In this document: positions 1 through 64,000 of the stretch, piece after piece | How the letters are laid out: the number at the start of each line of letters is the position of its first letter | How positions within the stretch are numbered: position 1 is the stretch's first letter | Source of the DNA: Marivivens aquimaris | GTDB lineage: Bacteria > Pseudomonadota > Alphaproteobacteria > Rhodobacterales > Rhodobacteraceae | Assembly: GCF_015220045.1 (NCBI RefSeq) | Contig: NZ_JADBGB010000003.1 | Location: 1-64,000, forward strand | Direction: 5' to 3' | Length of the DNA: 64,000 nucleotides | Position numbers and translations under genes: made by a program | Notes under the pieces: model-generated | Told to the model about the DNA's origin: nothing | Seen by the model: the letters and a program-made list of their open reading frames with translations, nothing else | Databases searched by the model: none

Positions 1-84
1 ACATCCCTATCACCACGCGCTCTCCTCGGTGAGGAAATGGGGCGGCACGGTCGATGATTTCATCGCGGTGCATACATGGTTCGA
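1..84 (+). pseudogene. DUF6915-like gene, 5' fragment cut by a tandem-recombinase element
   Basis: This frame enters the window already open and reads HPYHHALSSVRKWGG, then HTWF, up to base 84. I recall this as the N-terminus of a small DUF6915-like family of unknown function. The start codon lies just outside the window. The frame breaks at the left edge of the recombinase element. The rest of the gene resumes at 3480: codon 83-84 plus base 3480 makes GAC, and the reading continues DQSKEITADF. The identity of the family is from memory; the in-frame match of the two halves is visible in the sequence. Confidence 0.7.
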
Positions 85-153
85 TGTTATCCGGACAATC
101 AAGCTGTTTTTGTTCTCCCGACCGGGGTTTGTCGTGGTTGTCCATAGGAGGGC

Positions 154-204
154 CCCCGCCGCCCGCGTAGCGCGGATACGCGCGCAGCGGAGCGGGCGGC
201 GGGG
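154..204. repeat. 13-bp perfect inverted repeat with 25-nt loop
   Basis: CCCCGCCGCCCGC at 154-166 pairs exactly with GCGGGCGGCGGGG at 192-204. It lies just after the stop codon of the second recombinase and within 120 bp of the left edge of the element. There is no T-tract, so it is not a classic terminator, though it could still stop or stabilise the recombinase transcript. It could also be a recombinase-binding or end-recognition structure. Confidence 0.6.
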
Positions 205-217
205 AGGTACCTGTGGG

Positions 218-2305
218 CTACCGCGACATTTTCCGTGCCGCTTCGACCGTCTGCCCGACCTCTTGTGCCGCGTCTGTGACTGGCTCGCCCAGTTCGACGA
301 GAAGCTGTTCGATGCGGGAAGCTATTCCTGAATGCCGTTCGATTTCTCGTGTCCAACCGCGGCAACGCGCGTCTTCCGTCAGATTGAGTTCGAGGCGATG
401 GCGCGCTCGCAGCCTCGGCGCATAAGATCGGGTGGTGACGAATTTGGCGCAGTTCAGATAGAGGTCGCATTCGCAGGGACCTTCTTCCGGCAGTCGGAGA
501 CAATGGCCGAGTTCGAGCTCGGTCTTCAGGAAGTTGCACTTCAGCCAATCGACCGTGCTTTGCGGCAGGCGCTGATTGCGGATGATCTCGGCCGCGGGTC
601 CGGCGATCGGCGCATCAGGTTTCAACACGGCCTGATAGTCCGCGAGCACGGCTTCATCGCTGACTCGGATATAGACCATCGACATGTGCGGGCTTTGATG
701 CCCCAGCACGTCCATGATCGTCTGCATCCGCGCACCGCCTTCGGCGAGTTCCGTGCCGACCGTATGGCGGAAGCGATGTGCCGAGATGAGATTCTGCCCT
801 TTTCCATCGACCAGACCGAGTCGGTGAGAGATGTCTTTGAGTGGATAATTGAACAGGTAGTCGGGCGAGATCGCGACACCGCGGCGGTAGAAGAGCAACT
901 TGACGTATTGGCCGGTTCTGGCATCCGGGACCGGGCGTTCGTCCGACTGTGCGCGCAGGTCGATGACCTTGCGAAGAGCTTCAGCAGCCTCAGGGTGAAG
1001 CGGCACGAGCCGTTCCCTGTAGGTCTTTCCCGCCGGAATGCGCAGCCGTGGCGTTCCGTCCGGATAGGCGTCCAGACAGTCGACGGGCAACCTTGCGATC
1101 TCTGTCCGACGGGCGCCGGACCATCGCGCGATCAGAATCGCGGCGCGCTGGAAATCGCATGGAAGCTTGCGGACCTCTTCCATGAGCGGGCCAAGCTGTT
1201 CGGCCGGGATATACCGAGGCAAGCGCTGCGGAAGGCGGGGAAGATCGCGGGTGTTCAGAACTGGTCGCGTCGGGAAATCCGGCCATTCCCAGGCCGCCCC
1301 CTCGCTGAGGAATTGCGCGACATGAAGTGCACGGGATCTTTGGGCGGTAATCGACAATCGACGCTTGGTTCTGGCGCCGACTTGGCTCCTAAGATCGATC
1401 AGGAAGGCGGTCATTACCTCGGACGTGACATTTGCGAACTTCTCGATCTTTGGATCGTGGCGAACCAGGAAGTCGACAAAGCGGCGGAGCGACACGGCGC
1501 AGTGGTCGACCGTCACCCTGGAAAGGCTGGTGCGCTTGATCTCCAGCCAGCGCTCGATGAAAACACCCATATCCGGCCTCGGATAGACATAAGGCCTGCG
1601 CTTGTCGGCGGTCATTCGCGGTCGCGCGATGCCGTTGCCGAGGTGGTGCAGTACAAGCTGTGTCTGTCGGACATAGCGGTGCCAGAAATGGGCGGTCGCC
1701 TTGGCCTTCTGCGGGTCGTAGCCATGGAAGCGCTTCATCAGGGAAGACGCCGCATATGCAGAAATTGCATCGTTCAACAGGTCAAGGTCATCGGAGGTGA
1801 TAAGTTCAGGCGAACGTATGCCGGCATGAAGCGCGATGCGGGAAACCACCCAGATGGTCGACCCCTGTGGCGTCGTCTGGTGATACCCCATCGCTTTCTG
1901 GCGCTTGCGGAGATCCGGAATGCCCAGATCGATGCCCAGGTGATTTGCGAGTTGGGCGGCATACATGGGCGAAATCGACAGGAGGAACCCATAGTCGAGG
2001 CGCAGGCGGTCCGTGAAGGCGAGGTAGTAGAGATATTGCCGCGCCCAGAACGAGGCGGGGTGTTCAGGTGTGAAGGCGGACGTTCCGTGAAGTCGGCCCA
2101 GCCGAACCTCAAGCGGTTGTTCGCACCAAAGAGCGAGATCGGGAAAAGCGGCGACGAACTCTCGACGTTGAGCGATATACCGGTTCTTCATATTGCGGGT
2201 CATGTCGAGGCCCGCGAGGAATGCGCGGTATTCCTCCTCCTCGCTATGCGACGGCGCGATGTCGGTCGGAAACGTCATCAGGGCTTTCGGGAAGGGGTCT
2301 ATCAT
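218..2305 (-). CDS. tnpB: Tyrosine recombinase, TnpB-like, second of tandem pair
   Basis: This is a 695-residue site-specific recombinase. Its catalytic domain shows WSGARRTEIARL (first Arg), HRFRHTVGTEL (HxxR box) and LGHQSPHMSMVYIRV (nucleophilic Tyr). About 150 residues follow the Tyr, with Cys-containing stretches (EEGPCECDLYLNCAKF), a C-terminal extension like that of Tn554 TnpB. The ATG at 2305 overlaps the upstream recombinase stop as ATGA, which decides the start; the frame is open further upstream, but there it only overlaps tnpA. It should cut and rejoin the element ends together with its partner. Assignment to the Tn554 group rests on gene order, size and the extension. Confidence 0.88.
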   Translation of the reverse strand: MIDPFPKALMTFPTDIAPSHSEEEEYRAFLAGLDMTRNMKNRYIAQRREFVAAFPDLALWCEQPLEVRLGRLHGTSAFTPEHPASFWARQYLYYLAFTDRLRLDYGFLLSISPMYAAQLANHLGIDLGIPDLRKRQKAMGYHQTTPQGSTIWVVSRIALHAGIRSPELITSDDLDLLNDAISAYAASSLMKRFHGYDPQKAKATAHFWHRYVRQTQLVLHHLGNGIARPRMTADKRRPYVYPRPDMGVFIERWLEIKRTSLSRVTVDHCAVSLRRFVDFLVRHDPKIEKFANVTSEVMTAFLIDLRSQVGARTKRRLSITAQRSRALHVAQFLSEGAAWEWPDFPTRPVLNTRDLPRLPQRLPRYIPAEQLGPLMEEVRKLPCDFQRAAILIARWSGARRTEIARLPVDCLDAYPDGTPRLRIPAGKTYRERLVPLHPEAAEALRKVIDLRAQSDERPVPDARTGQYVKLLFYRRGVAISPDYLFNYPLKDISHRLGLVDGKGQNLISAHRFRHTVGTELAEGGARMQTIMDVLGHQSPHMSMVYIRVSDEAVLADYQAVLKPDAPIAGPAAEIIRNQRLPQSTVDWLKCNFLKTELELGHCLRLPEEGPCECDLYLNCAKFVTTRSYAPRLRARHRLELNLTEDARCRGWTREIERHSGIASRIEQLLVELGEPVTDAAQEVGQTVEAARKMSR

Positions 2306-3411
2306 GGCTTCAGTCCCATGGCACGGCTGTACTCGGCGAGCACTGTGGCGTCGGACACGCGTGTGTAGATGCGTGTCGATTCCGGCGACGCATGCCCGAG
2401 CCGGCGCTGCAGGGTCAGCTCTCGCATGCCGGCTTCCCACATGCGGGTGGCGTGGGTATGTCGCATCGCATGCGGTGTGACGCCGGGCGATTTGACCCCG
2501 GCGCGTTCCGCCGCTCGCGCGAAGGCTTTTGCCAACGCGGCATAGGACAAGGGCTCAGACCGCCTCGTGCCGTTTCCTCCGACGAGAAAGATGAACGGTG
2601 TCTCTGTCTCGCGGGGACGGTCACGCATGACATAGGCGCTGATGGTATCCAGGGCCTGCCCGTCATGGAGGTCGACGACACGCTCGACGCGCGACTTTCC
2701 GCGTGCCCCTTTCGGGTGGTCAGCGCGACATCGAACGGTCACGCGCCGCCGCCCATAGGCGATATCCTCGAGATGCAGACTGAGCGCTTCGCCTGGCCTC
2801 AGCCCACCGTGCAGCATCAGCAGCACAAGGGCGCGATCGCGTAGGTTGGTCAGCTCGGCGAGTAGACGTTCGATTTGGTCGTCGCTCAACGGGCGAGGCA
2901 GGCGGTGAACGCTGCGGACACGGATCACGCGCACACTCGCTGAGCGACGGGAAATGCCTTCAAAGAACGGTCTGTGCCGATCAGTGACCGCAGGCTTGTT
3001 GATACTCTTGCTGACCCGCATCGGGTTCGGCGGGGTCAGCGTCCCTGCGATGATCGCCCAGTCGCAGAAAGACGACATTGCCGCCAGCGCTCGATTGACC
3101 GTTGCCGGTGACAGCCGATCCGGGCCAGCCGAGGTTGCGCCCCGGCCGGGGCGCATATCGATCCGGTCATGCAGGTAAGCGATCAGATCGACGGCGTTCG
3201 AAATGTTGAAGCCCTGCCACTCGAGCCCTCGGGCTTCAAAGAACTCCCACACGCGCCGCAGGTCGTAGGCGTAGGAGCGAATGGTGTTCGGGGATGAGCC
3301 CCTAGCGTCAAGATAACGGAGGAAATCGTGAATCGGTTCGACGGAATTACCCGCATCGTCGCGGACAAAATAGCGAGGGACAGTCCCCTCTGGAGTTCTG
3401 GTGACTTGCAT
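2302..3411 (-). CDS. tnpA: Tyrosine recombinase, TnpA-like, first of tandem pair
   Basis: This 369-residue recombinase (Tn554 TnpA is close to this size) starts about 65 bp inside the right edge of the element and reads inward. The N-terminal SAM-like core-binding region (DFLRYLDARGSSPNTIRSYAYD) is followed by a catalytic domain with LHGGLRPGEALSL, HAMRHTHATRMW and LGHASPESTRIYTRV. I chose ATG 3411, preceded by GAGGA, rather than an earlier in-frame start at 3738, because the longer version would cross the element edge into the interrupted gene. It is translationally coupled to the second recombinase (ATGA). Confidence 0.9.
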   Translation of the reverse strand: MQVTRTPEGTVPRYFVRDDAGNSVEPIHDFLRYLDARGSSPNTIRSYAYDLRRVWEFFEARGLEWQGFNISNAVDLIAYLHDRIDMRPGRGATSAGPDRLSPATVNRALAAMSSFCDWAIIAGTLTPPNPMRVSKSINKPAVTDRHRPFFEGISRRSASVRVIRVRSVHRLPRPLSDDQIERLLAELTNLRDRALVLLMLHGGLRPGEALSLHLEDIAYGRRRVTVRCRADHPKGARGKSRVERVVDLHDGQALDTISAYVMRDRPRETETPFIFLVGGNGTRRSEPLSYAALAKAFARAAERAGVKSPGVTPHAMRHTHATRMWEAGMRELTLQRRLGHASPESTRIYTRVSDATVLAEYSRAMGLKP

Positions 3412-3479
3412 AATCGGTCCTCGGAAAAAGGTGAAAACTTCAGCCTTGGAGGTGAAATCGCAAGTGTCCAGATAATCGA

Positions 3480-3768
3480 CCAGAGCAAGGAGATCACAGC
3501 CGACTTTCGGCACCGGGCGCTGCGCCACCATGCCGAGGGCATCTTCATGGCCGAGACTATCTTCGGCCAGACCCTCACGCTCTCGACCGGACGCATCATC
3601 CCGACCCGGTGGGTCGGCGAGCAGCATATTAAGGAAGACCTTGGCTTCATCCCGAGCTTTGCAGACTGGGTGAAGGCCATCCGGCCCGAGCCCTGGATGG
3701 GCCGGACCACGCGGATCGAGTCGTTGGTCGACCCGCATCTCGCCTCGCCCGTGGTCGAGGTCACCTGA
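3480..3768 (+). pseudogene. DUF6915-like gene, 3' fragment
   Basis: This is the remainder of the gene that begins at the window edge. It reads DQSKEITADFRHRALRHH, then GEQHIKEDLGFIPSF and ends VEVT at 3768. Rejoined to 1-84 it would give a protein of roughly 125 residues without a frameshift. The insertion is therefore probably recent and reversible in principle. Its stop is one base from the ATG of the next small gene, so the two were an operon. Function of the family is unknown. Confidence 0.7.
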
Positions 3769-3769
3769 G

Positions 3770-3967
3770 ATGACCGATCCGGCCTATCAGCGCCTCGGCC
3801 TGCCCGCGACGGCCTCGTCCTATGCCGTCCTGCGCGCAGCGGTTCGGGCGCTCCACCCCGACACGCGCGCGGTTCGAGGCTTCCGGACGGCGCGCAGGCG
3901 CTTCTACCGGCAGATGCTCCGCGCGCATGCAGCGCGACAGGCGGCGGACGACCAGCCATCCGGCTGA
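3770..3967 (+). CDS. Small basic hypothetical protein
   Basis: This 65-residue, Arg- and Ala-rich protein starts one base after the DUF6915-like stop. The sequence YQRLGLPATASSYAVLRAAVRALHPDT followed by a basic RRRFYRQML stretch resembles half of a J-domain helical hairpin with an HPD-like turn, but it is too short for a real DnaJ domain and I draw no functional conclusion. It sits in a run of small accessory genes that probably share a transcript with 4043 and 4455. Confidence 0.6.
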   Translation: MTDPAYQRLGLPATASSYAVLRAAVRALHPDTRAVRGFRTARRRFYRQMLRAHAARQAADDQPSG

Positions 3968-4042
3968 TCGCCGTCAACCACCGTTTCACCCCGACACAGC
4001 ACCCGGCCACTCGGCTGGGTCTTTCCCATTCAGGAGGTCCCC

Positions 4043-4462
4043 ATGGCGGATTACTTCACCCATTTCTCATGCCTGATCGACGTCGGCACCCCCGACAAGG
4101 CCGTCCGCGCGCTCGCGCTGTTTCAGGAACTCCGCGACGCGGATCAGGACGCCGACGACCCGGAGGTCGCGGGCTTCGATCTCGTTCGCCAGGACGCGCC
4201 CGAGGGTGGCACGCTCTGGATCCATGACGACGACCACGGCGATGTCGAAGCCGTCATCCGCTTCGTGCTGCGCCTTGCCGAAGATCTCGACCTTACCGGC
4301 CTCTGGGGCTTCCAGTACGCCCTGACCTGCTCCCGGCCCCGCCTCGACGCCTTTGGTGGCGGCGCGCATGTTATCGATCTCGGCGCGCGCAAATCCGTCG
4401 ATTGGACCAGCAGCCAGGAATGGCTGGCCGCCGCGCTGAACGGGGAGGACGTCGATGCCTGA
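4043..4462 (+). CDS. Hypothetical protein, 139 aa
   Basis: The protein is acidic (many Asp and Glu) with no signal peptide or membrane segment. AGGAGGT eight bases before ATG 4043 is a strong ribosome site. It overlaps the next gene by 8 bp, so the two are translationally coupled. I do not recognise a catalytic motif. The content (Trp/Asp-rich centre with WIHDDDHGDVEAVI) recalls small accessory proteins found with plasmid and island gene strings in this bacterial family. Confidence 0.7.
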   Translation: MADYFTHFSCLIDVGTPDKAVRALALFQELRDADQDADDPEVAGFDLVRQDAPEGGTLWIHDDDHGDVEAVIRFVLRLAEDLDLTGLWGFQYALTCSRPRLDAFGGGAHVIDLGARKSVDWTSSQEWLAAALNGEDVDA

Positions 4463-5099
4463 GGTCATCTGCACTACCGTCTACCAGTTCCCCGAACTCT
4501 CCGATGCGGCCAAGGAAAAGGCGCGCAGCTGGTATCGCGAGCTAGGCCCCCACGACGATTGGTGGGACGCGGTCTATGACGATTTCGAGCGGGTCTGCGA
4601 AATCCTCGGCATCCGTCTGAAGACCACACCCGTCCGCCTGATGGGCGGCGGGACGCGCGCCAAGCCCTGCATCTGGTTCTCCGGCTTTTGGAGCCAAGGC
4701 GACGGCGCTTGCTTCGAGGGTTACTGGTCCCACGCGAAGGGCGCTGCCGCGCGCATCCGGGACTATGCCCCGACGGACGCGACGCTGCATGGCATCGCGG
4801 ATCGGTTGCAGACCATTCAGCGGCGGAACTTCTACCAGCTCGCGGCAGCGGTCAGCCATCGCGGGCGCTACTACCACGAACACACCATGTCGGTGGACGT
4901 CACGCGCGACAGCCCGACCTGGCAGCCGCCGACCGAGGACGCGGAGGAGATCGTGACCGAGGCGCTGCGCGATCTGGCCCGCTGGCTCTACCAACAGCTT
5001 GAGGCGGAATACGACCACCTCACCTCGGACGAGTCCATCGAGGAGGGGATCATCGTGAACGAGTATACGTTCACGGAAGCCGGGCGGCGGTTCGGGTGA
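4455..5099 (+). CDS. Hypothetical protein, 214 aa
   Basis: This soluble protein has an unusually Trp- and Tyr-rich sequence (WYRELGPHDDWWDAVYDDFERV near the N-terminus) and an acidic C-terminal third. Homologues in phages and plasmids are, from memory, often labelled 'antitoxin of toxin-antitoxin stability system', but I see no DNA-binding fold or toxin partner that would support that name. It is coupled to the 139-residue protein upstream and converges on the Fic gene, with only 3 bp between stops. Confidence 0.7.
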   Translation: MPEVICTTVYQFPELSDAAKEKARSWYRELGPHDDWWDAVYDDFERVCEILGIRLKTTPVRLMGGGTRAKPCIWFSGFWSQGDGACFEGYWSHAKGAAARIRDYAPTDATLHGIADRLQTIQRRNFYQLAAAVSHRGRYYHEHTMSVDVTRDSPTWQPPTEDAEEIVTEALRDLARWLYQQLEAEYDHLTSDESIEEGIIVNEYTFTEAGRRFG

Positions 5100-5102
5100 G
5101 GT

Positions 5103-5708
5103 CTATCGGGCGATCGATTTGACGAGCGCTACCAAGGGGTCAAAGTCGTGCTGATCAGCCGCCCGCAAGGCTGCGATATAGGCCGTGCGGTGGTCACTGT
5201 CGGCATTCAGCGTGCCGTCGCCGGACCAGTCGAGGAAGATGTCTGGTTCGAACTTTGCCAAGTAGGCGTCTGCCATGATCCGCGCCCAACGTCCGTTGCC
5301 GTTGGCGAAGGGATGGATCCAGACCAGACGGTGATGCAGGCGTGCCGTGGCTTCCAGCGGGTCAAAGCTCTTGTGGTCGCGCCAGTACCGGGCGTCATCA
5401 AGGCAGGTGCGCAACTCGGTCGAGATGTGCCAAACCGGCACGCCGATGTTCTTCTCGGTCAGGCGGTAGACGCCCGCCCAATCCCAGACCTCGCCGAAGA
5501 GGCGCCTGTGGATCTCGCGGACGGCAGCATCGGTCAGGAGTTCGAACGACTTGGGGCGTCGGTCGAGCCAGGTCAGACCGGCGATGATGTTCTCGCCTTC
5601 GAGTTCGTTCAACTCGCCGCGGGTCGCGATGTGCTTGGCCTTGAGGCCAAGCAACTCGTCCGGCGTAAGGGGTGTCGCCCCAGCGGGTTCATGAAGCTCC
5701 AGCGTCAT
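5103..5708 (-). CDS. Mobile mystery protein B, Fic/DOC-domain protein
   Basis: This 201-residue Fic-fold protein carries HPFANGNGRWAR near residue 130, the complete Fic core (HxFx[D/A]GNGRxxR) with the catalytic His. Such enzymes transfer AMP or related groups from nucleotides to target hydroxyls. ATGA overlap with the upstream HTH gene makes a two-gene operon identical in layout to the mobile mystery A/B pairs (TIGR02612/TIGR02613), which recur on mobile DNA. A toxin-antitoxin-like role is an inference. No class I antitoxin helix motif is obvious in the partner. Confidence 0.88.
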   Translation of the reverse strand: MTLELHEPAGATPLTPDELLGLKAKHIATRGELNELEGENIIAGLTWLDRRPKSFELLTDAAVREIHRRLFGEVWDWAGVYRLTEKNIGVPVWHISTELRTCLDDARYWRDHKSFDPLEATARLHHRLVWIHPFANGNGRWARIMADAYLAKFEPDIFLDWSGDGTLNADSDHRTAYIAALRAADQHDFDPLVALVKSIAR

Positions 5709-6166
5709 TGCCAGAAGTCCCGACGGCCTTCGCGCATGATGTCGGCTGCTAGTTCCTCCACCATCTCGGCCTCGCTCCGCAGCCCCTCGCTCTGCTCTTC
5801 CAGTGCCATGTGTGCGCGCGTGCGTTTGATGATGCGCCGGGCTTTCGCGCGCGCTTGGGCCAGGACGATCTCCTCGACCGGGCCCTCGCGCGGGACGATG
5901 GCATAGACGAGACGTCCACCCATGGCCTCGGCAATCTTCTCGAGCTGGTTCAGCGAGATCGTTCCCGCCTGCTCGTTCTTGATCGATGCGTAAATCGTGT
6001 TGCGCGAGACACCGAGGCGTTCCGCGAGGGCGGGCGCGTTCATCCCGATCGCCTCCTGGAACGCGGCGATCCAGCCGCCGACAGGCTTTGCAAGCGACTT
6101 CGCCAGGCTGGCAGCTTGGTTGACGCGGTCTTGGGCCTGACGTTGCTTCGCGCGAGTGACGGACAT
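5705..6166 (-). CDS. Mobile mystery protein A, HTH regulator
   Basis: This is a 153-residue protein with a central XRE-like helix-turn-helix (MNAPALAERLGVSRNTIYASIKNEQAGTI), followed by a C-terminal helical region rich in Arg and Glu. The length, HTH position and coupling to a Fic gene match mobile mystery protein A. It probably represses its own operon and may neutralise the Fic partner. ATG 6166 (MSVTRAKQRQ) is chosen over an in-frame ATG at 6205. The intergenic DNA upstream is A+T-rich and carries TTGC...GCAA half-sites that could be an operator. Confidence 0.85.
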   Translation of the reverse strand: MSVTRAKQRQAQDRVNQAASLAKSLAKPVGGWIAAFQEAIGMNAPALAERLGVSRNTIYASIKNEQAGTISLNQLEKIAEAMGGRLVYAIVPREGPVEEIVLAQARAKARRIIKRTRAHMALEEQSEGLRSEAEMVEELAADIMREGRRDFWQ

Positions 6167-6497
6167 TTGCCTACCTGAGAGTTTGCATTCGTGCATAATA
6201 CGCAATTCTATAGTATGGCAGGTATCCTAGTTTGGCAACATCAGAGATGTGCAGTAAGTCTTATTCTGCCCTATCACCGATTGGCAAGCACAATGGTTGT
6301 GCCAAGCTGGGATGTGGCACAAGGTTTGCCATGATCACGTCCCCGGCACTGTTCGCCCTGAACAGCACTCTCACGGGTCCCCGTACACGTCGTCATCCGC
6401 TTTGTGCGGCGCCCTGCGGTGGGTAGGGCGCAGTCATGGTGTGTGAACTTGAAAAGCTCTATTGATAACAACAGTCTGTGGTTGCCGGATACTGAGA

Positions 6498-7850
6498 ATG
6501 GACATATCGCGCGAGGAGCTTTTTGCGCTCACTTGGGAGAAGCCGACCGTGGAGGTCGCGCGTGAAATGGGCATCTCGGACGTTGCCGTTGCCAAGCTCT
6601 GTGCGCGCCTTCAAGTGCCGAAACCGCCCCGGGGATATTGGGCGCGCGTTGAGGCAGGCCAAGCGCCACGGCGTCCTTCGCTTCGCGCATTTCGCGAGGA
6701 AATCGAGGAGCGCCGCAAAGCCCTCGCGCGACCGCGTCCGCGTCCGGGCGCCGTCAGTCTGTCGCCAATTCAGCGTAAGTTCGTCGATCAGGCGCTTCTG
6801 GAGTTCGTGGCGAAGGGAGGCGACCTTGGGACCACAAAGGTCGTGTCCAACCAGATCAGGGACATACCTCCTGACATCGCCACACAGCTGCTGCTCCTCA
6901 TCCAGAACCGCTACCTCGTCTGGGTGAAGAATGGCGATGTCGATGTCGCGTTGAGCCATGGCGTCAGGCAAAGTCTTGCGGGTCTCGTTGACAAGATCCT
7001 TCCGGTGGCAAAGCCACAGGTTCTTGTGCTGCCTCGCGCTGACCGCAGCTTCGATGAGGACCGGAGGGAACCGTCCATCCTGATCCGACTGACAGCACAT
7101 CTGCAGGAGCGGATAGCCCAGCTGGCGACGTTGGTGCGGGATCAGAAGCTTGCGCATGTCGTCATGCCGCTCGTCACGCTCGATCATGCCTGGTCTGCGC
7201 ATCATGTCTATTCTTCGGAAACCTACATGACAGCCCTCAGTCAGCTCTGCGTGTCGGCAACTGAACTCTGGGTGGATTGCACCATGACCGCACCGCATTA
7301 CCGCGGCGCTGATACCGAGACCTTCAAGACCGAGAAGGTCGCCTTGCGGGACATTATGCCGATCGACTTGATGCCATCGGAGGAAGTGGAGATCCCGCCA
7401 CCGATTGGCCGCGTGCGGATCAAACAGCATTGGCCCCGTCTACGGGCCCTTATCGAGGCCGAACGTGTGCATGAGATGTTGGAGCGCAGCACCTATGCCT
7501 TGGAGCGGGATATCCCGGACGACCAGATCGCCATCGCGGATCGCATCTGGTTCGGGGGAGAGCGTCCGATGCTGAATGCGCGCAGGGCATGGGAGCGCTT
7601 GTCCGACGAGATGGAGCGTTGGGGAGAAGAGATCGAGGCCGAACGAGCGGATTTGTGCTGCTCCATTCTGGGTATCGCTTTGGGTGATGTCCTGATTCAA
7701 TCACACAAGGGCCAGATCACGCGCATTCGAGTCTCTCGGACGAGCATGAACATCACCGAGAACCGATCCTTCTTCATCGTTGAAGGGCCACGGTTTCGGA
7801 AGGATGGCACGGCCGGCAAGCGCACCGAGACCATCTGGATCGACTTCTGA
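6498..7850 (+). CDS. HTH-containing hypothetical protein, 450 aa
   Basis: The N-terminus reads MDISREELFALTWEKP and then VAREMGISDVAVAKLCARL, a helix-turn-helix, followed by VPKPPRGYWARVEAG. This opening module is shared by many otherwise unrelated bacterial proteins of unknown role. The remaining 380 residues have no motif I can name; they include basic linkers (RRKALARPRPRPG) and mixed alpha/beta sequence. ATG 6498 is chosen because it starts the conserved module. It is transcribed alone, divergent from the mobile mystery operon. DNA binding is likely; anything further is open. Confidence 0.75.
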   Translation: MDISREELFALTWEKPTVEVAREMGISDVAVAKLCARLQVPKPPRGYWARVEAGQAPRRPSLRAFREEIEERRKALARPRPRPGAVSLSPIQRKFVDQALLEFVAKGGDLGTTKVVSNQIRDIPPDIATQLLLLIQNRYLVWVKNGDVDVALSHGVRQSLAGLVDKILPVAKPQVLVLPRADRSFDEDRREPSILIRLTAHLQERIAQLATLVRDQKLAHVVMPLVTLDHAWSAHHVYSSETYMTALSQLCVSATELWVDCTMTAPHYRGADTETFKTEKVALRDIMPIDLMPSEEVEIPPPIGRVRIKQHWPRLRALIEAERVHEMLERSTYALERDIPDDQIAIADRIWFGGERPMLNARRAWERLSDEMERWGEEIEAERADLCCSILGIALGDVLIQSHKGQITRIRVSRTSMNITENRSFFIVEGPRFRKDGTAGKRTETIWIDF

Positions 7851-7877
7851 AGGGAACGCGGCCCCGCTGATCCGGGA

Positions 7878-8174
7878 TCACTTGTTCCCGTCGATCCACT
7901 TCGACATCAGCCCCTTGTCGCGGATGCATTCGTCTGGACCGGCGCGCCGTTTGATCCGGGCGAGTTTCTAAGCGAAGGCCACCTGCTTGGACGTGGGCAG
8001 CCGGTCCATGTCCGATACCGGCTTCAGCTGGGCCTGAGCCTCGATCCAAGCACTCAAAGATCGCCGGTCTTGCTGAACCTCATGAGGAAGGAGCGTCCGG
8101 TTTCGCAAGGCGAGCGACCGCGCATAGGCGATCTGCTTGGGCGTTACGGGCAGGGCGTGCGTGGTGATTTCCAT
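7878..8174 (-). pseudogene. Small TPKQ-repeat protein interrupted by an amber codon
   Basis: The frame runs MEITTHALPVTPKQIAYARSLA to QVAFA, meets TAG at 7968-7970, then continues in the same frame with KLARIKRRAGPDECIRDKG and a normal TGA at 7878. The second half repeats the style of the first (PTSKQVAFA...SKWID versus VTPKQIAYA...SAWIE), so the intact protein would be two copies of a small DUF3072-like motif, 98 residues plus the amber position. As it stands the first 68 residues can still be made. An SOS-type box lies about 36 bp upstream of the start. Confidence 0.65.
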
Positions 8175-8209
8175 GGTGAAACCCCATTTCTAGCTTGGTT
8201 TTGAAGATA

Positions 8210-8224
8210 GAACATAAAAGGAAC
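8210..8224. promoter_or_regulatory. Candidate LexA (SOS) box GAAC-N7-GAAC
   Basis: GAACATAAAAGGAAC is an exact match to the direct-repeat LexA site of alphaproteobacteria (GTTC-N7-GTTC on the other strand). It lies between the divergent small gene (start 8174) and the helicase gene (start 8352), closer to the former. DNA damage may therefore induce one or both genes. LexA itself is not in the window. Confidence 0.6.
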
Positions 8225-8351
8225 AAAATCAAGCCGAGCGTCTGGGGTGCGTCGGTTCGAGAGGAAGAGAGTGGCTGGGAAAGATCAGGCCTGAGGGTGC
8301 CCGAGAGAGGGTGTCCGGGGCTGTCCCTGTCCCTCATTCCGGAGTTTCCCG

Positions 8352-11300
8352 ATGACCTACCTGGCCCCTGTTGCACCTCCCCTTCCTGTTTCCTCCACCG
8401 CTCCCGCTCCCGCGATCCTCGCGGTGGCCGAAGCGCTGCAGCCCGATTTGGCGCAGGGCTTCCAGATCGACGCGCTGCGTCTGCGGCTTGAGATGGAGCG
8501 CGCCTTTGGCGGCTCTGACGCCGATGGCGCCTGGGACTGGAAGCTCGCCTATGAGGCGGGCGAGGTGGCGCTGATCCTCTTTCTGCGAAAGTTCGGTCGG
8601 GCGCTGCTTGCGCGTGCCGGCTCGCCTGAGGGGCTGTTGCCGATCCTCGCCAAGGTGGCAGGCCTCTTGCCCACGCACACCCGGCGGTCGGAAGAGATGG
8701 AGCGGTTCCAGCAATTCTCGACGCCGCTGCCCATGGGGCTCGCGGCCTTGGCGGCAGCGCAGATCACCCCGCGTGACATCGTCCTCGAGCCTTCCGCCGG
8801 GACCGGGCTTCTCGCGATCCTCGCCGAGCTCGCGGGCGGAAGTCTCGCGCTGAACGAACTGGCCGACACGCGCGCCGATCTTCTGCGCCACCTTTTTCCT
8901 AGGCTCCCCGTCACCACCTTCGACGCTGCGCAGATCGACGACCATCTGGACGCTGGCGTCCGCCCGAGCGTCGTCCTGATGAACCCGCCCTTCTCGGCCG
9001 TGGCCAATGTCGATGGCCGGACGACCGAGTCGACAGCGCGGCACTTGCGCTCGGCGATTGCGCGGCTGGCGCCTGGGGGACGGCTCGTGGCCATCACCGG
9101 AGCCGGATTCGCACCGGATGAGCCTACCTGGGCCGACACCTTCGGCCGTCTGACCGAGACGGCGCATCTCGTCTTCACCGGCGCGGTCTCGGGCGCGGCT
9201 TTCGCCAAACATGGCACCAGTTTCGAGACGCGGATTTCTGTCTTCGATAAATGCCGTGTCGTCGAGCCGGGCGGCACCACCGCTGACCTGCGACAACCCA
9301 CGTCTCCGGACGTGGCACATCTGATGTCCCGGATCACCGCAGAGGTTCCGCCGCGCCTCGAACTGGAACAGGTCGCAAATGCGGGTCTGGGCCACTCTTC
9401 CCTCTTCCCGGGAAGAGGGAAGAGTGGCCCCACCACACGCAAACCCGTCAGCCGATCGCGCGCGACCTCTGCGGTTCAACCGGCGAAACCTGAAGCGCCG
9501 ATCGAGGTCGAGGAACTGGACTACGCACTTCGCGACGCCGCCGAGGAAGAAGATGCCGCATGTCTTTCGGATGCGATCTACGAGACCTTCCGGCTGCAGG
9601 CGATCGAAATTCCCGGAGCGGAACCGCACCCGACCAAGCTTGTGCAATCTGCGGCCATGGCTTCGGTCGCGCCCCCAAAACCCAGCTACCGGCCCAAGCT
9701 TCCAGACGCCATCCTGCGCGATGGCCTTCTGTCCGACGCGCAGCTTGAGACCGTGATCTACGCGGGCGAGGCGCATGGCGCTTATCTCGCGGGGTCTTGG
9801 ACCGTCGATGAGACCGGCGACATGGTCTCGGCCGCGCCGGACGATGCCGCTGACGCCGTCCGTTTCCGCCGCGGCTTCTTCCTTGGCGACGGCACCGGGG
9901 CGGGCAAGGGCCGCCAGTCGGCCGGGATTGTGCTCGACAACTGGGCCCAGGGTCGGCGCAAAGCGCTCTGGATCTCGAAGAGCGACAAGCTTCTCGAGGA
10001 CGCTCAGCGCGACTGGTCTGCCCTTGGCCAGGAGCGGCTGCTGGTCACGCCGCTGTCGCGTTTTGCACAAGGCCGCGACATCCCGCTGAGCGAGGGCATT
10101 CTGTTCACCACCTATGCCACGCTGCGCTCCGAGGAGCGGGGCGCAAAAAAGTCCCGCGTCGATCAGATCGTCGACTGGCTGGGGGCCGACTTCGACGGGG
10201 TGATCCTGTTCGACGAAAGCCATGCCATGGCGAATGCCGCAGGAAGCAAGGGCGAGCGCGGCGATGTCACGGCCTCGCAGCAGGGCAGGGCGGGCCTGCG
10301 CCTGCAGCACAAACTTCCGAATGCCCGCGTGGTCTATGTCTCGGCCACGGGCGCAACGACCGTCCACAACCTCGCTTATGCGCAGCGTCTCGGTCTCTGG
10401 GGCGGGGAGGATTTCCCCTTCCAGACCCGGTCGGAATTCGTGGAAGCCATCGAGGCTGGCGGTGTAGCGGCGATGGAGGTTCTGGCCCGCGACCTCCGGG
10501 CGCTCGGCCTCTATACGGCGCGATCGCTCTCTTACGACGGTGTCCAATACGAGATGCTGGAACACGCGCTCAGCCTCGAGCAGCGCGACATCTACGATGC
10601 CTATGCCGGGGCCTTCGCCATCATTCACAACAACCTGACCGCTGCGTTGGAGGCGGCGAACATCTCCGGCGCGGCCGACGGGCCGAGCGGGTCGGGCACG
10701 CTGAACCGTCAGGCGAAATCCGCTGCGCGCTCGGCTTTCGAGTCCGCCAAGCAGCGCTTCTTCGGCCATTTGCTCACTTCGATGAAGACCCCCACGCTGA
10801 TCGCATCCATCGATGCCGATCTGGCTGCGGGTCATGCGGCGGTCATCCAGATCGTCTCGACGGGTGAGGCGCTGATGGAACGCCGCCTGTCGGAGATCCC
10901 AACCGACGAATGGAAGGATATCCGTTGTGACATCACACCCCGGGAATACGTTCTGGACTACCTCGCCCATTCCTTCCCGGTGCAGCTCTACGAGCCTTTC
11001 ACCGACAGCGAGGGCAACCTCTCGTCTCGGCCCGTGACACGGGACAGCCAACCGGTCGAATGCCGCGAGGCCGTCCGGCGGCGCGATGCGCTGATCGAGA
11101 AACTGGCCTCGCTGCCGCCCGTCCCCGGGGCGCTCGACCAGATTGTCCAGCGTTTCGGCACCGATCTCGTGGCCGAAGTCACGGGCCGCTCGCGGCGCAT
11201 CGTGCGCAAGGGCGAAGGGCATTCGGCACGGCTCGTGGTGGAGAACCGCGCCGGAGCCGCGAACCTCGTAGAAACCCAGGCCTTCATGGATGACGAAAAG

Positions 11301-12737
11301 CGTATCCTGATCTTCTCGGATGCCGGCGGCACCGGGCGCAGCTATCATGCCGATCTTGGGGTGAAGAACCAGCGCCTGCGCGTCCACTACCTCCTGGAGC
11401 CCGGCTGGAAGGCAGATGCCGCGATCCAGGGCCTCGGGCGGACCAACCGCACCAACCAGGCGCAGCCGCCGCTCTTCCGGCCGGTCGCCACCGATGTGAA
11501 GGCGGAGAAGCGCTTCCTGTCGACCATCGCGCGGCGTCTCGACACGCTCGGGGCCATCACGCGCGGCCAGCGTCAGACCGGTGGGCAGGGGCTGTTCCGC
11601 CCCGAGGATAACCTCGAGTCTCCCTACGCCCGCGACGCACTGCGCCAGCTTTACCGCCGCATCTATCGCGGCGATCTGGCGGGATGTTCGCTCGGGGCCT
11701 TCGAGGATGCCACTGGCCTTGAGCTCACCGATGACAACGGGCTGAAGGACGACCTGCCGCCGATCACGACCTTCCTCAATCGCCTGCTGGCGCTGACGAT
11801 CGACATGCAGGCTGTGCTCTTCTCTGCCTTCGAAGAACTCCTCGACCAGCGGATCGAGGGTGCCATCGCCGCCGGGGTCTACGACCTCGGGCTCGAGACA
11901 CTCCGTGCCGAGAGCTTTCGGGTGACCGACGCACAGGTCATCTACACCCATCCCGGCTCTGGCGCAGAAACCCAGCTTCTCACCATCGCGGAAAGGCGCC
12001 GCAACACGCCGTCTTCCCTCGCGGATGCACTCGACTGGCTGGATGACCCGAAAGCACGCCTGCTGGTCAACAGCCGTTCGGGCCGGGCTGCCGTGCAGGT
12101 GCCCGCCACCAGCCTGATGCTGGATGACGGCACTATCGAGCCCCGCCTGCGCCTGATCCGGCCGCTTGATGCCAGCACGGTCCCGGCGAAAATCATGGAA
12201 GATACGCGTTGGCTGGAAGCCGACCGCGCAGCCTTCGCTGCCACGTGGACCGCGGAACTGGCTGAGGTGCCGGAGTTCTCGGAGTCCACGCTGCACATCG
12301 TGGCAGGTCTACTGCTGCCGATCTGGAAGCAGCTTCCCCAGGATGAAACCCGCGTTTACCGGCTGCAGACCGATGACGGGCAGCGCATCATCGGCCGCCG
12401 CGTCTCGCCTGCCTGGGTCGCGACCACGCTGGCCGCCGATGCGCCAAAGCTCTCGGCGGCGCAGGTCCATGCCCTCGTTCTGGAGGGAAAAACTGTCGTG
12501 CGCCTGTCCGAAGGGATGGAATTGTACCGCTCGCGCGTCATGGGCGCGAACCGGATCGAACTGTCGGGCTTCTCGGAGGCAGCCAAGGATCGGCTCAAGG
12601 CCGATGGCTTCTTCTCGGAGATTATTAGTTGGAAGCTTCGGCTGTTTTGCCCGACCGACGCCGATGGCGTCGCGATACTGGATCGTCTGCTTGCACGTTG
12701 TCCTGTCGCAAGTCTACATGATCGCGGAGGCTGTTGA
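8352..12737 (+). CDS. Methyltransferase / strawberry-notch helicase fusion, 1461 aa
   Basis: Domains in order: an N-terminal Rossmann methyltransferase-like region with EPSAGTG (near residue 145) and the DNA-methylase motif NPPF (near 211); a low-complexity linker at about 346-390; then a superfamily 2 helicase of the strawberry-notch type with FLGDGTGAGKGRQ (near 512), DESH (near 620), SATGATT, and the SNO C-terminal region with GGTGRSYHADL and QGLGRTNRTNQ. GGAG precedes ATG 8352. It probably modifies or remodels element DNA. A Toprim protein follows 3 bp downstream, so they are one operon. A perfect 42-bp palindrome lies in the linker. The true DNA target is unknown. Confidence 0.88.
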   Translation: MTYLAPVAPPLPVSSTAPAPAILAVAEALQPDLAQGFQIDALRLRLEMERAFGGSDADGAWDWKLAYEAGEVALILFLRKFGRALLARAGSPEGLLPILAKVAGLLPTHTRRSEEMERFQQFSTPLPMGLAALAAAQITPRDIVLEPSAGTGLLAILAELAGGSLALNELADTRADLLRHLFPRLPVTTFDAAQIDDHLDAGVRPSVVLMNPPFSAVANVDGRTTESTARHLRSAIARLAPGGRLVAITGAGFAPDEPTWADTFGRLTETAHLVFTGAVSGAAFAKHGTSFETRISVFDKCRVVEPGGTTADLRQPTSPDVAHLMSRITAEVPPRLELEQVANAGLGHSSLFPGRGKSGPTTRKPVSRSRATSAVQPAKPEAPIEVEELDYALRDAAEEEDAACLSDAIYETFRLQAIEIPGAEPHPTKLVQSAAMASVAPPKPSYRPKLPDAILRDGLLSDAQLETVIYAGEAHGAYLAGSWTVDETGDMVSAAPDDAADAVRFRRGFFLGDGTGAGKGRQSAGIVLDNWAQGRRKALWISKSDKLLEDAQRDWSALGQERLLVTPLSRFAQGRDIPLSEGILFTTYATLRSEERGAKKSRVDQIVDWLGADFDGVILFDESHAMANAAGSKGERGDVTASQQGRAGLRLQHKLPNARVVYVSATGATTVHNLAYAQRLGLWGGEDFPFQTRSEFVEAIEAGGVAAMEVLARDLRALGLYTARSLSYDGVQYEMLEHALSLEQRDIYDAYAGAFAIIHNNLTAALEAANISGAADGPSGSGTLNRQAKSAARSAFESAKQRFFGHLLTSMKTPTLIASIDADLAAGHAAVIQIVSTGEALMERRLSEIPTDEWKDIRCDITPREYVLDYLAHSFPVQLYEPFTDSEGNLSSRPVTRDSQPVECREAVRRRDALIEKLASLPPVPGALDQIVQRFGTDLVAEVTGRSRRIVRKGEGHSARLVVENRAGAANLVETQAFMDDEKRILIFSDAGGTGRSYHADLGVKNQRLRVHYLLEPGWKADAAIQGLGRTNRTNQAQPPLFRPVATDVKAEKRFLSTIARRLDTLGAITRGQRQTGGQGLFRPEDNLESPYARDALRQLYRRIYRGDLAGCSLGAFEDATGLELTDDNGLKDDLPPITTFLNRLLALTIDMQAVLFSAFEELLDQRIEGAIAAGVYDLGLETLRAESFRVTDAQVIYTHPGSGAETQLLTIAERRRNTPSSLADALDWLDDPKARLLVNSRSGRAAVQVPATSLMLDDGTIEPRLRLIRPLDASTVPAKIMEDTRWLEADRAAFAATWTAELAEVPEFSESTLHIVAGLLLPIWKQLPQDETRVYRLQTDDGQRIIGRRVSPAWVATTLAADAPKLSAAQVHALVLEGKTVVRLSEGMELYRSRVMGANRIELSGFSEAAKDRLKADGFFSEIISWKLRLFCPTDADGVAILDRLLARCPVASLHDRGGC
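9389..9430. repeat. Perfect 42-bp palindrome inside the helicase gene
   Basis: Bases 9389-9409 (GGGCCACTCTTCCC... ) are the exact reverse complement of 9410-9430, with no spacer; the centre is CCCGGG. The 21-bp arms stop abruptly on both sides. It is read in frame as a Gly/Ser/Phe/Lys-containing stretch (residues about 346-360) between the methyltransferase and helicase domains, where an insert would be tolerated. Confidence 0.9.
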
Positions 12738-12740
12738 CCC

Positions 12741-13772
12741 ATGTATTCCGAGACCGAAGACCTCGTGCGCGATCTGGCAGAAAATGCCGAAGGCGTCTGT
12801 CGTGCCTACCTTCCCGCCGGACGGCGGGAAGGATCCTACTGGATCGTGGGTGACCTGCAAAACAATCCTGGCCGCTCGCTCTTCGTGCGGTTGACGGGCC
12901 CTGCGTTGGGGCCGGGGGCAGCGGGCAAGTTTACGGATGGGGCCACAGGCGAGCATGGCGATCTCCTGGACATCATCCGCGCCCGGACGGGGATCGCGCG
13001 CTTCCCCGACCTTCTCGCCGAGGCCCGAGCGCATCTTGGCCGTCCTCAGCCGGTCGTCCCGGATAGGCAAGAGCCGAGGAAGGCCAAGGCGCCCGGTGGC
13101 ACTCCTGCGGCGGCGGCGCGCTTGTTTGCTGCCTCGAACCCGATCACAGGCACGCTTGCTGAGACCTACCTCCGTTCCCGAGGCATCACTCAATTCGGGG
13201 CGAACGGCGCCTTACGCTTCCACCCGAAGTGCTGGCACCGGGAAGAGGGGCAGACCCGGAGCATCCCCAGACCTGCGATAATCGCGGCGGTCACCGATGG
13301 GGCAGGGGCCGTGCAGGGCGTGCATCGCACCTGGCTGGCGCCTGACGGACAAGGGAAGGCGGCAGTGAATCCAAAGCGTCGGGCCATGGGTCACCTCCTC
13401 GGCAATGCCGTCAGGCTGACCCCGTATGACGACATCCTCGTTATCGGCGAGGGCATCGAGACCATGCTGTCCCTGTCCGAGGCGGCCCCCGGCCTTCCCG
13501 TCTGGGCGGCGCTCTCGTCGGGTCACCTCGGGGCGGTCCTGCTGCCGGAGGGGCTTCAGCGCCTCTACATCGCGATCGACCGCGATCCGGCCGGGCAGCG
13601 CGCGGCAGAGAAGTTGAGCGCCAGAGTCTCCGAGGTCGGGGTGCCCGTGCGGGTGCTGGAACCGCGGCTCGGGGATTTCAACGATGATCTTCGGGCGAAC
13701 GGCAAGGACGCGCTGCGCCAGCATCTGGCGGGTCAGATCGGGCCAGAGGATAAGCATCGCCTGTTGTGCTGA
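12741..13772 (+). CDS. Toprim-domain primase-like protein
   Basis: This 343-residue protein combines an N-terminal CHC2-primase-like region without zinc cysteines (GAAGKFTDGATGEHGDLLDII) with a C-terminal Toprim fold: ILVIGEGIETMLSL supplies the catalytic Glu near 237, and LYIAIDRDPAG the metal-binding Asp pair near 278. The middle segment LRSRGIT...LRFHPKCW is typical of DUF7146-type plasmid proteins. It starts 3 bp after the helicase gene and presumably acts with it in DNA processing or priming. Its exact activity cannot be read from the sequence. Confidence 0.85.
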   Translation: MYSETEDLVRDLAENAEGVCRAYLPAGRREGSYWIVGDLQNNPGRSLFVRLTGPALGPGAAGKFTDGATGEHGDLLDIIRARTGIARFPDLLAEARAHLGRPQPVVPDRQEPRKAKAPGGTPAAAARLFAASNPITGTLAETYLRSRGITQFGANGALRFHPKCWHREEGQTRSIPRPAIIAAVTDGAGAVQGVHRTWLAPDGQGKAAVNPKRRAMGHLLGNAVRLTPYDDILVIGEGIETMLSLSEAAPGLPVWAALSSGHLGAVLLPEGLQRLYIAIDRDPAGQRAAEKLSARVSEVGVPVRVLEPRLGDFNDDLRANGKDALRQHLAGQIGPEDKHRLLC

Positions 13773-13901
13773 GCTGCATCGCGCAGGGGGGTCTGGGAGT
13801 GCGGGGCAGGGGGGCTGCATCCCAGTCGTGGCTCTGGATCGTCGTCCTCACCCCATCCCGGGCCTTGCGCATCCACCCGACACCCGAGCGGCCTTCAAGA
13901 G

Positions 13902-14107
13902 ATGGGCAGGCCGTCAAAGCGGTTGCCCCTGCAAGGTCGGCAGGGAACCTATTTCCGCCGGCGGCGAAGCCGCCTTTGCATCGCGAGACAAATAGCTTCC
14001 CTGCCGACCTCCTCCACGCTGTTCCGGCCCCGGTGAAGCCGGGGTGAAGGGGCAACCGCCCCGACGGCTCGGGTCTGCCCATGAAGGCCGCGCGGGTTGT
14101 CGCGCGG
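13902..14107 (+). ncRNA. Nested inverted-repeat block, candidate structured leader RNA
   Basis: The 363-bp gap between the Toprim and DUF2493 genes holds nested complementary arms: ATGGGCAG (13902) with CTGCCCAT (14075); GCGGTTGCCCCT (13919) with AGGGGCAACCGC (14048); a 21-bp arm 13934-13954 with 13990-14010, one mismatch; inside it GGCGGC-gaa-GCCGCC (13960-13974); plus side hairpins CCCCGG-tgaag-CCGGGG (14029-14045) and CCGCGCG-N6-CGCGCGG (14088-14107). Folded, this is one long stem with branches ending about 30 bases before ATG 14136. It could be a leader RNA, a small RNA or a palindromic mobile repeat. The strand given assumes it is a DUF2493 leader. Confidence 0.5.
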
Positions 14108-14135
14108 ATGAGACATGCCCGGAGGCAAGAAACCG

Positions 14136-15068
14136 ATGACGATCCACACCCACGACGACGCGTATGAACCCGCCCACACTGCATCCCAGACCGCCCATGC
14201 GCTCGATGAGCTGCAGCTCTATGGCTACCGTCCTTTTGATGAGCCCGATCCGCGCCCGATGCCCGATGGGCAGCGCCTTGCGGTCGCCGTCGCCGACATC
14301 TTCGATGCCCTCGTCGCGAGCCTTGAAGACACCCGCATGGAACCCGACCTCGAAGAGGTGCTCTGGGGCCAGGTCAACCTCTTTCACCGCGCCACGGCGA
14401 GGATCGAGCGGTCGCTCGACGAGAACGAGCAGGTGCAGCGCCGCCTTCAGCGCGAGCAGGACGGCTCGGAGGTGAAATCCACCGAACTCGAGCGCCTGAC
14501 GGCCGAAGGCCTGACCCTCGTCGAACGGCGCAACTGCATGGACATGATGCGCGATCACGCCGCCACCGAGTTCGTCCATCACACGGGATCGACCTGGCGG
14601 CCCCGCACCGGCTCGATGGTGAACCGCCAGCACATGACCGCAGCACTGATCGACAGCCGCGACTTCCTGGCCGCCAAGCGCCGCGCCGAGACCGAGGTAA
14701 TGCTTCCCGCAGGCCCCAAGGTCGCCCTCACCGGCGGGACCGATTTCAACGATCACCGCCTGATCTGGGGCAAGCTCGACCAGGTCCGGACCAAGTATCC
14801 CGACATGGTCCTCCTGCACGGCGGAAGCCCCAAGGGCGCAGAGCTCATCGCCGCCAAATGGGCCGAAGCCCGGGGCGTGACGCAGGTGGCCTTCAAGCCC
14901 GACTGGACCAAACACGCCAAAGCCGCGCCCTTCAAGCGCAACGATGCGATGCTGGATGTGCTCCCGGTCGGGGTCCTCGTCTTCCCCGGGACCGGTATTC
15001 AGGAAAACCTCGCCGATAAAGCCAAGAAGCTGGGCATCCCGGTCATGAAGTTCGAGAAGGGGGCGTGA
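14136..15068 (+). CDS. DUF2493 (SLOG-superfamily) protein
   Basis: This 310-residue protein has a helical, acidic N-terminal half and a C-terminal DUF2493 domain: KVALTGGTDFNDHRLIWGKLD, then VLLHGGSPKGAELIAAKWAE and FPGTGIQENLADKAKKLGIPV. These are the nucleotide-binding Rossmann-like motifs of the SLOG/YspA group, proposed to sense nucleotides or their derivatives. ATG 14136 has GGAGG ten bases upstream; an in-frame ATG at 14115 has none, so the shorter form is preferred. It follows the nested-repeat block directly and belongs to the helicase/Toprim gene string. Confidence 0.85.
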   Translation: MTIHTHDDAYEPAHTASQTAHALDELQLYGYRPFDEPDPRPMPDGQRLAVAVADIFDALVASLEDTRMEPDLEEVLWGQVNLFHRATARIERSLDENEQVQRRLQREQDGSEVKSTELERLTAEGLTLVERRNCMDMMRDHAATEFVHHTGSTWRPRTGSMVNRQHMTAALIDSRDFLAAKRRAETEVMLPAGPKVALTGGTDFNDHRLIWGKLDQVRTKYPDMVLLHGGSPKGAELIAAKWAEARGVTQVAFKPDWTKHAKAAPFKRNDAMLDVLPVGVLVFPGTGIQENLADKAKKLGIPVMKFEKGA

Positions 15069-15091
15069 GCCCCCTCTTTCCTTTCGGGATA

Positions 15092-15106
15092 GAACATTGT
15101 GGAAAC
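15092..15106. promoter_or_regulatory. Degenerate SOS-type box
   Basis: GAACATTGTGGAAAC differs from GAAC-N7-GAAC at one base, and its flank (GATAGAACAT) is identical to the exact box at 8210. It lies about 47 bp upstream of the WGR-domain gene. Weak on its own, it gains some weight from the matching flank. Confidence 0.35.
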
Positions 15107-15152
15107 ACGAACATACACTTGGTATTGTTGCTGTAGACAAGGTGACCGCAAA

Positions 15153-15485
15153 ATGTTCGATGAATTGCAGCAATTGGAGGTGTTTCCGACGGCAGTCGAT
15201 CTCAAGCGGATCGACCCGTCTCTCAACATGCGGCGCTTCTATCGAATGAGCGTTCAGCCAGACTTGTTTGGCGGCGCATGCCTGGTGCGGGAATGGGGTC
15301 GGATCGGTTACCGTGGCCAGATGCTGGTCGAACAGCATGAAGACGAGGGCAGGGCGGTCAACGCTTTGATGAAGCTGTCGGCGACGAAGAAGCGGCGAGG
15401 GTATCGGTTGTTTTCCGATGGTATCGATCAGACTATCACAGAGCGCAAGACCCAGACGACGCGCAACATCGCAGTAATTGAATAG
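15153..15485 (+). CDS. WGR-domain protein
   Basis: This 110-residue protein is little more than a WGR domain: NMRRFYRMSVQPDLFGGACLVREWGRIGYRGQ contains the WGR signature, followed by EGRAVNALMKLSATKKRRGYR. WGR modules bind nucleic acid in PARPs and in bacterial regulators. ATG 15153 is chosen because upstream residues lack any family resemblance. It sits behind a possible SOS box and after DUF2493. A role in DNA binding is likely; partner unknown. Confidence 0.85.
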   Translation: MFDELQQLEVFPTAVDLKRIDPSLNMRRFYRMSVQPDLFGGACLVREWGRIGYRGQMLVEQHEDEGRAVNALMKLSATKKRRGYRLFSDGIDQTITERKTQTTRNIAVIE

Positions 15486-15526
15486 CTGCCTATTAGCCCG
15501 GATTGCGAAATGGGGAACGAACACGA

Positions 15527-16267
15527 ATGACAACCGAATGGGAGTGGATCGTACCCTTCAAGGGACGAAACCATTCAGGGTCCGTCGAACAGAACTTTCT
15601 CTGCAGAGCAGGTAATGTCTACGTGATGGACAATCATCGTGCAGCCCTCTGGTGCTGGCTGCAGGAACTCGATCTCACCGCACCCCATTCCCTCATACAC
15701 ATTGACCGTCATCCCGACGCACTTCAGAGCCGTTTGGACGAGTGGCTTAAGCATTTGCCAAGTTGGGCGACTGGGATCGACGCTTATCTCGGAAAGACCT
15801 ACCGGAGCGACGACTTCGATTGCCCTGTCATCCGCTGGGACAACTATCTCTCCATCTACCTGCGGGAGTTCGGGGACAGCCTCACGACCTTCCGATGCCT
15901 AACCCATGAAGACGGGGACTCACCAAACTTCGGTCATCCAATGTACAGTTCGCCATGGGAACTACCCGAGAATCTCTCGTATTGGCTTGCCGAACGGGAA
16001 GCGCCATGTATCGTCAACATCGACCTGGACTACTTCTACTGTCAGTTTGAGACCGACATTCGCATGATGGTCTCCGATGACTACATTGACGCCGTCGCCA
16101 CAGGCCTCAAGGATGCGATGGATCGTGGCACCATCGGAGTCCTGACACTTTGCCTGACGCCGGATAGCTACACACCGGGCTGGACGGCGACCGAGACTCT
16201 GGCTGCCCGGATTTTGGCGCGGCTGGATCTGGCTTTCCAGCTTCCGAATGTTGTCGAACCCACATAG
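15527..16267 (+). CDS. UPF0489-like (ureohydrolase-fold) protein
   Basis: The 246-residue protein contains HIDRHPDAL near residue 63 and NIDLDYFYC near 165, with a VMDNHRAALWCW opening. These match the UPF0489 family, whose members include peptide arginases with the arginase fold and Asp/His metal ligands. If active it could hydrolyse guanidinium side chains on a peptide or protein, but no precursor peptide or modification cluster is seen here. It lies between WGR and RES genes in what may be one transcript. ATG 15527 (MTTEWEW) is preferred to the in-frame ATG at 15503. Confidence 0.72.
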   Translation: MTTEWEWIVPFKGRNHSGSVEQNFLCRAGNVYVMDNHRAALWCWLQELDLTAPHSLIHIDRHPDALQSRLDEWLKHLPSWATGIDAYLGKTYRSDDFDCPVIRWDNYLSIYLREFGDSLTTFRCLTHEDGDSPNFGHPMYSSPWELPENLSYWLAEREAPCIVNIDLDYFYCQFETDIRMMVSDDYIDAVATGLKDAMDRGTIGVLTLCLTPDSYTPGWTATETLAARILARLDLAFQLPNVVEPT

Positions 16268-16327
16268 CGAGAAAGATATCTCCCGCCAGAGTTTATCGAG
16301 CCCCCAGCCCTTTGATACCCTAGTGCA

Positions 16328-17485
16328 ATGAGCCGCATCGACCCCGCCAACTTCCGACAAGACCGCGTTTTCGACAGATACGTCTGCAGAAAGTGTTTTG
16401 GCGACGAAGATCTCAAGGACATCATCCGGAACGATGGGGGTCCCGGCAGGTGCAACTATTGCCGCGCGCGTCGACGGAAGGTTTTGCCCCTTGAAGAGAT
16501 CGCGGAGTTCATCGAAGGCCGGATGCGAACATTCTATGGCGCCGCAGTCGATCAGTTGCCCTACAATTCCCGTGAAGGTGGTTACCTGGGGTCGCATTGG
16601 GATACACAAGAGCTGCTTTTCGACGAGATTGGTCTGGCTATCGAAGCTCGGGATCACGACCGGCTGATGGACGATCTGCTCGGCGAGATCGAGGATGATG
16701 TCTGGTGCGAGTACGACTGGCTTTCCCTCGAATTCGACGACAGCATGGCGTTTAGCTGGCGCGATTTCCGGCGTATCACGATGTCGGAGCGAAGGTTCTT
16801 TTTTCACTCTGTCGGCGCAACTGATGTGTCTCACCCTGATGAACGCTCTGCTGGCATGTTTCTTGTCGAACTTGCAGAGCTCATCGAAGAACTGGGATTG
16901 GTGCGCTCGGTGCCTGTTGGGCAATCCTACTATCGCGTGCGGAACCAGACCGTTCCGCCATTCGAACCTACGGCTGCCGCCCTTGGCCCGCCACCCGCCC
17001 GCATCTGTCTACAGTCAAACCGAATGAACCCGCCGGGGATCCCCATGTTCTACGGGGCTGAAGATGCGCCTTCCGCAATCGCCGAGGCCCGAGCAGACGA
17101 GCCTGTTCTTGCGCGCTTCCAAACCGAGATGCCGATCACCCTGGTCGACCTTGCCGAGCTTCCACGGATTCCTGGGTTCTTTTCGAGTGCGCCTCGGTGG
17201 GTTCGTCAGGGCCTGTCGTTTCTGCACCAACTGACTCGCGAGATGGCGGAGCCGGTCGAGCAGGACAATCGTGTAAATGTCGAATACATCCCGACCCAGA
17301 TCGTCACCGAGTTCTTCAGAGACTGGTCATACTCTGCAGGGAAACCCCACGGCATCCGCTACGTTTCGGCTTTGGGGTCTACGGCCGCCAATGTCGTGCT
17401 CTTTGCCGGCCCTGAAAACGTCGTTGATGCCGATGCGTCCGAAGATGGTGCTTGGCTGCGGCTTGTCGAGGTCGAATATCCCTGA
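16328..17485 (+). CDS. RES-domain protein with HEPN/RES N-terminal region
   Basis: This 385-residue protein opens with a zinc-ribbon-like CRKCF...CNYCRAR pair, then an acidic helical region matching the HEPN/RES N-terminal domain. The RES domain begins near residue 200: YYRVRNQTVPPF, then NRMNPPGIPMFYGAEDAPSAIAEAR. RES toxins degrade NAD+; the conserved Arg, Tyr and Glu positions appear present. No Xre-type antitoxin is fused or immediately upstream, unlike classical RES-Xre pairs. It may be a stand-alone abortive-infection effector. It is the last gene of the rightward string. Confidence 0.82.
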   Translation: MSRIDPANFRQDRVFDRYVCRKCFGDEDLKDIIRNDGGPGRCNYCRARRRKVLPLEEIAEFIEGRMRTFYGAAVDQLPYNSREGGYLGSHWDTQELLFDEIGLAIEARDHDRLMDDLLGEIEDDVWCEYDWLSLEFDDSMAFSWRDFRRITMSERRFFFHSVGATDVSHPDERSAGMFLVELAELIEELGLVRSVPVGQSYYRVRNQTVPPFEPTAAALGPPPARICLQSNRMNPPGIPMFYGAEDAPSAIAEARADEPVLARFQTEMPITLVDLAELPRIPGFFSSAPRWVRQGLSFLHQLTREMAEPVEQDNRVNVEYIPTQIVTEFFRDWSYSAGKPHGIRYVSALGSTAANVVLFAGPENVVDADASEDGAWLRLVEVEYP

Positions 17486-17572
17486 CCTGTCCTTCCTGCT
17501 CCTCAGGAGATGGAGGTTTCTTGGCGGCACTGGATCCGCGTCGTAACCATCCGGTGTAACGCCATGCCGCCG

Positions 17573-18076
17573 CTATCGCACCCGACGCAGCAGGTTATCG
17601 ATGAGCTGATTTGGCAAGAAGACAGCCTTGTCGTCCCGCCAAAGCGTCAATGCCGTCTCAAGCAACTTGGGGTCGCAAAGGCTGTCCCTCAGTAGTTGGT
17701 CGATCACCCATAGAACGCCATGCGCGGCGATCCCGTTGTCCACGGCCACGCGCCGCAGCAAACGGTCTCCGGTGAGCAGAATAGCTTCCGCGTGCACCTG
17801 TGCCGTCACGAGGCAGAAGCAATCGTTCGCCGACAGACGCCCGTGCCGTTTCTTGATGTCGAATGCCTGGCCAACTTGGGCAGGCGGCAGGTCATACGTC
17901 GCCGTGCCGCTTCCGTCGAGGAGCGCCCATTCCTGAGGTGTGAAATCCAGGATCTCGCTCGCGCGCACGGGAAGCGGTACGATGAACTCGTGGGGTAGGG
18001 TGCACAGGACGTGCAACAACCGACCCTTCCGAAGATCGATCAAGCAGCTGGCATCGTTGACGATCACGCGGGCCAC
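17573..18076 (-). CDS. PIN-domain protein, probable RNase toxin
   Basis: The 167-residue protein shows the PIN acidic pattern: VNDASCLIDL at the N-terminus, LSANDCFCLVTA near 100 and LLTGDRLLRR near 120. PIN toxins cleave RNA with two metal ions held by these Asp residues. It follows the XRE/ImmA-IrrE gene by 8 bp on the same strand, so the regulator is the likely antitoxin or controller. Such XRE-COG2856 plus PIN pairs have been predicted as toxin-antitoxin systems. The C-terminus is basic (NQLIDNLLRRVR). Confidence 0.82.
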   Translation of the reverse strand: MARVIVNDASCLIDLRKGRLLHVLCTLPHEFIVPLPVRASEILDFTPQEWALLDGSGTATYDLPPAQVGQAFDIKKRHGRLSANDCFCLVTAQVHAEAILLTGDRLLRRVAVDNGIAAHGVLWVIDQLLRDSLCDPKLLETALTLWRDDKAVFLPNQLIDNLLRRVR

Positions 18077-18084
18077 GAGACGGA

Positions 18085-19155
18085 CTATCCCCTGATGTTC
18101 TCTTCAACGGTGGACAGCGAGAGGTGCAGCATCTGAGCGGCGCGTACTGGCGAGATCAATTCCTCACCGAGCGCTCGCCAAACCAGACGCTCAAACCGTT
18201 GCGGATGTTCGAATGCGCCGAACCCTTCGTCATCCCGTATCTCGTCCGGTTCGCTGGTGCGCCAGCGCCGTGCGTAGGTCCGAAACGCGTAGTCGATCAT
18301 TGACTGGGGTAAGATGCCAACCTGTCCGAGGCGCATCAACATCGCGGCGGCCGACACGCCATAGAGCCGCTTCAGTCGCATGATCTCCATATAGGTCATG
18401 CCGCTGCGCGAGGGACCGGCCTCTTCAATCAGGTGATCGGTCGGTATCAGGAACGCCCCGGCAAAGCGGTTCATCGCCTTCTCGAGCTTGATCGCCGAGT
18501 TTCCGGTCGCCCGAATGACACGGTGCGCCAGTTCATGGGCCAGATTGAACCGCCTGCGCTCGACATTGGTGCGGCTTGAAACCACGACGACATCGGTGGC
18601 GCTTCGACCCTCGCTGCGTCGCACCTCGCAGGCCAGCCCATCGAAGCGCTCGGCGAAATCGGCTTCGATGACCTTGATGCCCTTGTCCTCGAGCAGCCGC
18701 GACATGCTGGGAATTGGATCGTTTCCGAGCTTCCAATGCCTTCGCAGCTCTCGTGCCAACAGGTCCAACTCTTCGTAGCTCTCGACGACATCCCTAACCA
18801 GATCGCCGAACGGGTCATCCGGCGGTGCGATCTCCAGGATATCTTCGATGGCCAGGTAGTCTTCCAGCCTCTCTATGACGATGGCTTCCGCATGGGCGCG
18901 ATCCCTCGCGGAGGTGCTGGAATGCTTGCGGAATTCGACGCCGACAAGCTCTTCGACCTGCCCTCCCATCAGGAAATCGAGCGACACGCCCAATGCCTTG
19001 CTCAGACCGACGAGCACCAAGGAGGACGGGTTCATCTTGTCCGCCTCGTATTTGCTGATGGCCTGTGCGGTGATCCTTGGCGAGGTGCGGTCCGCAAGGC
19101 CCTGCATCGACAAGCCCGCCTTCTTGCGGGCCAGTCGCAACCGTTGTCCGAACAT
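18085..19155 (-). CDS. XRE regulator fused to ImmA/IrrE-type metalloprotease
   Basis: The N-terminal HTH (FGQRLRLARKKAGLSMQGLADR, then ITAQAISKYEADK) is followed by a COG2856 peptidase with NLAHELAHRVI near residue 220, carrying the HExxH zinc motif. The 356-residue layout matches XRE-ImmA/IrrE proteins that repress targets and are inactivated or activated by proteolysis. It is transcribed divergently from the CBASS operon across a 104-bp gap with an inverted repeat on the promoter, and upstream of the PIN gene. It may control both. CapH/CapP pairs do this for other CBASS operons, but as separate proteins. Confidence 0.88.
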   Translation of the reverse strand: MFGQRLRLARKKAGLSMQGLADRTSPRITAQAISKYEADKMNPSSLVLVGLSKALGVSLDFLMGGQVEELVGVEFRKHSSTSARDRAHAEAIVIERLEDYLAIEDILEIAPPDDPFGDLVRDVVESYEELDLLARELRRHWKLGNDPIPSMSRLLEDKGIKVIEADFAERFDGLACEVRRSEGRSATDVVVVSSRTNVERRRFNLAHELAHRVIRATGNSAIKLEKAMNRFAGAFLIPTDHLIEEAGPSRSGMTYMEIMRLKRLYGVSAAAMLMRLGQVGILPQSMIDYAFRTYARRWRTSEPDEIRDDEGFGAFEHPQRFERLVWRALGEELISPVRAAQMLHLSLSTVEENIRG

Positions 19156-19178
19156 GGCCTACTCCCCTGAGAACGTCG

Positions 19179-19234
19179 GTTGATAAACGACATTTCTTGC
19201 TGTATATATCAACACAAGATTGACGCATCGTCAA
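19179..19234 (+). promoter_or_regulatory. CBASS promoter with overlapping operators
   Basis: TTGATA (19180-19185) and TATATA (19203-19208), 17 bp apart, form a near-consensus promoter toward the CBASS genes. GTTGATA (19179) and TATCAAC (19207) are inverted repeats that cover both boxes, and a second dyad TTGACG-cat-CGTCAA spans 19220-19234. The first dyad also offers TTGATA on the other strand, toward the XRE gene. A repressor bound here would shut both directions. Confidence 0.65.
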
Positions 19235-19259
19235 GAAAAAAAGGCACTTGGAGATCAAA

Positions 19260-19484
19260 ATGACCAAGAAGAATCAGCATGTTGTTCCCCACAAGGACGG
19301 TTGGGCCGTGAAAGGCGCCGGCAATGCGAAGGCAACGGCCATCCACCCGACACAGCAATCCGCGATCACCCAGGCGCGTGACATCGCCCGCAATCAGGGC
19401 TCGGAAATGTTCATCCACGGAACCAACGGTCGCATCCGTGAGCGCAACACCTACGGCAAAGACCCCTACCCCCCGGAAGGCTAA
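19260..19484 (+). CDS. DUF2188 protein, first gene of the CBASS operon
   Basis: The 74-residue protein reads KKNQHVVPHKDGWAVKGAGN, then ATAIHPTQQSAITQARDIAR and GRIRERNTYGKDP, the full DUF2188 pattern (binding of substrate-like repeats, W and G-rich turn, RIR..NTYG..P). GGAG precedes ATG 19260; a TTG at 19248 is in frame but lacks a site. It ends 7 bp before capV. Its role in CBASS is not established; it could be an accessory or regulatory protein, or a carry-over from a toxin module. Confidence 0.85.
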   Translation: MTKKNQHVVPHKDGWAVKGAGNAKATAIHPTQQSAITQARDIARNQGSEMFIHGTNGRIRERNTYGKDPYPPEG

Positions 19485-19491
19485 GTGAACC

Positions 19492-20478
19492 ATGAGACGT
19501 ATCCTGTGCATCGATGGCGGTGGCATCAAAGGCACCCAACCCGCGGCCTTTCTGGCGGGCTTGGAGGAAGACCTTGATGAACCGGTTGGCCGCTACTTCG
19601 ATTTGATTGCGGGAACGTCAACCGGGGGCATTCTCGCGATCGGCCTTGCCCTCGGCATCCCGGCCAAAACTCTCCTCGAACTCTACGAAAATCGCGGGCC
19701 GACGATCTTTGGGCAAGCCGGAGACAGGAGCTGGCTCGGACGAAAGGCCCGGGATGCGCGTGCGGCCTTGCGCCATCTGGTCAAGCCGAAGCACGAGGCA
19801 TCGACGCTTCGGGACGAGCTCCGTGCCGTCCTCGGTGACAAGCTCATCGGCGAAGCGGAGACCCGGTTGCTGATCCCGGCCTGGGATGCCGATCAGCGCA
19901 GCGTCTACATCTACAAGACGTCGCATCATCCGCGGCTCACCAAGGATTACAGGAAGCCGGTCCTCGACGCCGCGATGGCGACGTCGGCCGCTCCAACCTA
20001 TTTCGCGCGCCATAAGACGGTGGATGATGTCGGGCTTCTCGATGGCGGCACCTGGTGCAACAATCCGGTGGGCGTCGCGACCGTTGAAGCGATCTCGATG
20101 CTCGGCTGGTCTCCGCAGGAATTGCACATCCTGAGCCTCGGCTGTGTCGACGAGGTCTACATGCTGCCAGAATCCCCCGGAAAAGCCGGCCTAGGGTTGA
20201 AGGCCCTCAGCCTTCTCATGGACGGGCAATCCCGCGGAGCGCTCGGCATTGCCCGTCATCTGACAGGCGATCCGCACGACCGGACGGCTGTTCACCGGTA
20301 TTCGCCGAGCGTGCCGGACGGATTCTTTTCCCTCGACGACACCAGCAAGATCCAGAGGCTCAAGGGGCTTGGCGCCTCCAGCGCCCGGCACGCGAGCCCC
20401 ACCCTGACCCCCATCTTCTTCCAGCAACCTGCCGAGCCGTTCGTGCCCGTGCATCAACTCGAACGGAACGCGGCATGA
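19492..20478 (+). CDS. capV: CapV-like patatin phospholipase, CBASS effector
   Basis: This 328-residue patatin has the oxyanion loop DGGGIKG near residue 8, the nucleophile motif GTSTGG (Ser43) and the DGG motif with Asp184, which together form the Ser-Asp dyad. In CBASS such phospholipases are switched on by a cyclic dinucleotide and break down the inner membrane, killing the infected cell. There are no transmembrane segments. Its stop overlaps the CD-NTase start as ATGA. Pairing with a nucleotidyltransferase and an E2-like gene is what assigns it to CBASS rather than to lipid metabolism. Confidence 0.93.
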   Translation: MRRILCIDGGGIKGTQPAAFLAGLEEDLDEPVGRYFDLIAGTSTGGILAIGLALGIPAKTLLELYENRGPTIFGQAGDRSWLGRKARDARAALRHLVKPKHEASTLRDELRAVLGDKLIGEAETRLLIPAWDADQRSVYIYKTSHHPRLTKDYRKPVLDAAMATSAAPTYFARHKTVDDVGLLDGGTWCNNPVGVATVEAISMLGWSPQELHILSLGCVDEVYMLPESPGKAGLGLKALSLLMDGQSRGALGIARHLTGDPHDRTAVHRYSPSVPDGFFSLDDTSKIQRLKGLGASSARHASPTLTPIFFQQPAEPFVPVHQLERNAA

Positions 20479-21674
20479 ACCAGATCTTCTCGCACCCCCT
20501 CACCGATACCGCCATTCAGCGGCGGGCGCAGGTCTTCACGATCCTCGAAGAAATCTGCCAGGAGCTGGAATGGACCCAGACCCAGTTCGAGAAGGCCCGA
20601 ACCAGCTACGAGGCGGTCGCGGACTGGTTGGCCGGATCGAACGACCCGATGCTTGCTTCTCTCCGCGTCTACCTGCACGGCTCCGGCGCACTCGGCACCT
20701 CGATCAAACCGATCGGACGCGACGAATTCGATGTCGACCTGATCAGCTTCATCCTCGGCCTTGGCCCGGAGATCGCACCAGCACGCCTGAAGGCTGCAAT
20801 CGGCAAGCGCTTGCGCGAACATGCCTACTACGCATCGATCCTGGAAGAAAAGAAGCGCTGCTGGCGCCTGAACTACGCCGGCGACTTTCACCTCGACATC
20901 TCCCCGACCATTGCCAATCCGAACTGCATGAACGGCGGTGAGCTGGTGCCCGATCGCAAGCTGCGAGACTGGCATGCTACGAATCCTCGGGCCTATCGGG
21001 CCCTCTTCGACGAACGGGCGGCCCTGGTTCCGAGGATGACGCAGTCGATCATCGCGGCACAGCGCGATGCGACGACGACAGAGCCTTTCCCGGTACGTCA
21101 GTCCGTCAAGGGTATTCTGCGGCGGACCGTGCAGCTCCTGAAGCGTCACCGGGATCTGGAATTCCTGCATGTTCAGGAAGAAATCGCGCCGATCTCGATC
21201 ATCATCACGACCCTGGCCATGCGATCCTATGAGATGTGCGTCAGGCGCCACGTTTTCGCCGACGACCTCCAGGTGTTGATCGATACGATCCGCCTGATGC
21301 CGGTCTTCATCGAGCGACCGCTGGTCAATGGCCGTCAGATCTACGCGGTCTGGGACGAGACCACCGGAGGTGAAAACTTTGCCGAGCGTTGGAATGAAGA
21401 ACCCGCGCGGGTCGCAGCCTTCTACAAGTGGCACAGCAAGGCGCTAGCGGATTTCGAATCCCTACGTGACCTCGTTGGCCTCGACGCGATTGTAGGCTCC
21501 ATGAAGGACAGCCTGGGTGACAAACTTGTTGCCCAGACCATGAACCGGCGGATGGGTGCGCTGAACGAGGGGCGAAAGACGGGGGCACTCGTGCTTGGTG
21601 CGGGTGTTGGCCTGACCACCCAAAAGTCGGCCGCTTCGACGCCCGTTCCCAAGAACGAGTTTTTCGGGGACTAG
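20475..21674 (+). CDS. CD-NTase (cGAS/DncV-like nucleotidyltransferase)
   Basis: The 399-residue enzyme has the nucleotidyltransferase signature HGSGALGTSI (Gly69-Ser70) followed by FDVDLI (Asp86, Asp88) and the third acidic residue in FHLDISP (Asp141). It should make a cyclic oligonucleotide on phage sensing, which activates CapV. The C-terminus reads STPVPKNEFFGD; in CBASS with Cap2/E2 proteins the cyclase C-terminus is the site of conjugation, so this flexible tail is notable. The E2 gene starts 5 bp later. The nucleotide product cannot be told from sequence. Confidence 0.93.
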   Translation: MNQIFSHPLTDTAIQRRAQVFTILEEICQELEWTQTQFEKARTSYEAVADWLAGSNDPMLASLRVYLHGSGALGTSIKPIGRDEFDVDLISFILGLGPEIAPARLKAAIGKRLREHAYYASILEEKKRCWRLNYAGDFHLDISPTIANPNCMNGGELVPDRKLRDWHATNPRAYRALFDERAALVPRMTQSIIAAQRDATTTEPFPVRQSVKGILRRTVQLLKRHRDLEFLHVQEEIAPISIIITTLAMRSYEMCVRRHVFADDLQVLIDTIRLMPVFIERPLVNGRQIYAVWDETTGGENFAERWNEEPARVAAFYKWHSKALADFESLRDLVGLDAIVGSMKDSLGDKLVAQTMNRRMGALNEGRKTGALVLGAGVGLTTQKSAASTPVPKNEFFGD

Positions 21675-21679
21675 GCGCG

Positions 21680-22156
21680 ATGGCGGGATCGACCACGAGA
21701 AACCGACTGTCACTGCCTCAGCAGTACCTGTTCCTTCAGAGGTCGAAGACGATCTCCGGCGAAGGTGTGCTCCGGCCCGGCCGTTTGGAGTGGCGATTTC
21801 GGGCGCAACCGACGCCGCTTTCCCGGTCATATCAAGTCACGCTTGTCCTGGAGAGGGACGGGACGCCGGATGTTCGGGTCGTAGAACCTGACTTGAGGTT
21901 GGTCGCCGGTGGACGCGACCTGCCGCATATCTACCACAACCCGGATCGGCTCTGTCTCTATCTGCCCGGGACCGGGCAATGGGACGCCAGCAAGCGTCTG
22001 GACCTCACCATCATCCCCTGGACCCACCTCTGGCTGATCTATTTCGAGGAATGGCTCGTGTCGGATGACTGGAAAGGCGGGGGAAAACACCCTGGAGAGG
22101 ATGACCCAGACGAGGGCAACCGCGCGTTGCGCCGCAGCTTGCGCCGTATGCGTTGA
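21680..22156 (+). CDS. CBASS E2-like protein (type II-short)
   Basis: The 158-residue protein matches the stand-alone prokaryotic E2 family of short type II CBASS: SRSYQVTLVLE, then PHIYHNPDRLCLYLPGTGQW with the presumed catalytic Cys92, then TIIPWTHLWLIYFEEWL and GGGKHP. These enzymes are thought to form thioesters with the cyclase C-terminus and prime or regulate it without an E1 or JAB partner; none is encoded nearby. It is the last gene of the operon and converges on the AbiE-like pair. The C-terminal tail is basic (RRSLRRMR). Confidence 0.88.
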   Translation: MAGSTTRNRLSLPQQYLFLQRSKTISGEGVLRPGRLEWRFRAQPTPLSRSYQVTLVLERDGTPDVRVVEPDLRLVAGGRDLPHIYHNPDRLCLYLPGTGQWDASKRLDLTIIPWTHLWLIYFEEWLVSDDWKGGGKHPGEDDPDEGNRALRRSLRRMR

Positions 22157-22211
22157 GTTTCATATGATCATTGTTCTAGGGTCGGTTCGGAGATGCCCTG
22201 GATAGGGGTCG

Positions 22212-22970
22212 CTAGAGTTGGTAGAGGCGGGAGATCAGGCCGAGGCCAGTTTCTCGATCAAAGGGGACACCGAATGTATTCGGGTCGAAGTCTGTCAGCC
22301 CGTTCACCCTCTCCACATAGGCCCTGAGGTCAGCTTTCAGTGGCTCGGTAACCTCGATGGGCTGATCGGTCGGGAGAAGTTGAAGCAACCGGAACACATC
22401 GTTCCGGTGCTTCCTGATATCGCTTCCCTTGGCATTCGCGTCGCCATCATCCTTTCGCTGAGACAGGTCGACGAATGCTCTGGCCTTGAATGGGATGAGC
22501 AGGCGTTCATCGAGAACCAGAACACCGTCGATAGCGCGACGGCTCTCGAGGAGTGCCTCGTAGTAGTCCGTGTCCAACAGGATCGCGGAAAGGCTCAGGG
22601 TTTCGTCCGAAAACTCCACCACCGTCAGCCCTGCGTCCTCCGGGATTTCCAGCGCTTCGGGCTTTCGCGCAAAGAGCTCGAGCATCGCTGGATACGATGG
22701 GTCGGTCGGCTTGTGGAACCTGTAGAACTCCCGGCGGCCATTGCTGCGTTCGCGCGCCTGGTAACCACCGCCATCCAGAAAGGCCTTCAGGGACTGTGCG
22801 AAGGGCGGATCCACCACCTCTACGCAGAGAACCATGTCGATGTCGTTGGTCTGGCGGAAATCGATGCCGACCTCCTCGAAAATCATCGAACATGCAGTGC
22901 CGCCGATAACCGCATAATGGTCGGCATGGTCCGCGAAATGCTCTCGAAACTTGTCCAGACCGACTACCAT
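22212..22970 (-). CDS. AbiEii-like nucleotidyltransferase, probable toxin
   Basis: The 252-residue protein has the minimal nucleotidyltransferase motif GGTACSMIFEEVG followed by RQTNDIDMVL (Asp pair), near residues 22-48. This is the DNA polymerase beta-like fold of AbiEii/AbiGii toxins, which modify tRNA or other targets with nucleotides. It overlaps the upstream regulator gene by 7 bp, as expected for a coupled two-gene system. It is distinct from the CBASS cyclase in size and partner. The toxin role is inferred from family and operon layout. Confidence 0.75.
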   Translation of the reverse strand: MVVGLDKFREHFADHADHYAVIGGTACSMIFEEVGIDFRQTNDIDMVLCVEVVDPPFAQSLKAFLDGGGYQARERSNGRREFYRFHKPTDPSYPAMLELFARKPEALEIPEDAGLTVVEFSDETLSLSAILLDTDYYEALLESRRAIDGVLVLDERLLIPFKARAFVDLSQRKDDGDANAKGSDIRKHRNDVFRLLQLLPTDQPIEVTEPLKADLRAYVERVNGLTDFDPNTFGVPFDRETGLGLISRLYQL

Positions 22971-24019
22971 GCGAACTCCTCCAACAATTGTTCCGCGGCG
23001 GCTTCCAGCCGCTCGTCTGGGTTATTGCGGAACTGCAGGTAGAGCGACAGCACATCGACCTCACGCGCACCTGAAACGATATCGGGGTCGTACCACCAAA
23101 CGTCGATCGCGAAGTTCGGCTCCTCGTCCTGTTCGACCTCTTTCCCAAACTCGCCACTTTGAATCCGTTTCCAATCCTTTGGCCCGGCAGCAAAACGTAT
23201 GATGCGGGGCCTGGACATTGTCGATCGCTCCGAGAGTGCACTTTCGCCACCGGTTGGCAGGTACTCAGGCAATGGGCTGCCGTGGAAGCCCTTCGGCAGG
23301 GAGGGTGCCCGAAACCAATGTTCGGCTTTGACCGGCGAGCGCAGTCTTGAAGCCGCGGCTTCAAACAATTCTCGAGGAGCTTCGGAGAACTGGATATGCT
23401 TGCTGCGCCCTCGCGTTTCCACATGCGCTAGCTCGCTGGCCTCCAGCTCTTCGAAGGCGCGCCCGATCGACATAGCCGAGTATCGCAAGATTTCCGCGAG
23501 ATCGCTCGGTCGCGCGTTCTCCACGTCCCTGAGGTTCAGGTATCGCAAGAAGAGCGCTTGTGATGCCGGCGAAAGCTGGTCCTCCGCAAAATCACGTCTT
23601 CGCCGAAAATGCTCCCGGAGGTCCATGGCAAGCTGCGGGATGAACAGTTGATTGCCCGGGACAATAAAGGCCGCGGACTCCTCGATGAGCCGGCTGCGTT
23701 GATAGGCGGATAGGTGGTCCAGGACCAATACGAGGATTCCCTCAAAGTGGCGTTGGATAGCTCCAAGCTGTTTGGAAAGACCTGAAGGATTCTTGGCGTC
23801 CTCTGACTTCGGGACGACGAGCAAGATCGCATGCCCGAAGAGCTCCGTTTGTCGGTATTCGAACCCATTGGCAAGAAAGAGCGGCAACCCTCTCTTGCTC
23901 CCCCAAGCCTTCAGGCTGGCTGGCACATGAAGCGTTGTACGCAGGTGAGACTGCGCATCCTTGATGAGGCTCCGGGAGGATTTCTGATCTACTTCTAACA
24001 TGAATTTGGAAGCTAACAT
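22964..24019 (-). CDS. Winged-HTH regulator, probable AbiEi-like antitoxin
   Basis: This 351-residue protein contains a central winged-helix segment (SPASQALFLRYLNLRDVENARPSDLAEILRYSAMSIGRAFEELEA) flanked by an N-terminal region with a nuclease-like alpha/beta look and a C-terminal region ending in IDVWWYDPDIVSGAREVDVLSLYL. The last part resembles the PDDIV/substrate-type motif of AbiEi-associated proteins. It is first in the operon with the nucleotidyltransferase. It is longer than classical AbiEi (about 200 residues), so the type IV toxin-antitoxin label is tentative. ATG 24019 has no good ribosome site; ATG 24001 is an alternative. Confidence 0.62.
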   Translation of the reverse strand: MLASKFMLEVDQKSSRSLIKDAQSHLRTTLHVPASLKAWGSKRGLPLFLANGFEYRQTELFGHAILLVVPKSEDAKNPSGLSKQLGAIQRHFEGILVLVLDHLSAYQRSRLIEESAAFIVPGNQLFIPQLAMDLREHFRRRRDFAEDQLSPASQALFLRYLNLRDVENARPSDLAEILRYSAMSIGRAFEELEASELAHVETRGRSKHIQFSEAPRELFEAAASRLRSPVKAEHWFRAPSLPKGFHGSPLPEYLPTGGESALSERSTMSRPRIIRFAAGPKDWKRIQSGEFGKEVEQDEEPNFAIDVWWYDPDIVSGAREVDVLSLYLQFRNNPDERLEAAAEQLLEEFAW

Positions 24020-24580
24020 TTGTAGCGTTAGTATTCAAGTAAGGCGTTATCTTATTCGCCGCGAACTGTGATCGAAATGGAGGAATTCCGAACTTCTCGA
24101 GAAGTCTGGCCCGCAAGAAAATTTACATAAAACGGATTATCGGCAAAATCGGTGACGCCAGGGTCACTTGAATTTGGGTCTTCACGCGCTGCCAGCCGCA
24201 ATCCAGCCCGGCCCTTCGAACTCCACCAGTGCGATGAGCAGAAATTCGGCTTTGCCGCCATGGCGAAACACGATCGCTCCCATTGCTCACTCTCGTTGGG
24301 TAAGCAGCTGGATCATGATCGGCATTATTGGTTCTGATATCAACGATTGCAGCACCCGCCACCAAGTGGAAAGGCCCAGCATCTGAGGGATAGATTGCAC
24401 GTCTATCGCTCATAAAGGCCGTATTTTGTGAGCGATAGCATGATCTTTCTGCTCAGGCCCCCTGATACACCGGATTGCATCTGACGTCCGCCACGATTTT
24501 CGCGACCTTCGGATTTGCATCAATCTGCCATCGATACGCAGACCGTGCTTTCGTCTTGAGCTCCAATGCCCATCTTGAAC
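24020..24580. other. Intergenic stretch with one terminator-like or operator-like dyad
   Basis: I see no convincing gene in these 560 bp; the open frames lack ribosome sites and family resemblance. The composition is less G+C-rich than its surroundings. CTATCGCTCA (24403-24412) and TGAGCGATAG (24429-24438) form a perfect 10-bp inverted repeat with a 16-nt loop. The stretch separates the AbiE-like module from relBE and probably marks a junction between separately acquired modules. Confidence 0.5.
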
Positions 24581-24600
24581 TGTATCTCATTTGCGATACA
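24581..24600. promoter_or_regulatory. relBE operator
   Basis: TGTATC (24581) and GATACA (24595) are inverted 6-bp arms separated by 8 bp, 26 bp before the relB start. Autoregulatory dyads of this kind are usual for RelB/DinJ antitoxins. Confidence 0.55.
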
Positions 24601-24626
24601 TTGAGCCATGCACAGGAGGACCGATC

Positions 24627-24926
24627 ATGCCTGCCCACACATCTATGCTTCACGTCCGAGTCGACGATCAGCTCAAGACTCAGGCTGCGGACGCTCTTGC
24701 TGGCGTCGGGCTGACGCTCTCTGACGCCGTTCGCATCCTGCTTACGAGGGTTGCGGCCGAGGGCGGGCTGCCCGCCGGGCTTGCTGCCAATCCCGATGCT
24801 TATGACGCCTGGTTTCGAGCCAAGGTTCAGGAAGCTATTTCCGATGAACGGCCAAACGCCTCGCATGATGAGGTCATGTCAGGCGCGCGAGCAGTGATCG
24901 ACGGGAAATCCCGTGCCAGGACTTGA
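24627..24926 (+). CDS. relB: RelB/DinJ-family antitoxin
   Basis: The 99-residue protein opens with MLHVRVDDQLKTQAADALAGVGLTLSDAVRILLTRV, the ribbon-helix-helix fold of RelB/DinJ antitoxins. The C-terminal half (AWFRAKVQEAISDERPN, then HDEVMSGARAVID) is the toxin-wrapping region. AGGAGG lies 7 bp before ATG 24627. The reading frame of the toxin begins inside its last codons, the normal coupling, but that toxin is broken. The antitoxin may now be an orphan that still represses its operator or protects against related toxins. Confidence 0.9.
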   Translation: MPAHTSMLHVRVDDQLKTQAADALAGVGLTLSDAVRILLTRVAAEGGLPAGLAANPDAYDAWFRAKVQEAISDERPNASHDEVMSGARAVIDGKSRART

Positions 24927-25209
24927 GTGGAAAGCGACCGCCGTCGAAGACTTGATGGCGATTGTCGACTACATCTCGGATGACAACCCCTCAGTTGCTC
25001 TGTCGCTAATGGATGAGATCCACGCCTAGGTCACTCAACTGACCGCGTACCCGAAGCGTTGTCGCCCGGGTCGAGTGCCTGGAACGCGCGAACTGATCGT
25101 TCGGCCCAACTACATCGTAGTGTATGCCAGCAGTGGCCCTGAGGGCCTTTTGGAGCGGACTCCATGTACTTCGGAATGGGGTTCGTCGCTATTGACCAGT
25201 CTTCCATGA
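24913..25209 (+). pseudogene. relE: RelE/ParE-family toxin remnant with internal stop
   Basis: From GTG 24913 the frame reads VPGLEWKATAVEDLMAIVDYISDDNPSVA, a clear RelE/ParE N-terminus, then stops at TAG 25027-25029. Beyond it the same frame gives YPKRCRPGRVPGTRELIVRPNYIVVYA, the family's core, so a single nonsense change explains the break. The last 20 residues (after GPEGLL) no longer look like the family, suggesting a second lesion, probably a frameshift. The toxin is most likely inactive. Confidence 0.8.
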
Positions 25210-25220
25210 CGCAGGCCGGC

Positions 25221-25355
25221 CTATGCCGCTGTCGCGATCGGTTTGTATAGGACGTCCTGAACTTCACCATCGAACCACGCTGGCTGCAGATCGCCATTAT
25301 TCCACTGGTAGAGATAGCCCACCAGCTTGCCGGTTTTCTTGCAGAGGATGTGCAT
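25221..25355 (-). CDS. Small hypothetical protein, 44 aa
   Basis: The protein reads MHILCKKTGKLVGYLYQWNNG, then LQPAWFDGEVQDVLYKP. The compact, aromatic-rich sequence has the look of a small conserved plasmid protein. I chose ATG 25355 because the in-frame extension to 25484 is unlike it in composition. No clear ribosome site is visible for either start. Function unknown. Confidence 0.5.
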   Translation of the reverse strand: MHILCKKTGKLVGYLYQWNNGDLQPAWFDGEVQDVLYKPIATAA

Positions 25356-25550
25356 GATCGGTTCACCGGTGAGGCGGGGAATTCTGGTCAATTTGCGCTC
25401 CTGAATCCAGGACCTCGTTACGCTCGAACATGGAGGCCAATTAAATGATTTCGGCCTGTTAATGGCGCGTTTCTGCATGTGCAATATGAATCGGAATGCG
25501 TCAGCGGAATTCCACTAGCCGATTGCAAGGTGTCCTTTTGGATAGGTGGT

Positions 25551-26192
25551 TTACTGCACTGTATTCTCTTGCGGCGATGCAGCACGCGCAGCAATTTCTT
25601 CCAAGATTTTGTCGATCTCGCCCCATATGCGTGGTTCCACCTGGCCGCGGATCAGGGCCCATTTACTCAAGACGTCGAGGGGGTCGTGGTCCCGGAGGAG
25701 GACACTCAGGCTGGCGGCATCGACTGCCAGAGATGTCCGGGCCTGCCACTGTGTGTTGCGAGTGCGTCGCTCCTCCGCGACTGGGGCGAAGACCGGCGAC
25801 AGTTGCCAGCCTTTGACTGCACGGCGCAGGGCGGCACGCACGACATGTGCTGGCTCAACACCACAAGTCTGGAGCGCTGCTTCCTGTCGTTCGAGTGCGT
25901 TGACCCTGATGTCGATCTTCCGGGTCGGGCTCAAAGCGCGCGCCGATACGGGAGCTCTCAGGCTGGTATGCGGGTCAGAGCTTTCCGCGGTGACTTGGTG
26001 TGGCGCCACGGCACCTTTCGGCACAAGCTCTGACTCGTGCCGATCAGCGTCAACGTCAGCGGCTGGGGTCCCTGTCTTTGTTGCTGTGACCTGTGCCTCA
26101 TCTTCCTTCCCGGAAACCTCGCGGTCACCCTGTTGCAGGGTGGCGGCGTAGGCAGGGTCGGGCCTGGTGATGGTCGGGATCTTCTTGCGCAA
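25551..26192 (-). CDS. VirC2-like protein
   Basis: The protein directly follows the VirC1/ParA-like ATPase gene, as virC2 follows virC1 in Agrobacterium. About 213 residues result from TTG 26192 (preceded by GAGGAC), close to VirC2 at about 200; longer starts at TTG 26213 or ATG 26270 are possible and overlap the ATPase gene. The first 90 residues are disordered and charged. The second half (KIDIRVNALERQEAALQTCGVEPAHVVRAALRRAV) resembles a ribbon-helix-helix DNA-binding module. It probably binds oriT-proximal DNA. Assignment rests on position and general features. Confidence 0.6.
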   Translation of the reverse strand: MRKKIPTITRPDPAYAATLQQGDREVSGKEDEAQVTATKTGTPAADVDADRHESELVPKGAVAPHQVTAESSDPHTSLRAPVSARALSPTRKIDIRVNALERQEAALQTCGVEPAHVVRAALRRAVKGWQLSPVFAPVAEERRTRNTQWQARTSLAVDAASLSVLLRDHDPLDVLSKWALIRGQVEPRIWGEIDKILEEIAARAASPQENTVQ

Positions 26193-26202
26193 TCGACTGT
26201 CC

Positions 26203-26922
26203 TCACGCCGCAAGAATGTTGTTGAGGATGTCCGTCGCCTCCTCGAGCGCCTCGACGACATGACGTACATGTGGACGCATCAGAGGGTTTGGATCAGATT
26301 GCTTTTCCAGCGCCAAGGCGTGGAGAAGCCCCTTCTGATCCATCTCCTTGTAAGTGTTTCGTCGCATCATGACGATCTCGATCACTGGAAACCGTGTGAG
26401 CGCTTCTTCAATCAGGGCGGCGTCAGCGCGGGTCGTTTTCGGGTCGACCATGTTCAGAACGACGTGATGACGCGGGAGGCTGGTGGGGTCGTCAACACGG
26501 GATTTCAGCTTCTCATACCAATCAGCCGTCTGTGCGCCGACATCGAAATCAGACGTCGACAGCATGACGGGCGTCACGATGTGGTCCGCAAGCACCGCGA
26601 TGCCGTCTGACCATTCGGCACCGACCCCTGCGGTATCGATGAAGATGAAGTCTGCTGTGCCTGCCATGTAGACCTGATCGATCTGATCCTCGACATCCGC
26701 CACGCTTTCGACGGTGGTCGAGTAGAGAAGCGGCGAACTCAGCCCACCGGCTTGCGCCCGAGTATGCCAGGCCCCGAGTACTCTCGTGCTGTCCGTGTCG
26801 ATCAACATCACTCTGCGTCCGGCGGCGATCGCGGCGCTGATCAAGGCGCGCGAAAGCGTCGTTTTTCCACTGCCCCCTTTCCGGGCCATCGCTGCGATCA
26901 CCACAAGATTTTCGTTCGGCAT
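26203..26922 (-). CDS. virC1: VirC1/ParA-family ATPase
   Basis: This 239-residue P-loop ATPase has the deviant Walker A motif ARKGGSGKTTLSRA near residue 12, MLIDTDSTRVLGAW and FIFIDTAGVGAEW. VirC1 proteins bring the relaxosome to the secretion pore at the cell pole and raise T-strand copy number; ParA plasmid partition proteins share the fold. The VirC2-like neighbour, the absence of parB, and the divergent mob genes favour VirC1. GGAG lies upstream of ATG 26922. An A+T-rich promoter region precedes it. Confidence 0.78.
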   Translation of the reverse strand: MPNENLVVIAAMARKGGSGKTTLSRALISAAIAAGRRVMLIDTDSTRVLGAWHTRAQAGGLSSPLLYSTTVESVADVEDQIDQVYMAGTADFIFIDTAGVGAEWSDGIAVLADHIVTPVMLSTSDFDVGAQTADWYEKLKSRVDDPTSLPRHHVVLNMVDPKTTRADAALIEEALTRFPVIEIVMMRRNTYKEMDQKGLLHALALEKQSDPNPLMRPHVRHVVEALEEATDILNNILAA

Positions 26923-26937
26923 TCTGACTCTCCACAA

Positions 26938-27474
26938 AAATAGTGATATGCAACGATAATGCTAAAATGTCGCTAAACGCATGAGGCGGAGGGGTCAAGC
27001 AAAAGTCGGGATGCGACCCGCGTCTGGCATGCTGCGGGCGGCGTTGTGCGATGACCGTGCGACGTCTGCCGTAGCACCTTCAGCATTCGTCGCGGGGCAC
27101 CACACACCCTCCAAATGTCGGGATGCGCTTGGCGATGTGCTGCGGACGGACTGCAGGTGACGGATAGCGCGCTCCAGACGACGGGAGGCAGCCTCGCGTA
27201 TGTCGTTCTGCGGGTGACGCGAGACGGTTGGCACGCGGCAAAACCCGTCTTGCGGGGTGCAAGAGACGGGGCGCAAAAGATGCGATGCGCGATGCGGAGA
27301 CCGCATCGCGTGGTGCAATGAGCGCGAAGCGCGATCCATTTGACAAAGGACGGGAAATCGCCCCTGCAGGACAATTTTCTACATTGAGTACAAGCCCTTA
27401 TGGCCGACTCCACTTGCGTTGGGAGTCGGCGGGCTTGTACGAAGTTGGCAAGAAATAGGAACGTTAACTTCAAA
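26938..27474. other. Probable oriT / relaxosome assembly region
   Basis: This 537-bp gene-free stretch lies between the divergent virC1-like and mobC-like genes, the usual place for oriT. It contains several dyads: CCCGTCT/AGACGGG (27244-27270), CGCGATGCGG-aga-CCGCATCGCG (27288-27310) and the large hairpin at 27388-27440. The left part repeats GATGCG/GCGATG words many times. I cannot identify the nick site: no match to the RP4, R1162 or Ti nic consensus stood out by eye. Confidence 0.55.
27388..27440. repeat. Large bulged hairpin 35 bp before mobC
   Basis: GTACAAGCCC (27388-27397) and GCCGACTCC (27403-27411) pair with GGAGTCGGC (27422-27430) and GGGCTTGTAC (27431-27440). The only irregularity is a 5-nt bulge (TTATG) on the left arm; the loop is 10 nt. 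Such hairpins next to relaxase genes mark relaxase recognition sites or autoregulatory operators. Confidence 0.75.
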
Positions 27475-28062
27475 ATGCCCCGCCGTCGCAGACTGTCAGA
27501 GATCGAGCGATCGACCATCGCCCAGGAGCGCCGGAACGGCGTCTCCGCGGTGTCATTGGCCGCGCGCTACGATGTCAGCCTGAAGACGATCTACAACGTG
27601 GTGAACCACTGGGGTGAGCGTCAGACAGCGAACGACAGCCGGTCGCGGGTTGTGGGGATCCGGGTCTCGGAAGAGGACTTGCGCCGGTTCGACGCGGCGC
27701 TGTCGCGACGCGGGATCGCGCATCGCTCGGATGCCATGCGCCGTCTGATGCTGGCGGCCGAAGGTGTCTTCCTGCCCGACGACGAGTTGTGCGACGAGTT
27801 GCGCAGCCTCGGCGCCGCGCTCAACCGGGTCGGCAACAACGTGAACCAGATCGCGCGACGTCTGAACGAGGCCAAGGTGCGGGGTGAGAGACTGTCTTAC
27901 CCGGCCTCAAGTCACCGTGACGTCCGCGCCCTTGCGGGTCTGGTCTTCGATCTGGCCGACCAGGTCCAGGAGATGTCGCGGGCGCGTCGCAGCGTGCTGG
28001 ACCTTGAGATCAGCTCTGCCCTGGCGGGCCTCGCCGAGAGGGATGAGAATGGCGCGCAGTGA
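27475..28062 (+). CDS. mobC: MobC/VirD1-like relaxosome accessory protein
   Basis: The 195-residue protein begins with a transposase-like HTH (SEIERSTIAQERRNGVSAVSLAARYDVSLKTIYNVVNHW). A ribbon-helix-helix-like region follows (RVVGIRVSEEDLRRFDAALSRRGIAHRSDAMRRLM), then the MobC signature LRSLGAALNRVGNNVNQIARRLNEA. MobC proteins melt oriT so the relaxase can nick it. ATG 27475 is the first start after the large hairpin. It overlaps the relaxase gene by 20 bp, so the two are coupled. The extra N-terminal HTH is unusual for MobC. Confidence 0.85.
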   Translation: MPRRRRLSEIERSTIAQERRNGVSAVSLAARYDVSLKTIYNVVNHWGERQTANDSRSRVVGIRVSEEDLRRFDAALSRRGIAHRSDAMRRLMLAAEGVFLPDDELCDELRSLGAALNRVGNNVNQIARRLNEAKVRGERLSYPASSHRDVRALAGLVFDLADQVQEMSRARRSVLDLEISSALAGLAERDENGAQ

Positions 28063-30397
28063 CCGGGTCCGTGGCATCGACCCGGCGCTCTTTGACCGCG
28101 GCTGGAGCCGGGTTTCGGGATCCTGGCAGGGGCTTTCCAAGGGCGCGCAGATGGTTCGGGCCGCACGCGGCTATTCGCCAGCGATCTTCAAGGCTATCTC
28201 GAAAGGGGGCTGCCACACCGGGGCGCAGCTACGGGCGCAGCTCACATATCTCACGACGAAGTCGACCCATATCCTCGACAGCCGCGGCACCCATGACGGG
28301 AAGAAGCAGCTTTCGGAAGCCGAGATCAACCGAGTGGCGCGGCGGTTCGAGAACCAGTGGAACGAGCGCTACAGCCCCAAGCTTGGCCATACGTCGCATC
28401 TGCTGATGGCATTCCCGGTTGGGACCAGGGGTGAAGAGGTGCGCGATATCACCCAGGCGGTCTGCGAGAAGTTCTTTCAAGGTGAGGGGTCGCAATTCGA
28501 CTATATTGCTGCAATACACCAAGATCGCGCACATCCACATGCGCATATCGTTCTGAACCGCCGCAGCAAGGATGGCGAAATGTTCTTTCTCGGGAAGGAT
28601 CATCACTTCAACTACGACGCCTTTCGCGAGGGGATGGTCGAAGCGGCTAGGGGACATGGGATCCGCCTTGAGGCGACGCGTCGTCTGGATCGCGGCGTCA
28701 CGACCTACCGCGCCGAGATCGATGAAATCTACAAGGCCCGCGACGAAGGTCGTCCCCCAGTCGAGCGCCAGAGAACCGGCGCTGACCTGGCGGCCGCTCT
28801 GGAAACTGTCCGACAGAATGCCATGATCTATCGCGGGCTCGCGGCGGAGGCGTCACGCTCGAATTTCGAAGACGTGGCCGAGGCACTTGAGAGGGCCAGC
28901 ACCATCCTTGTCAGTGGCGGTCAGATTCAATCTGACGGAGCCATTTACATGTCCCAAGACGACACAGCATTCGACACGCTGATCACCGAGTTTTCTCAGA
29001 ACATTCGCCAGATCGAGGCGGCGATCGACAGGGCGCCGGCGGCCGAGAGGCCGGTGATCGAGCGCAAGCTGACCGACGTGCTGGCCTCGGTCGCGCATTT
29101 GAACCCGCTCGGGGATCGCTCCGCCGCCCTGATCGATGCCCCGTCCCGGGACGGCATTTATGCAAAGCCAAACGCCAGTGAAGATTACCTCGCGCGTCTT
29201 GACGGTGGAGAGGTGGCACCAAAGCTTGCCGAGGCGTTGCAAGGCACGGGCATCGGCGCCGGGGCAGTGGCCGCGCGTCTGCGGGAAGGGGCTGGCAATG
29301 CCGCATTGGAAACCCAGTGGCTGGCACAGGACCTACAGGCGATTGCCAAAGAAGGGGGACTCGATCTGGAGAAACCTGCGGAGAGGGAAGAAGCGCTCGA
29401 CCGGCTGGAAGCCGTTCATGTTCGGTTGGGCGATGTGCTGACCGACGTACGCGTCCTTCGCGCGCCAACCGAGATCGACGAGGTGGACAACGCTGAGCCA
29501 GCGCTTGGTGAGCAGTTGACGACACCTGGGAGGGATCTCGCGCAAGACGGGTCCGACATTTTTGCCCCATCGGAGCGGCAGGCGTTCAGAGCGCTGGTGG
29601 CGCAGTTCCGCCGGACGGATTTCGATCATCCGTTCTCCGACGACCCCTCTGTGCGGCGGACGGGCGCCGTGGAGGTGGAAGAAGCCCGCGCCGCGTTCGA
29701 CGTCTACGCGCAGAAATCGCCGCAACATGCTGAACTGGCCTCGATGGCCTGGGACCAGATGACCGACAGTCGAAAGCCGCCGCAATATGCGGTATCGGAG
29801 CAGGACCGCACGCTGCATGCTGGCGACATGGACCTCGCCTTGCGGGATCCCTCGGATCATCTCGGTCCGATCACCGAAGAGTTCCGCACCTTCGCCCGCT
29901 ATCGCACGGAGATGCCGGATGATGAATTCGGGCGGGCCGTTAGGGGCGAAATCAACCACCTTCGTTCGCTCGGCGCGTCGCGTGCCTATATCAGCGAGCG
30001 CAGTTTCGAGATCGAGGACCAGGCGCGACAAGACTTCGCCGAGCGCCGGTATATGGAAGAGACCGCCCCAACCGTCATGGCCTTTGTGCGAAACGCCGAA
30101 GGCGTGGCCCCGCTCTCTGAGGCGGAGCGGCACGACATCGTCCGTCAAGTGAACGAACGGCTCAGCCCAGATGCAATCGACGCGCTGCGGGCCGGCAACG
30201 CAGACGTCCTCGACAAGTTCACCGAAGATCCGCTGCGCCAGCTGGAACTTGCCAAGACCTATCTCCAGAGCAGCGAGGTGACCGCGCACGGCCCGACGAT
30301 GGAGCGCGTTCTCGATGCATTGGCGGAAGAACAGATAGAGGCGCAGCGCGCGCGCCACGCCGCGGCACATGGTGAGAAGGGGATCACCCATGGATAA
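28043..30397 (+). CDS. virD2: VirD2-like relaxase
   Basis: This 784-residue relaxase has its catalytic domain in the first 250 residues: QLTYLTTKSTHI with the probable nucleophilic Tyr, GHTSHLLMAFP (motif II) and the metal-binding triad HQDRAHPHAHIVLNRR (motif III). It should nick oriT, stay covalently bound to the 5' end and pilot the strand through the VirB pore. The long C-terminal part is acidic and helical, with no helicase or primase motif, and likely carries the translocation signal. Two in-frame ATGs (28043, 28049) are equally good. It overlaps the mobC stop and runs 8 bp into virD4. Confidence 0.9.
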   Translation: MRMARSDRVRGIDPALFDRGWSRVSGSWQGLSKGAQMVRAARGYSPAIFKAISKGGCHTGAQLRAQLTYLTTKSTHILDSRGTHDGKKQLSEAEINRVARRFENQWNERYSPKLGHTSHLLMAFPVGTRGEEVRDITQAVCEKFFQGEGSQFDYIAAIHQDRAHPHAHIVLNRRSKDGEMFFLGKDHHFNYDAFREGMVEAARGHGIRLEATRRLDRGVTTYRAEIDEIYKARDEGRPPVERQRTGADLAAALETVRQNAMIYRGLAAEASRSNFEDVAEALERASTILVSGGQIQSDGAIYMSQDDTAFDTLITEFSQNIRQIEAAIDRAPAAERPVIERKLTDVLASVAHLNPLGDRSAALIDAPSRDGIYAKPNASEDYLARLDGGEVAPKLAEALQGTGIGAGAVAARLREGAGNAALETQWLAQDLQAIAKEGGLDLEKPAEREEALDRLEAVHVRLGDVLTDVRVLRAPTEIDEVDNAEPALGEQLTTPGRDLAQDGSDIFAPSERQAFRALVAQFRRTDFDHPFSDDPSVRRTGAVEVEEARAAFDVYAQKSPQHAELASMAWDQMTDSRKPPQYAVSEQDRTLHAGDMDLALRDPSDHLGPITEEFRTFARYRTEMPDDEFGRAVRGEINHLRSLGASRAYISERSFEIEDQARQDFAERRYMEETAPTVMAFVRNAEGVAPLSEAERHDIVRQVNERLSPDAIDALRAGNADVLDKFTEDPLRQLELAKTYLQSSEVTAHGPTMERVLDALAEEQIEAQRARHAAAHGEKGITHG

Positions 30398-30565
30398 AGG
30401 CAAGATTGCCTTCGGAGTGTTGAGCCTCGTACTCGTCGGTCTCGCCATGGGCTATGTCGTGGCGACCGGCTTTGTCATGTTCCGCTATGGGCTTTCTCCC
30501 TCGCGTTTCGACGTCACCCTGCTTGCCCGCGAATATCGGGGTCTGTCTCAGTCTGCACCGAAGGA
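30390..30565 (+). pseudogene. virD4: virD4 5' fragment, cut by an IS256-family insertion
   Basis: The fragment starts MDKGKIAFGVLSLVLVGLAMGYVVATGFVMF, the first transmembrane helix of a VirD4/TraG coupling protein, and breaks after SQSAPK where the insertion begins. Removing the insertion and one 8-bp target repeat joins ...SAPK to DFLWVNLILGG in the same frame, giving a normal protein of about 660 residues. The gene overlaps the relaxase stop by 8 bp, so relaxase and coupling protein were one operon. Any transcript now meets the insertion first. Confidence 0.9.
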
Positions 30566-31958
30566 GGTCGTGTCTCGGAGATGGTGGAAATTTGAAGGCG
30601 GCGTAATCTCCGGGTGAACCAACACCCACCTAACCGGCGGCAGCAACCGCCAGGGAGATCACGCCATGAACCAGATTACTGATACTTCGAGCTTTGCGCT
30701 ACTGGCCCATGAGGCCGGGTTCGACCCGATCGAGGAGCGGTTGCGGATGAACATCCGCGCGACCATCGAGGCTGTGTTCGAGGAGGAACTGGCCGACTTT
30801 CTCGGCCGCCTGCGCTACAGCCGGGGCACCGGCGCGACGAAAGGCTATCGCCACGGACACCGGGAACGGCAGCTGACCGGCACTTTCGGGACCGAGACGG
30901 TGCGGGTGCCGCGCGCCCGGATTGAGGACGAAACGGGAAGGCTGACGGAATGGCGGTCGAAGGCGCTGCCCCGATACCAGCGCTTGACCAAGAAGGCCGA
31001 GGCCTTGATCGCCGCGGTCTATCTCTCCGGCACCAACACCCGGCGCGTCAAGCGAGCGTTGTTCGGGCTGTTCGAGGGCGCTGTGAGCAAGGACGTGGTC
31101 AGCCGGGCCTGGCGCAAGGTGGAGACGGACTGGGATGCGTGGTGCGCCCGCAGCCTCGCCGATGAGGACATCGTCCGGCTCATTCTCGATGGTACCGTGA
31201 TCAAGACCCGCATCGATAAGAAGGCGACGAACATCTCAGTGCTGGCCGCCATCGGTGTGCGCCGCGACGGTCAGAAGGTGCTGCTTTCCATCAAGAATAT
31301 GGGCGGGGAGAGCACCGCCGCGTGGCGCCAGTTCCTCGACGATCTTGATGCCCGCGGCCTGAAACGGCCCGAATTCGTGATTGTCGATGGCGCCCCGGGG
31401 CTGGAGGCTGCGCTCGTGGGGTTGTGGGGCGATGATCTGCCGATCCAGCGCTGCACGGTTCACAAGCACCGTAACCTTCTGGCCCATGCCCCGAAGCACA
31501 TCCACGACGAGCTGACCGAAGACTACCGGGACATGATCTATGCCGACACCGCAGTCGAGATCGAGAAAAGGCGCAGGGCATTTCTCCGCAAGTGGCGCCT
31601 GAAGTGCAGGGCCGTCGCCGATAGCCTGGAGGAGGCTGGCGACCGGCTCTTCACCTTCGCCCGCCTTGATCCCTCGCAATGGAAATCCGCCCGTACCACC
31701 AACGCCATCGAGCGCCTCAACGAGGAGTTCCGTCGCCGTATCAAGACACAGACCGTGTTGCCCTGCGCCAAGACCGTGCCGATGCTCCTCTGGGCTCTGC
31801 TGGCCTCAGGCCAGATCCAGATGCGCAAGGTCGACGGCTGGGAGACCCTCTCTAAGCCTCTCGAACCCATGCCCCTTGACCTCGCAGCCTAAAACATCGA
31901 TCCATCACATGCCCGGAGCGCGCCGCTAGGGAATTTCCACAGCATTCGCGACACGACC
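30566..31958 (+). mobile_element. IS256-family insertion sequence, 1393 bp
   Basis: The left end GGTCGTGTCTCGG... (30566) and the right end read inward GGTCGTGTCGCGA... (31958) are inverted repeats of about 27 bp with 21 matches, both continuing to GTGGAAATT. The insertion is flanked by the 8-bp direct repeat CCGAAGGA at 30558-30565 and 31959-31966, a usual target duplication length for the family. The single transposase gene lies inside. Intact ends, duplication and coding frame indicate a recent insertion. Confidence 0.93.
30666..31892 (+). CDS. IS256-family transposase
   Basis: The 408-residue DDE transposase is full length for the family. The catalytic residues are visible in LILDGTVI (first Asp, near 172), FVIVDGAPGLEA (second Asp, near 239) and AIERLNEEFRRR (Glu, near 347); the CTVHKHRNLL segment is a family hallmark. 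CAGGGAGA precedes ATG 30666. It is the only gene in the element and shows no damage, so the element should still be able to move. Confidence 0.96.
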   Translation: MNQITDTSSFALLAHEAGFDPIEERLRMNIRATIEAVFEEELADFLGRLRYSRGTGATKGYRHGHRERQLTGTFGTETVRVPRARIEDETGRLTEWRSKALPRYQRLTKKAEALIAAVYLSGTNTRRVKRALFGLFEGAVSKDVVSRAWRKVETDWDAWCARSLADEDIVRLILDGTVIKTRIDKKATNISVLAAIGVRRDGQKVLLSIKNMGGESTAAWRQFLDDLDARGLKRPEFVIVDGAPGLEAALVGLWGDDLPIQRCTVHKHRNLLAHAPKHIHDELTEDYRDMIYADTAVEIEKRRRAFLRKWRLKCRAVADSLEEAGDRLFTFARLDPSQWKSARTTNAIERLNEEFRRRIKTQTVLPCAKTVPMLLWALLASGQIQMRKVDGWETLSKPLEPMPLDLAA

Positions 31959-31976
31959 CCGAAGGACTTCCTCTGG

Positions 31977-33773
31977 GTGAACCTCATCCTTGGCGGCTTC
32001 GGCCTGGCATCGCTGATGCTGAGTGTCACGCTTCTGGGGGATGCATTGACCCGCTTCGGGACGACGCATTGGCAGACCCGCGGTGAGATGAAGAGGAACG
32101 GTTTCTTTGCCAAACCCGGTGGCGGCTTCCTTCTGGGCAAGCTCGGCTCCCCGAAGTCCAAGCGCCCGTTCCTTGTCTCAAAAACCTTCCCCCACGCACT
32201 GATTGTGGCGCCTACAGGCCGCGGCAAGGGCGTGGGATTTGTGATCCCGAACCTGCTGACCTACAAGGGCTCGGCCGTGGTGCTCGACGTGAAAGGCGAG
32301 AACTTCCGCGAGACCTCGCGCTTCCGCGCCAGCATGGGGGACAAGGTTTTCCGCTTCGCGCCGACCGACTGGGACCGACCGACACATCGCTACAACCCGC
32401 TGGCGCGCATCGCGGCCATGACCAACCCCGACCGGCAGCAGATGGAGCTGAAGCTCACCGCCAAGCTCTTCCTGCAGACCGACAATGAAAAGCTGAGCGG
32501 GCTTTTGGCCGGGGGTATCGACCTCTTCGTGGCGGCCGGCCTTCTGGCCTTCGAGCGCGGCGTGCCGACCATCGGCGAGATCTATCGCATCACAGCCTCG
32601 GGGGGCGACAAGCAGAAGGAATACCTGAAGCGTTCACAGGAGGTGAAGAACAAGTCGGCCAAACTGATCTTCGAACGTATGGCATCGACCAACAACGACA
32701 CCCTCACTTCCTACCTCTCCCTCCTGATGACATCGGGCCTCGACACTTGGGACAACCGCGCGATCGATGCGGCCACCGCGACATCTGACTTCTCGTTCCG
32801 GGATATCCGGCGGCGGCCGCACGCGATCTACCTCGTGGTCGAATCCGAGATGATCCGCCCACTGGCTCCGTTGATCCGTCTCTTTTTCTCGGACCTGATC
32901 GCCTCGCTGCAGGCGCAGGAACCTGGTGATGACGAGCCTTGGCCGGTGATGATCATGCTCGACGAGTTCGACAGGCTCGGGAAAATGCCGATCGTCGCCG
33001 AGAGCATCAAGACGCTGCGTTCTTTCGGCGGCAACCTCGCCATCGTGACCCAGACGATCCCCGCGCTGGACGAGATCTATGGTGAAAACACCCGCAGGTC
33101 GCTGCAGGGCGGCGCCGGGGTAAAGCTCTACCTCACCCCGTCTGAGCAGAAGACCATCGAGGAATTGAGCCAGGCTGTCGGCAAGACCACCAAGCGTGTG
33201 GTGACCCGCTCCCGTGCTGTCGGGCGCAATCCGTTCGAAGGGCGCAGCGTCTCGGAGCGAACAGAAGATACCCCACTCCTGACAGAGGATGAGGCCCGGC
33301 GCATGGACCTTGACGAGGTCATCCTTGTGATCGACGCGCAGATGCCGATCCGCGCGAGAAGGGTGAAGTATTTCGAGGACCCGGCGCTCAAGGTGCTGCA
33401 CGCGGGCCAGTCGGGGAGTTTCCCGTATCCGGACGAGGACGGTCTTCGGCGGGATCGACAGATGTCCGAGACTCGGGAAACGGTGGAGAGGCTGAAGCAA
33501 GAACTGCAGGAAGTGCGGGCGGCTGCAGGCGCAAATGGTTCTGGGGTAGCGACCTCACCGGCAACGGCGGAGATGCCCGCATCGAATACGCAGAGTTCCA
33601 CGCCTTCGCGGCCAAATCGTGCGCGGGGTCGAGCAGCTCGCGCGGGAGCTAGTGGAGTTGGGCCAGTGCAGTTGTCATTTGATCCGGTGGGGCTGGGGCT
33701 CAAGGAGCCGGATAGGGCCGCGCTGGCGGCGGCAGTTCAAACGACGCGAACGATCATTGAGGCACATGTATGA
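31977..33773 (+). CDS. virD4: VirD4/TraG coupling protein, 3' part separated from its start
   Basis: This holds all of the cytoplasmic ATPase of the type IV coupling protein: APTGRGKGVGFVIPNLL (Walker A, near residue 70), VVLDVKGENF, and VMIMLDEFDRLGKMP (Walker B), plus the second transmembrane helix (VNLILGGFGLASLMLSVTLLG) at its very start. The natural frame begins at 31967 right after the target repeat. GTG 31977 could restart translation, giving about 598 residues without the first membrane helix. A Ser/Pro-rich tail ends at 33773 as ATGA with a following 59-codon frame that runs into the cargo block. Function in transfer is doubtful. Confidence 0.9.
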   Translation: MNLILGGFGLASLMLSVTLLGDALTRFGTTHWQTRGEMKRNGFFAKPGGGFLLGKLGSPKSKRPFLVSKTFPHALIVAPTGRGKGVGFVIPNLLTYKGSAVVLDVKGENFRETSRFRASMGDKVFRFAPTDWDRPTHRYNPLARIAAMTNPDRQQMELKLTAKLFLQTDNEKLSGLLAGGIDLFVAAGLLAFERGVPTIGEIYRITASGGDKQKEYLKRSQEVKNKSAKLIFERMASTNNDTLTSYLSLLMTSGLDTWDNRAIDAATATSDFSFRDIRRRPHAIYLVVESEMIRPLAPLIRLFFSDLIASLQAQEPGDDEPWPVMIMLDEFDRLGKMPIVAESIKTLRSFGGNLAIVTQTIPALDEIYGENTRRSLQGGAGVKLYLTPSEQKTIEELSQAVGKTTKRVVTRSRAVGRNPFEGRSVSERTEDTPLLTEDEARRMDLDEVILVIDAQMPIRARRVKYFEDPALKVLHAGQSGSFPYPDEDGLRRDRQMSETRETVERLKQELQEVRAAAGANGSGVATSPATAEMPASNTQSSTPSRPNRARGRAARAGASGVGPVQLSFDPVGLGLKEPDRAALAAAVQTTRTIIEAHV

Positions 33774-33914
33774 TTGATGGTCGCCGCGTTTCTGAGGTGT
33801 TTTGCTGGCTTCCAGAGACTTGCACACGGATCGCACATCGGCATCATCTATCCGCCCCACGTCGTTGCGAAGTTGGCCCGATCCTCCATCGACAATCCGA
33901 AATTGGTTCTTGCT

Positions 33915-34439
33915 TCACTGCTTCATGTCAATTGCAGTTTGGGCAATGAAAGTAAGGGCTTGGGTGCAGCTTTCCGGGAAGGGATCACCCTTCGGACTCG
34001 CGAAATGCCATTCGGGAACTGGAGACGGGTCAAAGGTATGGGTTGCCGTTTTCTCACGTGCAATCCAGGCGTTGGCCCAGGCAATCTGCATCTGCTCGGC
34101 CAGCAGTTCGGCCCGTTTTACCTGGTCGCGCAGGAACTCCTTGGTCTCATGCGGCATATCGGAGCGTGGCGGTTTCATGGCCCGGCGAATATGGCGCAGG
34201 GGCAGCACCGTCGTTTCGCGCCAGCCTTGCATTTTGCGGCGCAGATCGCCCGCTTGCGTCTCGGAAAGAGACATGCCGAGTTGCGACCATGCGTAAAGCA
34301 CGACCACAAGCTCCACGATGTCGGCATTCAGTTGATCCTGCAGGGTAAGGCACGCCTCGGCCACGCCGGGACGCCTGTAGAAATCCAAAGCAAAAGCCCA
34401 GGCGGGGTTTTCCAGATCGAGGGCGTCCAGCTCATCCAT
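33915..34439 (-). CDS. TIGR02444-like (DUF2390) protein
   Basis: The 174-residue protein opens DLENPAWAFALDFYRRPGVAEACLTLQDQ and continues NADIVELVVVLYAW, then RDQVKRAELLAEQMQIAW, matching the TIGR02444 family of unknown function. It is mostly helical and soluble. Its ATG lies one base after the ubiX stop, making it the last gene of the gntR-ubiD-ubiX operon. That placement next to prenyl-FMN decarboxylase genes is unusual to my knowledge; the family is usually seen elsewhere in proteobacterial genomes. Confidence 0.75.
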   Translation of the reverse strand: MDELDALDLENPAWAFALDFYRRPGVAEACLTLQDQLNADIVELVVVLYAWSQLGMSLSETQAGDLRRKMQGWRETTVLPLRHIRRAMKPPRSDMPHETKEFLRDQVKRAELLAEQMQIAWANAWIAREKTATHTFDPSPVPEWHFASPKGDPFPESCTQALTFIAQTAIDMKQ

Positions 34440-34440
34440 T

Positions 34441-35052
34441 TCAGCCGCCCGACTGGTCTTGCATCTCGGTCTTGAGACCTTGCCAGCGGTTCATCCCGCC
34501 CATGTCGATGCCAAAGAGGTCGAGCGCGCGCCCGACGCTGTAATCCACCATTTCCTCCAGCGATGCGGGCTTGGTGTAGAAGGCAGGCACCGGCGGCATG
34601 ATGATCGCCCCCATTTCGGTGATCGCGGTCATGGTGCGCAAATGCCCCAGATGCAGAGGCGTTTCGCGCAGCATCAGCACCAGGCGGCGGCGTTCCTTGA
34701 GCACGACATCGGCGGCGCGGCTGATCAGGGTGTCGGTGGTCCCGGCGGCAATCTCGGACATCGTGCGCACCGAACAGGGCGCAATCAGCATGCCGAGCGT
34801 CTGGAACGACCCGCTGGAGATCGTGGCCCCGATGTCGCGGGTGTTATGGACGACGCTTGCCCTCGCCTCCAGTTCGGCGGGGCGCATGTCCAGCTCCTGC
34901 GCCAGGGTCAGATGCGCGGACTTCGTCACCACCAGATGCGTTTCCACGCCGAGACGGCCCAGATGCTCGAGCGCGCGGACGCCATAGATTGCGCCCGAGG
35001 CCCCGCTGATCCCGATGATGATGCGCGGCGGATGATCGCTCACGGGTTTCAT
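34441..35052 (-). CDS. ubiX: UbiX-family flavin prenyltransferase
   Basis: This 203-residue enzyme shows RIIIGISGASGAIYGVRALEHL at the N-terminus, APCSVRTMSEIAAGTTDTLISRAADVVLKERR in the centre and a PPVPAFYTKP segment, all UbiX hallmarks. It prenylates reduced FMN with dimethylallyl phosphate to make the cofactor used by UbiD enzymes. The start overlaps the ubiD stop (ATGA), so cofactor maturation and decarboxylase are produced together. Presence of a dedicated UbiX suggests the pathway was moved as a complete unit. Confidence 0.94.
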   Translation of the reverse strand: MKPVSDHPPRIIIGISGASGAIYGVRALEHLGRLGVETHLVVTKSAHLTLAQELDMRPAELEARASVVHNTRDIGATISSGSFQTLGMLIAPCSVRTMSEIAAGTTDTLISRAADVVLKERRRLVLMLRETPLHLGHLRTMTAITEMGAIIMPPVPAFYTKPASLEEMVDYSVGRALDLFGIDMGGMNRWQGLKTEMQDQSGG

Positions 35053-36368
35053 TTGGTATCGAACCAGTCTGCCAGATCAATATCCTTGGCCATGCGGATG
35101 GTCTTGCGCAGGAATTCATCCTCGCGGCCCCAGGGCTTGGTGGCATCGACCAAAAGGCGGCCCCAATGGTCCTTGTCCTCATCGCGGTAGAAGGAGGGCG
35201 TTTCGGGGATGATCATCATGTCCTTGTCCGGGCGGCAGCGGGTCAACGTGGCCCACATCACATCATCCATATCATAGATGTCCACATCGGCATCGACGAC
35301 CGTGATGACCTTGGCCCAGATCGGCTCCGCGCCGATAGTGGCCAGCATGACCTGGCGCGCATGACCTTCGAATTGCGGATCAATCTGGACGATCGCGTGG
35401 TTGACGAAGGGCTGGCAGGTGACGTTCAGAATCCCTGGCAAGGCGGCGCTGAGGCGCTGGAAGATATTGGCGGAAACCGACAATTCCAGCGTCAGCACCT
35501 CCTCCTCGGAGCCGCACAGGATGCTGTGGAAGAGCGCATCGGGGCGCACATTGACGCCCAGAACCTCGAACACGGCATTGGGGCCTTCAGGAACGTAATA
35601 GCCCATGAATTCCCCGAACGGCCCTTCGGGCCGGCGTTCATTGGGCAGGAAGCGGCCTTCGATGACGATCTCGGTCTCGGCGGGCACTTCCAGGTCGATA
35701 TGCTTGCATTTGCGCATCGGCATCGGCTCACCCTTGAGGCGGGCGGCGACCTCCAGTTCATCGGCGTCATAGGCCAAGGGCGCGGCTGCGGTCAGGAAGG
35801 AGGTGGCCGGCGCGCCGATCAGCATCGCGGCCTCCAGGTATTCGCCCTTTGCCTCGGCCTTCTCGTGGTAGATCGTCAGATGGTGGCGCGGGGCCAGACG
35901 GCAGCGCAATTCCTCATCATTGATATACATGCTGCGGTGATAGGACAGGTTGCCGACACCGGTATCGGGGTCATTGGCGATAAACATGGCCGAGGTAAAA
36001 TACGCCCCGCCATCGCGGTCCGAATACGTGATCAGCGGCAGGTCCGACATCTTCACGTCGATCCGCTCCTCCTCTTCCGCCTTGACGAAAGGCGCATCGA
36101 CGCCCTGCCCCAGATTGGCCAGATTGCTCCACTGTCGGCAAAAGTCATCCGCGTCGATGCCGATCACCTCGGCCAGACGTTCGCGCGAGCCGTAGACGTT
36201 GGTGACAACCGGGAATTTCGTGCCTTTCACATTGGTGAACAGGATCGGCTTGCCCCATTTTTTCATGGCGACATGCGTGACGGCGGCCAATTCATGGAAC
36301 GGGTCAACTTCCTTGTCGACAACCATCAGGTCACCGCGGGCGCGCAGGCGTTCGACAAATTCTCTCAT
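35049..36368 (-). CDS. ubiD: UbiD-family prenyl-FMN-dependent decarboxylase
   Basis: The 439-residue protein has the UbiD fold: MREFVERLRARGDLMVVD start, LPLITYSDRDGGAYFTSAMF, LSYHRSMYINDEE, and the catalytic segment RRPEGPFGEFMGYY with the two Glu residues of the Arg-Glu-Glu triad. It reversibly decarboxylates an aromatic, heteroaromatic or alpha,beta-unsaturated acid. The neighbours (aldehyde dehydrogenase, amino-acid-type transporter, FAD oxidoreductase, HutC-like regulator) suggest catabolism of an imported nitrogenous aromatic or heterocyclic acid rather than ubiquinone synthesis. The substrate is not determinable here. Confidence 0.93.
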   Translation of the reverse strand: MREFVERLRARGDLMVVDKEVDPFHELAAVTHVAMKKWGKPILFTNVKGTKFPVVTNVYGSRERLAEVIGIDADDFCRQWSNLANLGQGVDAPFVKAEEEERIDVKMSDLPLITYSDRDGGAYFTSAMFIANDPDTGVGNLSYHRSMYINDEELRCRLAPRHHLTIYHEKAEAKGEYLEAAMLIGAPATSFLTAAAPLAYDADELEVAARLKGEPMPMRKCKHIDLEVPAETEIVIEGRFLPNERRPEGPFGEFMGYYVPEGPNAVFEVLGVNVRPDALFHSILCGSEEEVLTLELSVSANIFQRLSAALPGILNVTCQPFVNHAIVQIDPQFEGHARQVMLATIGAEPIWAKVITVVDADVDIYDMDDVMWATLTRCRPDKDMMIIPETPSFYRDEDKDHWGRLLVDATKPWGREDEFLRKTIRMAKDIDLADWFDTK

Positions 36369-36370
36369 GG

Positions 36371-37135
36371 CTATCTCCTTGACGGGTTCGACCTGCGCGA
36401 CGGGGGCGTCATCACAGATGCATTGCTTGTGGCTTCATGGGCACTGGAGAGGCGATAACGGTCCCCAGGATATAGAAATCGGCTCCGGGTCACCGGTGTG
36501 TCGCCCTGCCAGGTCTGGCGGTTGATCAGCAGGCAGGGATGCGCGGCGTCGATCTGCAACAGGTGCTGCGCCTCGTCATCGGGACGAACGGCGCGGATCG
36601 TGTTGTCGACAAAGGTGACCTTGGTTTCGCGCAAGAGATAGGCATGGGTCGTGATGCGGGTGAAATCCTGCGCGATGTAGTCAGGGGCCAGTCCGGCATT
36701 GATGAACCGATCCTCGATCTGGATCGGGGTGCGGTCCTCCATATGCAGGATGCGCGAATAATAGACCGTGCCGCCACCAACCGGCAGCAGATTGCTGCGC
36801 GGATCGTCGGGCTCCAGCGCGCAGAGGGTGACGATCTCGCTGGTATGCACGCCGCCGTTGTTCTCGATCTCTTCCGAGACATCCTCGATCCCGAACACGG
36901 CACATTGCATCCGGGGGCCGACCACGAACGTGCCGCGCCCGCGCACGCGGACCAGCACGCCCTCCGATTGAAGCTCGCGCAGGGCGCGGCGAACGGTTAG
37001 ATGCGAGACGTTGAATTCCTCGGACAGCGCCTCTTCGCTTGGAACCTTGAAATCGGCATGCCAGTCGCGGCTTTCGATTCGGTCCTCGATGGCGGATTTG
37101 ACCTGGCTGTAAAGCGGCTTTGATTCTGTGCTCAC
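36371..37135 (-). CDS. GntR-family (HutC-type) regulator
   Basis: The N-terminal winged helix (LYSQVKSAIEDRIESRDW, then VPSEEALSEEFNVSHLTVRRALRELQSEG) is followed by a UTRA ligand-binding domain (YYSRILHMEDRTPIQIEDRFIN, then SRFLYPGDRYRL). This is the HutC subfamily, whose members respond to pathway intermediates such as urocanate. At 254 residues it is full length. It is the first gene of the ubiD operon and faces the dehydrogenase/transport operon across 233 bp that contain a repeated motif. It probably represses both directions. Confidence 0.92.
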   Translation of the reverse strand: MSTESKPLYSQVKSAIEDRIESRDWHADFKVPSEEALSEEFNVSHLTVRRALRELQSEGVLVRVRGRGTFVVGPRMQCAVFGIEDVSEEIENNGGVHTSEIVTLCALEPDDPRSNLLPVGGGTVYYSRILHMEDRTPIQIEDRFINAGLAPDYIAQDFTRITTHAYLLRETKVTFVDNTIRAVRPDDEAQHLLQIDAAHPCLLINRQTWQGDTPVTRSRFLYPGDRYRLSSAHEATSNASVMTPPSRRSNPSRR

Positions 37136-37152
37136 TGTTTGGCCCCTATAAT

Positions 37153-37272
37153 AATATCATTAGCAGACTGATGCTTCAGCAAAAATTCCATGTCCACGCG
37201 AAGAAACTGTAGCCTCTTACAGGTTAGCACCCAAAAAACGTCGTTGACAAGTCGTACAACAATATCATTAGC
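37153..37272. promoter_or_regulatory. Two direct repeats, probable GntR operators
   Basis: AATATCATTAGC occurs at 37153-37164 and again at 37261-37272, in the A+T-rich gap between gntR and the aldehyde dehydrogenase gene. One copy lies 18 bp from the gntR start, the other 97 bp before the dehydrogenase start. Identical 12-mers this placed are good candidates for the regulator's binding sites. Confidence 0.5.
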
Positions 37273-37368
37273 TATCGAAAGAGATGTCAATAAGTCGATT
37301 GATTGATCGCAACACACCGGAAACCGGCATCAAGCCGTGGGATCCGGGCCAAGTTTGAAAGGTAGAAG

Positions 37369-38862
37369 ATGACCGAAGCCGGAGGCCTTACAAAGCTTCA
37401 GATGTATATTGGCGGCGAGTGGGTCGCACCTTCGGGAGGTGACTATATCGAAACGGTCAACCCGTTCACCGCTGAGCCCTGGGCCCTGGTGCCGCGCGGC
37501 AATGCCGAAGATGCGGACCGCGCGATCCTGGCCGCGGATGAGGCGTTTCGCAACGGCCCTTGGGGGCGGATGCACGCATCGGACCGGGGCGCGATCATCC
37601 ACCGGCTTGGCACCTTGATAGAAAAACACGCCGACGAACTGGCCGAGATCGAGGTGCGCGACAATGGCCGCCTACTGGCCGAGATGCGCCACCAGATCGC
37701 CTATGTCGCGAAGTGGTATTACTATTACGCCGGGCTGGCCGACAAGATCGAGGGCACTGTCCATCCCTGCGACAAGCCCGCGCTGAGCTATTCCCGGCAT
37801 GAACCCCTTGGCGTCTGCGTTGGCATCGTGCCCTGGAACGCGCCTTTGCTGCTGTTTTCGCTCAAGGCAGCGCCCGCGCTGGCAGCGGGAAACACGATTG
37901 TCATGAAACCGGCCGAAACCACCTCTGCCACCGCGCTCAAGCTGATGGAACTGGTCGAGGAGGCCGGGTTCCCGCCCGGCGTCGTCAATGTCGTGACCGG
38001 CTATGGCAAGGAGGTGGGCGAGCCGCTGGCCACCCATCCCAAGACCCGGCATATCGGCTTTACCGGCTCCACCGCGACCGGCGCGCATCTGGGCATGCTT
38101 GCGGCGCGCGATGTCAAGCGGGTCAGCCTGGAACTGGGCGGCAAATCCCCCAATATCGTCTTTGCCGATGCGGATCTGGACAATGCCGTGCGCGGCGTCG
38201 TGGGTGGCATTTTCGGGGCTACCGGCCAGACCTGCATCGCAGGCTCGCGCCTGTTGGTGCAGCGCCAGGTGCATGACGAATTTGTCGAAAAGCTGGCCGC
38301 GTTCACCAGGGCCGCGCGCGTCGGCGACCCCTGCCACCCCAAGACTCAGATCGGCCCGATGGCCAACCAGATGCAATATCAGCGGGTGCTGGATTATATC
38401 GAGGTTGCCAAGGGCGAAGGGGCCAAGCTTGCCCTGGGCGGCAAGCATCCCGAGCTTGAGGAATGCGCCAGCGGCTTTTTCATTGAACCCACCATCTTCA
38501 CCGGCGTCACCAATGATATGCGGATCGCCCGCGAAGAGGTGTTCGGGCCGGTCCTGTCAACGATCGCCTTCGATGACGCCGAAGAGGCCATCGCCATCGC
38601 CAATGACAGCGAGTTTGGCCTGGCTGCCGGGGTCTGGACCTCGGATATGCGCCTGGCGCTGAAGATGTCGGAGCAGCTGGAGGCGGGAAGCGTCTGGATC
38701 AACACCTACCGCGACATTTCCTACACCACCCCCTTTGGCGGCTACAAGAAAAGCGGCCTTGGCCGGGAAAACGGCGTCGAGGGTATCCGCGAATATCTGC
38801 AGACCAAGGCGGTCTGGATCTCGACCGCCGAGGAGATCGCCAACCCGTTCGTTATCGGGTGA
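37369..38862 (+). CDS. NAD(P)-dependent aldehyde dehydrogenase
   Basis: This 497-residue enzyme has all ALDH landmarks: GIVPWNAPLLLFSLKAAPALAAGNT, FTGSTATG (cofactor loop), ELGGKSPNIVFADADLD (general-base Glu), GQTCIAGSRLLV (catalytic Cys) and EEVFGPVLSTIAFDD. It oxidises an aldehyde to the acid. It heads the rightward operon of the cargo block, divergent from gntR. An aldehyde step fits with the FAD oxidoreductase at the operon's end, which would release aldehydes from amines or amino acids. The specific substrate is unknown. Confidence 0.94.
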   Translation: MTEAGGLTKLQMYIGGEWVAPSGGDYIETVNPFTAEPWALVPRGNAEDADRAILAADEAFRNGPWGRMHASDRGAIIHRLGTLIEKHADELAEIEVRDNGRLLAEMRHQIAYVAKWYYYYAGLADKIEGTVHPCDKPALSYSRHEPLGVCVGIVPWNAPLLLFSLKAAPALAAGNTIVMKPAETTSATALKLMELVEEAGFPPGVVNVVTGYGKEVGEPLATHPKTRHIGFTGSTATGAHLGMLAARDVKRVSLELGGKSPNIVFADADLDNAVRGVVGGIFGATGQTCIAGSRLLVQRQVHDEFVEKLAAFTRAARVGDPCHPKTQIGPMANQMQYQRVLDYIEVAKGEGAKLALGGKHPELEECASGFFIEPTIFTGVTNDMRIAREEVFGPVLSTIAFDDAEEAIAIANDSEFGLAAGVWTSDMRLALKMSEQLEAGSVWINTYRDISYTTPFGGYKKSGLGRENGVEGIREYLQTKAVWISTAEEIANPFVIG

Positions 38863-38971
38863 ACCACGGGCGGGGCGGCGCATGCTGCGCGCCGCTCCGC
38901 GAGACCGACTTTATCGGCCCGATTCAGTCGAGAACCAAAGGGCCAGAAAGACCACCAAGGAGGAGAGAGAA

Positions 38972-39859
38972 ATGACATTTATCAACCAAAAGACGCTCCG
39001 CGCCTGCCTGAGCGGAACATCGGCCCTTGCACTGGGCCTGATGATCGGTGCCGGATCTGCCACAGCCGACGGTGCCGCGGATCTCTTGCCGCAGGAATAT
39101 CGGGATGCGGGCGTTATCCAGCTTGTGACCGACGCAAACTACCCGCCCTTCCAATATATCGACGAAAACGGCGAGATGGTCGGCTTCGAAGTCGATCTCT
39201 GGGATGCGATTGCAGAGCGTCTGGGCGTGGAGATGGAAGTCACCTCGGTGGCCTTCGATTCAATGATCCCCGGCGTGCAATCGGGCCGGTGGGATATTGC
39301 GATGGAAGGTATCACGGATAACCCCGTGCGCCGCGAGGTCGTGAGCTTCGTCAATTACGGCTACACCACCTCCTCCGCCTATGTGCTGGAGGAAAATGGC
39401 GAGGGGATCGAGGATCACCTTGACCTGTGCGGCATGAATGGCGCGGCGCAAAGCGGCACCGAATGGGTCGACATGATTGCTGAAACGCTGTCGGATGCCT
39501 GCGTGGCCGATGGCCAGGAACCGATGTCCGTGTCCGAATACGGCACCGGCAATGACGTGCTGCTGTCGCTCTATTCCGGGCGCACCGATTTCGTCCTGAC
39601 CTCGGCGGCCTCGGCGCGTGAGATCATGAACAACGCGCCGCGCCCGGTCAGCGTTGTCGCCGTCGACATCCTGCCGCGCCAGCCCAGTGGCATTGCATTC
39701 CGTCCCGAGGAAATGGACCTGGGCGAAGCGATCCTGGAGGCCCTGCGCGAGATCATGGCCGATGGCACCTATGAGGCGATTTATACCGAATGGGACGTGA
39801 CCCCGATGATGATGACGCATGAACCCGGCATCAACTCGGAGACCATTCCCGCGAACTGA
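38972..39859 (+). CDS. ABC transporter substrate-binding protein, polar amino-acid family
   Basis: The 295-residue precursor has a signal peptide (ACLSGTSALALGLMIGAGSATA) and the family-3 solute-binding fold: VIQLVTDANYPPFQYIDENGEMVGFEVDLWDAIAERLG, then DIAMEGITDNPVRREVVSF. These periplasmic proteins bind amino acids, opines or related charged amines. AAGGAGGAG precedes ATG 38972. It is followed by one permease and one ATPase, a complete importer. The Cys pair in LDLCGMNGAA...SDACVAD may form a disulfide. Confidence 0.92.
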   Translation: MTFINQKTLRACLSGTSALALGLMIGAGSATADGAADLLPQEYRDAGVIQLVTDANYPPFQYIDENGEMVGFEVDLWDAIAERLGVEMEVTSVAFDSMIPGVQSGRWDIAMEGITDNPVRREVVSFVNYGYTTSSAYVLEENGEGIEDHLDLCGMNGAAQSGTEWVDMIAETLSDACVADGQEPMSVSEYGTGNDVLLSLYSGRTDFVLTSAASAREIMNNAPRPVSVVAVDILPRQPSGIAFRPEEMDLGEAILEALREIMADGTYEAIYTEWDVTPMMMTHEPGINSETIPAN

Positions 39860-39923
39860 ACGATAACGGGGTTCGGCAGGGATGCCTGCTGGACCTAGCC
39901 CTGCGGTTTGCCACGGAGCGATC

Positions 39924-40844
39924 ATGGACCTGCCGTCACCCATCCCTGACCCTGCCAAAGGCGGCAATGTCGGCGAAACGCCACTGCTGACCTATGTTCC
40001 GATCCGCGGCTATGGCCGCAAGGCCGCTGCCGCCGTGTTGCTGATCATCCTGGCGTCCTTCCTGATCTCGATTGCCGATAACGACAATTTCGGCTGGCCT
40101 GTCGTCGGCCAGTATCTCTTTGACGACCGCATCATATCGGGGCTCGTCCTGACCTCCTGGCTGACGGTGGTCACGATGGTGATCGGTATTGTCCTGGGGA
40201 CCATCCTGGCGATCATGGCAATGTCATCCAACAGAGTCATCTCCGTCGTCGCCAATACCTATCTGTGGTTCTTTCGCGGCACGCCGGTGCTGGTGCAGCT
40301 GATTTTCTGGTACAACCTGGCGGCGCTGTTTCCGGATCTGTCGATCGGCATTCCCTTTACCTCGCTGTGGTATTCGGTCGACACCAACACCGTAATCACC
40401 CCCGTCATGGCTGCCATCCTCGGCCTAGGGCTGAACGAAGGGGCCTATATGTCCGAGATCATCCGCAGCGGGCTGATGTCGGTCGATTCCGGTCAGCGCC
40501 AGGCGGCGAAATCACTTGGCATGACCAATGGTAAGGCGCTGTGGCGGATCGTGATCCCTCAGGCCATGCCGATCATCATCCCGCCGACCGGGAACCAGAC
40601 CATCGGGATGCTCAAGACGTCCTCGCTGGTCAGCGTCATCGCGCTGTCCGACCTGCTCTATTCGGCGCAGACCATCTATTCGCGCAATTTCCAGACCATC
40701 CCGCTGCTGATCGTGGCCTGTATCTGGTATCTCACCGCGACGTCGATCCTGACCGCGATCCAGTCCCGGATCGAACGCCATTACGGGCGCTCCTTGCTGC
40801 AAGCCGACGCGCCCATCCGCTGGCGGCTGTTTCGCTCATCCTAG
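39924..40844 (+). CDS. ABC transporter permease, polar amino-acid type
   Basis: The 306-residue membrane protein has an N-terminal helix (AAAAVLLIILASFLISI) and then the His/Glu/Gln/Arg/opine permease core: LTSWLTVVTMVIGIVLGTILAIMAMS, FRGTPVLVQLIFWYN, and the EAA-type loop NEGAYMSEIIRSGLMSVDSGQRQAAKSLGM that contacts the ATPase. GGAG precedes ATG 39924. Only one permease gene is present, so it probably works as a homodimer. It is in an operon with the binding protein and ATPase. Confidence 0.92.
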   Translation: MDLPSPIPDPAKGGNVGETPLLTYVPIRGYGRKAAAAVLLIILASFLISIADNDNFGWPVVGQYLFDDRIISGLVLTSWLTVVTMVIGIVLGTILAIMAMSSNRVISVVANTYLWFFRGTPVLVQLIFWYNLAALFPDLSIGIPFTSLWYSVDTNTVITPVMAAILGLGLNEGAYMSEIIRSGLMSVDSGQRQAAKSLGMTNGKALWRIVIPQAMPIIIPPTGNQTIGMLKTSSLVSVIALSDLLYSAQTIYSRNFQTIPLLIVACIWYLTATSILTAIQSRIERHYGRSLLQADAPIRWRLFRSS

Positions 40845-40856
40845 GGGAGTCCTGTC

Positions 40857-41621
40857 ATGTCAGAAGCGATGGTCGTGTTTGACCGAGTATCCAAGAGCTA
40901 CGGCGCACTGGAGGTCCTCAAGGAGATCAATCTAGAGGTCGCCCCCGGCGAGGTGCTCAGCCTGATCGGCCCGTCCGGTTCGGGCAAATCCACGCTGCTG
41001 CGCTGCGTCAACCACCTGGAGCGCATCGATGGCGGCAGCATTACCGTGGATGGAGAGCTGATCGGCTATCGGCAGGTCGGCAATCTGGCCTATGAGCTGC
41101 CCGAGAAACTGATCGCCAAGCAACGCGCCCAAATTGCGATGGTGTTTCAGAATTTCAATCTCTTCGGCCACATGACGGTTCTACAAAACGTCATCGAGGC
41201 CCCGATTCAGGTTCTCGGCGTGCCCAAGGAACATGCAATCGATCTTGCCAAGGGTATCATTGAACAGGTCGGGTTGGGGGACAAGCTGGATACCTATCCG
41301 CGCATGTTGTCCGGCGGCCAGCAGCAGCGCGTCGCCATTGCGCGGGCGCTGGCGATGAAGCCCAAGCTGATCCTGTTTGATGAACCCACCAGCGCACTTG
41401 ACCCCGAACTGGTCGGCGAAGTCCTGGACGTGATGCGCGCCCTTGCCGAAGACGGCATGACGATGATGGTCGTCACCCATGAAATGGCCTTTGCCCGCGA
41501 CGTCTGCCACCGCGTTGCATTCATGGATGGGGGAAAGATCGTGGAATGCGGCCCGCCCGGCGAGGTGCTGGTCAACCCGCGCCACCAGCGGACCCGCACC
41601 TTTCTGTCCAAGGTCAACTAG
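40857..41621 (+). CDS. ABC transporter ATP-binding protein, polar amino-acid type
   Basis: This 254-residue ATPase carries Walker [10 protein letters not shown] near residue 38, the Q-loop VFQNFNLF, the ABC signature [15 protein letters not shown], Walker [13 protein letters not shown] and the switch His in VVTHEMAFA. It is the GlnQ/HisP type. GGGGAG precedes ATG 40857, 12 bp after the permease stop. With the preceding two genes it forms a complete importer for a small charged or zwitterionic compound, presumably the substrate of the surrounding catabolic genes. Confidence 0.95.
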
Positions 41622-41645
41622 GGCCGTAGTGATGCCAGGTGCTTC

Positions 41646-42908
41646 ATGAAACCACGCCATAGGACCGAGCATTGGGATGTGATCATCGTCGGCGGCGGCA
41701 TCATGGGATGCTCTGCCGCCTTTTATGCCGCGCGGTCCGGCCTGCGCGTGCTGCTTTTCGAACGCGACACCCCGGGTTCCGCGCAATCGGGCCGCAATCT
41801 GGGATTTGTCCGCCAACAGGCGCGCGATTTCAGGGAAGTGCCACTTGCCATGGGCGCAATCCGTCTTTGGCAGGATCTGGAGTGCGACCTGGGCCGCAAA
41901 CTGGGCTGGCATCAGGGCGGCAATATCGTGCTGGCCCTGTCCGAGGATGACATGGCCGGGCAGGTTGCCTGGCGGAAAGAGGCGCAGGGCTACGGGCTGG
42001 ACACGCAGATCTTGAGCGCGGCAGAGGTAGCGGAGAAACTGCCGGGCCTGAACCCAAATGCCAATGTGTTGGGGGCCATGTTCACTGCATCTGATGGCCG
42101 CGCGGAACCTGCGCAGGCAACACGCGCCTTCCTGGACGCCGCCGTCGAGCATGGTGCGGAGGTCATCTCGGGCCAGCTTGTGTCAAGGCTGGAAAGGGCA
42201 GCCGGGGCTGTCTCCGGGGTCTGGTCCGCAGGCAGGCTTTACCGTGCGGATACAGTCATCTGCGCTGCCGGAGCGAAAAGCGCCGGGTTGCTCAGGCCGC
42301 TTGGCGTCAAGCTGCCGCAGGAAATCATTCGCGCCACCGTGGCCAAGACCGAGCCTCTGGCCGCTCCGTTTCCGCTCTGTGTGTCCTGCCCGATGACCGG
42401 CATGCGGCAGGCCGCCGACGGATCGCTGCATCTGTCGGTGGCGGGTGGCGAATATGACGTGCGAATGGATTCCGTTCGCTATGCAAGCTGGTACATGAAG
42501 GTCCGGAAGGAGCAGCCCGATGCCTCGCGCATCAATTACCTGTCCCCCCTTCGGCGTCTCCTGTCGCGCGGCGCGCCGCCGCCCCTGGCTGACATTCCGC
42601 CGACACGCGACTGCGTCCCCCCGAACCGTGCCCGCATTGACCAGGCACTCGCTGAGGCCGCCGATTTCTTCCCCGCATTCTCCAACCTGCGGGTTCGCGC
42701 AAGTTGGGCAGGCTATATCGACACGTTGCCGGATATGGTCCCCGCTCTCGGCCCTGTGTCAACAACCAGCGGCCTGCTGGTCGCCACCGGCTTCAGTGGC
42801 CACGGTTTCGGCTTGGGTCCAATGGTGGGCAGCGTCTTGTCGCAATTGGCTCAGGGGCGGGAACCCGATGTCGATATCAGTCAACTCTCACCCGAGCGGT
42901 TTTGGTAA
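41646..42908 (+). CDS. FAD-dependent amino-acid/amine oxidoreductase (DAO family)
   Basis: The 420-residue protein begins WDVIIVGGGIMGCSAAFYAARSGLRVLLFERD, a dinucleotide-binding fold for FAD, and ends with GLLVATGFSGHGFGLGPMVG, the DAO-family second FAD contact. It is typical of D-amino-acid dehydrogenase and sarcosine/glycine oxidase-like enzymes that oxidise C-N bonds. The ATG is 24 bp after the ATPase stop, so it is the last gene in the importer operon. It likely oxidises the imported compound; the dehydrogenase upstream could oxidise the aldehyde formed. Confidence 0.92.
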   Translation: MKPRHRTEHWDVIIVGGGIMGCSAAFYAARSGLRVLLFERDTPGSAQSGRNLGFVRQQARDFREVPLAMGAIRLWQDLECDLGRKLGWHQGGNIVLALSEDDMAGQVAWRKEAQGYGLDTQILSAAEVAEKLPGLNPNANVLGAMFTASDGRAEPAQATRAFLDAAVEHGAEVISGQLVSRLERAAGAVSGVWSAGRLYRADTVICAAGAKSAGLLRPLGVKLPQEIIRATVAKTEPLAAPFPLCVSCPMTGMRQAADGSLHLSVAGGEYDVRMDSVRYASWYMKVRKEQPDASRINYLSPLRRLLSRGAPPPLADIPPTRDCVPPNRARIDQALAEAADFFPAFSNLRVRASWAGYIDTLPDMVPALGPVSTTSGLLVATGFSGHGFGLGPMVGSVLSQLAQGREPDVDISQLSPERFW

Positions 42909-43363
42909 CGTAGGCTATTTGCTTCGAATGACCGGATTGTCCCGTGTCTTGATGGCTCGTGCGTGGTGCGGCGACAGGTTGGTTTGAAATCCACCAATAC
43001 TGGTGTTGTTGAACGGCGGATTCGACGACAAGTGCGACATCGCTGCATCTTTTTTTCCGCATCTCCGCGGAAATGCTGCATCAGCAATAGCCGCAACCGC
43101 ACAAGACCGGAATGTCCCGCTCAGCCGACCTTTATGGCGCCTACGTAGAACGGCTGCTTTCTGCACGACCTACGAGTCCAGCGAACTTGCCATCATCAAT
43201 TCCACTTCGCCGGCGAGCACTCATGAATGCAGAAGAGACCAATCTCTGTCCGCTTACCGAAATTCTCGCGATGCAGCACGAAATCGCGCGATCGAAACAT
43301 GAACATGCGCTGCACATGACATTGCCCAACCAACTGAATTCACTTGGAAATCGGCACCATCCA
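42909..43363. other. Gap at the right edge of the cargo block
   Basis: No gene is supported in these 455 bp. Short frames exist on both strands, for example one from ATG 43223 (MNAEETNLCPLTEILAMQHE), but none has a good ribosome site plus a recognisable family. A T-run (CATCTTTTTTTCCGCATC) lies near 43050. The region separates the catabolic cargo from virB6 and probably contains the junction where the cargo entered; I found no matching direct repeat at the left side by eye. Confidence 0.45.
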
Positions 43364-44389
43364 TCACTGGGACAACCTCTTCGCCCTCTCCGACATTCTG
43401 ACCAGGTGTGCACTGGCGGTTGTGGCTGCCGCTCGTACAACTGCTGGACCCTGTGCTACGCCTCGCCCAATACCCTCACCGGTGGTCAGCGCGCCGATCC
43501 GTGATCTACCCTTGACGCCAGCTGTGTTAAAGAGTCCGCGCATGATCCCACTAGATCCAGCAACAACTGCGGGCGCGGCCGCAACCATCAGGTTTCCCGA
43601 GATACCACGCACGATCAGGGGCGTTGCTGCCACAAATCCCTTCGCCAGAAACACCATCACGAAGAACGGCACGAGCGATCCGATATTGGTTGCGGAGTTC
43701 GGATCACCGAGCTGGGCTAGCAGCGAATTCGCCATGCCGACAACGGTCGAGAACATGGCTGCGATGACGATGGGGTAGAAGGCGTAGCTGATCGTTGTCG
43801 AGACCCATCTGTGAAAGAAATCCTTGGTCGCATCGAAGAGCGACAGCGCGATCATGATCGGCGCGAGCCCGAGCATCAGGGTCAGCATCATCTTAGCAAA
43901 GATGAGGACGATGCCGGTCATGAAGCCGAGCAGGCTGAGGAGCACGAGGCCAATCCCACCTAGGATCGCGCCGGTCATCCAGTTCAGATTGCTGCCGATC
44001 GCGTTCAGATATGTCGCGAAGCGCTCGATCAGGTTGTCGAACTCTCCTGCGAAATGGGTGGCACCTGCCCCTGCTCCACCGACTGACGACACCAGCGCGC
44101 CGGCGACATAGTCGAGGCCCCCGATCACGGCATTGGCGACCGCGTTGAAGTTGGCCCAATTGAAGGCGAACAGGCCGATCAGCATCAGCTTAATGAGATA
44201 CCAGAAGAAGCTGGCCCCATCCATGCTTCGGAACTGGAAGGCCATGTTGATGCAGACGCCGATCAGCGAGAGTGTGACCATCAGCAGGACGATCGTGCCG
44301 GTATTGCTCGCCACGGCCCCGAACTGAGACTCGGCCGCATCGACAAGGAAACCGTCAGCGGTTTCGACCATCCAGCTGACCACGCTCAT
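43364..44389 (-). CDS. virB6: VirB6/TrbL-like inner-membrane channel protein
   Basis: This 341-residue protein has at least six hydrophobic segments, including TIVLLMVTLSLIGVCINMAF, YLIKLMLIGLFAFNW, GAILGGIGLVLLSLLGFMTGIVLIF and LVPFFVMVFLAKGFVAATPLIV. The DFFHRWVSTTISYAFYPIVIAAM segment is typical of VirB6. It forms part of the inner-membrane translocation channel. Here it comes last in the operon instead of between virB5 and virB7, and its start abuts the small periplasmic protein gene. The C-terminus is short and basic. Confidence 0.88.
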   Translation of the reverse strand: MSVVSWMVETADGFLVDAAESQFGAVASNTGTIVLLMVTLSLIGVCINMAFQFRSMDGASFFWYLIKLMLIGLFAFNWANFNAVANAVIGGLDYVAGALVSSVGGAGAGATHFAGEFDNLIERFATYLNAIGSNLNWMTGAILGGIGLVLLSLLGFMTGIVLIFAKMMLTLMLGLAPIMIALSLFDATKDFFHRWVSTTISYAFYPIVIAAMFSTVVGMANSLLAQLGDPNSATNIGSLVPFFVMVFLAKGFVAATPLIVRGISGNLMVAAAPAVVAGSSGIMRGLFNTAGVKGRSRIGALTTGEGIGRGVAQGPAVVRAAATTASAHLVRMSERAKRLSQ

Positions 44390-44808
44390 TACCAGTTGCC
44401 TTGTGCTTCACAGAGATCCTGTACTGCGTGGCGCAGATCATTGCGCTGCTGCCTGATGTCCCGCTGCGCTGCTGTATGTTCCGCAGCAGAGGCCAGGAGG
44501 TACCTTTCCTCGAATTCTTCCGAGGCCTCTTCCCATCCCGGGAAGCGGACGTCGCAGTCACAGTTGCCAGTCTCGACGATCTGTTCCCATGCCCGCAGCT
44601 CGTAGAGGTCCATCAGAGTCAGTGCCTTGTAGGCCTCGCGTGGGTGGACCTCGTCCATCCAGGTCGGACGTGCTGGCCGGTCGTTGCAGATCCGGTACTG
44701 TTGGGGCGAAATGGTGACGGTGAGGTCGTTCGTCACCTGAGGCGCGGTCTGGGCCGCGAGGGGCGCGGCCAGCAGGGTGACAGCGGCGGTGAGGGTGATC
44801 TTGCGCAT
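44389..44808 (-). CDS. Small periplasmic protein of the virB operon
   Basis: The 139-residue precursor has a clear signal peptide (MRKITLTAAVTLLAAPLAAQ) and a mature part with four Cys (ICNDRP, NCDCDV, DLCEAQ) and a charged helical end (RDIRQQRNDLRHAVQDLCE). ATG 44808, behind AAAGGAAA, is preferred to ATG 44829, which overlaps the virB11 stop. It lies between virB11 and virB6. I do not recognise the family; a role in stabilising the outer part of the secretion channel is plausible from its position only. Confidence 0.75.
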   Translation of the reverse strand: MRKITLTAAVTLLAAPLAAQTAPQVTNDLTVTISPQQYRICNDRPARPTWMDEVHPREAYKALTLMDLYELRAWEQIVETGNCDCDVRFPGWEEASEEFEERYLLASAAEHTAAQRDIRQQRNDLRHAVQDLCEAQGNW

Positions 44809-44825
44809 GGGGATTTCCTTTCGGT

Positions 44826-45860
44826 TCATTCGGCCGCGACCGTGGGGCGCTCGGCACCCCCGGCTGGACCCGTGTTCTGGTCTGGATGTCTCGCCTGCCC
44901 CGGCAGGAAGAACTCGGTGATGCCGCGGGCGCCATTATGACGGCCGGCCTGAATGATCACGTCGATCGAGCCCTCGATGTAGTCCACCATATCGGCATAG
45001 GTCATCGGCACATCGGTTTTCAGGGCGGCGATGGCGAGGCGGCGAACAGCAAGTTGTGGGGTCTCGGCATGCAAGGTGGTCAGCGAGCCGCCATGCCCGG
45101 TGTTGATCGCTTCGAGGAAGGTCATGGCCTCGCGACCCCTAACCTCACCCAGCACGATACGGTCGGGCCGCATCCGCAGGGTGGAGGCCAGAAGTACATC
45201 GGCGTTGCGGGCGTCTGCGTCGCGATCTGCGATCAGCGTCACGGCATTCGGCTGCTCGGGCCGCAGCTCAGCTGCCTCCTCGATCGTGATGATCCGTTCC
45301 TCGGGCGGGATCAGCGAGAGGATCTTGCGCGCCGCGACCGTCTTGCCGGTCGAGGTGCCGCCCGAGACGATCATGTTGAGCTTGTTCTCGACGCAGAACC
45401 GCAGGGCGGCGTCGATATCGCCGGAGGCCACCACATCGCGCAGCGCGGCGTTGCGTTCGCGACGCAGCCCTTCGAGGCTGCGCTCCTTGCCATACAGGAA
45501 TCCGAGCCTGATGCCCTCCAGCGGCAGGGAGGAGAAGAACCGAAGTGAGATGGAGAACCCGCCCTCGACGGCGGGAGGCTGGATCACCTGCGCCCGGATC
45601 GGACGATCCCGGTAGAGGATCGAGACCGAGACGATGGGCTTCTTGGTGCTGAGCGTGGTCGAGGCGGCCGAGGCGATCTGGTTGCCAAGATCCTTGATCT
45701 CGGTCTGGGTGAGCGGGATGCCGAGGCCCCGCATGAAGTGATCGCCCTGTAACTCGCCCCAGACCCGCCCGTCGGGGTTGATGCAGATCTCGATCGTGTC
45801 GTCCCGATGCACAGGCGCGCCTAGACGGTCGAGCGAGGCTTCGAGATAGCTCGCCGCCAT
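44826..45860 (-). CDS. virB11: VirB11 secretion ATPase
   Basis: The 344-residue traffic ATPase shows NMIVSGGTSTGKTVAARKILSLIP (Walker A), ITIEEAAELRPEQ (Asp box), LRMRPDRIVLGEVRGREAMTFLEAINTGHGG (Walker B and His box). It assembles as a hexamer at the cytoplasmic base and drives pilus assembly and substrate transfer. ATG 45860 starts one base after the virB10 stop; the in-frame extension upstream is rejected because it overlaps virB10. The C-terminus carries a short Pro/Gly-rich tail. Confidence 0.95.
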   Translation of the reverse strand: MAASYLEASLDRLGAPVHRDDTIEICINPDGRVWGELQGDHFMRGLGIPLTQTEIKDLGNQIASAASTTLSTKKPIVSVSILYRDRPIRAQVIQPPAVEGGFSISLRFFSSLPLEGIRLGFLYGKERSLEGLRRERNAALRDVVASGDIDAALRFCVENKLNMIVSGGTSTGKTVAARKILSLIPPEERIITIEEAAELRPEQPNAVTLIADRDADARNADVLLASTLRMRPDRIVLGEVRGREAMTFLEAINTGHGGSLTTLHAETPQLAVRRLAIAALKTDVPMTYADMVDYIEGSIDVIIQAGRHNGARGITEFFLPGQARHPDQNTGPAGGAERPTVAAE

Positions 45861-45861
45861 G

Positions 45862-47187
45862 TCAGAAGATCTCCAGGTCGCGGTCGACCATGACCGTGAT
45901 CCGCGTGCCTTGTTCGACATGGATTACTGGCCGGATCGTCAGATAGTCCTGCATCACGCTTTGCGTGCTGTCGCGCAGGTCCGTACCGACATCGCTCGCA
46001 ATATCGGCGGCGGCTTCATCCTCGATCTGTCCGGCTGCTGCTGCAGGTAATACCCCGATCAGCGAAATAAGCGCGGCCGAGCTGAAGCGCTGCGCGAAAC
46101 GCGTGTCGACAAATCCGGTGGTACCGGTACGGCCAAGTTCGTCACCCCCGAAGGCGCTGATCTGCACGGTCTGATTGTCGGGCAGGATGATCCGATCCCA
46201 GGCCACCATGACCCGCGACTGTGCCAACGCGACATCGGAGCGGTAGCGCCCCACGAGACGCGCGCCGCGCGGAATCAGGACGCGCGTGCCGTCAAAGGAA
46301 TGGACGTCTTCGGAGACGATGGCGCGGATCGCGCCGGGCAGTGTGCTGTCGAGGGCCGTCTCTGTCACAGCCTGAATCATGGTGCCCTGAACAACCGTGT
46401 TCGATGGGTTCGCGATCACTTCGGCACGTGTCACCTGTGCTGGTTGCGCGCCCGAACGAACAAAGGCTTCATCTGCATTCAGACGCGCGGCTTCCAGCGT
46501 ATTCTCCCTATCCGCACCCGCGCCCATCCCCGAGAAGGCGATCATAGGAGACGCGATGCGCTCTGCGCGGGCCTCGGCTTCGGCTGCGCGCCGCCTTTCG
46601 AGTTCGGCCAGCCGCAATTCTTCTTCACTTGGTCCCAATGAGGTCGGCTCTGGTGGTGCAAGCCGTGCAAGCTCCAAGTCCATGCGGAGCTGATCCAATT
46701 CGCGATCCCGCTCGGTCAGCTGCCGCTCGAGGGCACGCTGCGCCTCGGCGGATGCTTCCTGTAAGGTGGCAATTTGCGCCGTCAGGTCCGCAATAGCCTG
46801 CTCCGCCCCGCTATCCGCGGCCTCGGCCGGTCTTGCGCGCAGTTCCTCGAGTTCCGCTCTCAATGTCGCAAGACTTTCCATCAGCGCGAGTTCAGACTCG
46901 CTCGGACCTGTGTCCGCAGGCGGGGCTTGGCTGGGCTCCGGGGTAGAAATCGGCGCCAGATCTCCGAATCCGGGGCCGCTGCTCTGGAACTCTTCCGGCG
47001 CGGCGGTCGCCATTGGTGCTTCTGCCGACGGCTGTAGCGCAGCCCACGCCAGACCACCTGCTGCCGCGATGCCGACGACCCCAAGGATCGCGGCAAGCGG
47101 CGCAGGCCGCTTGTTGGCCTTCGCTTTGCCAGTCGAGCCTTCGAGAGCCGCGAGGCGCGCGGCGAGGTCTTCCGTACCTTCGGTCAT
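45862..47187 (-). CDS. virB10: VirB10 channel-spanning protein
   Basis: This 441-residue protein has one N-terminal membrane helix (LAAILGVVGIAAAGGLAWAAL), a Pro/Ala-rich periplasmic region, a Glu/Arg-rich coiled-coil segment (ERQLTERDRELDQLRMDLELARL) and the C-terminal VirB10 beta-barrel domain: TVVQGTMIQAVTETALDSTLPG, RGARLVGRYRSDV, and the antenna region FVDTRFAQRFSSAALISLIGVLPAAAAG. It links inner and outer membrane parts of the channel. ATGA overlap with virB9 fixes the start at 47187. Confidence 0.95.
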   Translation of the reverse strand: MTEGTEDLAARLAALEGSTGKAKANKRPAPLAAILGVVGIAAAGGLAWAALQPSAEAPMATAAPEEFQSSGPGFGDLAPISTPEPSQAPPADTGPSESELALMESLATLRAELEELRARPAEAADSGAEQAIADLTAQIATLQEASAEAQRALERQLTERDRELDQLRMDLELARLAPPEPTSLGPSEEELRLAELERRRAAEAEARAERIASPMIAFSGMGAGADRENTLEAARLNADEAFVRSGAQPAQVTRAEVIANPSNTVVQGTMIQAVTETALDSTLPGAIRAIVSEDVHSFDGTRVLIPRGARLVGRYRSDVALAQSRVMVAWDRIILPDNQTVQISAFGGDELGRTGTTGFVDTRFAQRFSSAALISLIGVLPAAAAGQIEDEAAADIASDVGTDLRDSTQSVMQDYLTIRPVIHVEQGTRITVMVDRDLEIF

Positions 47188-47885
47188 GATGTGGCCTGTC
47201 CTGCGTCCTGGACGCAAACCACCTCTTCGCCAAGGCGAAGGACCCATTGTCGGTTGACGCCGGACACGCGGATGACGCCGTCACTCAAGGCCTGGCTGTT
47301 GACCGCGCGTTCCCTGCCGTTCGAATATCGGAAGATGGCGGGCACCGGCGCGTTCCGTGAAAACCGGAAATACGTAAAGGTACCATCATCCCAGATGGCC
47401 GTCGGCGTGAACTCTTCTCGGGCACTGACCGCATAGTTCGCGTTCGGCGCATCGGCCGCAACCGCCTTGGTGGGTTGCACGCGGTTTTCAGGATAGCGGA
47501 ACTGCACGACATAGTGCGGCGTCTCCCGGGCTTCGACGACATGGAAGTAGTAGGAGCGGCGGTTGGTGTAGACGGTGATGTTTGTGGCGACGCCAGACGC
47601 TGTTGGTTTGATGGCGAAGGCGCGGCCACCCGGGACACCGTCGAATTGAAATCCTACCGTATCGCCGGCGATGATCGAACGGATGGTTTCACCCTCACCG
47701 AATTCGACTGTGGTGACGCGGGTCAGAGTCGTGACGACACGGTAAACTTGGCCTTCGGTCCAGGACGCCACGCGCACGCGATTGTCGTGAGAACCTGGGC
47801 GGGGCGTGGTCTCGGCCAAGGCAGTTGTTCCCGCGAACGCGAGAATACTGGCAGCCAACAGGGTAGTGATTGGAGTACGGGTCAT
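47184..47885 (-). CDS. virB9: VirB9 outer-membrane channel component
   Basis: The 233-residue precursor has a signal peptide (PITTLLAASILAFAGTTALAE). The N-terminal VirB9 domain reads QVYRVVTTLTRVTTVEFGEGETIRSIIAGDTVGFQ and NITVYTNRRSYYFHV; the C-terminal domain reads PTAIWDDGTFTYFRFSRNAPVPAIFRY. With VirB7 and VirB10 it forms the outer-membrane core ring. ATG 47885 overlaps the virB8 stop (ATGA), and its own stop overlaps the virB10 start, so translation is coupled on both sides. Confidence 0.95.
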   Translation of the reverse strand: MTRTPITTLLAASILAFAGTTALAETTPRPGSHDNRVRVASWTEGQVYRVVTTLTRVTTVEFGEGETIRSIIAGDTVGFQFDGVPGGRAFAIKPTASGVATNITVYTNRRSYYFHVVEARETPHYVVQFRYPENRVQPTKAVAADAPNANYAVSAREEFTPTAIWDDGTFTYFRFSRNAPVPAIFRYSNGRERAVNSQALSDGVIRVSGVNRQWVLRLGEEVVCVQDAGQATS

Positions 47886-48547
47886 TCGGAACGGTCCGAT
47901 CGGATTGCATATTGGGTGACGGTGAAGCCGAACGGGTTTTGCCAGACATCGTCGATCGCACGGGTTCGCTCGGGCTGGAAATCGAACATCAGCGTCACTG
48001 TGAACGATCCATCCTGTGCCCCTTGCGGGCTGGTCAGACGCTTTCTGAGACGCACTTGGGCGCGGTTCTCGCCAATAAGGGTGATCGACGCGATCTCGAC
48101 GGCCATTTCTGCCGCCGGCCCATATCGTGTCGGCGGATAGCTCTCCTGCCCTGACGTCCACATCGCGCGCATGCTGGCCTCCGCCGCCCCGGAGGACTGA
48201 GCCAGAACGCGGCGGACACGAAGATCGTTGTCGAGCTGGTTGTAGGTCTCGCGGTCGAGAATGTAGCGGTAGATTTGCGCCTCGATCACGGCGGGCCGTT
48301 CCGCAAGTGATACGGTTTCGACCGTGGCGTTCGGCAGGGCCAAGCCCGTCGCGGGATCATAGGGTACGACGACCGGTAGGGGCGTCTCGACCATCAGGGC
48401 GACGACCGCGGCCGCAAGGCAGCCCAAGACGCCGAAACCCGCCCCGCCAAGCCCGATCATCCGCCAGAGGTGTTCCCGGCGCAGCGCGCCATGGATCAGT
48501 TCCTCTTCCACGAATTCGCGCGCACTCACCCTCAATGCCCCGCTCAT
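47882..48547 (-). CDS. virB8: VirB8 assembly factor
   Basis: The 221-residue protein has a cytoplasmic N-terminus, one membrane helix (MIGLGGAGFGVLGCLAAAVVALMV) and a periplasmic NTF2-like domain with RYILDRETYNQLDNDLRVRRVLAQSS and IASITLIGENRAQVRLRKRL, then NPFGFTVTQYAI. VirB8 nucleates assembly and contacts VirB9 and VirB10. Its ATG overlaps the virB5 stop by 4 bp. Family and operon position agree. Confidence 0.94.
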   Translation of the reverse strand: MSGALRVSAREFVEEELIHGALRREHLWRMIGLGGAGFGVLGCLAAAVVALMVETPLPVVVPYDPATGLALPNATVETVSLAERPAVIEAQIYRYILDRETYNQLDNDLRVRRVLAQSSGAAEASMRAMWTSGQESYPPTRYGPAAEMAVEIASITLIGENRAQVRLRKRLTSPQGAQDGSFTVTLMFDFQPERTRAIDDVWQNPFGFTVTQYAIRSDRSE

Positions 48548-49341
48548 GGTTGAAGCTCCGGCAAAGTGAAGTCCATGTAGCGCTGTTCTTCAGCGATGGT
48601 TGCGGCATCGACGAGACCGGTATTGCCTGCGCCAAGAGTCTGGATGGCTTCAAGCTCCCACATGCGCGTGAGGGCGATGGCAAGCTCCGCCGTCACGCGG
48701 GTGTTGTGGTCCATGGACGCCTTCAGATCTTCCATATCCGGGATCATTTCGACCAGACGTTCGACGCGCTCAAGAGATTGTTCCGCCTCTGCGTGGCTGT
48801 TCTGCGCCGCCGCTGACATCACAGCACCTGTGGTTGCCCGCGTGGCGACACCTTCCGCGCCCGGATTGCCGCTGGTGGCGATTTCGCGAAGTGAATCTTC
48901 GTCAAACCCGGCACTTGCCAGAGCCTGTTCCATCTGCGAGCGCATGGGCCCGGCATTTGGCCCGATCAGAGCACTCCAATCGCCCGCCTGGACCCCTCGG
49001 ATCAGGTCGGGAATGTCGGCCAGATCGGTTTCGAGCAGGTTGTCGAGATCACCGCCCATGGCGAGGCCGAGTATGCTACGCGGCCCGGTGAGGGAGGCAT
49101 ACATCTCGTTCAACTGTTGGAGCTGGCCTTGCAGCGTCTCAAGCTGCGCAAGCGCATTGTCCAGAAGGTCGGTCTGAATCCCGAAATCCTGCAGCATCTG
49201 CTGAAGCTGGCGAATTTCCTGAGCAATGTTCTGGGTGTCCACCGTGGGCACACCCTGTGCCGCGGCAGGTCCAGTGACCGTTAGGGCAAGCGCGAGAGCG
49301 ATGCTACCGGCGAAAAGGGAACGGGGCGGGCGCAGGTTCAA
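48544..49341 (-). CDS. virB5: VirB5-like pilus-associated protein
   Basis: This 265-residue secreted protein starts at TTG 49341, which overlaps the upstream stop (TTGA) and follows AGGAGG at good spacing; upstream frame belongs to another gene. The signal peptide ends GPAAAQ, and the mature part is a helical coiled coil (IRQLQQMLQDFGIQTDLLDNALAQLETLQGQLQQLNEMYASLTG). It resembles VirB5/TrbJ minor pilins that sit at the pilus tip. Its mature N-terminus (AQGVPTVD) and C-terminus (RYMDF) match those of the gene upstream, so the two are paralogues. Confidence 0.88.
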   Translation of the reverse strand: MNLRPPRSLFAGSIALALALTVTGPAAAQGVPTVDTQNIAQEIRQLQQMLQDFGIQTDLLDNALAQLETLQGQLQQLNEMYASLTGPRSILGLAMGGDLDNLLETDLADIPDLIRGVQAGDWSALIGPNAGPMRSQMEQALASAGFDEDSLREIATSGNPGAEGVATRATTGAVMSAAAQNSHAEAEQSLERVERLVEMIPDMEDLKASMDHNTRVTAELAIALTRMWELEAIQTLGAGNTGLVDAATIAEEQRYMDFTLPELQP

Positions 49342-50516
49342 CGCAAATCCTCCTGACTGAAATCCATGTATTGCCGCTCCGCGGCTTGAGCCGCGGCCAA
49401 GGCGATTTGCTCGGCGCTGAGTGGCTCGATTTGGGCGGCCCTGATCCGGGTCCGGATTGCGACCAGCCGGGCAAGCTCGGCCCGGGCATAGGTGTTGAGT
49501 GCGATGGCCTCGTGCAGGTCTTCGGTTTCGCCAATGCGGGTGATGATGTCCTGAACGCGCAAGGCTGCCGCACGTACCGAGACCAGCGAATAATCGCCAT
49601 AGACGCCCGCGCCATGGGCCGAGAGGCTGAAGCTCGCGTTCGCCAAAAGGACAGGGTCGATGGTGCCGAGCGCATCGATGCCACCCACGGCGGCGAGATA
49701 GCTGTTGTATTGCTGCGGGATCACCACAACGTAATGCTGGGTTTCCGCGAAGGGCGGGATGCCGCCGTAGTTCTGAACGTTGCCCGGGCCTGCGTTGTAA
49801 GCGGCAAGCGCATGTATGATGTTGCCGTCGAACATGTTCAGCATCTGCGCGAGGTAGCGCGCGCCGCCAGTGACCTGCAGCCAGGGGTCGTCGTAATAAG
49901 CCGGGTAGATCCCGAGATCGCCCGCGGTGCCGGGCATGATTTGCGTGAGGCCAAACGCCCCAACGGGGGAGCGCGCGCCGATCTGGAAGCGGCTTTCCTG
50001 CCAGATCAGCGCCTGCAGCAGGCAGCGCCATTGCACGAGAGAGAGGCCTGCGCGGCTTACGCCGGGCAGGCTATGGGTGTGACGCGCCGCGCGGATGATG
50101 AGTTCCTCGATCCCTTCTCGGGCATCGCCGAACATCCGGGCCGCGGCCGGGTTGTTATCCTCGGGCGCATAGAGGCTGGCCGCAGCACTCTCGACGTCAC
50201 CAACAACCCCCTGCCCCGCCTCGAGCCCGGCCACGGTGCCTGCGACATCGCCGGAGCCGAGGGACATGGCATCCATCAGCCCTTCGAGGGAGGCGAGTTG
50301 CTGACGCTCGATCTCGGCCAGTTCCTCCACGCGGCTTAGCCGGTCCTGCTGCAGTGCCAGGTCCCGATCAGTCTGCTCAAGGATCGCCTGCCGCTCTGCG
50401 AAGAGGCGCAGATCGAAGGTTGGCACGCCTTGGGCGACCGCTGGCCCCGCCGTGGGACCTGCCAGTGCAAAGCCGATCATCGAGAGAGGAAGCCAGGTCC
50501 GCATGCGCTTAGCCAC
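49338..50516 (-). CDS. VirB5-like protein with embedded lytic transglycosylase domain
   Basis: The 392-residue precursor has a signal peptide ending GPAVAQ and a VirB5-like coiled coil (residues about 30-75). An SLT domain follows at about 155-260 with the catalytic Glu in IWQESRFQIGARSPVGAFGLTQIMPGT and AAYNAGPGNVQNYGG. A further helical segment ends AAERQYMDF. The flanks match the neighbouring VirB5 (AQGVPT start, YMDF end), so this looks like a VirB5 duplicate with a wall-cutting domain inserted. It could open peptidoglycan at the growing pilus. A separate VirB1-type enzyme also exists in the operon. Confidence 0.88.
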   Translation of the reverse strand: MAKRMRTWLPLSMIGFALAGPTAGPAVAQGVPTFDLRLFAERQAILEQTDRDLALQQDRLSRVEELAEIERQQLASLEGLMDAMSLGSGDVAGTVAGLEAGQGVVGDVESAAASLYAPEDNNPAAARMFGDAREGIEELIIRAARHTHSLPGVSRAGLSLVQWRCLLQALIWQESRFQIGARSPVGAFGLTQIMPGTAGDLGIYPAYYDDPWLQVTGGARYLAQMLNMFDGNIIHALAAYNAGPGNVQNYGGIPPFAETQHYVVVIPQQYNSYLAAVGGIDALGTIDPVLLANASFSLSAHGAGVYGDYSLVSVRAAALRVQDIITRIGETEDLHEAIALNTYARAELARLVAIRTRIRAAQIEPLSAEQIALAAAQAAERQYMDFSQEDLR

Positions 50517-50724
50517 CCGCTCCCAGCATCACGAAATCGCAGACCGTGTCGCGGCGCGTAACCTCAGCCTCTATGGTTGAGATCGTCGTCGTGGCAGCAG
50601 CCGTCTGCGCGGGCGCATCGCGGAAGTTGAAACAGTTGGCCAGACGGGGCTCATGTTGCGCACAGGCCGTCAGGGTCAGGCCAAGGCCAAGCAGCACTGC
50701 GCTGCGGGTGATTGTACGGGTCAT
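50509..50724 (-). CDS. virB7: VirB7-like lipoprotein
   Basis: The 71-residue precursor has a lipoprotein signal (SAVLLGLGLTLTAC) with Cys at position 21 as the lipid anchor, and two further Cys in the mature part (NCFNF, TVCDFVMLG). VirB7 lipoproteins tether the VirB9 ring to the outer membrane, often through a disulfide. The ATG overlaps the virB4 stop (ATGA) and its end overlaps the next gene. Assignment rests on lipobox, size and position. Confidence 0.82.
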   Translation of the reverse strand: MTRTITRSAVLLGLGLTLTACAQHEPRLANCFNFRDAPAQTAAATTTISTIEAEVTRRDTVCDFVMLGAGG

Positions 50725-53105
50725 GTCACTCTCCAGAAATCTTGTCGTTCGCGGTAATCAGGGCCGACCAATGCCTCTCCCTTTTCCATGCCGCCGAGGA
50801 TGGTCACTAGGGGGCCGAGGGCGCTGAGATCGGCATCGATCACCACAGCACCCCGGTCATCGCGCACGAGCGCCAGCCGCGAGGCCGACCCGACGCCCAG
50901 AAGCACGTCCAGCTCTTTCTCGCTGAGGCCGAGCATTGCGTAATCCGCAGCCGAGGCGCGGATGTTGGGCAGAAGCACCTGCGTCGGCACGGCTTCGACG
51001 ATGGTCTTGCCGGTCCGGGTGCGTTCGAGCTGGCTGGCATACTGGGTCATCATCACGACGACCGCGTTCTGCTTGCGGGCAGTCACCAGCCAGTTCGAGA
51101 GCCGCTCCGCGAAATACGCGTTGTCGAGCGCCTTCCAGGCCTCGTCGATCACGATGATCGTGGGCTTGCGGTCCTCGATCACACGCTCGACGCGGCGGAA
51201 GAGATAGGAGAGGACTGCCATGCGTTCCCGCTCGCTCTCGGAATCGAGGATGCCGGTCAGGTCGAAACCTGCCACGTCGCCGTCGATACTGAATGTGTCG
51301 TCCGCGTTCGCACCGAAGATCCAGCCGTAGCGCCCTTCGGATGTCCATTCCTGCATGCGCTCAAAGAGGTCGCCCTCATCATCGGTCGAAACCAAAAGCG
51401 ATGCGAAATCCGACCAGTTCCGCAGGGCCGCGTTCCCGGCACTCGCGTTCTGGCGCACGACCTCTTGCAGGCGGTTGGTCTGCACCGGGGTCAGAGGCCG
51501 GTCCCGGCGCTCGAGGAGGCTTGCGAGCCAGTCGGCAAGCCAGGCCTGACCGCGCGCATCGATCTCGGTCTGCAGCGGATTGAGGCCCGTGGGACGCCCT
51601 GCCCGCACCGTCGAATAACTGCCGCCAAGCGCGCGGACGGCCATCTCCATGCCAGCGCGATAATCGAAAACGAAAACCCGCGCACCTGCCCGCCGGGCCA
51701 TGGTCATCAGGAAAGCCGCCAGCACGGATTTGCCCGAGCCGGGGCGGCCGAGGATCAGGGTATGCCCTCCCGTGGGCTCACGGTCCGGTGCGCCCTGTTC
51801 GTGGAAGTTGAAGCGAAAGCCGCTGCGCTCGGGTGTCGGAAAGAGCGTGATCGGCACGCCCCACGGCACTTCCCGGCCAGTCTTTCCGAGCGGGGTGCGG
51901 TGGAAGGTGGCGAGATCGGCGAAGTTGTGGTTCGTGATCGCTGCCTTGCGGCTGCGCGCCCCGGTATTCCCCGGATGCTGCGCCATAAAATGCGCCCGTG
52001 CTCCGAATGCTTCCGAGATCAGGTTGATGCCGGAGGTGGCGGAGATGTTGCGGATCTCGGCCGCGATGTCGTCGAGCGCCGCTTGGGTGCGCGCATAGAC
52101 CGCCACCGTCATGTGGTGCTCGCCGAAGATCAGGCGTTTGGATTCCAGATCGTCCTGCGCGAGTTCCAGTTCCTGGGCGAGACTGACGGCCCCGTCATTG
52201 GCGGCTTGCATCAGGCGCAGCTGCCGCTTGATCCGGCCCGCCATGATGTTGGCGTTGATCGGTACGAACGAGTGGGTGACGACCATATCGACGGGCAGGT
52301 TCAGCTCGTCGAGCATCAGGCCGTCGGTCTTGGCCGGGTAATTCTTCACCGCGAAGATCGCGCCGAGCTTGTCGCCGACGGCACCGTCGGAGAGCGCGAT
52401 GGTCGTGCCGCGGAATGTGACGCGGGTATTGGCCAGGTCCTCGGCGATCACGCCGAGGCGCGACCTCGGGAAGAGCGGATGCTCTTCGCCAGTGTTCAGT
52501 GACCCTAGGAAGCCCAGAAGCTCGCCGGTGCTGGCCGCAAGCAGCCGGGGTTTCAGCTCATCGAAAGACGACAGCAGAAATCCCACCACCTCGTCGAGTT
52601 TGCGCAAGCGCCGAGTGGTGTCGGCTGCATGCCGGGCGCGGGACGCGCCAAGACCGAACGGTAAGCGGCTGCCCGCCTCGGGACGTTTCAGCACCGTGAG
52701 GGTCAGCGATTTGTCGCGCAGACCCGAGCGTCCAAGATGGGTGCGCCAGCGCTGATCGACGGCGGCCGCGAACCCCTCGCCCGGGATGGGCGGCAGCGTC
52801 ACATCGACTGCTTTCGAGACCTTGTGCAGGTAGAATGAGAACTCGGTCCCGACCTGCGCCACGATGCCAGCCAGCAACCCTCCGATCCGGTCGAGATGCC
52901 CGTCCTCGCTCGTGGTGCTGTTCACCCCCTCAAGTCGGATGCATTGCATCAGCTCGTTGCCGCGTGTCCGGATCGTTCGGTCGTTCACGAGGCTCACATA
53001 AGGCAGCATCATTGAGAGCCGTTTCTCGCCCTTGACCCAAGCGGGCAGCGCCGTGAGCGGATCGAGCGCCTCCGCCACGTTATCGGCCAGTTCATCACGG
53101 GGCAT
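50721..53105 (-). CDS. virB4: VirB4 secretion ATPase
   Basis: The 794-residue ATPase carries the VirB4/CagE N-terminal domain (RWRTHLGRSGLRDKSLTLTVLKR, LSDGAVGDKLGAIFAVKNYPAKT) and the C-terminal motor with GGHTLILGRPGSGKSVLAAFL (Walker A, near residue 455), TIIVIDEAWKALDN (Walker B) and ARKQNAVVVMMTQYASQLERT. It energises pilus assembly and transfer together with VirB11. Its start overlaps virB3 by 11 bp. Full length for the family. Confidence 0.96.
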   Translation of the reverse strand: MPRDELADNVAEALDPLTALPAWVKGEKRLSMMLPYVSLVNDRTIRTRGNELMQCIRLEGVNSTTSEDGHLDRIGGLLAGIVAQVGTEFSFYLHKVSKAVDVTLPPIPGEGFAAAVDQRWRTHLGRSGLRDKSLTLTVLKRPEAGSRLPFGLGASRARHAADTTRRLRKLDEVVGFLLSSFDELKPRLLAASTGELLGFLGSLNTGEEHPLFPRSRLGVIAEDLANTRVTFRGTTIALSDGAVGDKLGAIFAVKNYPAKTDGLMLDELNLPVDMVVTHSFVPINANIMAGRIKRQLRLMQAANDGAVSLAQELELAQDDLESKRLIFGEHHMTVAVYARTQAALDDIAAEIRNISATSGINLISEAFGARAHFMAQHPGNTGARSRKAAITNHNFADLATFHRTPLGKTGREVPWGVPITLFPTPERSGFRFNFHEQGAPDREPTGGHTLILGRPGSGKSVLAAFLMTMARRAGARVFVFDYRAGMEMAVRALGGSYSTVRAGRPTGLNPLQTEIDARGQAWLADWLASLLERRDRPLTPVQTNRLQEVVRQNASAGNAALRNWSDFASLLVSTDDEGDLFERMQEWTSEGRYGWIFGANADDTFSIDGDVAGFDLTGILDSESERERMAVLSYLFRRVERVIEDRKPTIIVIDEAWKALDNAYFAERLSNWLVTARKQNAVVVMMTQYASQLERTRTGKTIVEAVPTQVLLPNIRASAADYAMLGLSEKELDVLLGVGSASRLALVRDDRGAVVIDADLSALGPLVTILGGMEKGEALVGPDYRERQDFWRVT

Positions 53106-53373
53106 AGCTGTCGCCCCCGTGCAGCTTGCGGTTCGTCGTGGGCGGGGTTTCTTGCAAGGTGATCACCAGGACATCGAGAAAGTTCGGATCCCAGTCCGCG
53201 GCCTTCCAGAGCGCCGGCCAGGCCAGTCCCGCGAACAATGCTACCACCCAGCTCTGCACCCAGAGGAACAGGAGCGTCGAGCCGAAGAGCCAGACCATGG
53301 CGTACATGATCGGCAAGCCCATCAGCTTGGGTGGCCTGAGAAGGCCGATGAACACGCGGGACTGGTCAGCCAT
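53095..53373 (-). CDS. virB3: VirB3 inner-membrane protein
   Basis: The 92-residue protein opens RVFIGLLRPPKLMGLPIMYAM, the VirB3 signature, with two hydrophobic helices (YAMVWLFGSTLLFLWV, SWVVALFAGLAWPALW) and a short cytoplasmic end. VirB3 anchors VirB4 to the membrane. It lies between virB2 and virB4 as in canonical operons, 9 bp after the virB2 stop. Confidence 0.93.
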   Translation of the reverse strand: MADQSRVFIGLLRPPKLMGLPIMYAMVWLFGSTLLFLWVQSWVVALFAGLAWPALWKAADWDPNFLDVLVITLQETPPTTNRKLHGGDSYAP

Positions 53374-53382
53374 TGATGGACC

Positions 53383-53697
53383 TCAGGTGGTCCAGATGGC
53401 GGCGACGATTGTGGGAGCCGCGGCGATGCCCGCGATCGCGACCACCACCCAGAGCGCCTGACGGAAATCGAGGATGCCAAAGAGCCAGGAAAGGAACACC
53501 CCGATCAGCGCCAGCGTTCCGATCACTATCCCCAAGGGACCGGTGATCGCATCGACGATGCCTTGAAGCAGGGTCTGCACCGGCGAGAGGTCGATGCTCT
53601 GCGCGAGCGCTGGACCCGCCAGCACGATAAGGGCTATCGCGCCGAGCGCGACGGTCGCCCGCGTGCGGAGCACGCTTTGACGTTTCCTCGATGTCAT
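53383..53697 (-). CDS. virB2: VirB2/TrbC-like major pilin
   Basis: This 104-residue precursor has a long signal sequence (RATVALGAIALIVLAGPALAQ) and two hydrophobic helices joined by a short polar loop (ITGPLGIVIGTLALIGVFLSWLFGI, LDFRQALWVVVAIAGIAAAPTIVAAI), the pattern of VirB2/TrbC pilins. After processing it polymerises into the conjugative pilus. ATGA overlap with virB1 fixes the start. Confidence 0.92.
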   Translation of the reverse strand: MTSRKRQSVLRTRATVALGAIALIVLAGPALAQSIDLSPVQTLLQGIVDAITGPLGIVIGTLALIGVFLSWLFGILDFRQALWVVVAIAGIAAAPTIVAAIWTT

Positions 53698-54377
53698 GAA
53701 AGATCTCCTCTGAGCCGCTCAAACACGGCCGTCACACGGGCCACATGCCCTTGGGTTTCGCGAAAAGGGGGGATGCCGCCGTGGCGTGTGACCGCCTCCG
53801 GACCAGCGTTGTATGCCGCAAGGGCCAGAGAGCCCTCGCCGAACTGGTCGAGCATCATCAGCAGGTAGCGAGCTGATCCGTCGAGGTTCTGCGCAATGTC
53901 ATGTGGGTCGACGCCGAGGTCGCGGGCAGTATCCGGCATAAGCTGCCCGAGGCCTATGGCACCGACAGGGCTACGTGCAGCCGGATTGTATGCGCTCTCG
54001 ACTTCAATGTTGGCTCGGTAAAGGAGCGCCCAATCAGTGACGGAAAGCCCCGCGCGACGCAGCGCACCATGCCCGGCATACCGTAGCGCCGTGGTCTCGA
54101 TCGCATGGAGGATTTCTGGGGTGGCGTGGGCGGCGGATCGAGCCGGGATCGCTGTCTCGCTCGTTGCGTCAGGAACGCGAGGTTCTGCGAAGAGAAAAAG
54201 GCGCTCGTTTGCCTCTTGAGAAGTGGAAATCAATTGGCCGTCTGGACCAACCGAAAAGATGAAACCGTCGGCAAGGGCCGAGGGCGCGGAACAAACGCCT
54301 GTACCCAAAGCAACGACGAGCGCAGTCGCGCGGTCAGCTGCCTTTGACCGGAGGCGCGGCGTGGCGTTCGCGGCCAC
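53694..54377 (-). CDS. virB1: VirB1-like lytic transglycosylase
   Basis: The 227-residue precursor has an SLT domain with YRANIEVESAYNPAARSPVGAIGLGQLMPDTARDLGV (catalytic Glu in EVES) and LAAYNAGPEAVTRHGGIPPF. The signal peptide is TALVVALGTGVCSAPSALA. No ATG exists near it; GTG 54377 (or TTG 54386) is inferred as the start, overlapping the upstream gene. It opens the cell wall for channel assembly and heads the canonical virB order. The first Cys near the cleavage site does not form a lipobox. Confidence 0.88.
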   Translation of the reverse strand: MAANATPRLRSKAADRATALVVALGTGVCSAPSALADGFIFSVGPDGQLISTSQEANERLFLFAEPRVPDATSETAIPARSAAHATPEILHAIETTALRYAGHGALRRAGLSVTDWALLYRANIEVESAYNPAARSPVGAIGLGQLMPDTARDLGVDPHDIAQNLDGSARYLLMMLDQFGEGSLALAAYNAGPEAVTRHGGIPPFRETQGHVARVTAVFERLRGDLS

Positions 54378-54660
54378 CTTCTTCAAGTGGGATGCTAGCG
54401 GTCGTACAGCCCATGTCGGCCAGGAAACTGACAAGGCCAACGATGGTTTTGAAGTCGCGGAGCTTGAGGACGCTTCGGCTGGTGACGAGCATCTTATCGT
54501 CACGCCCATCAGTGGCGACGGCGCGGATGACCCACGAGCCGTACCAGCTGTTATGGCGCTTCTCTGCTCTCTCCTTGCAGACCACCTCAATGAGGTAGCC
54601 CTCGGCGAGCAAGCCGCGCAGTCCGTCTTCTGTAACCACATTCGGGGCTTCTTCTATCAT
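54334..54660 (-). CDS. Hypothetical protein leading the virB operon
   Basis: The 108-residue soluble protein reads MIEEAPNVVTEDGLRGLLAEGYLIEVVCKE, then NSWYGSWVIRAVATDGRDDKMLVTSR and RDFKTIVGLVSFLADMG. I do not recognise the family. AGGGA lies 5 bp before ATG 54660; an upstream in-frame ATG at 54735 would place the start inside the promoter element and is rejected. It overlaps virB1 and is the first gene after the shared promoter element, so it may regulate or accompany the operon. Confidence 0.75.
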   Translation of the reverse strand: MIEEAPNVVTEDGLRGLLAEGYLIEVVCKERAEKRHNSWYGSWVIRAVATDGRDDKMLVTSRSVLKLRDFKTIVGLVSFLADMGCTTASIPLEEGGRERHAAPPVKGS

Positions 54661-54725
54661 GGCCTTCCCTTGGGTCCTTGTTCTGCCTGGGTGCAGTATC
54701 CGGCCCACGGGGTCGCAACACCGTG

Positions 54726-54756
54726 AGCGATACAAAACAACATTAATGATAGCAAG
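54726..54756 (-). promoter_or_regulatory. Shared 31-bp promoter/operator element, virB copy
   Basis: Read toward the virB operon this contains CTTGCTATCATTAATG followed by TTGTTTTGTATCGCT. It matches the element at 56594-56624 at 30 of 31 positions and in the same orientation to its gene. It ends 65 bp before ATG 54660. The centre CATTAATG is itself palindromic. TTGCTA and TATCGC, 17 bp apart, could be weak promoter boxes. Confidence 0.65.
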
Positions 54757-54854
54757 ACAATAATAACGTGTTGACGAAGTTCGCCTTGCTCCGATAACGG
54801 TGATAGCCGACAGAATGATAATCTTAAAGGCGGCAAAGGAGTTTTGCCCTGCGC

Positions 54855-55133
54855 TTGTTTATTGCGCGCAACGCACCGTTGCTGTTCGCGTTCCTGCTTG
54901 GAAGCATGCCGATAGCCGCGGCAGCAGATTGCGTACCTCCCGAACGACCGTTCTTGCCTCAGTCGCAAGAAGACATGCGTGCCTACGCCGATCTGATCAG
55001 AAGCGATTTCGAGACCTACATTGCCGATGTGCAGGACTACTTCCGTTGTCTCGACACCGAGCGAGCCCGCGCCTTTGTTGAGGCGAGGGAGGTCAGTGAG
55101 GACTACGCCAGGTTCCTGAATGCTGTCGAATAG
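54855..55133 (+). CDS. Small secreted hypothetical protein
   Basis: The 92-residue precursor has a signal peptide (NAPLLFAFLLGSMPIAAAAD) and a short mature part with two Cys (DCVPPERP, YFRCLDTERARAFVEAREV). TTG 54855 is used; a CTG six bases upstream fits the AAGGAG site at 54836-54841 better. TTGACG (54771) and GATAAC (54793), 16 bp apart, form a possible promoter. It is divergent from the virB operon. Likely periplasmic; function unknown. Confidence 0.65.
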   Translation: MFIARNAPLLFAFLLGSMPIAAAADCVPPERPFLPQSQEDMRAYADLIRSDFETYIADVQDYFRCLDTERARAFVEAREVSEDYARFLNAVE

Positions 55134-55187
55134 AGGAGCTCGGCCATTTCCTTGAGGCCATCAAGCATCACCGCTTTGTGCCAAACT

Positions 55188-56441
55188 TCATGTGTCTTTT
55201 TCAGGAAACAGCCCGGGCATCCACCGACCTGCATACTTGGCAGGAAACGCCAGCTTGAGCGGCGCGCGGGTCGAGGTCGATGACAAAGCCCCCGCTTCAA
55301 GTAGCGCAGACGTCACCCGTCGTGCGGTGCGATCGCTCGTGCCAAGTATGGACTCGACCTCTCCACGTTCGATCTGCCCCTGATAGAGGACGGCTTTCAA
55401 CACGGTATCGGATTTTGGAGGCAACGCTCCGGCGCGGATTTCTTCTTCGGCCCAGATCAGGATGCGGTCACGCAGACGATCAGGTCGCATCAGACTTTCC
55501 ATGAATTCCACCTGGTCGATACATGTGCGCAAGAAGAAGTCTGCGAAGGAGGCAAGCGCGGCTTCGCTCAACGTGCCGCGGCCGTCACGATCTCCGCGAC
55601 GAGGACCGTCGCAGGAGGCCAGGTGCTCCTTGTAGGCCGCCTCTTGTCGTGCAAGCCCGCGCGCCACAGACCAGAGCCCGTGTGTATCGAGCGTTTTGCG
55701 CAGCATGGCGTAAGACATCAGGCGGGCAACACGCCCGTTCCCGTCGAGGAAAGGGTGTACCCACAGAAGCCGGTGATGCGCGCAAGCCGCAGCAAGGATT
55801 GGTTCGATCCTGCCGGGGAGGCTGTAAGCCTTGTGCATACGTTCGAGAAATCGCGGCACCGCGCCAGGGCTGATGGCAACGTGCCGCCCGACTTCAACGT
55901 AGCGCGTCCGCAACTCGCCGGGCACAACAGGTATTTTTTCGCCCGTCTTCGGGTTTTCGACGAAGAGAAGCTCAGGCGGCAGCAGCTCGCAGAAGCGGCG
56001 ATGCAGCTCGATAATGGACGTGGGCGCGGTTGGCTGTTCCGCCATGCCGTCCTCGTCGATCCATTTCTGGACCGCGACATGCGCTTTGGCTTCGAGCTGA
56101 AGGTTCCGCTTCTTGGGGTCGGCGCTATAGTCGCCCTGCATCGCGCGTTCGATGTCGATGGGATGGGTGTCGTGCCCTTCGATGAGGTTACTGTAGTAGC
56201 AGTTCATCGCCCGCACGAGATCTGCCAACGCCTCCGAGACGGAGGAAGGCAACCCGCTCCGGAACGCGGCAGATTTTTCTGCAAGCTCGAGCGCGAGATC
56301 GTTTAGACCCGCGCGCGCTGGTGCACCTTCAGAAACCATGAGTGGCTCGAACAGTCCTACCGTTTCTCCATCATCCGGGGTTGTCACTTGTCCTGCTTTC
56401 TGGCCGCTTTGCTGGCCATAAATCACCTCTTCTAAAACCAC
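55188..56441 (-). CDS. Fic-family protein with C-terminal winged helix
   Basis: The 417-residue protein carries the Fic core HPFLDGNGRVAR near residue 233. It also has an N-terminal inhibitory helix motif (YYSNLIEGHD, the S/T-xxx-E-G/N pattern near residue 85), so it is a self-inhibited class II Fic enzyme. The C-terminal 100 residues look like a winged HTH (YQGQIERGEVESILGTSDRTARRVTSALLEAGAL). It likely AMPylates a protein and may bind its own promoter. It stands alone between transfer genes; GAGGTGA precedes ATG 56441. Confidence 0.9.
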   Translation of the reverse strand: MVLEEVIYGQQSGQKAGQVTTPDDGETVGLFEPLMVSEGAPARAGLNDLALELAEKSAAFRSGLPSSVSEALADLVRAMNCYYSNLIEGHDTHPIDIERAMQGDYSADPKKRNLQLEAKAHVAVQKWIDEDGMAEQPTAPTSIIELHRRFCELLPPELLFVENPKTGEKIPVVPGELRTRYVEVGRHVAISPGAVPRFLERMHKAYSLPGRIEPILAAACAHHRLLWVHPFLDGNGRVARLMSYAMLRKTLDTHGLWSVARGLARQEAAYKEHLASCDGPRRGDRDGRGTLSEAALASFADFFLRTCIDQVEFMESLMRPDRLRDRILIWAEEEIRAGALPPKSDTVLKAVLYQGQIERGEVESILGTSDRTARRVTSALLEAGALSSTSTRAPLKLAFPAKYAGRWMPGLFPEKDT

Positions 56442-56593
56442 AGACTATCATTAGGTTGCCGACTCATAAAGTGGCATCCCGTCCGCCAATTTGGCCGGTT
56501 CTTTGGCCGCAACTCTTCCGCAGTCCGCTGCCAGGCTCGAGAACTTGATGAGCGACAAAGGCAAGACTTGCGCGCAACCATCAATCAAATCTC

Positions 56594-56624
56594 CTTGCTA
56601 TCATTAATGTTGTTTCGTATCGCT
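56594..56624 (+). promoter_or_regulatory. Shared 31-bp promoter/operator element, 56651 copy
   Basis: It contains CTTGCTATCATTAATG then TTGTTTCGTATCGCT, differing from the virB copy at one base. It lies 26 bp before ATG 56651 in the same orientation relative to the gene. A partial copy of its core (CTATCATTA) is at 56445-56453. Confidence 0.65.
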
Positions 56625-56650
56625 GCACCATTATAGATGGAGTCGGCATC

Positions 56651-57304
56651 ATGAAGCACGTGATCCACGGCGTGGCAACAGCCACGGCAATAAGCATATC
56701 TGGACTAATGGCCTCGTCAGCACCGGCTCAGGCCTATCAGGTCGACTGTGCGATCCTCCTCTGCCTTGCGGGCGGTTGGCCTGCCTCTGCGCCCTGCGCG
56801 CATGCCAGAGCGGTCTTCATTCGGCGGATCACGCCATGGCCGATCGAGCCGCCCTTACAAATCTGGCGGTGTCCGATGGGTGTGTCGCTCAACGATCCCA
56901 GTCCGATGTCGCCTATGGAACGCCTTTATGACATCACGTTCCGCGATCCGCCCGAACCGCAGGAATCGACTCCGATCCCCCTTGTTCACGTCCAAGCAGA
57001 TGAGCAAGCCGACATCGACATCTCAGGCGACGCCTTTGATTTCGTGCGCAGCATACGGGTCTATCACATCCAGTATCGCCAGCACGAAAACCGAGATGGC
57101 GACTGCAATCGCAGCGACTCGACGCGATTGGGGTCCTACGGCGTGCAGGGCGACTACCGATGGACAAGATCCACCGTGGGCCAGGTGCCAGCCGCATCCG
57201 GCCTGAGCATCCCGAATGGATGTGGCAGCTACTTCTACCGTTCTGTCTTCGTCGACTGGCGCGATCACGCCGGGAACTATGGCTCTGAAGAAGTTCGCTA
57301 CTGA
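56651..57304 (+). CDS. Secreted Cys-containing protein, TrbM-like N-terminus
   Basis: The 217-residue precursor has a signal peptide (ATAISISGLMASSAPAQA) followed by VDCAILLCLAGGWPASAPCAHARAVFIRRITPWPIEPPLQIWRCP. The CAILLCLAGG...C pattern recalls TrbM/KikA-type conjugation proteins. The C-terminal half (YHIQYRQHENRDGDCNR, NGCGSYFYRSVFVDWRD) has paired Cys, probably disulfides. Control by the same promoter element as the virB operon supports a role in mating. The exact function is unknown. Confidence 0.75.
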   Translation: MKHVIHGVATATAISISGLMASSAPAQAYQVDCAILLCLAGGWPASAPCAHARAVFIRRITPWPIEPPLQIWRCPMGVSLNDPSPMSPMERLYDITFRDPPEPQESTPIPLVHVQADEQADIDISGDAFDFVRSIRVYHIQYRQHENRDGDCNRSDSTRLGSYGVQGDYRWTRSTVGQVPAASGLSIPNGCGSYFYRSVFVDWRDHAGNYGSEEVRY

Positions 57305-57312
57305 CAAAATCT

Positions 57313-57334
57313 GCGCGCGGTTTTTACCGCGCGC
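57313..57334 (+). terminator. GC-rich hairpin after the secreted-protein gene
   Basis: GCGCGCGG (57313-57320) pairs with CCGCGCGC (57327-57334) around a TTTTTA loop, 8 bp after the stop codon at 57304. There is no T-tract on the plus strand, so it is a weak or hairpin-only terminator; read leftward it is followed by TTTT. Confidence 0.45.
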
Positions 57335-57414
57335 GTCCTGACAACCCCGCACGGAAGGCTGTGCAAAACCCCCGAAAAGGAGACGACGCCAGACCGTGAA
57401 GCCTGACGCCGTGC

Positions 57415-57500
57415 TAGAAAACTCCGTGAACAAGAGTTTCCTAGCGCACCGCTAAAACACCTGCAACCAGCAAAGTTGTTTTGCTGGCAAGAATGTTGTT
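57415..57500 (+). promoter_or_regulatory. Dyad and third copy of the shared promoter motif before the HTH gene
   Basis: CTAGAAAACTC (57415-57425) and GAGTTTCCTAG (57435-57445) form an 11-bp inverted repeat with one mismatch. TTGCTGGCAAGAATGTTGTT at 57481-57500 matches the first 20 bases after the leading C of the 31-bp element at 16 positions, same orientation, 41 bp before ATG 57542. Together these suggest an autoregulated promoter. Confidence 0.5.
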
Positions 57501-57541
57501 GTCTCACGACATGGCGTCGGATCTCCAAGGAGACCTCGACC

Positions 57542-58384
57542 ATGGAACCTACGACCGGCCTGATCCTGAGACGGATCACGCAGACAAATCTCTCTGTTGC
57601 TGCGCACAAGCTTGCCACCCTCATCCTCGACGCCATCGCCTGGAAGGATGGCTACAACGGTTTGTCGCGCGGAACGGCAGCCTTCACCCTCTCGGCCCTG
57701 GCGGAGAAGATGGGTGTCTCACGGCAGTATCTTACGGTTCTTCTGAACGAACTTGAGGCTTCGGAGTTGCAGCTCGAGCGGGCGAAGCCGAATGGCAAGT
57801 TCGCGCCCTGGATCTTTCGGTTTTCCGCCTTCGACGAGGAGAGTGAAACCCATGATCTCGTGTCAGGTGAAGGCGACACATCACTATCTAGAGATAATAA
57901 TAACAAAACTATCTTCTCAGGACTGATCGAAATCACCGCGAGTTCGAACGTTTTCCAGACCAGTTGGGCAGAGCTCATCAAATCAGCGAAGGCCACGTTG
58001 CCTTGCTGGAACATCGACACCCAGGTCATCTGGGATCGCTTCCTCGCCTTCAACCGGTCCCGAGGCAACGGAAAGGTGCCGGCCGGCTTCCTGCTTGGCT
58101 TCATGCGACGATGGCGAAATTCTTCGGGAACTCCAACTCGTCCCGCGGTCAAGCCGCCCGCGAGACCAATAACGGACCCCAAAGAGCGCGAATTGCTGAG
58201 ACAGATGCAAGCCGCACCAACTGCGAACCGCCAGTTCCACGCGTCCGACTTGTGTCGCTTGATCGGACACGCTGCCTACGAAGCGCGGGTGCTCGATGTT
58301 ATCCGCAAGTTTGGGTGCCAGAGGTTTTCAGCGACGTTGGCAGTGCACGGGCGAGCAGTGCTGGCAGGCGAGATTCAGCGTTGA
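57542..58384 (+). CDS. HTH protein, candidate transfer regulator
   Basis: This 280-residue protein has an N-terminal winged helix-like region: AAHKLATLILDAIAWKDGYNG, then TLSALAEKMGVSRQYLTVLLNELEASE, a clear helix-turn-helix near residues 55-80. The rest is helical with a basic, Pro-rich linker (TRPAVKPPARPITDP). AAGGAG lies 11 bp before ATG 57542. It is preceded by the third copy of the element found before virB and 56651, so it may bind that element. A plasmid replication-type DNA-binding role is an alternative. Confidence 0.7.
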   Translation: MEPTTGLILRRITQTNLSVAAHKLATLILDAIAWKDGYNGLSRGTAAFTLSALAEKMGVSRQYLTVLLNELEASELQLERAKPNGKFAPWIFRFSAFDEESETHDLVSGEGDTSLSRDNNNKTIFSGLIEITASSNVFQTSWAELIKSAKATLPCWNIDTQVIWDRFLAFNRSRGNGKVPAGFLLGFMRRWRNSSGTPTRPAVKPPARPITDPKERELLRQMQAAPTANRQFHASDLCRLIGHAAYEARVLDVIRKFGCQRFSATLAVHGRAVLAGEIQR

Positions 58385-58723
58385 CTTGAATGAGATTGGG
58401 GCTGCGACTTCAAAACAGACAGAGATCTGAAGAGACTAGACGGGTTCTCGGATAGCACTCCCGCATGCCGCTTCAGATCGGAAACGTCACGCAACCATGG
58501 CAATACACAACGCTGGTTGCAGCACCAGGCCGCGACCGCCTAAACTCAAACAGAAACCGAACCAGCGCCTCCGCTACAAGACAGCCCGAGAAGTCCGAAA
58601 AATCCTGACGACGTACAGAGCCTGACGACCGAAATCGGTGGACCGTACTCTACATGATCGAAGCCATCTGTCCAAATTTGACGTATGGCCGTGACATCTC
58701 TGTTGAAACGACGGAGATGAACA
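58385..58723. other. Gap between transfer region and AAA/WYL module
   Basis: These 339 bp contain no supported gene. GATCTGAAG (58424-58432) and CTTCAGATC (58471-58479) are 9-bp inverted repeats with a 38-nt loop, and CCTGACGAC occurs twice near 58610. It probably holds the promoter of the ATPase operon and marks the end of the conjugation block. Confidence 0.45.
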
Positions 58724-60727
58724 ATGACGCACGAACAACACCTCGCCCTTGATCTGATCGTCCGATTGGCCAACCGTTTCGGTCCCGCCAGCCGTATCGC
58801 AAAGGAACTGCCCGGCTGGCTGGAGTACCTGACCGAAGTCGAATGTCCCGAACGGCCCCGTAGCCGACCAAGCTCGCAATGGTGGAACAAGATCAGGACC
58901 ATCGCGCACGACCTTGCGCCGAGCGCCGGGGGCGGTGAGGGCGAGATCGTTCAGCGCAATGCAACCCGTATTGGCGAGCATTTCGGGCTATCCCCTGCCG
59001 AAACATCCATGCTGACCTTCGTCGCGTTCTACAAGTTGTTCGATGGCTTCGAGCATGTCGTCGATGGCGCGCTGGAAACCAGAGAAGTCACGGTGCCGCT
59101 GCTGTTGTCGTGGTTCTGCGCGGTGCCCGAGCCTGAAATCCGCACAGCCATGCGGGCATCCGGTCGCCTCACTTGCTCGGGATTGGTGCAGCGCAACAGC
59201 GGCGGGCGTCACCGCCGGATGCCGTTCGATCTGTCTGATCGCCTGACCCTCGCGCTACTTGCCGAAGTGGATAGCATTTCCGACCTGATCGCCCTGATGT
59301 TCCCGCGTGCGGCTGCGCCGCAGGCTCAATGGCAAGACTTCGAAGGTCTAAGCCGAGATGCGGACCTGATGCGTGAACTACTGTCCAAGGCGCTGGCAAA
59401 GCGCCAACCAGGCGTGCACATACTGCTCTACGGCCCTCCCGGCACAGGCAAGACCGAGTTCGCCAAGGTGCTCGCGCATGAGGTCGGCGCTGAACTGCGC
59501 GCGGTCGGCGAAACGGACGATGACGGAGGCGAGCCGTCGCGCCGGGAGCGTTTGGCCGAGCTCACAATGGCATCTCGCATGCTAGGGCAAAGATCGGATA
59601 CCGTACTGCTGTTCGACGAGATGGAAGACCTGATTGGTGGGCACAGCTTCCGCTTTAGCCATGAGATGCTGTCGAAGGTTCATTTCAATCGAATTCTCGA
59701 AACCAATCCGATCCCGGTGATCTGGACTACGAATTCGGTTCACGCCTGTGATCCTGCTTTTCTACGGAGGATCAGCTACTCGGTGATGATGCGCCCGCCA
59801 TCGGGCCGGGTGCGAGCGCGTATCTGGCAACGCCTCGAAGAGCGACATGGTGCCGGCATACCGGACACCGCCCTGCCGGATATGGCGGAACGGCATGATC
59901 AGGCCCCGGCGCTTGTTTCGGACGCGATGGTGGTGGCAAGGCTTTGCGATGGTGGGCAGGCTGTTGTCTCGCAGGTGCTGGATGCTGCAGCCCGTCTGGC
60001 AAAGGGCGGAGTCGACAGCGCGCCGCGGCATTATTCAGAGGTGCCTTGGCACGAAGGTCTGGCCCGCGCCGACGTTGATCTAGCCCGGATCGAAGGGCAG
60101 CTAGTTCGGTCAGGTGCACCCCGCCGGGTCAGTTTCTGTCTTGAGGGACCGGCGGGGACCGGCAAAAGCGCATGGGCACGGCATCTGGCCCGGGTCATCG
60201 GCATGCCGGTGATCGAAAAGCGCGCCTCGGACCTCATGTCGAAATGGGTTGGCGAAAGCGAGCAGAACATCGCGCGGGCCTTTTCTGACGCACGCGCCGA
60301 CGGTGCGATGCTCATCTTCGACGAGGCTGACAGTCTGCTGGCTGACCGTCGTGGCGCTGAACGCAGCTGGGAGGTGAGCCAGGTCAATGAGATGCTGACC
60401 TGGATGGAAAGCCACCCGTTGCCCTTCGTCTGCACTACCAACTTCGCCAAAAAGCTCGACCCTGCAACGCAGCGCCGGTTTACCTTCCGCATCCGGTTCG
60501 ATTTTCTCTCAGTCGATCAACTGCCTCTGGCTTGGGCTGCGCATTTCTCATGTTCGCCCCCGAAGGAACTGGCTACGCTTGATCGGCTTACTCCGGGAGA
60601 TTTCGCGAACGTGGCCCGCAGAATGCAGGCACTGGGTGTTGCGGACCCAGAGGAAATCCTGCGCGCTCTGACCCTTGAGGATGCGGCAAAGATAGGAACA
60701 ACGCGACCGATTGGCTTTGGCCGTTGA
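58724..60727 (+). CDS. Double AAA+ ATPase
   Basis: The 667-residue protein has two AAA+ modules. The first shows LLYGPPGTGKTEFAKVLAHE near residue 236 and LLFDEMEDLIGG; the second FCLEGPAGTGKSAWARHLAR near 475, SKWVGESEQNIARAFSDAR, MLIFDEADSLLADRR and CTTNFAKKLDPATQRRFTFRIRF. The N-terminal 200 residues are helical. Module two is close to FtsH/ClpX-like unfoldases with pore-loop look (SKWVGE). GGAG precedes ATG 58724. It heads an operon with WYL and phosphatase/ADP-ribosylglycohydrolase genes. A defence or stress-remodelling role is inferred. Confidence 0.88.
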   Translation: MTHEQHLALDLIVRLANRFGPASRIAKELPGWLEYLTEVECPERPRSRPSSQWWNKIRTIAHDLAPSAGGGEGEIVQRNATRIGEHFGLSPAETSMLTFVAFYKLFDGFEHVVDGALETREVTVPLLLSWFCAVPEPEIRTAMRASGRLTCSGLVQRNSGGRHRRMPFDLSDRLTLALLAEVDSISDLIALMFPRAAAPQAQWQDFEGLSRDADLMRELLSKALAKRQPGVHILLYGPPGTGKTEFAKVLAHEVGAELRAVGETDDDGGEPSRRERLAELTMASRMLGQRSDTVLLFDEMEDLIGGHSFRFSHEMLSKVHFNRILETNPIPVIWTTNSVHACDPAFLRRISYSVMMRPPSGRVRARIWQRLEERHGAGIPDTALPDMAERHDQAPALVSDAMVVARLCDGGQAVVSQVLDAAARLAKGGVDSAPRHYSEVPWHEGLARADVDLARIEGQLVRSGAPRRVSFCLEGPAGTGKSAWARHLARVIGMPVIEKRASDLMSKWVGESEQNIARAFSDARADGAMLIFDEADSLLADRRGAERSWEVSQVNEMLTWMESHPLPFVCTTNFAKKLDPATQRRFTFRIRFDFLSVDQLPLAWAAHFSCSPPKELATLDRLTPGDFANVARRMQALGVADPEEILRALTLEDAAKIGTTRPIGFGR

Positions 60728-60776
60728 CGCCAAAGTGCTCCACCACAATGGTTGCTCTGTATTGCTAGGAGGAGTT

Positions 60777-61763
60777 ATGCGCTACGCTCGCCAGGAAGAT
60801 TTGCAACGTCTCGCTCTGATAATGCAGGGGTCAGCCGAGGGGATTTCGCTTTCTGATATAGAGCGAGAATTCAGCGTATCCCGTCGCACGGCAGAACGCA
60901 TGCGTGATGCCGTACGCAACGCCTACCCTCAAATTGAGGAAATCTCCGGCGAAAGTGGTCGAAAATATTGGCGCTTTCCGCCGGGATCATTGGGCCGAAT
61001 GGCTGAACCCACGCTGGATGAACTGACCGCCGGCCACCGCGCCGCCGCTATTGCGCGGCGTGAGGGCGATGAGCTGACAGCGGAAACATTGGAGCGCCTT
61101 TTGGTGAAGGTGCAGGCAATGTTCCGCGAGGATCGCCGCCGTTTAATTGCTGCTGACCTTGAAGCACAATTATTGGCTGACGGCGTTGCATTCCGACCCG
61201 GACCACGAGAAAAAATTTCGCCCGAGACTCTATATACAATTCGCGAAGCAATCCTTGCAGGGGTTATGATCTCTGCTGATCATCGCGCCCGTGCTTCGGC
61301 AAAGCTTTCACGCAATACCCGGCTCGGCCCAATTGCCATGTTATTTGGTCAAGGGCGCCAATACCTTTTGGCTTGGAGCGAATATCAGGACGATCTTCGA
61401 CTGTTTGCGCTTTCTGGTTTTGAACGGGTTTCGTTGGAACCTGAGGTCTATGAGCGCCCCAAAGGGTTCGATCTGCAGGAATGGCTATCAGAGAGCTTTG
61501 GTGTGTGGCGGGAAGAACCGCTTGATGTCGTCTGGCGGTTTCTGCCTGACGTTGCCGATGAAGCTGCGGGATATCTGTTTCATCCCAAACAGCAGACCAG
61601 GCGGATGGAGGACGGGTCACTGATCGTCCGTTTCCGCGCGGGAGGACGGCAGGAGATGGACTGGTATCTGGCAAGATGGGGAGATCAGGTTGAGGCGCAA
61701 TTCTTGGAGATTTCGGGTCACTCTTCGTCTGATACGACCGAAAGTGACGTGTGCGGGCAGTAG
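60777..61763 (+). CDS. WYL-domain transcriptional regulator
   Basis: The 328-residue protein begins with an HTH (QRLALIMQGSAEGISLSDIEREFSVSRRTAERMRDAVR) and continues with a WYL domain (IAMLFGQGRQYLLAWSEYQDDLRLFALSGFERVSLEPE) and a WCX-like C-terminus (VWRFLPDVADEAAGYLF...DWYLARWGDQVE). WYL proteins bind nucleic-acid ligands and control defence operons. AGGAGG lies 4 bp before ATG 60777. Its codon use is less G+C-rich than its neighbours, suggesting separate acquisition. It probably regulates the operon it sits in. Confidence 0.9.
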   Translation: MRYARQEDLQRLALIMQGSAEGISLSDIEREFSVSRRTAERMRDAVRNAYPQIEEISGESGRKYWRFPPGSLGRMAEPTLDELTAGHRAAAIARREGDELTAETLERLLVKVQAMFREDRRRLIAADLEAQLLADGVAFRPGPREKISPETLYTIREAILAGVMISADHRARASAKLSRNTRLGPIAMLFGQGRQYLLAWSEYQDDLRLFALSGFERVSLEPEVYERPKGFDLQEWLSESFGVWREEPLDVVWRFLPDVADEAAGYLFHPKQQTRRMEDGSLIVRFRAGGRQEMDWYLARWGDQVEAQFLEISGHSSSDTTESDVCGQ

Positions 61764-61796
61764 TCTCAAGTAGGATCAACAAAGAAAGAATCGCGC

Positions 61797-63365
61797 TTGC
61801 TTCGGAACAGCACATCTCACCCCCTTCGCATCGACAGCTTGCCTGTTGGCAACGGTCATCTCGGCCTGACCCTGTGTCCCGGTAAAAAAGGCGACAGTGT
61901 CTTTGGCGCGGGATGGGACCGCGATCTGGACATTGATCTCGATGCAATCAAGGCTTGGGGCGCGCAAGCCGTTGTGACCCTAGTCGAGGACTCGGAGTTA
62001 GAGCTGCTTTCTGTCACGGGTCTTGGCGATGCGACCAGGGCACGAGGTATGGACTGGCACCACTTCCCGATCCCCGATCTGGATGTACCAACGCCAAAGG
62101 CCAAGGCGCACTGGCGCCAATTGGCGCCCCGCCTTCATAGCATTCTGGAAACTGGCGGCCGTGTGCTGGTCCATTGCCGAGGGGGACTGGGGCGTGCGGG
62201 AACCGTTGCAGCCCTTCTGCTGGTTGATCGCGGGCATCCAGCAGGCGAGGCCATGGCCCTCGTCCGTGCCGCGCGGTCAGGAGCCATTGAAACGCCGGTA
62301 CAGGAACGCTTTGTTCGCGACTACGCCCGACATGACGGGCTGTCGCTTATCCGACTGCACGCCAGCCTTCTGGGTGGGGCGATCGGCGACAGTTTGGGTG
62401 CCGATATCGAATTCCTTTCTCTAACCGAAATTCGCCGTCGTTTTCCGACCGGCATTTCGGAGTTGCCAATACACATGGGGCTGCACGGCGCTATCACAGA
62501 TGACACCCAGATGACCCTGTTCACGGTCGAAGGGATCATCCGCGCGCAGGTCCGCGGCATTCTCAAGGGTATCTGCCACCCGCCGTCCGTGATCCATCAC
62601 GCGCTGCTGCGTTGGTTCAAAACCCAAGGTGGCAAACCGCAGGTTCAGACTGATGATGTGGGACTGGTCAACGACCCGCGCCTACGGGTCTGCCGCGCGC
62701 CTGGCAATACCTGCCTGTCATCCTTGGCAGCGAGCGCGCATTTTGGGGACCCTGCGCGAAACAACAGCAAAGGATGCGGCACCATTATGCGTGTGGCCCC
62801 GATCGGCTTGATGTTCCCCCGCGAACAGGTCCGTGCGATGGCTATCGAGACATCTGCTCTGACGCATGGCCACCCAACCGGCCAGCTTGCAGCTGCAGCC
62901 TGGGCGGAAATGCTTGCCGATGTCACGGCAGGTGCCGACCTTGAGGAGAGTGCGACCCGGACTGCAGAAACCTATGCGCGACTGACCGAGGGCGAAGAGA
63001 CTGCGCGGGCAATCCAGGCTGCGCTCCGCGCGCCGCGGGACGGTTCGGGAGAAACCGTTGAATCTCTCGGTGGCGGCTGGATCGCCGAGGAAGCGCTGTC
63101 CATCGCGCTTTATGCCTGCCTTGCTGGAGGCTCTTTCGAAGAGGCTCTACTGATTGCGGCTACCCATGGTGGAGACAGCGATTCAACAGCGGCGGTTGCC
63201 GGGAATATGCTGGGTCTGCTTGATCCTGCAGCTGTGCTTCAACACCGTTGGGCCGAAATCGTTGAAGGGGCAGACATCATCTCGCAGCTGGTACGGGATT
63301 ACAGGGAGCTTTCATCTGACAGTGGTGCGGCGGAGGATCTCTTCGAGGTTTATCCGGGCGGTTAG
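61797..63365 (+). CDS. Dual-specificity phosphatase / ADP-ribosylglycohydrolase fusion
   Basis: The 522-residue protein joins two enzymes. Residues 1-170 form a phosphatase domain with VHCRGGLGRAGTVAALLLV near 125 (HCxxGxxR, catalytic Cys). Residues about 185-510 form an ADP-ribosylglycohydrolase with GGAIGDSLGAD, AITDDTQMTLF and THGGDSDSTAAVAGNMLG, the Asp-rich metal sites of the family. It could remove both phosphate and ADP-ribose, for example from modified nucleic acid, protein or ADP-ribose phosphate. TTG 61797 is the only start near the WYL stop (33 bp). A partner ADP-ribosyltransferase is not seen. Confidence 0.9.
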   Translation: MLRNSTSHPLRIDSLPVGNGHLGLTLCPGKKGDSVFGAGWDRDLDIDLDAIKAWGAQAVVTLVEDSELELLSVTGLGDATRARGMDWHHFPIPDLDVPTPKAKAHWRQLAPRLHSILETGGRVLVHCRGGLGRAGTVAALLLVDRGHPAGEAMALVRAARSGAIETPVQERFVRDYARHDGLSLIRLHASLLGGAIGDSLGADIEFLSLTEIRRRFPTGISELPIHMGLHGAITDDTQMTLFTVEGIIRAQVRGILKGICHPPSVIHHALLRWFKTQGGKPQVQTDDVGLVNDPRLRVCRAPGNTCLSSLAASAHFGDPARNNSKGCGTIMRVAPIGLMFPREQVRAMAIETSALTHGHPTGQLAAAAWAEMLADVTAGADLEESATRTAETYARLTEGEETARAIQAALRAPRDGSGETVESLGGGWIAEEALSIALYACLAGGSFEEALLIAATHGGDSDSTAAVAGNMLGLLDPAAVLQHRWAEIVEGADIISQLVRDYRELSSDSGAAEDLFEVYPGG

Positions 63366-63491
63366 ACACATGGGGAAATATCCGAAATGCATCGATTGAG
63401 AGTTCGAAAGAGAATGACAATAGCCACACAAGCCATTGATTCAAAATAATTTCCCATTACAGTATCAAATTGCACAGTGAGCCCGAAATCC

Positions 63492-64000
63492 ATGTTCTAC
63501 CCTTTTCTCGTCGCCGATCCCCGCTCCGGCCTACATTACCGTTTGACCGATACCGGTCTTGCAGAGCTATCACTTGCCCCCAAAGCCCAAGAATGGGTGC
63601 CTGGGCGAGTGATAGCGGAAGAGCCTCACCCGGTGTGGCAAGAGAGCTTGGCCAATGCACCGGTCGAGACAATGTCGGCCGTCAGCGCGGCGTTGGAAGG
63701 TCTGGTGCTGGCCACTGCCGATCTGCGCGTTCCATCAGCGGGCGCGATGGGCGACAGCCGTGCAGGGCGACATCTGGATGCTCTGATCGCACTTTGGCGC
63801 AAGCTGGGTGACGCATTGCCCGAGGGGCTGGCCGCGGTCCGCCATGTTCTGGACCTGCCGCATGGACGGTTTCTTGACCCATTGCCGGTTGTTGAGGGGT
63901 CCCTTGACCCGCATGCACCAGCCGCGATGAAGGCGCTTTATGGAAGACTTAAGGATGAATTCGGGGCTGTGGCTGCACCCGCTGAGGGGCGCGCGGCTCG
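63492..64000 (+). CDS. Hypothetical protein, truncated by window end
   Basis: From ATG 63492 the frame stays open to the last base: MFYPFLVADPRSGLHYRLTDTGLAEL, then WQESLANAPVETMSAVSAALEGL and RHVLDLPHGRFLDPLPVVEG, at least 169 residues. Codon use and length support a real gene. It is 126 bp after the phosphatase/glycohydrolase gene on the same strand and likely belongs to the same module. I recognise no motif; the rest lies outside the window. Confidence 0.72.
   Translation, partial: MFYPFLVADPRSGLHYRLTDTGLAELSLAPKAQEWVPGRVIAEEPHPVWQESLANAPVETMSAVSAALEGLVLATADLRVPSAGAMGDSRAGRHLDALIALWRKLGDALPEGLAAVRHVLDLPHGRFLDPLPVVEGSLDPHAPAAMKALYGRLKDEFGAVAAPAEGRAA

What the first reader, a model, noticed from the sequence alone, without database searches (positions are those of the whole stretch)
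30390..33773. Coupling-protein gene virD4 interrupted by a fresh IS256-family insertion
The IS has intact ends, an intact transposase and an exact 8-bp target repeat (CCGAAGGA). Its removal restores a 660-residue VirD4. All other transfer genes look intact, so the element may be a recently disarmed conjugative system or may use the GTG 31977 restart product.
Basis: seen in the sequence. Interest (0 to 1): 0.78.

Follow-up and report, generated by a model that had tools for sequence, protein, structure and literature searches.

The report
Jumping gene breaks plasmid coupling gene
A mobile DNA element has landed inside the gene for the protein that feeds DNA into this plasmid's transfer machine, probably disarming it, but another plasmid in the same cell carries an unbroken copy of a closely related transfer system that could do the job for both.

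Summary
A 1,393-bp IS256-family element (30566-31958) with intact ends and transposase frame sits in virD4, flanked by an exact 8-bp repeat. Ten relatives show the empty site: the two window pieces overlap on them by exactly those 8 bases. The break falls between the two membrane helices; the 3' piece shows no decay. The other transfer genes of the window are intact.

No second virD4 lies on this replicon (C3, 173 kb), but four other contigs of the genome hold one. The one on C5 belongs to a closely related full system (88-94% DNA identity) with intact virD4; its virB1 is frameshifted while C3's is intact. So C3 has most likely lost autonomous transfer but can be served by C5's VirD4 (inference; precedent in F plasmids, PMC10939261).

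virD4 is also hit elsewhere in this plasmid family: four other independent element insertions, all within the first 219 of 651 codons. An excess over other transfer genes is suggestive, not proven. Overall: an ordinary IS hit in an interesting setting.

The parts
27400..28062 (+). mobC, relaxosome protein gene, first of the mobC-relaxase-virD4 run (start codon not settled)
   Evidence: PF05713; 95% aa identity to Leisingera MobC
28049..30397 (+). MOBP (VirD2-like) relaxase gene, intact; longest ORF opens at 27884
   Evidence: PF03432 2e-12; 94% over 782 aa to Leisingera
30390..30565 (+). 5' stub of virD4: first membrane helix and most of the loop, codons 1 to about 59
   Evidence: 95% to Leisingera VirD4 residues 1-59; hydropathy
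30558..30565 (+). left copy of the 8-bp target repeat CCGAAGGA
   Evidence: shared 8 bp on empty-site relatives; the octamer is native in 13 of 76 relatives
30566..31958 (+). IS256-family insertion sequence, 1,393 bp, one copy found in the genome
   Evidence: ends and length; at best 86.9% identical element on plasmid records; copy number
30666..31892 (+). IS256/Mutator-family transposase, 408 aa, same direction and frame as the virD4 remainder
   Evidence: PF00872 4.7e-69
31959..31966 (+). right copy of CCGAAGGA; contains AAGGA, a possible ribosome site for GTG 31977
31959..33773 (+). 3' remainder of virD4: second membrane helix and ATPase part; open frame, no decay
   Evidence: PF02534 5.8e-83, PF12696, PF10412; 0 private residues in 501 core codons
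31977..33773 (+). possible restart product, GTG start, 598 aa, lacking the first membrane helix
   Evidence: frame and start check
43364..54377 (-). virB cluster (equivalents of virB1-6 and virB8-11 by names in relatives; no virB7 named), intact
   Evidence: gene-by-gene tblastn and ORF check; names

Best explanation
An IS256-family element inserted, probably recently, into virD4 of a conjugative plasmid with a RepC gene in a Rhodobacteraceae-type bacterium, in the loop between the two membrane helices (insertion shown; position by hydropathy). The plasmid's own coupling protein is thereby lost or nearly so (inferred). The relaxase, mobC and virB genes are intact (shown by sequence), and another plasmid-like contig of the same genome, C5, encodes a closely related system with an intact virD4 (shown). 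C3 therefore most likely persists as a plasmid that cannot feed its DNA to the channel by itself but can be exported, through its own or C5's channel, with C5's VirD4 (inferred). Conversely C3 could supply an intact VirB1 to C5, whose virB1 is frameshifted (inferred).
For: Insertion and target repeat. Interrupted frame. VirD4 domains intact downstream. Intact C5 VirD4 of 651 aa. C3-C5 DNA identity: 93.9% over the ParA-mobC-relaxase stretch, 94.3% over virD4 after the site, 88.2% over virB; the stretch before mobC, where oriT is expected, 484 of 508 aligned bases. Both virB sets present. RepC on both contigs, matching the family with different strength. In print: coupling proteins without their membrane domain non-functional (PMC7431656, passages); a plasmid lacking traD is transferred with TraD from a co-resident plasmid even between distant F plasmids (PMC10939261, part 1 of section 23); homologous sister plasmids of Dinoroseobacter shibae both conjugate (PMC4886583, passages).
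Against: No transfer data. The restart product could keep some function. In the 47 genomes a second full-length VirD4 (58% identity or more) is not clearly commoner where virD4 is broken by an element or truncated (3 of 5) than where it is intact (18 of 41; Fisher p 0.65; 3 of 6 if a frameshifted MAG is counted), so complementation does not explain virD4 loss in general; none of the broken cases there has an intact same-family VirD4 beside it.
Confidence: 0.66

Rival explanations
1. The GTG-31977 restart product (598 aa) is made and works, so the insertion is nearly silent: it anchors by the second helix alone and still couples relaxosome to channel.
For: AAGGA 10 bases before the GTG; no other ATG, GTG or TTG in frame between the transposase stop and it; transposase and virD4 remainder lie in the same direction and frame; 0 private residues in 501 core codons. 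The codon is GTG in 65 of 76 relatives. A TcpA mutant lacking its membrane domain but keeping its N-terminal residues still transfers at reduced rate (PMC7431656, passages).
Against: TMD-less TrwB, PcfC and MobB are non-functional (PMC7431656, passages). The start codon sits at the second helix, so the cytosolic N-terminus, first helix and loop are all lost. AAGGA is present in only 15 of 76 relatives, so no conserved internal start is seen. No promoter-like site was found in 30300-32100, though only a sigma-70 consensus was tested. Lack of decay is also expected if the insertion is simply young.
Confidence: 0.12
2. C3 is simply a dead-end plasmid: own VirD4 lost, C5's VirD4 not used for it, C3 kept only by vertical inheritance.
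For: Transfer genes are lost in relatives too: in Alterinioella nitratireducens only codons 1-82 of virD4 and 1-308 of 794 of virB4 were found; Salipiger bermudensis has relaxase and virD4 but no VirB4 match at 1e-60. R. litoralis pRLO149_83 lost virD2, virD4 and several virB genes (PMC9426580, passages).
Against: Close relation of the C5 system and of the DNA before mobC; rest of the C3 transfer set intact, virD4 remainder without decay.
Confidence: 0.18
3. Assembly artefact, or a mixed population in which most plasmid copies lack the element.
For: Not testable without reads; the held assembly gave no 16S rRNA match, so it may be incomplete or masked.
Against: Exact 8-bp target repeat, intact element, one copy found in the genome: a collapsed repeat would hardly be resolved inside a 173-kb contig.
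Confidence: 0.04

Closest known systems
Roseobacter RepABC plasmids with virB/virD2-virD4 T4SS (Dinoroseobacter shibae pDSHI01/pDSHI03; Martelella mediterranea pMM259)
   Same: Same modules; the pMM259 VirD4 is 88% identical to C5's, and its system was described as conserved with the conjugative D. shibae sister plasmids (PMC5613091, passages; PMC4886583, passages). Two related plasmids in one cell have precedent there.
   Different: In the D. shibae pair both systems are described as complete; here one has an interrupted virD4 and the other a frameshifted virB1.
IS256-family elements; nearest with a name on plasmid records: ISPko2 (Paracoccus kondratievae)
   Same: Mutator-type transposase, terminal inverted repeats, 8-bp target repeat; 82.3% DNA identity over 99% of the element
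   Different: Best match found is only 86.9% (Paracoccus zhejiangensis), so probably an unnamed element; ISfinder was not available.
Transfer-defective F-like plasmids rescued by co-resident plasmids
   Same: Loss of one transfer gene, here the coupling protein, with an intact one on a co-resident plasmid (PMC10939261, part 1 of section 23)
   Different: Different T4SS lineage; rescue here is inferred, not measured.
[not shown]
   Same: Same gene, same plasmid family, first 219 codons
   Different: Other elements at other codons (143-219 instead of 59).

Membership tests
IS256 family of insertion sequences | Mutator-type (Transposase_mut) transposase | tested here: met
   PF00872 4.7e-69 over residues 18-381
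IS256 family of insertion sequences | terminal inverted repeats and 8-9 bp target duplication (size recalled) | tested here: met
   ends begin GGTCGTGTC on both sides; CCGAAGGA twice; empty-site relatives
IS256 family of insertion sequences | transposition activity | not testable with these tools
   needs an excision or circle assay
VirD4/TraG-type coupling protein (T4CP) | T4SS-DNA_transf nucleotide-binding domain | tested here: met
   PF02534 5.8e-83 in the 3' remainder alone
VirD4/TraG-type coupling protein (T4CP) | N-terminal domain with two membrane helices on one polypeptide | tested here: not met
   helix 1 lies in the stub (residues about 5-32), helix 2 in the remainder (about 58-84), separated by the element; by hydropathy only. 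The intact C5 protein has both.
VirD4/TraG-type coupling protein (T4CP) | couples relaxosome to channel in mating | not testable with these tools
   needs mating assays
Self-transmissible MOBP / MPF_T plasmid | relaxase, mobC and virB set | tested here: met
   MOBP/MPF_T typing is that of relatives in PLSDB, C3 itself was not typed
Self-transmissible MOBP / MPF_T plasmid | uninterrupted coupling-protein gene on the same replicon | tested here: not met
   one PF02534 place on C3, and it is the interrupted gene
RepABC plasmid | RepC gene | tested here: met
   PF03428 at C3:158462-158902, cut-off passed
RepABC plasmid | repA and repB beside repC; circular replicon | not tested
   no end overlap was found on C3, so circularity is not shown

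The most novel reading that the evidence does not exclude
In this plasmid family virD4 is a preferred and tolerated point of loss because coupling proteins, unlike inner-membrane channel parts, can be borrowed from other plasmids in the cell. The window's plasmid and C5, with reciprocal lesions (virD4 here, virB1 there), are a natural pair drifting into mutual or one-sided dependence. That no other copy of the IS was found in the genome hints that C3 was hit in an earlier host and reached this one with a borrowed coupling protein.
Probability: 0.13. Interest if true: 0.6.

Novelty: new member of a known kind. Interest (0 to 1): 0.36.

Why it matters
It shows a conjugative plasmid at the point of losing autonomy, in a cell where the missing part is encoded by a related plasmid, which makes helper dependence directly testable in an environmental system. 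It also points to virD4 as a repeatedly hit transfer gene in one plasmid family, which bears on how conjugative plasmids turn into hitch-hikers. Gene-content typing may miss this: three relatives recorded with a broken virD4 (two by frameshifts in G runs, one by Tn3) are typed 'conjugative' in PLSDB.

Tried and rejected
A second virD4 on C3: none found. Other copies of the IS: none found in the own genome or in 6 congeners. Co-residence of another VirD4 as the general reason for virD4 loss: not supported (3 of 5 broken against 18 of 41 intact genomes with a second full-length VirD4 of 58% or more, p 0.65; two further intact genomes show only pieces; an earlier script, used 16 of 41 and left out two genomes with a second same-family gene). 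Two same-family systems in one cell, in the 37 systems: one broken in 2 of 3 such cells against 4 of 31 others, p 0.07; single status of the 31 was not checked in each genome, and one search used slightly different counts (p 0.13). virD4 against VirB4 in the same 47 genomes: insertions in 4 of 47 against 0 of 43 intact-callable VirB4, p 0.12; if two VirB4 genes cut at contig ends were insertions, p 0.68. The fuller lesion count (5 of 9 lesions in virD4 without the window, p 0.002) includes two frameshifts in G runs that could be sequencing errors and two truncations in draft genomes; these tests are post hoc. Outward sigma-70 promoter: none found. ISPko2: 0 papers. PDB relatives at 1e-5 by sequence: one, Cag5. 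Literature on virD4 disruption in this group: 14 papers; 2 papers; of these I saw passages of PMC5613091, PMC4886583, PMC9426580 and PMC6209633. They hold one printed virD4 loss (R. litoralis pRLO149_83, by deletion) and no IS in virD4; the other papers were seen as listings only, as were those except PMC7431656 and PMC10939261. This does not show that none is in print.
Full report
What is there. The window is bases 1-64000 of contig C3 (173,392 bp) in a 4.05-Mb genome of 7 contigs. Three genomes of its family hold contigs of exactly the length of named plasmids (Pukyongiella litopenaei p2, Roseicitreum antarcticum pRA02, Marinibacterium anthonyi pLA6_006), which places it among the Rhodobacteraceae and their kin; no 16S rRNA was matched in the held assembly. 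C3 carries RepC at 158462 and, in the window, MobC, a VirD2-like relaxase, an interrupted virD4 and a virB cluster.

The insertion. virD4 begins at ATG 30390. At 30566 a 1,393-bp element begins that shares GGTCGTGTC at both ends, encodes a 408-aa Transposase_mut protein (PF00872, 4.7e-69) and is flanked by CCGAAGGA on both sides. Aligned to ten intact relatives (L008-L016, L037), the left piece ends and the right piece begins so that exactly these 8 bases overlap. The octamer itself occurs at that place in 13 of 76 relatives, so it is a native target. One copy of the element was found in the genome and none in 6 other genomes of the genus. Its best match on plasmid records is 86.9% (Paracoccus zhejiangensis); the nearest with an element name is ISPko2 at 82.3%.

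What it does to VirD4. Hydropathy puts helix 1 at about residues 5-32 and helix 2 at about 58-84; the element falls at codon 59, at the end of the loop between them. The 5' piece runs to a stop at 30617 (75 codons). The 3' piece is open to 33773; between the transposase stop and GTG 31977 there is no ATG, GTG or TTG in frame. The transposase is in the same frame and direction as the remainder. A restart at GTG 31977 (598 aa) has AAGGA 10 bases upstream, but would lack the N-terminus, helix 1 and the loop. Published coupling proteins without their membrane domain (TrwB, PcfC, MobB) are non-functional, although one TcpA variant keeps reduced transfer (PMC7431656, passages). The remainder has 0 private residues in 501 core codons compared with 73 relatives (mean of the others 1.36), so it has not decayed; youth and selection both explain this.

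The related plasmid in the same cell. PF02534 finds five VirD4-type genes in the genome, one each on C3-C7. The C5 one is intact (651 aa from L004:1129) and belongs to a full set with MobC, relaxase and virB genes, 90-100% identical in protein to the Leisingera system; those of C3 are 88-99% identical to it apart from two small ORFs at 65% and 77%. C3 and C5 as wholes differ: 47,130 of C3's 173,392 bases align (pieces of 300 bases or more). Within the transfer region DNA identity is 93.9% from the ParA-like gene to the virD4 start, 94.3% over the rest of virD4 and 88.2% over virB. The stretch before mobC, where oriT is expected (expectation recalled), is identical in 484 of 508 aligned bases. 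In C5, virB1 carries a short deletion that shifts the frame, not in a homopolymer; C3's virB1 is intact. Sister plasmids with such systems in one cell are known and conjugate in Dinoroseobacter shibae (PMC4886583, passages), and pMM259 of Martelella, whose VirD4 is 88% identical to C5's, was likened to them (PMC5613091, passages). That a plasmid lacking its coupling protein can be exported with that of a co-resident one, whereas inner-membrane channel parts are not exchangeable, was shown for distant F plasmids (PMC10939261, part 1 of section 23). Hence the best explanation: C3 has lost its own coupling protein and can be served by C5. The last step is inference.

Is virD4 hit more often? Two surveys were made, which overlap in part. 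virD4 is broken in 6 of 37: the window (IS), Actibacterium pNS6003 (Tn3 at codon about 180), Frigidibacter pcai42A and Mameliella pKUB112 (frameshifts in G runs), G213 (only codons 1-82 found) and G325 (codons before 134 missing). Of the other genes, virB1 is broken in 2 of 32 (C5, Mameliella), virB10 in 1 of 32 (pAMI8), a 139-aa ORF in 1 of 32 (Sagittula); relaxase in 0 of 36, mobC in 0 of 35, virB4 and the remaining virB genes in 0 of 31 or 32. Not found at all in the stretches taken: virB in 5 systems, relaxase and mobC in G325, mobC in Pukyongiella. Other rows flagged there are second transglycosylase hits, short or distant ends, or region edges; in G325 some virB matches are of a more distant kind (52-63%).

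Reading of the surveys. With the window there are five independent element insertions in virD4 (the two Actibacterium cases share one Tn3 site), at codons about 59, 143-146, 171-175, 179-183 and 215-219. Without the window, four in the first 219 of 651 codons has a chance value of 0.013. The virD4 share of lesions in survey (a) without the window is 5 of 9 (p 0.002), but the direct comparison with VirB4 in survey (b) is not significant (p 0.12). These tests are post hoc and some lesions are uncertain. A co-resident second VirD4 is not clearly commoner in broken cases (3 of 5 against 18 of 41). I take virD4 as a recurrent target, not as a proven hot spot.

Verdict. The insertion itself is an ordinary event. 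What raises it above routine is the related plasmid with an intact coupling protein in the same cell, the reciprocal virB1 lesion, and the recurrence of virD4 hits in relatives. Drug resistance was looked at only in passing: of 34 window frames scanned (24 against Pfam; 10 against NCBIfam), none passed a cut-off of a drug-resistance family; one ORF (8352-12737) matched an Erm model at 20 bits against a cut-off of 350.

What changed on checking. 

Noticed in passing
G000:C5:99284-99959 (L048): virB1 on C5 is frameshifted by a short deletion outside any homopolymer, while C3's virB1 is intact.
   Followed up: partly
window 34441-42908; L037, L094, L095, L113: The gap between virD4 and virB is a cargo site with different contents in these relatives: decarboxylase, dehydrogenase and transport genes in the window, ATPase genes, Qat, CBASS and others elsewhere.
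   Followed up: no
window 19492-21674: CBASS-like pair: cGAMP-activated phospholipase over its NCBIfam cut-off and a weaker cGAS-like match below its cut-off.
   Followed up: no
window 61797-63365: ADP-ribosylglycohydrolase domain fused behind a dual-specificity-phosphatase-like domain in one ORF.
   Followed up: no
L168; L063 7389-11720: The same Tn3 element sits at the same virD4 codon in two Actibacterium strains, so a plasmid with broken virD4 was inherited or spread in that genus.
   Followed up: partly
L196 / G430: Alterinioella nitratireducens: relaxase intact, virD4 found only to codon 82 and virB4 only to 308, a transfer system in decay.
   Followed up: partly
G433 (L200): Salipiger bermudensis has intact relaxase and virD4 of this family but no VirB4 match at 1e-60: the mirror image of the window's lesion.
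   Followed up: no
L062, L106, L061: Length changes in G runs frameshift virD4 in Mameliella pKUB112 and Frigidibacter pcai42A; sequencing error or real slippage cannot be told apart here. Mameliella's virB1 is broken too.
   Followed up: partly
L191 genome (G426:C62:25504-30142): Mameliella MMSF_3455 holds a second, fragmentary copy of the module: relaxase 1-333 and virD4 444-650.
   Followed up: no
L185: A record titled Enemella evansiae carries this Rhodobacteraceae-type plasmid system at 95% relaxase identity; possibly contamination or a mislabelled contig.
   Followed up: no
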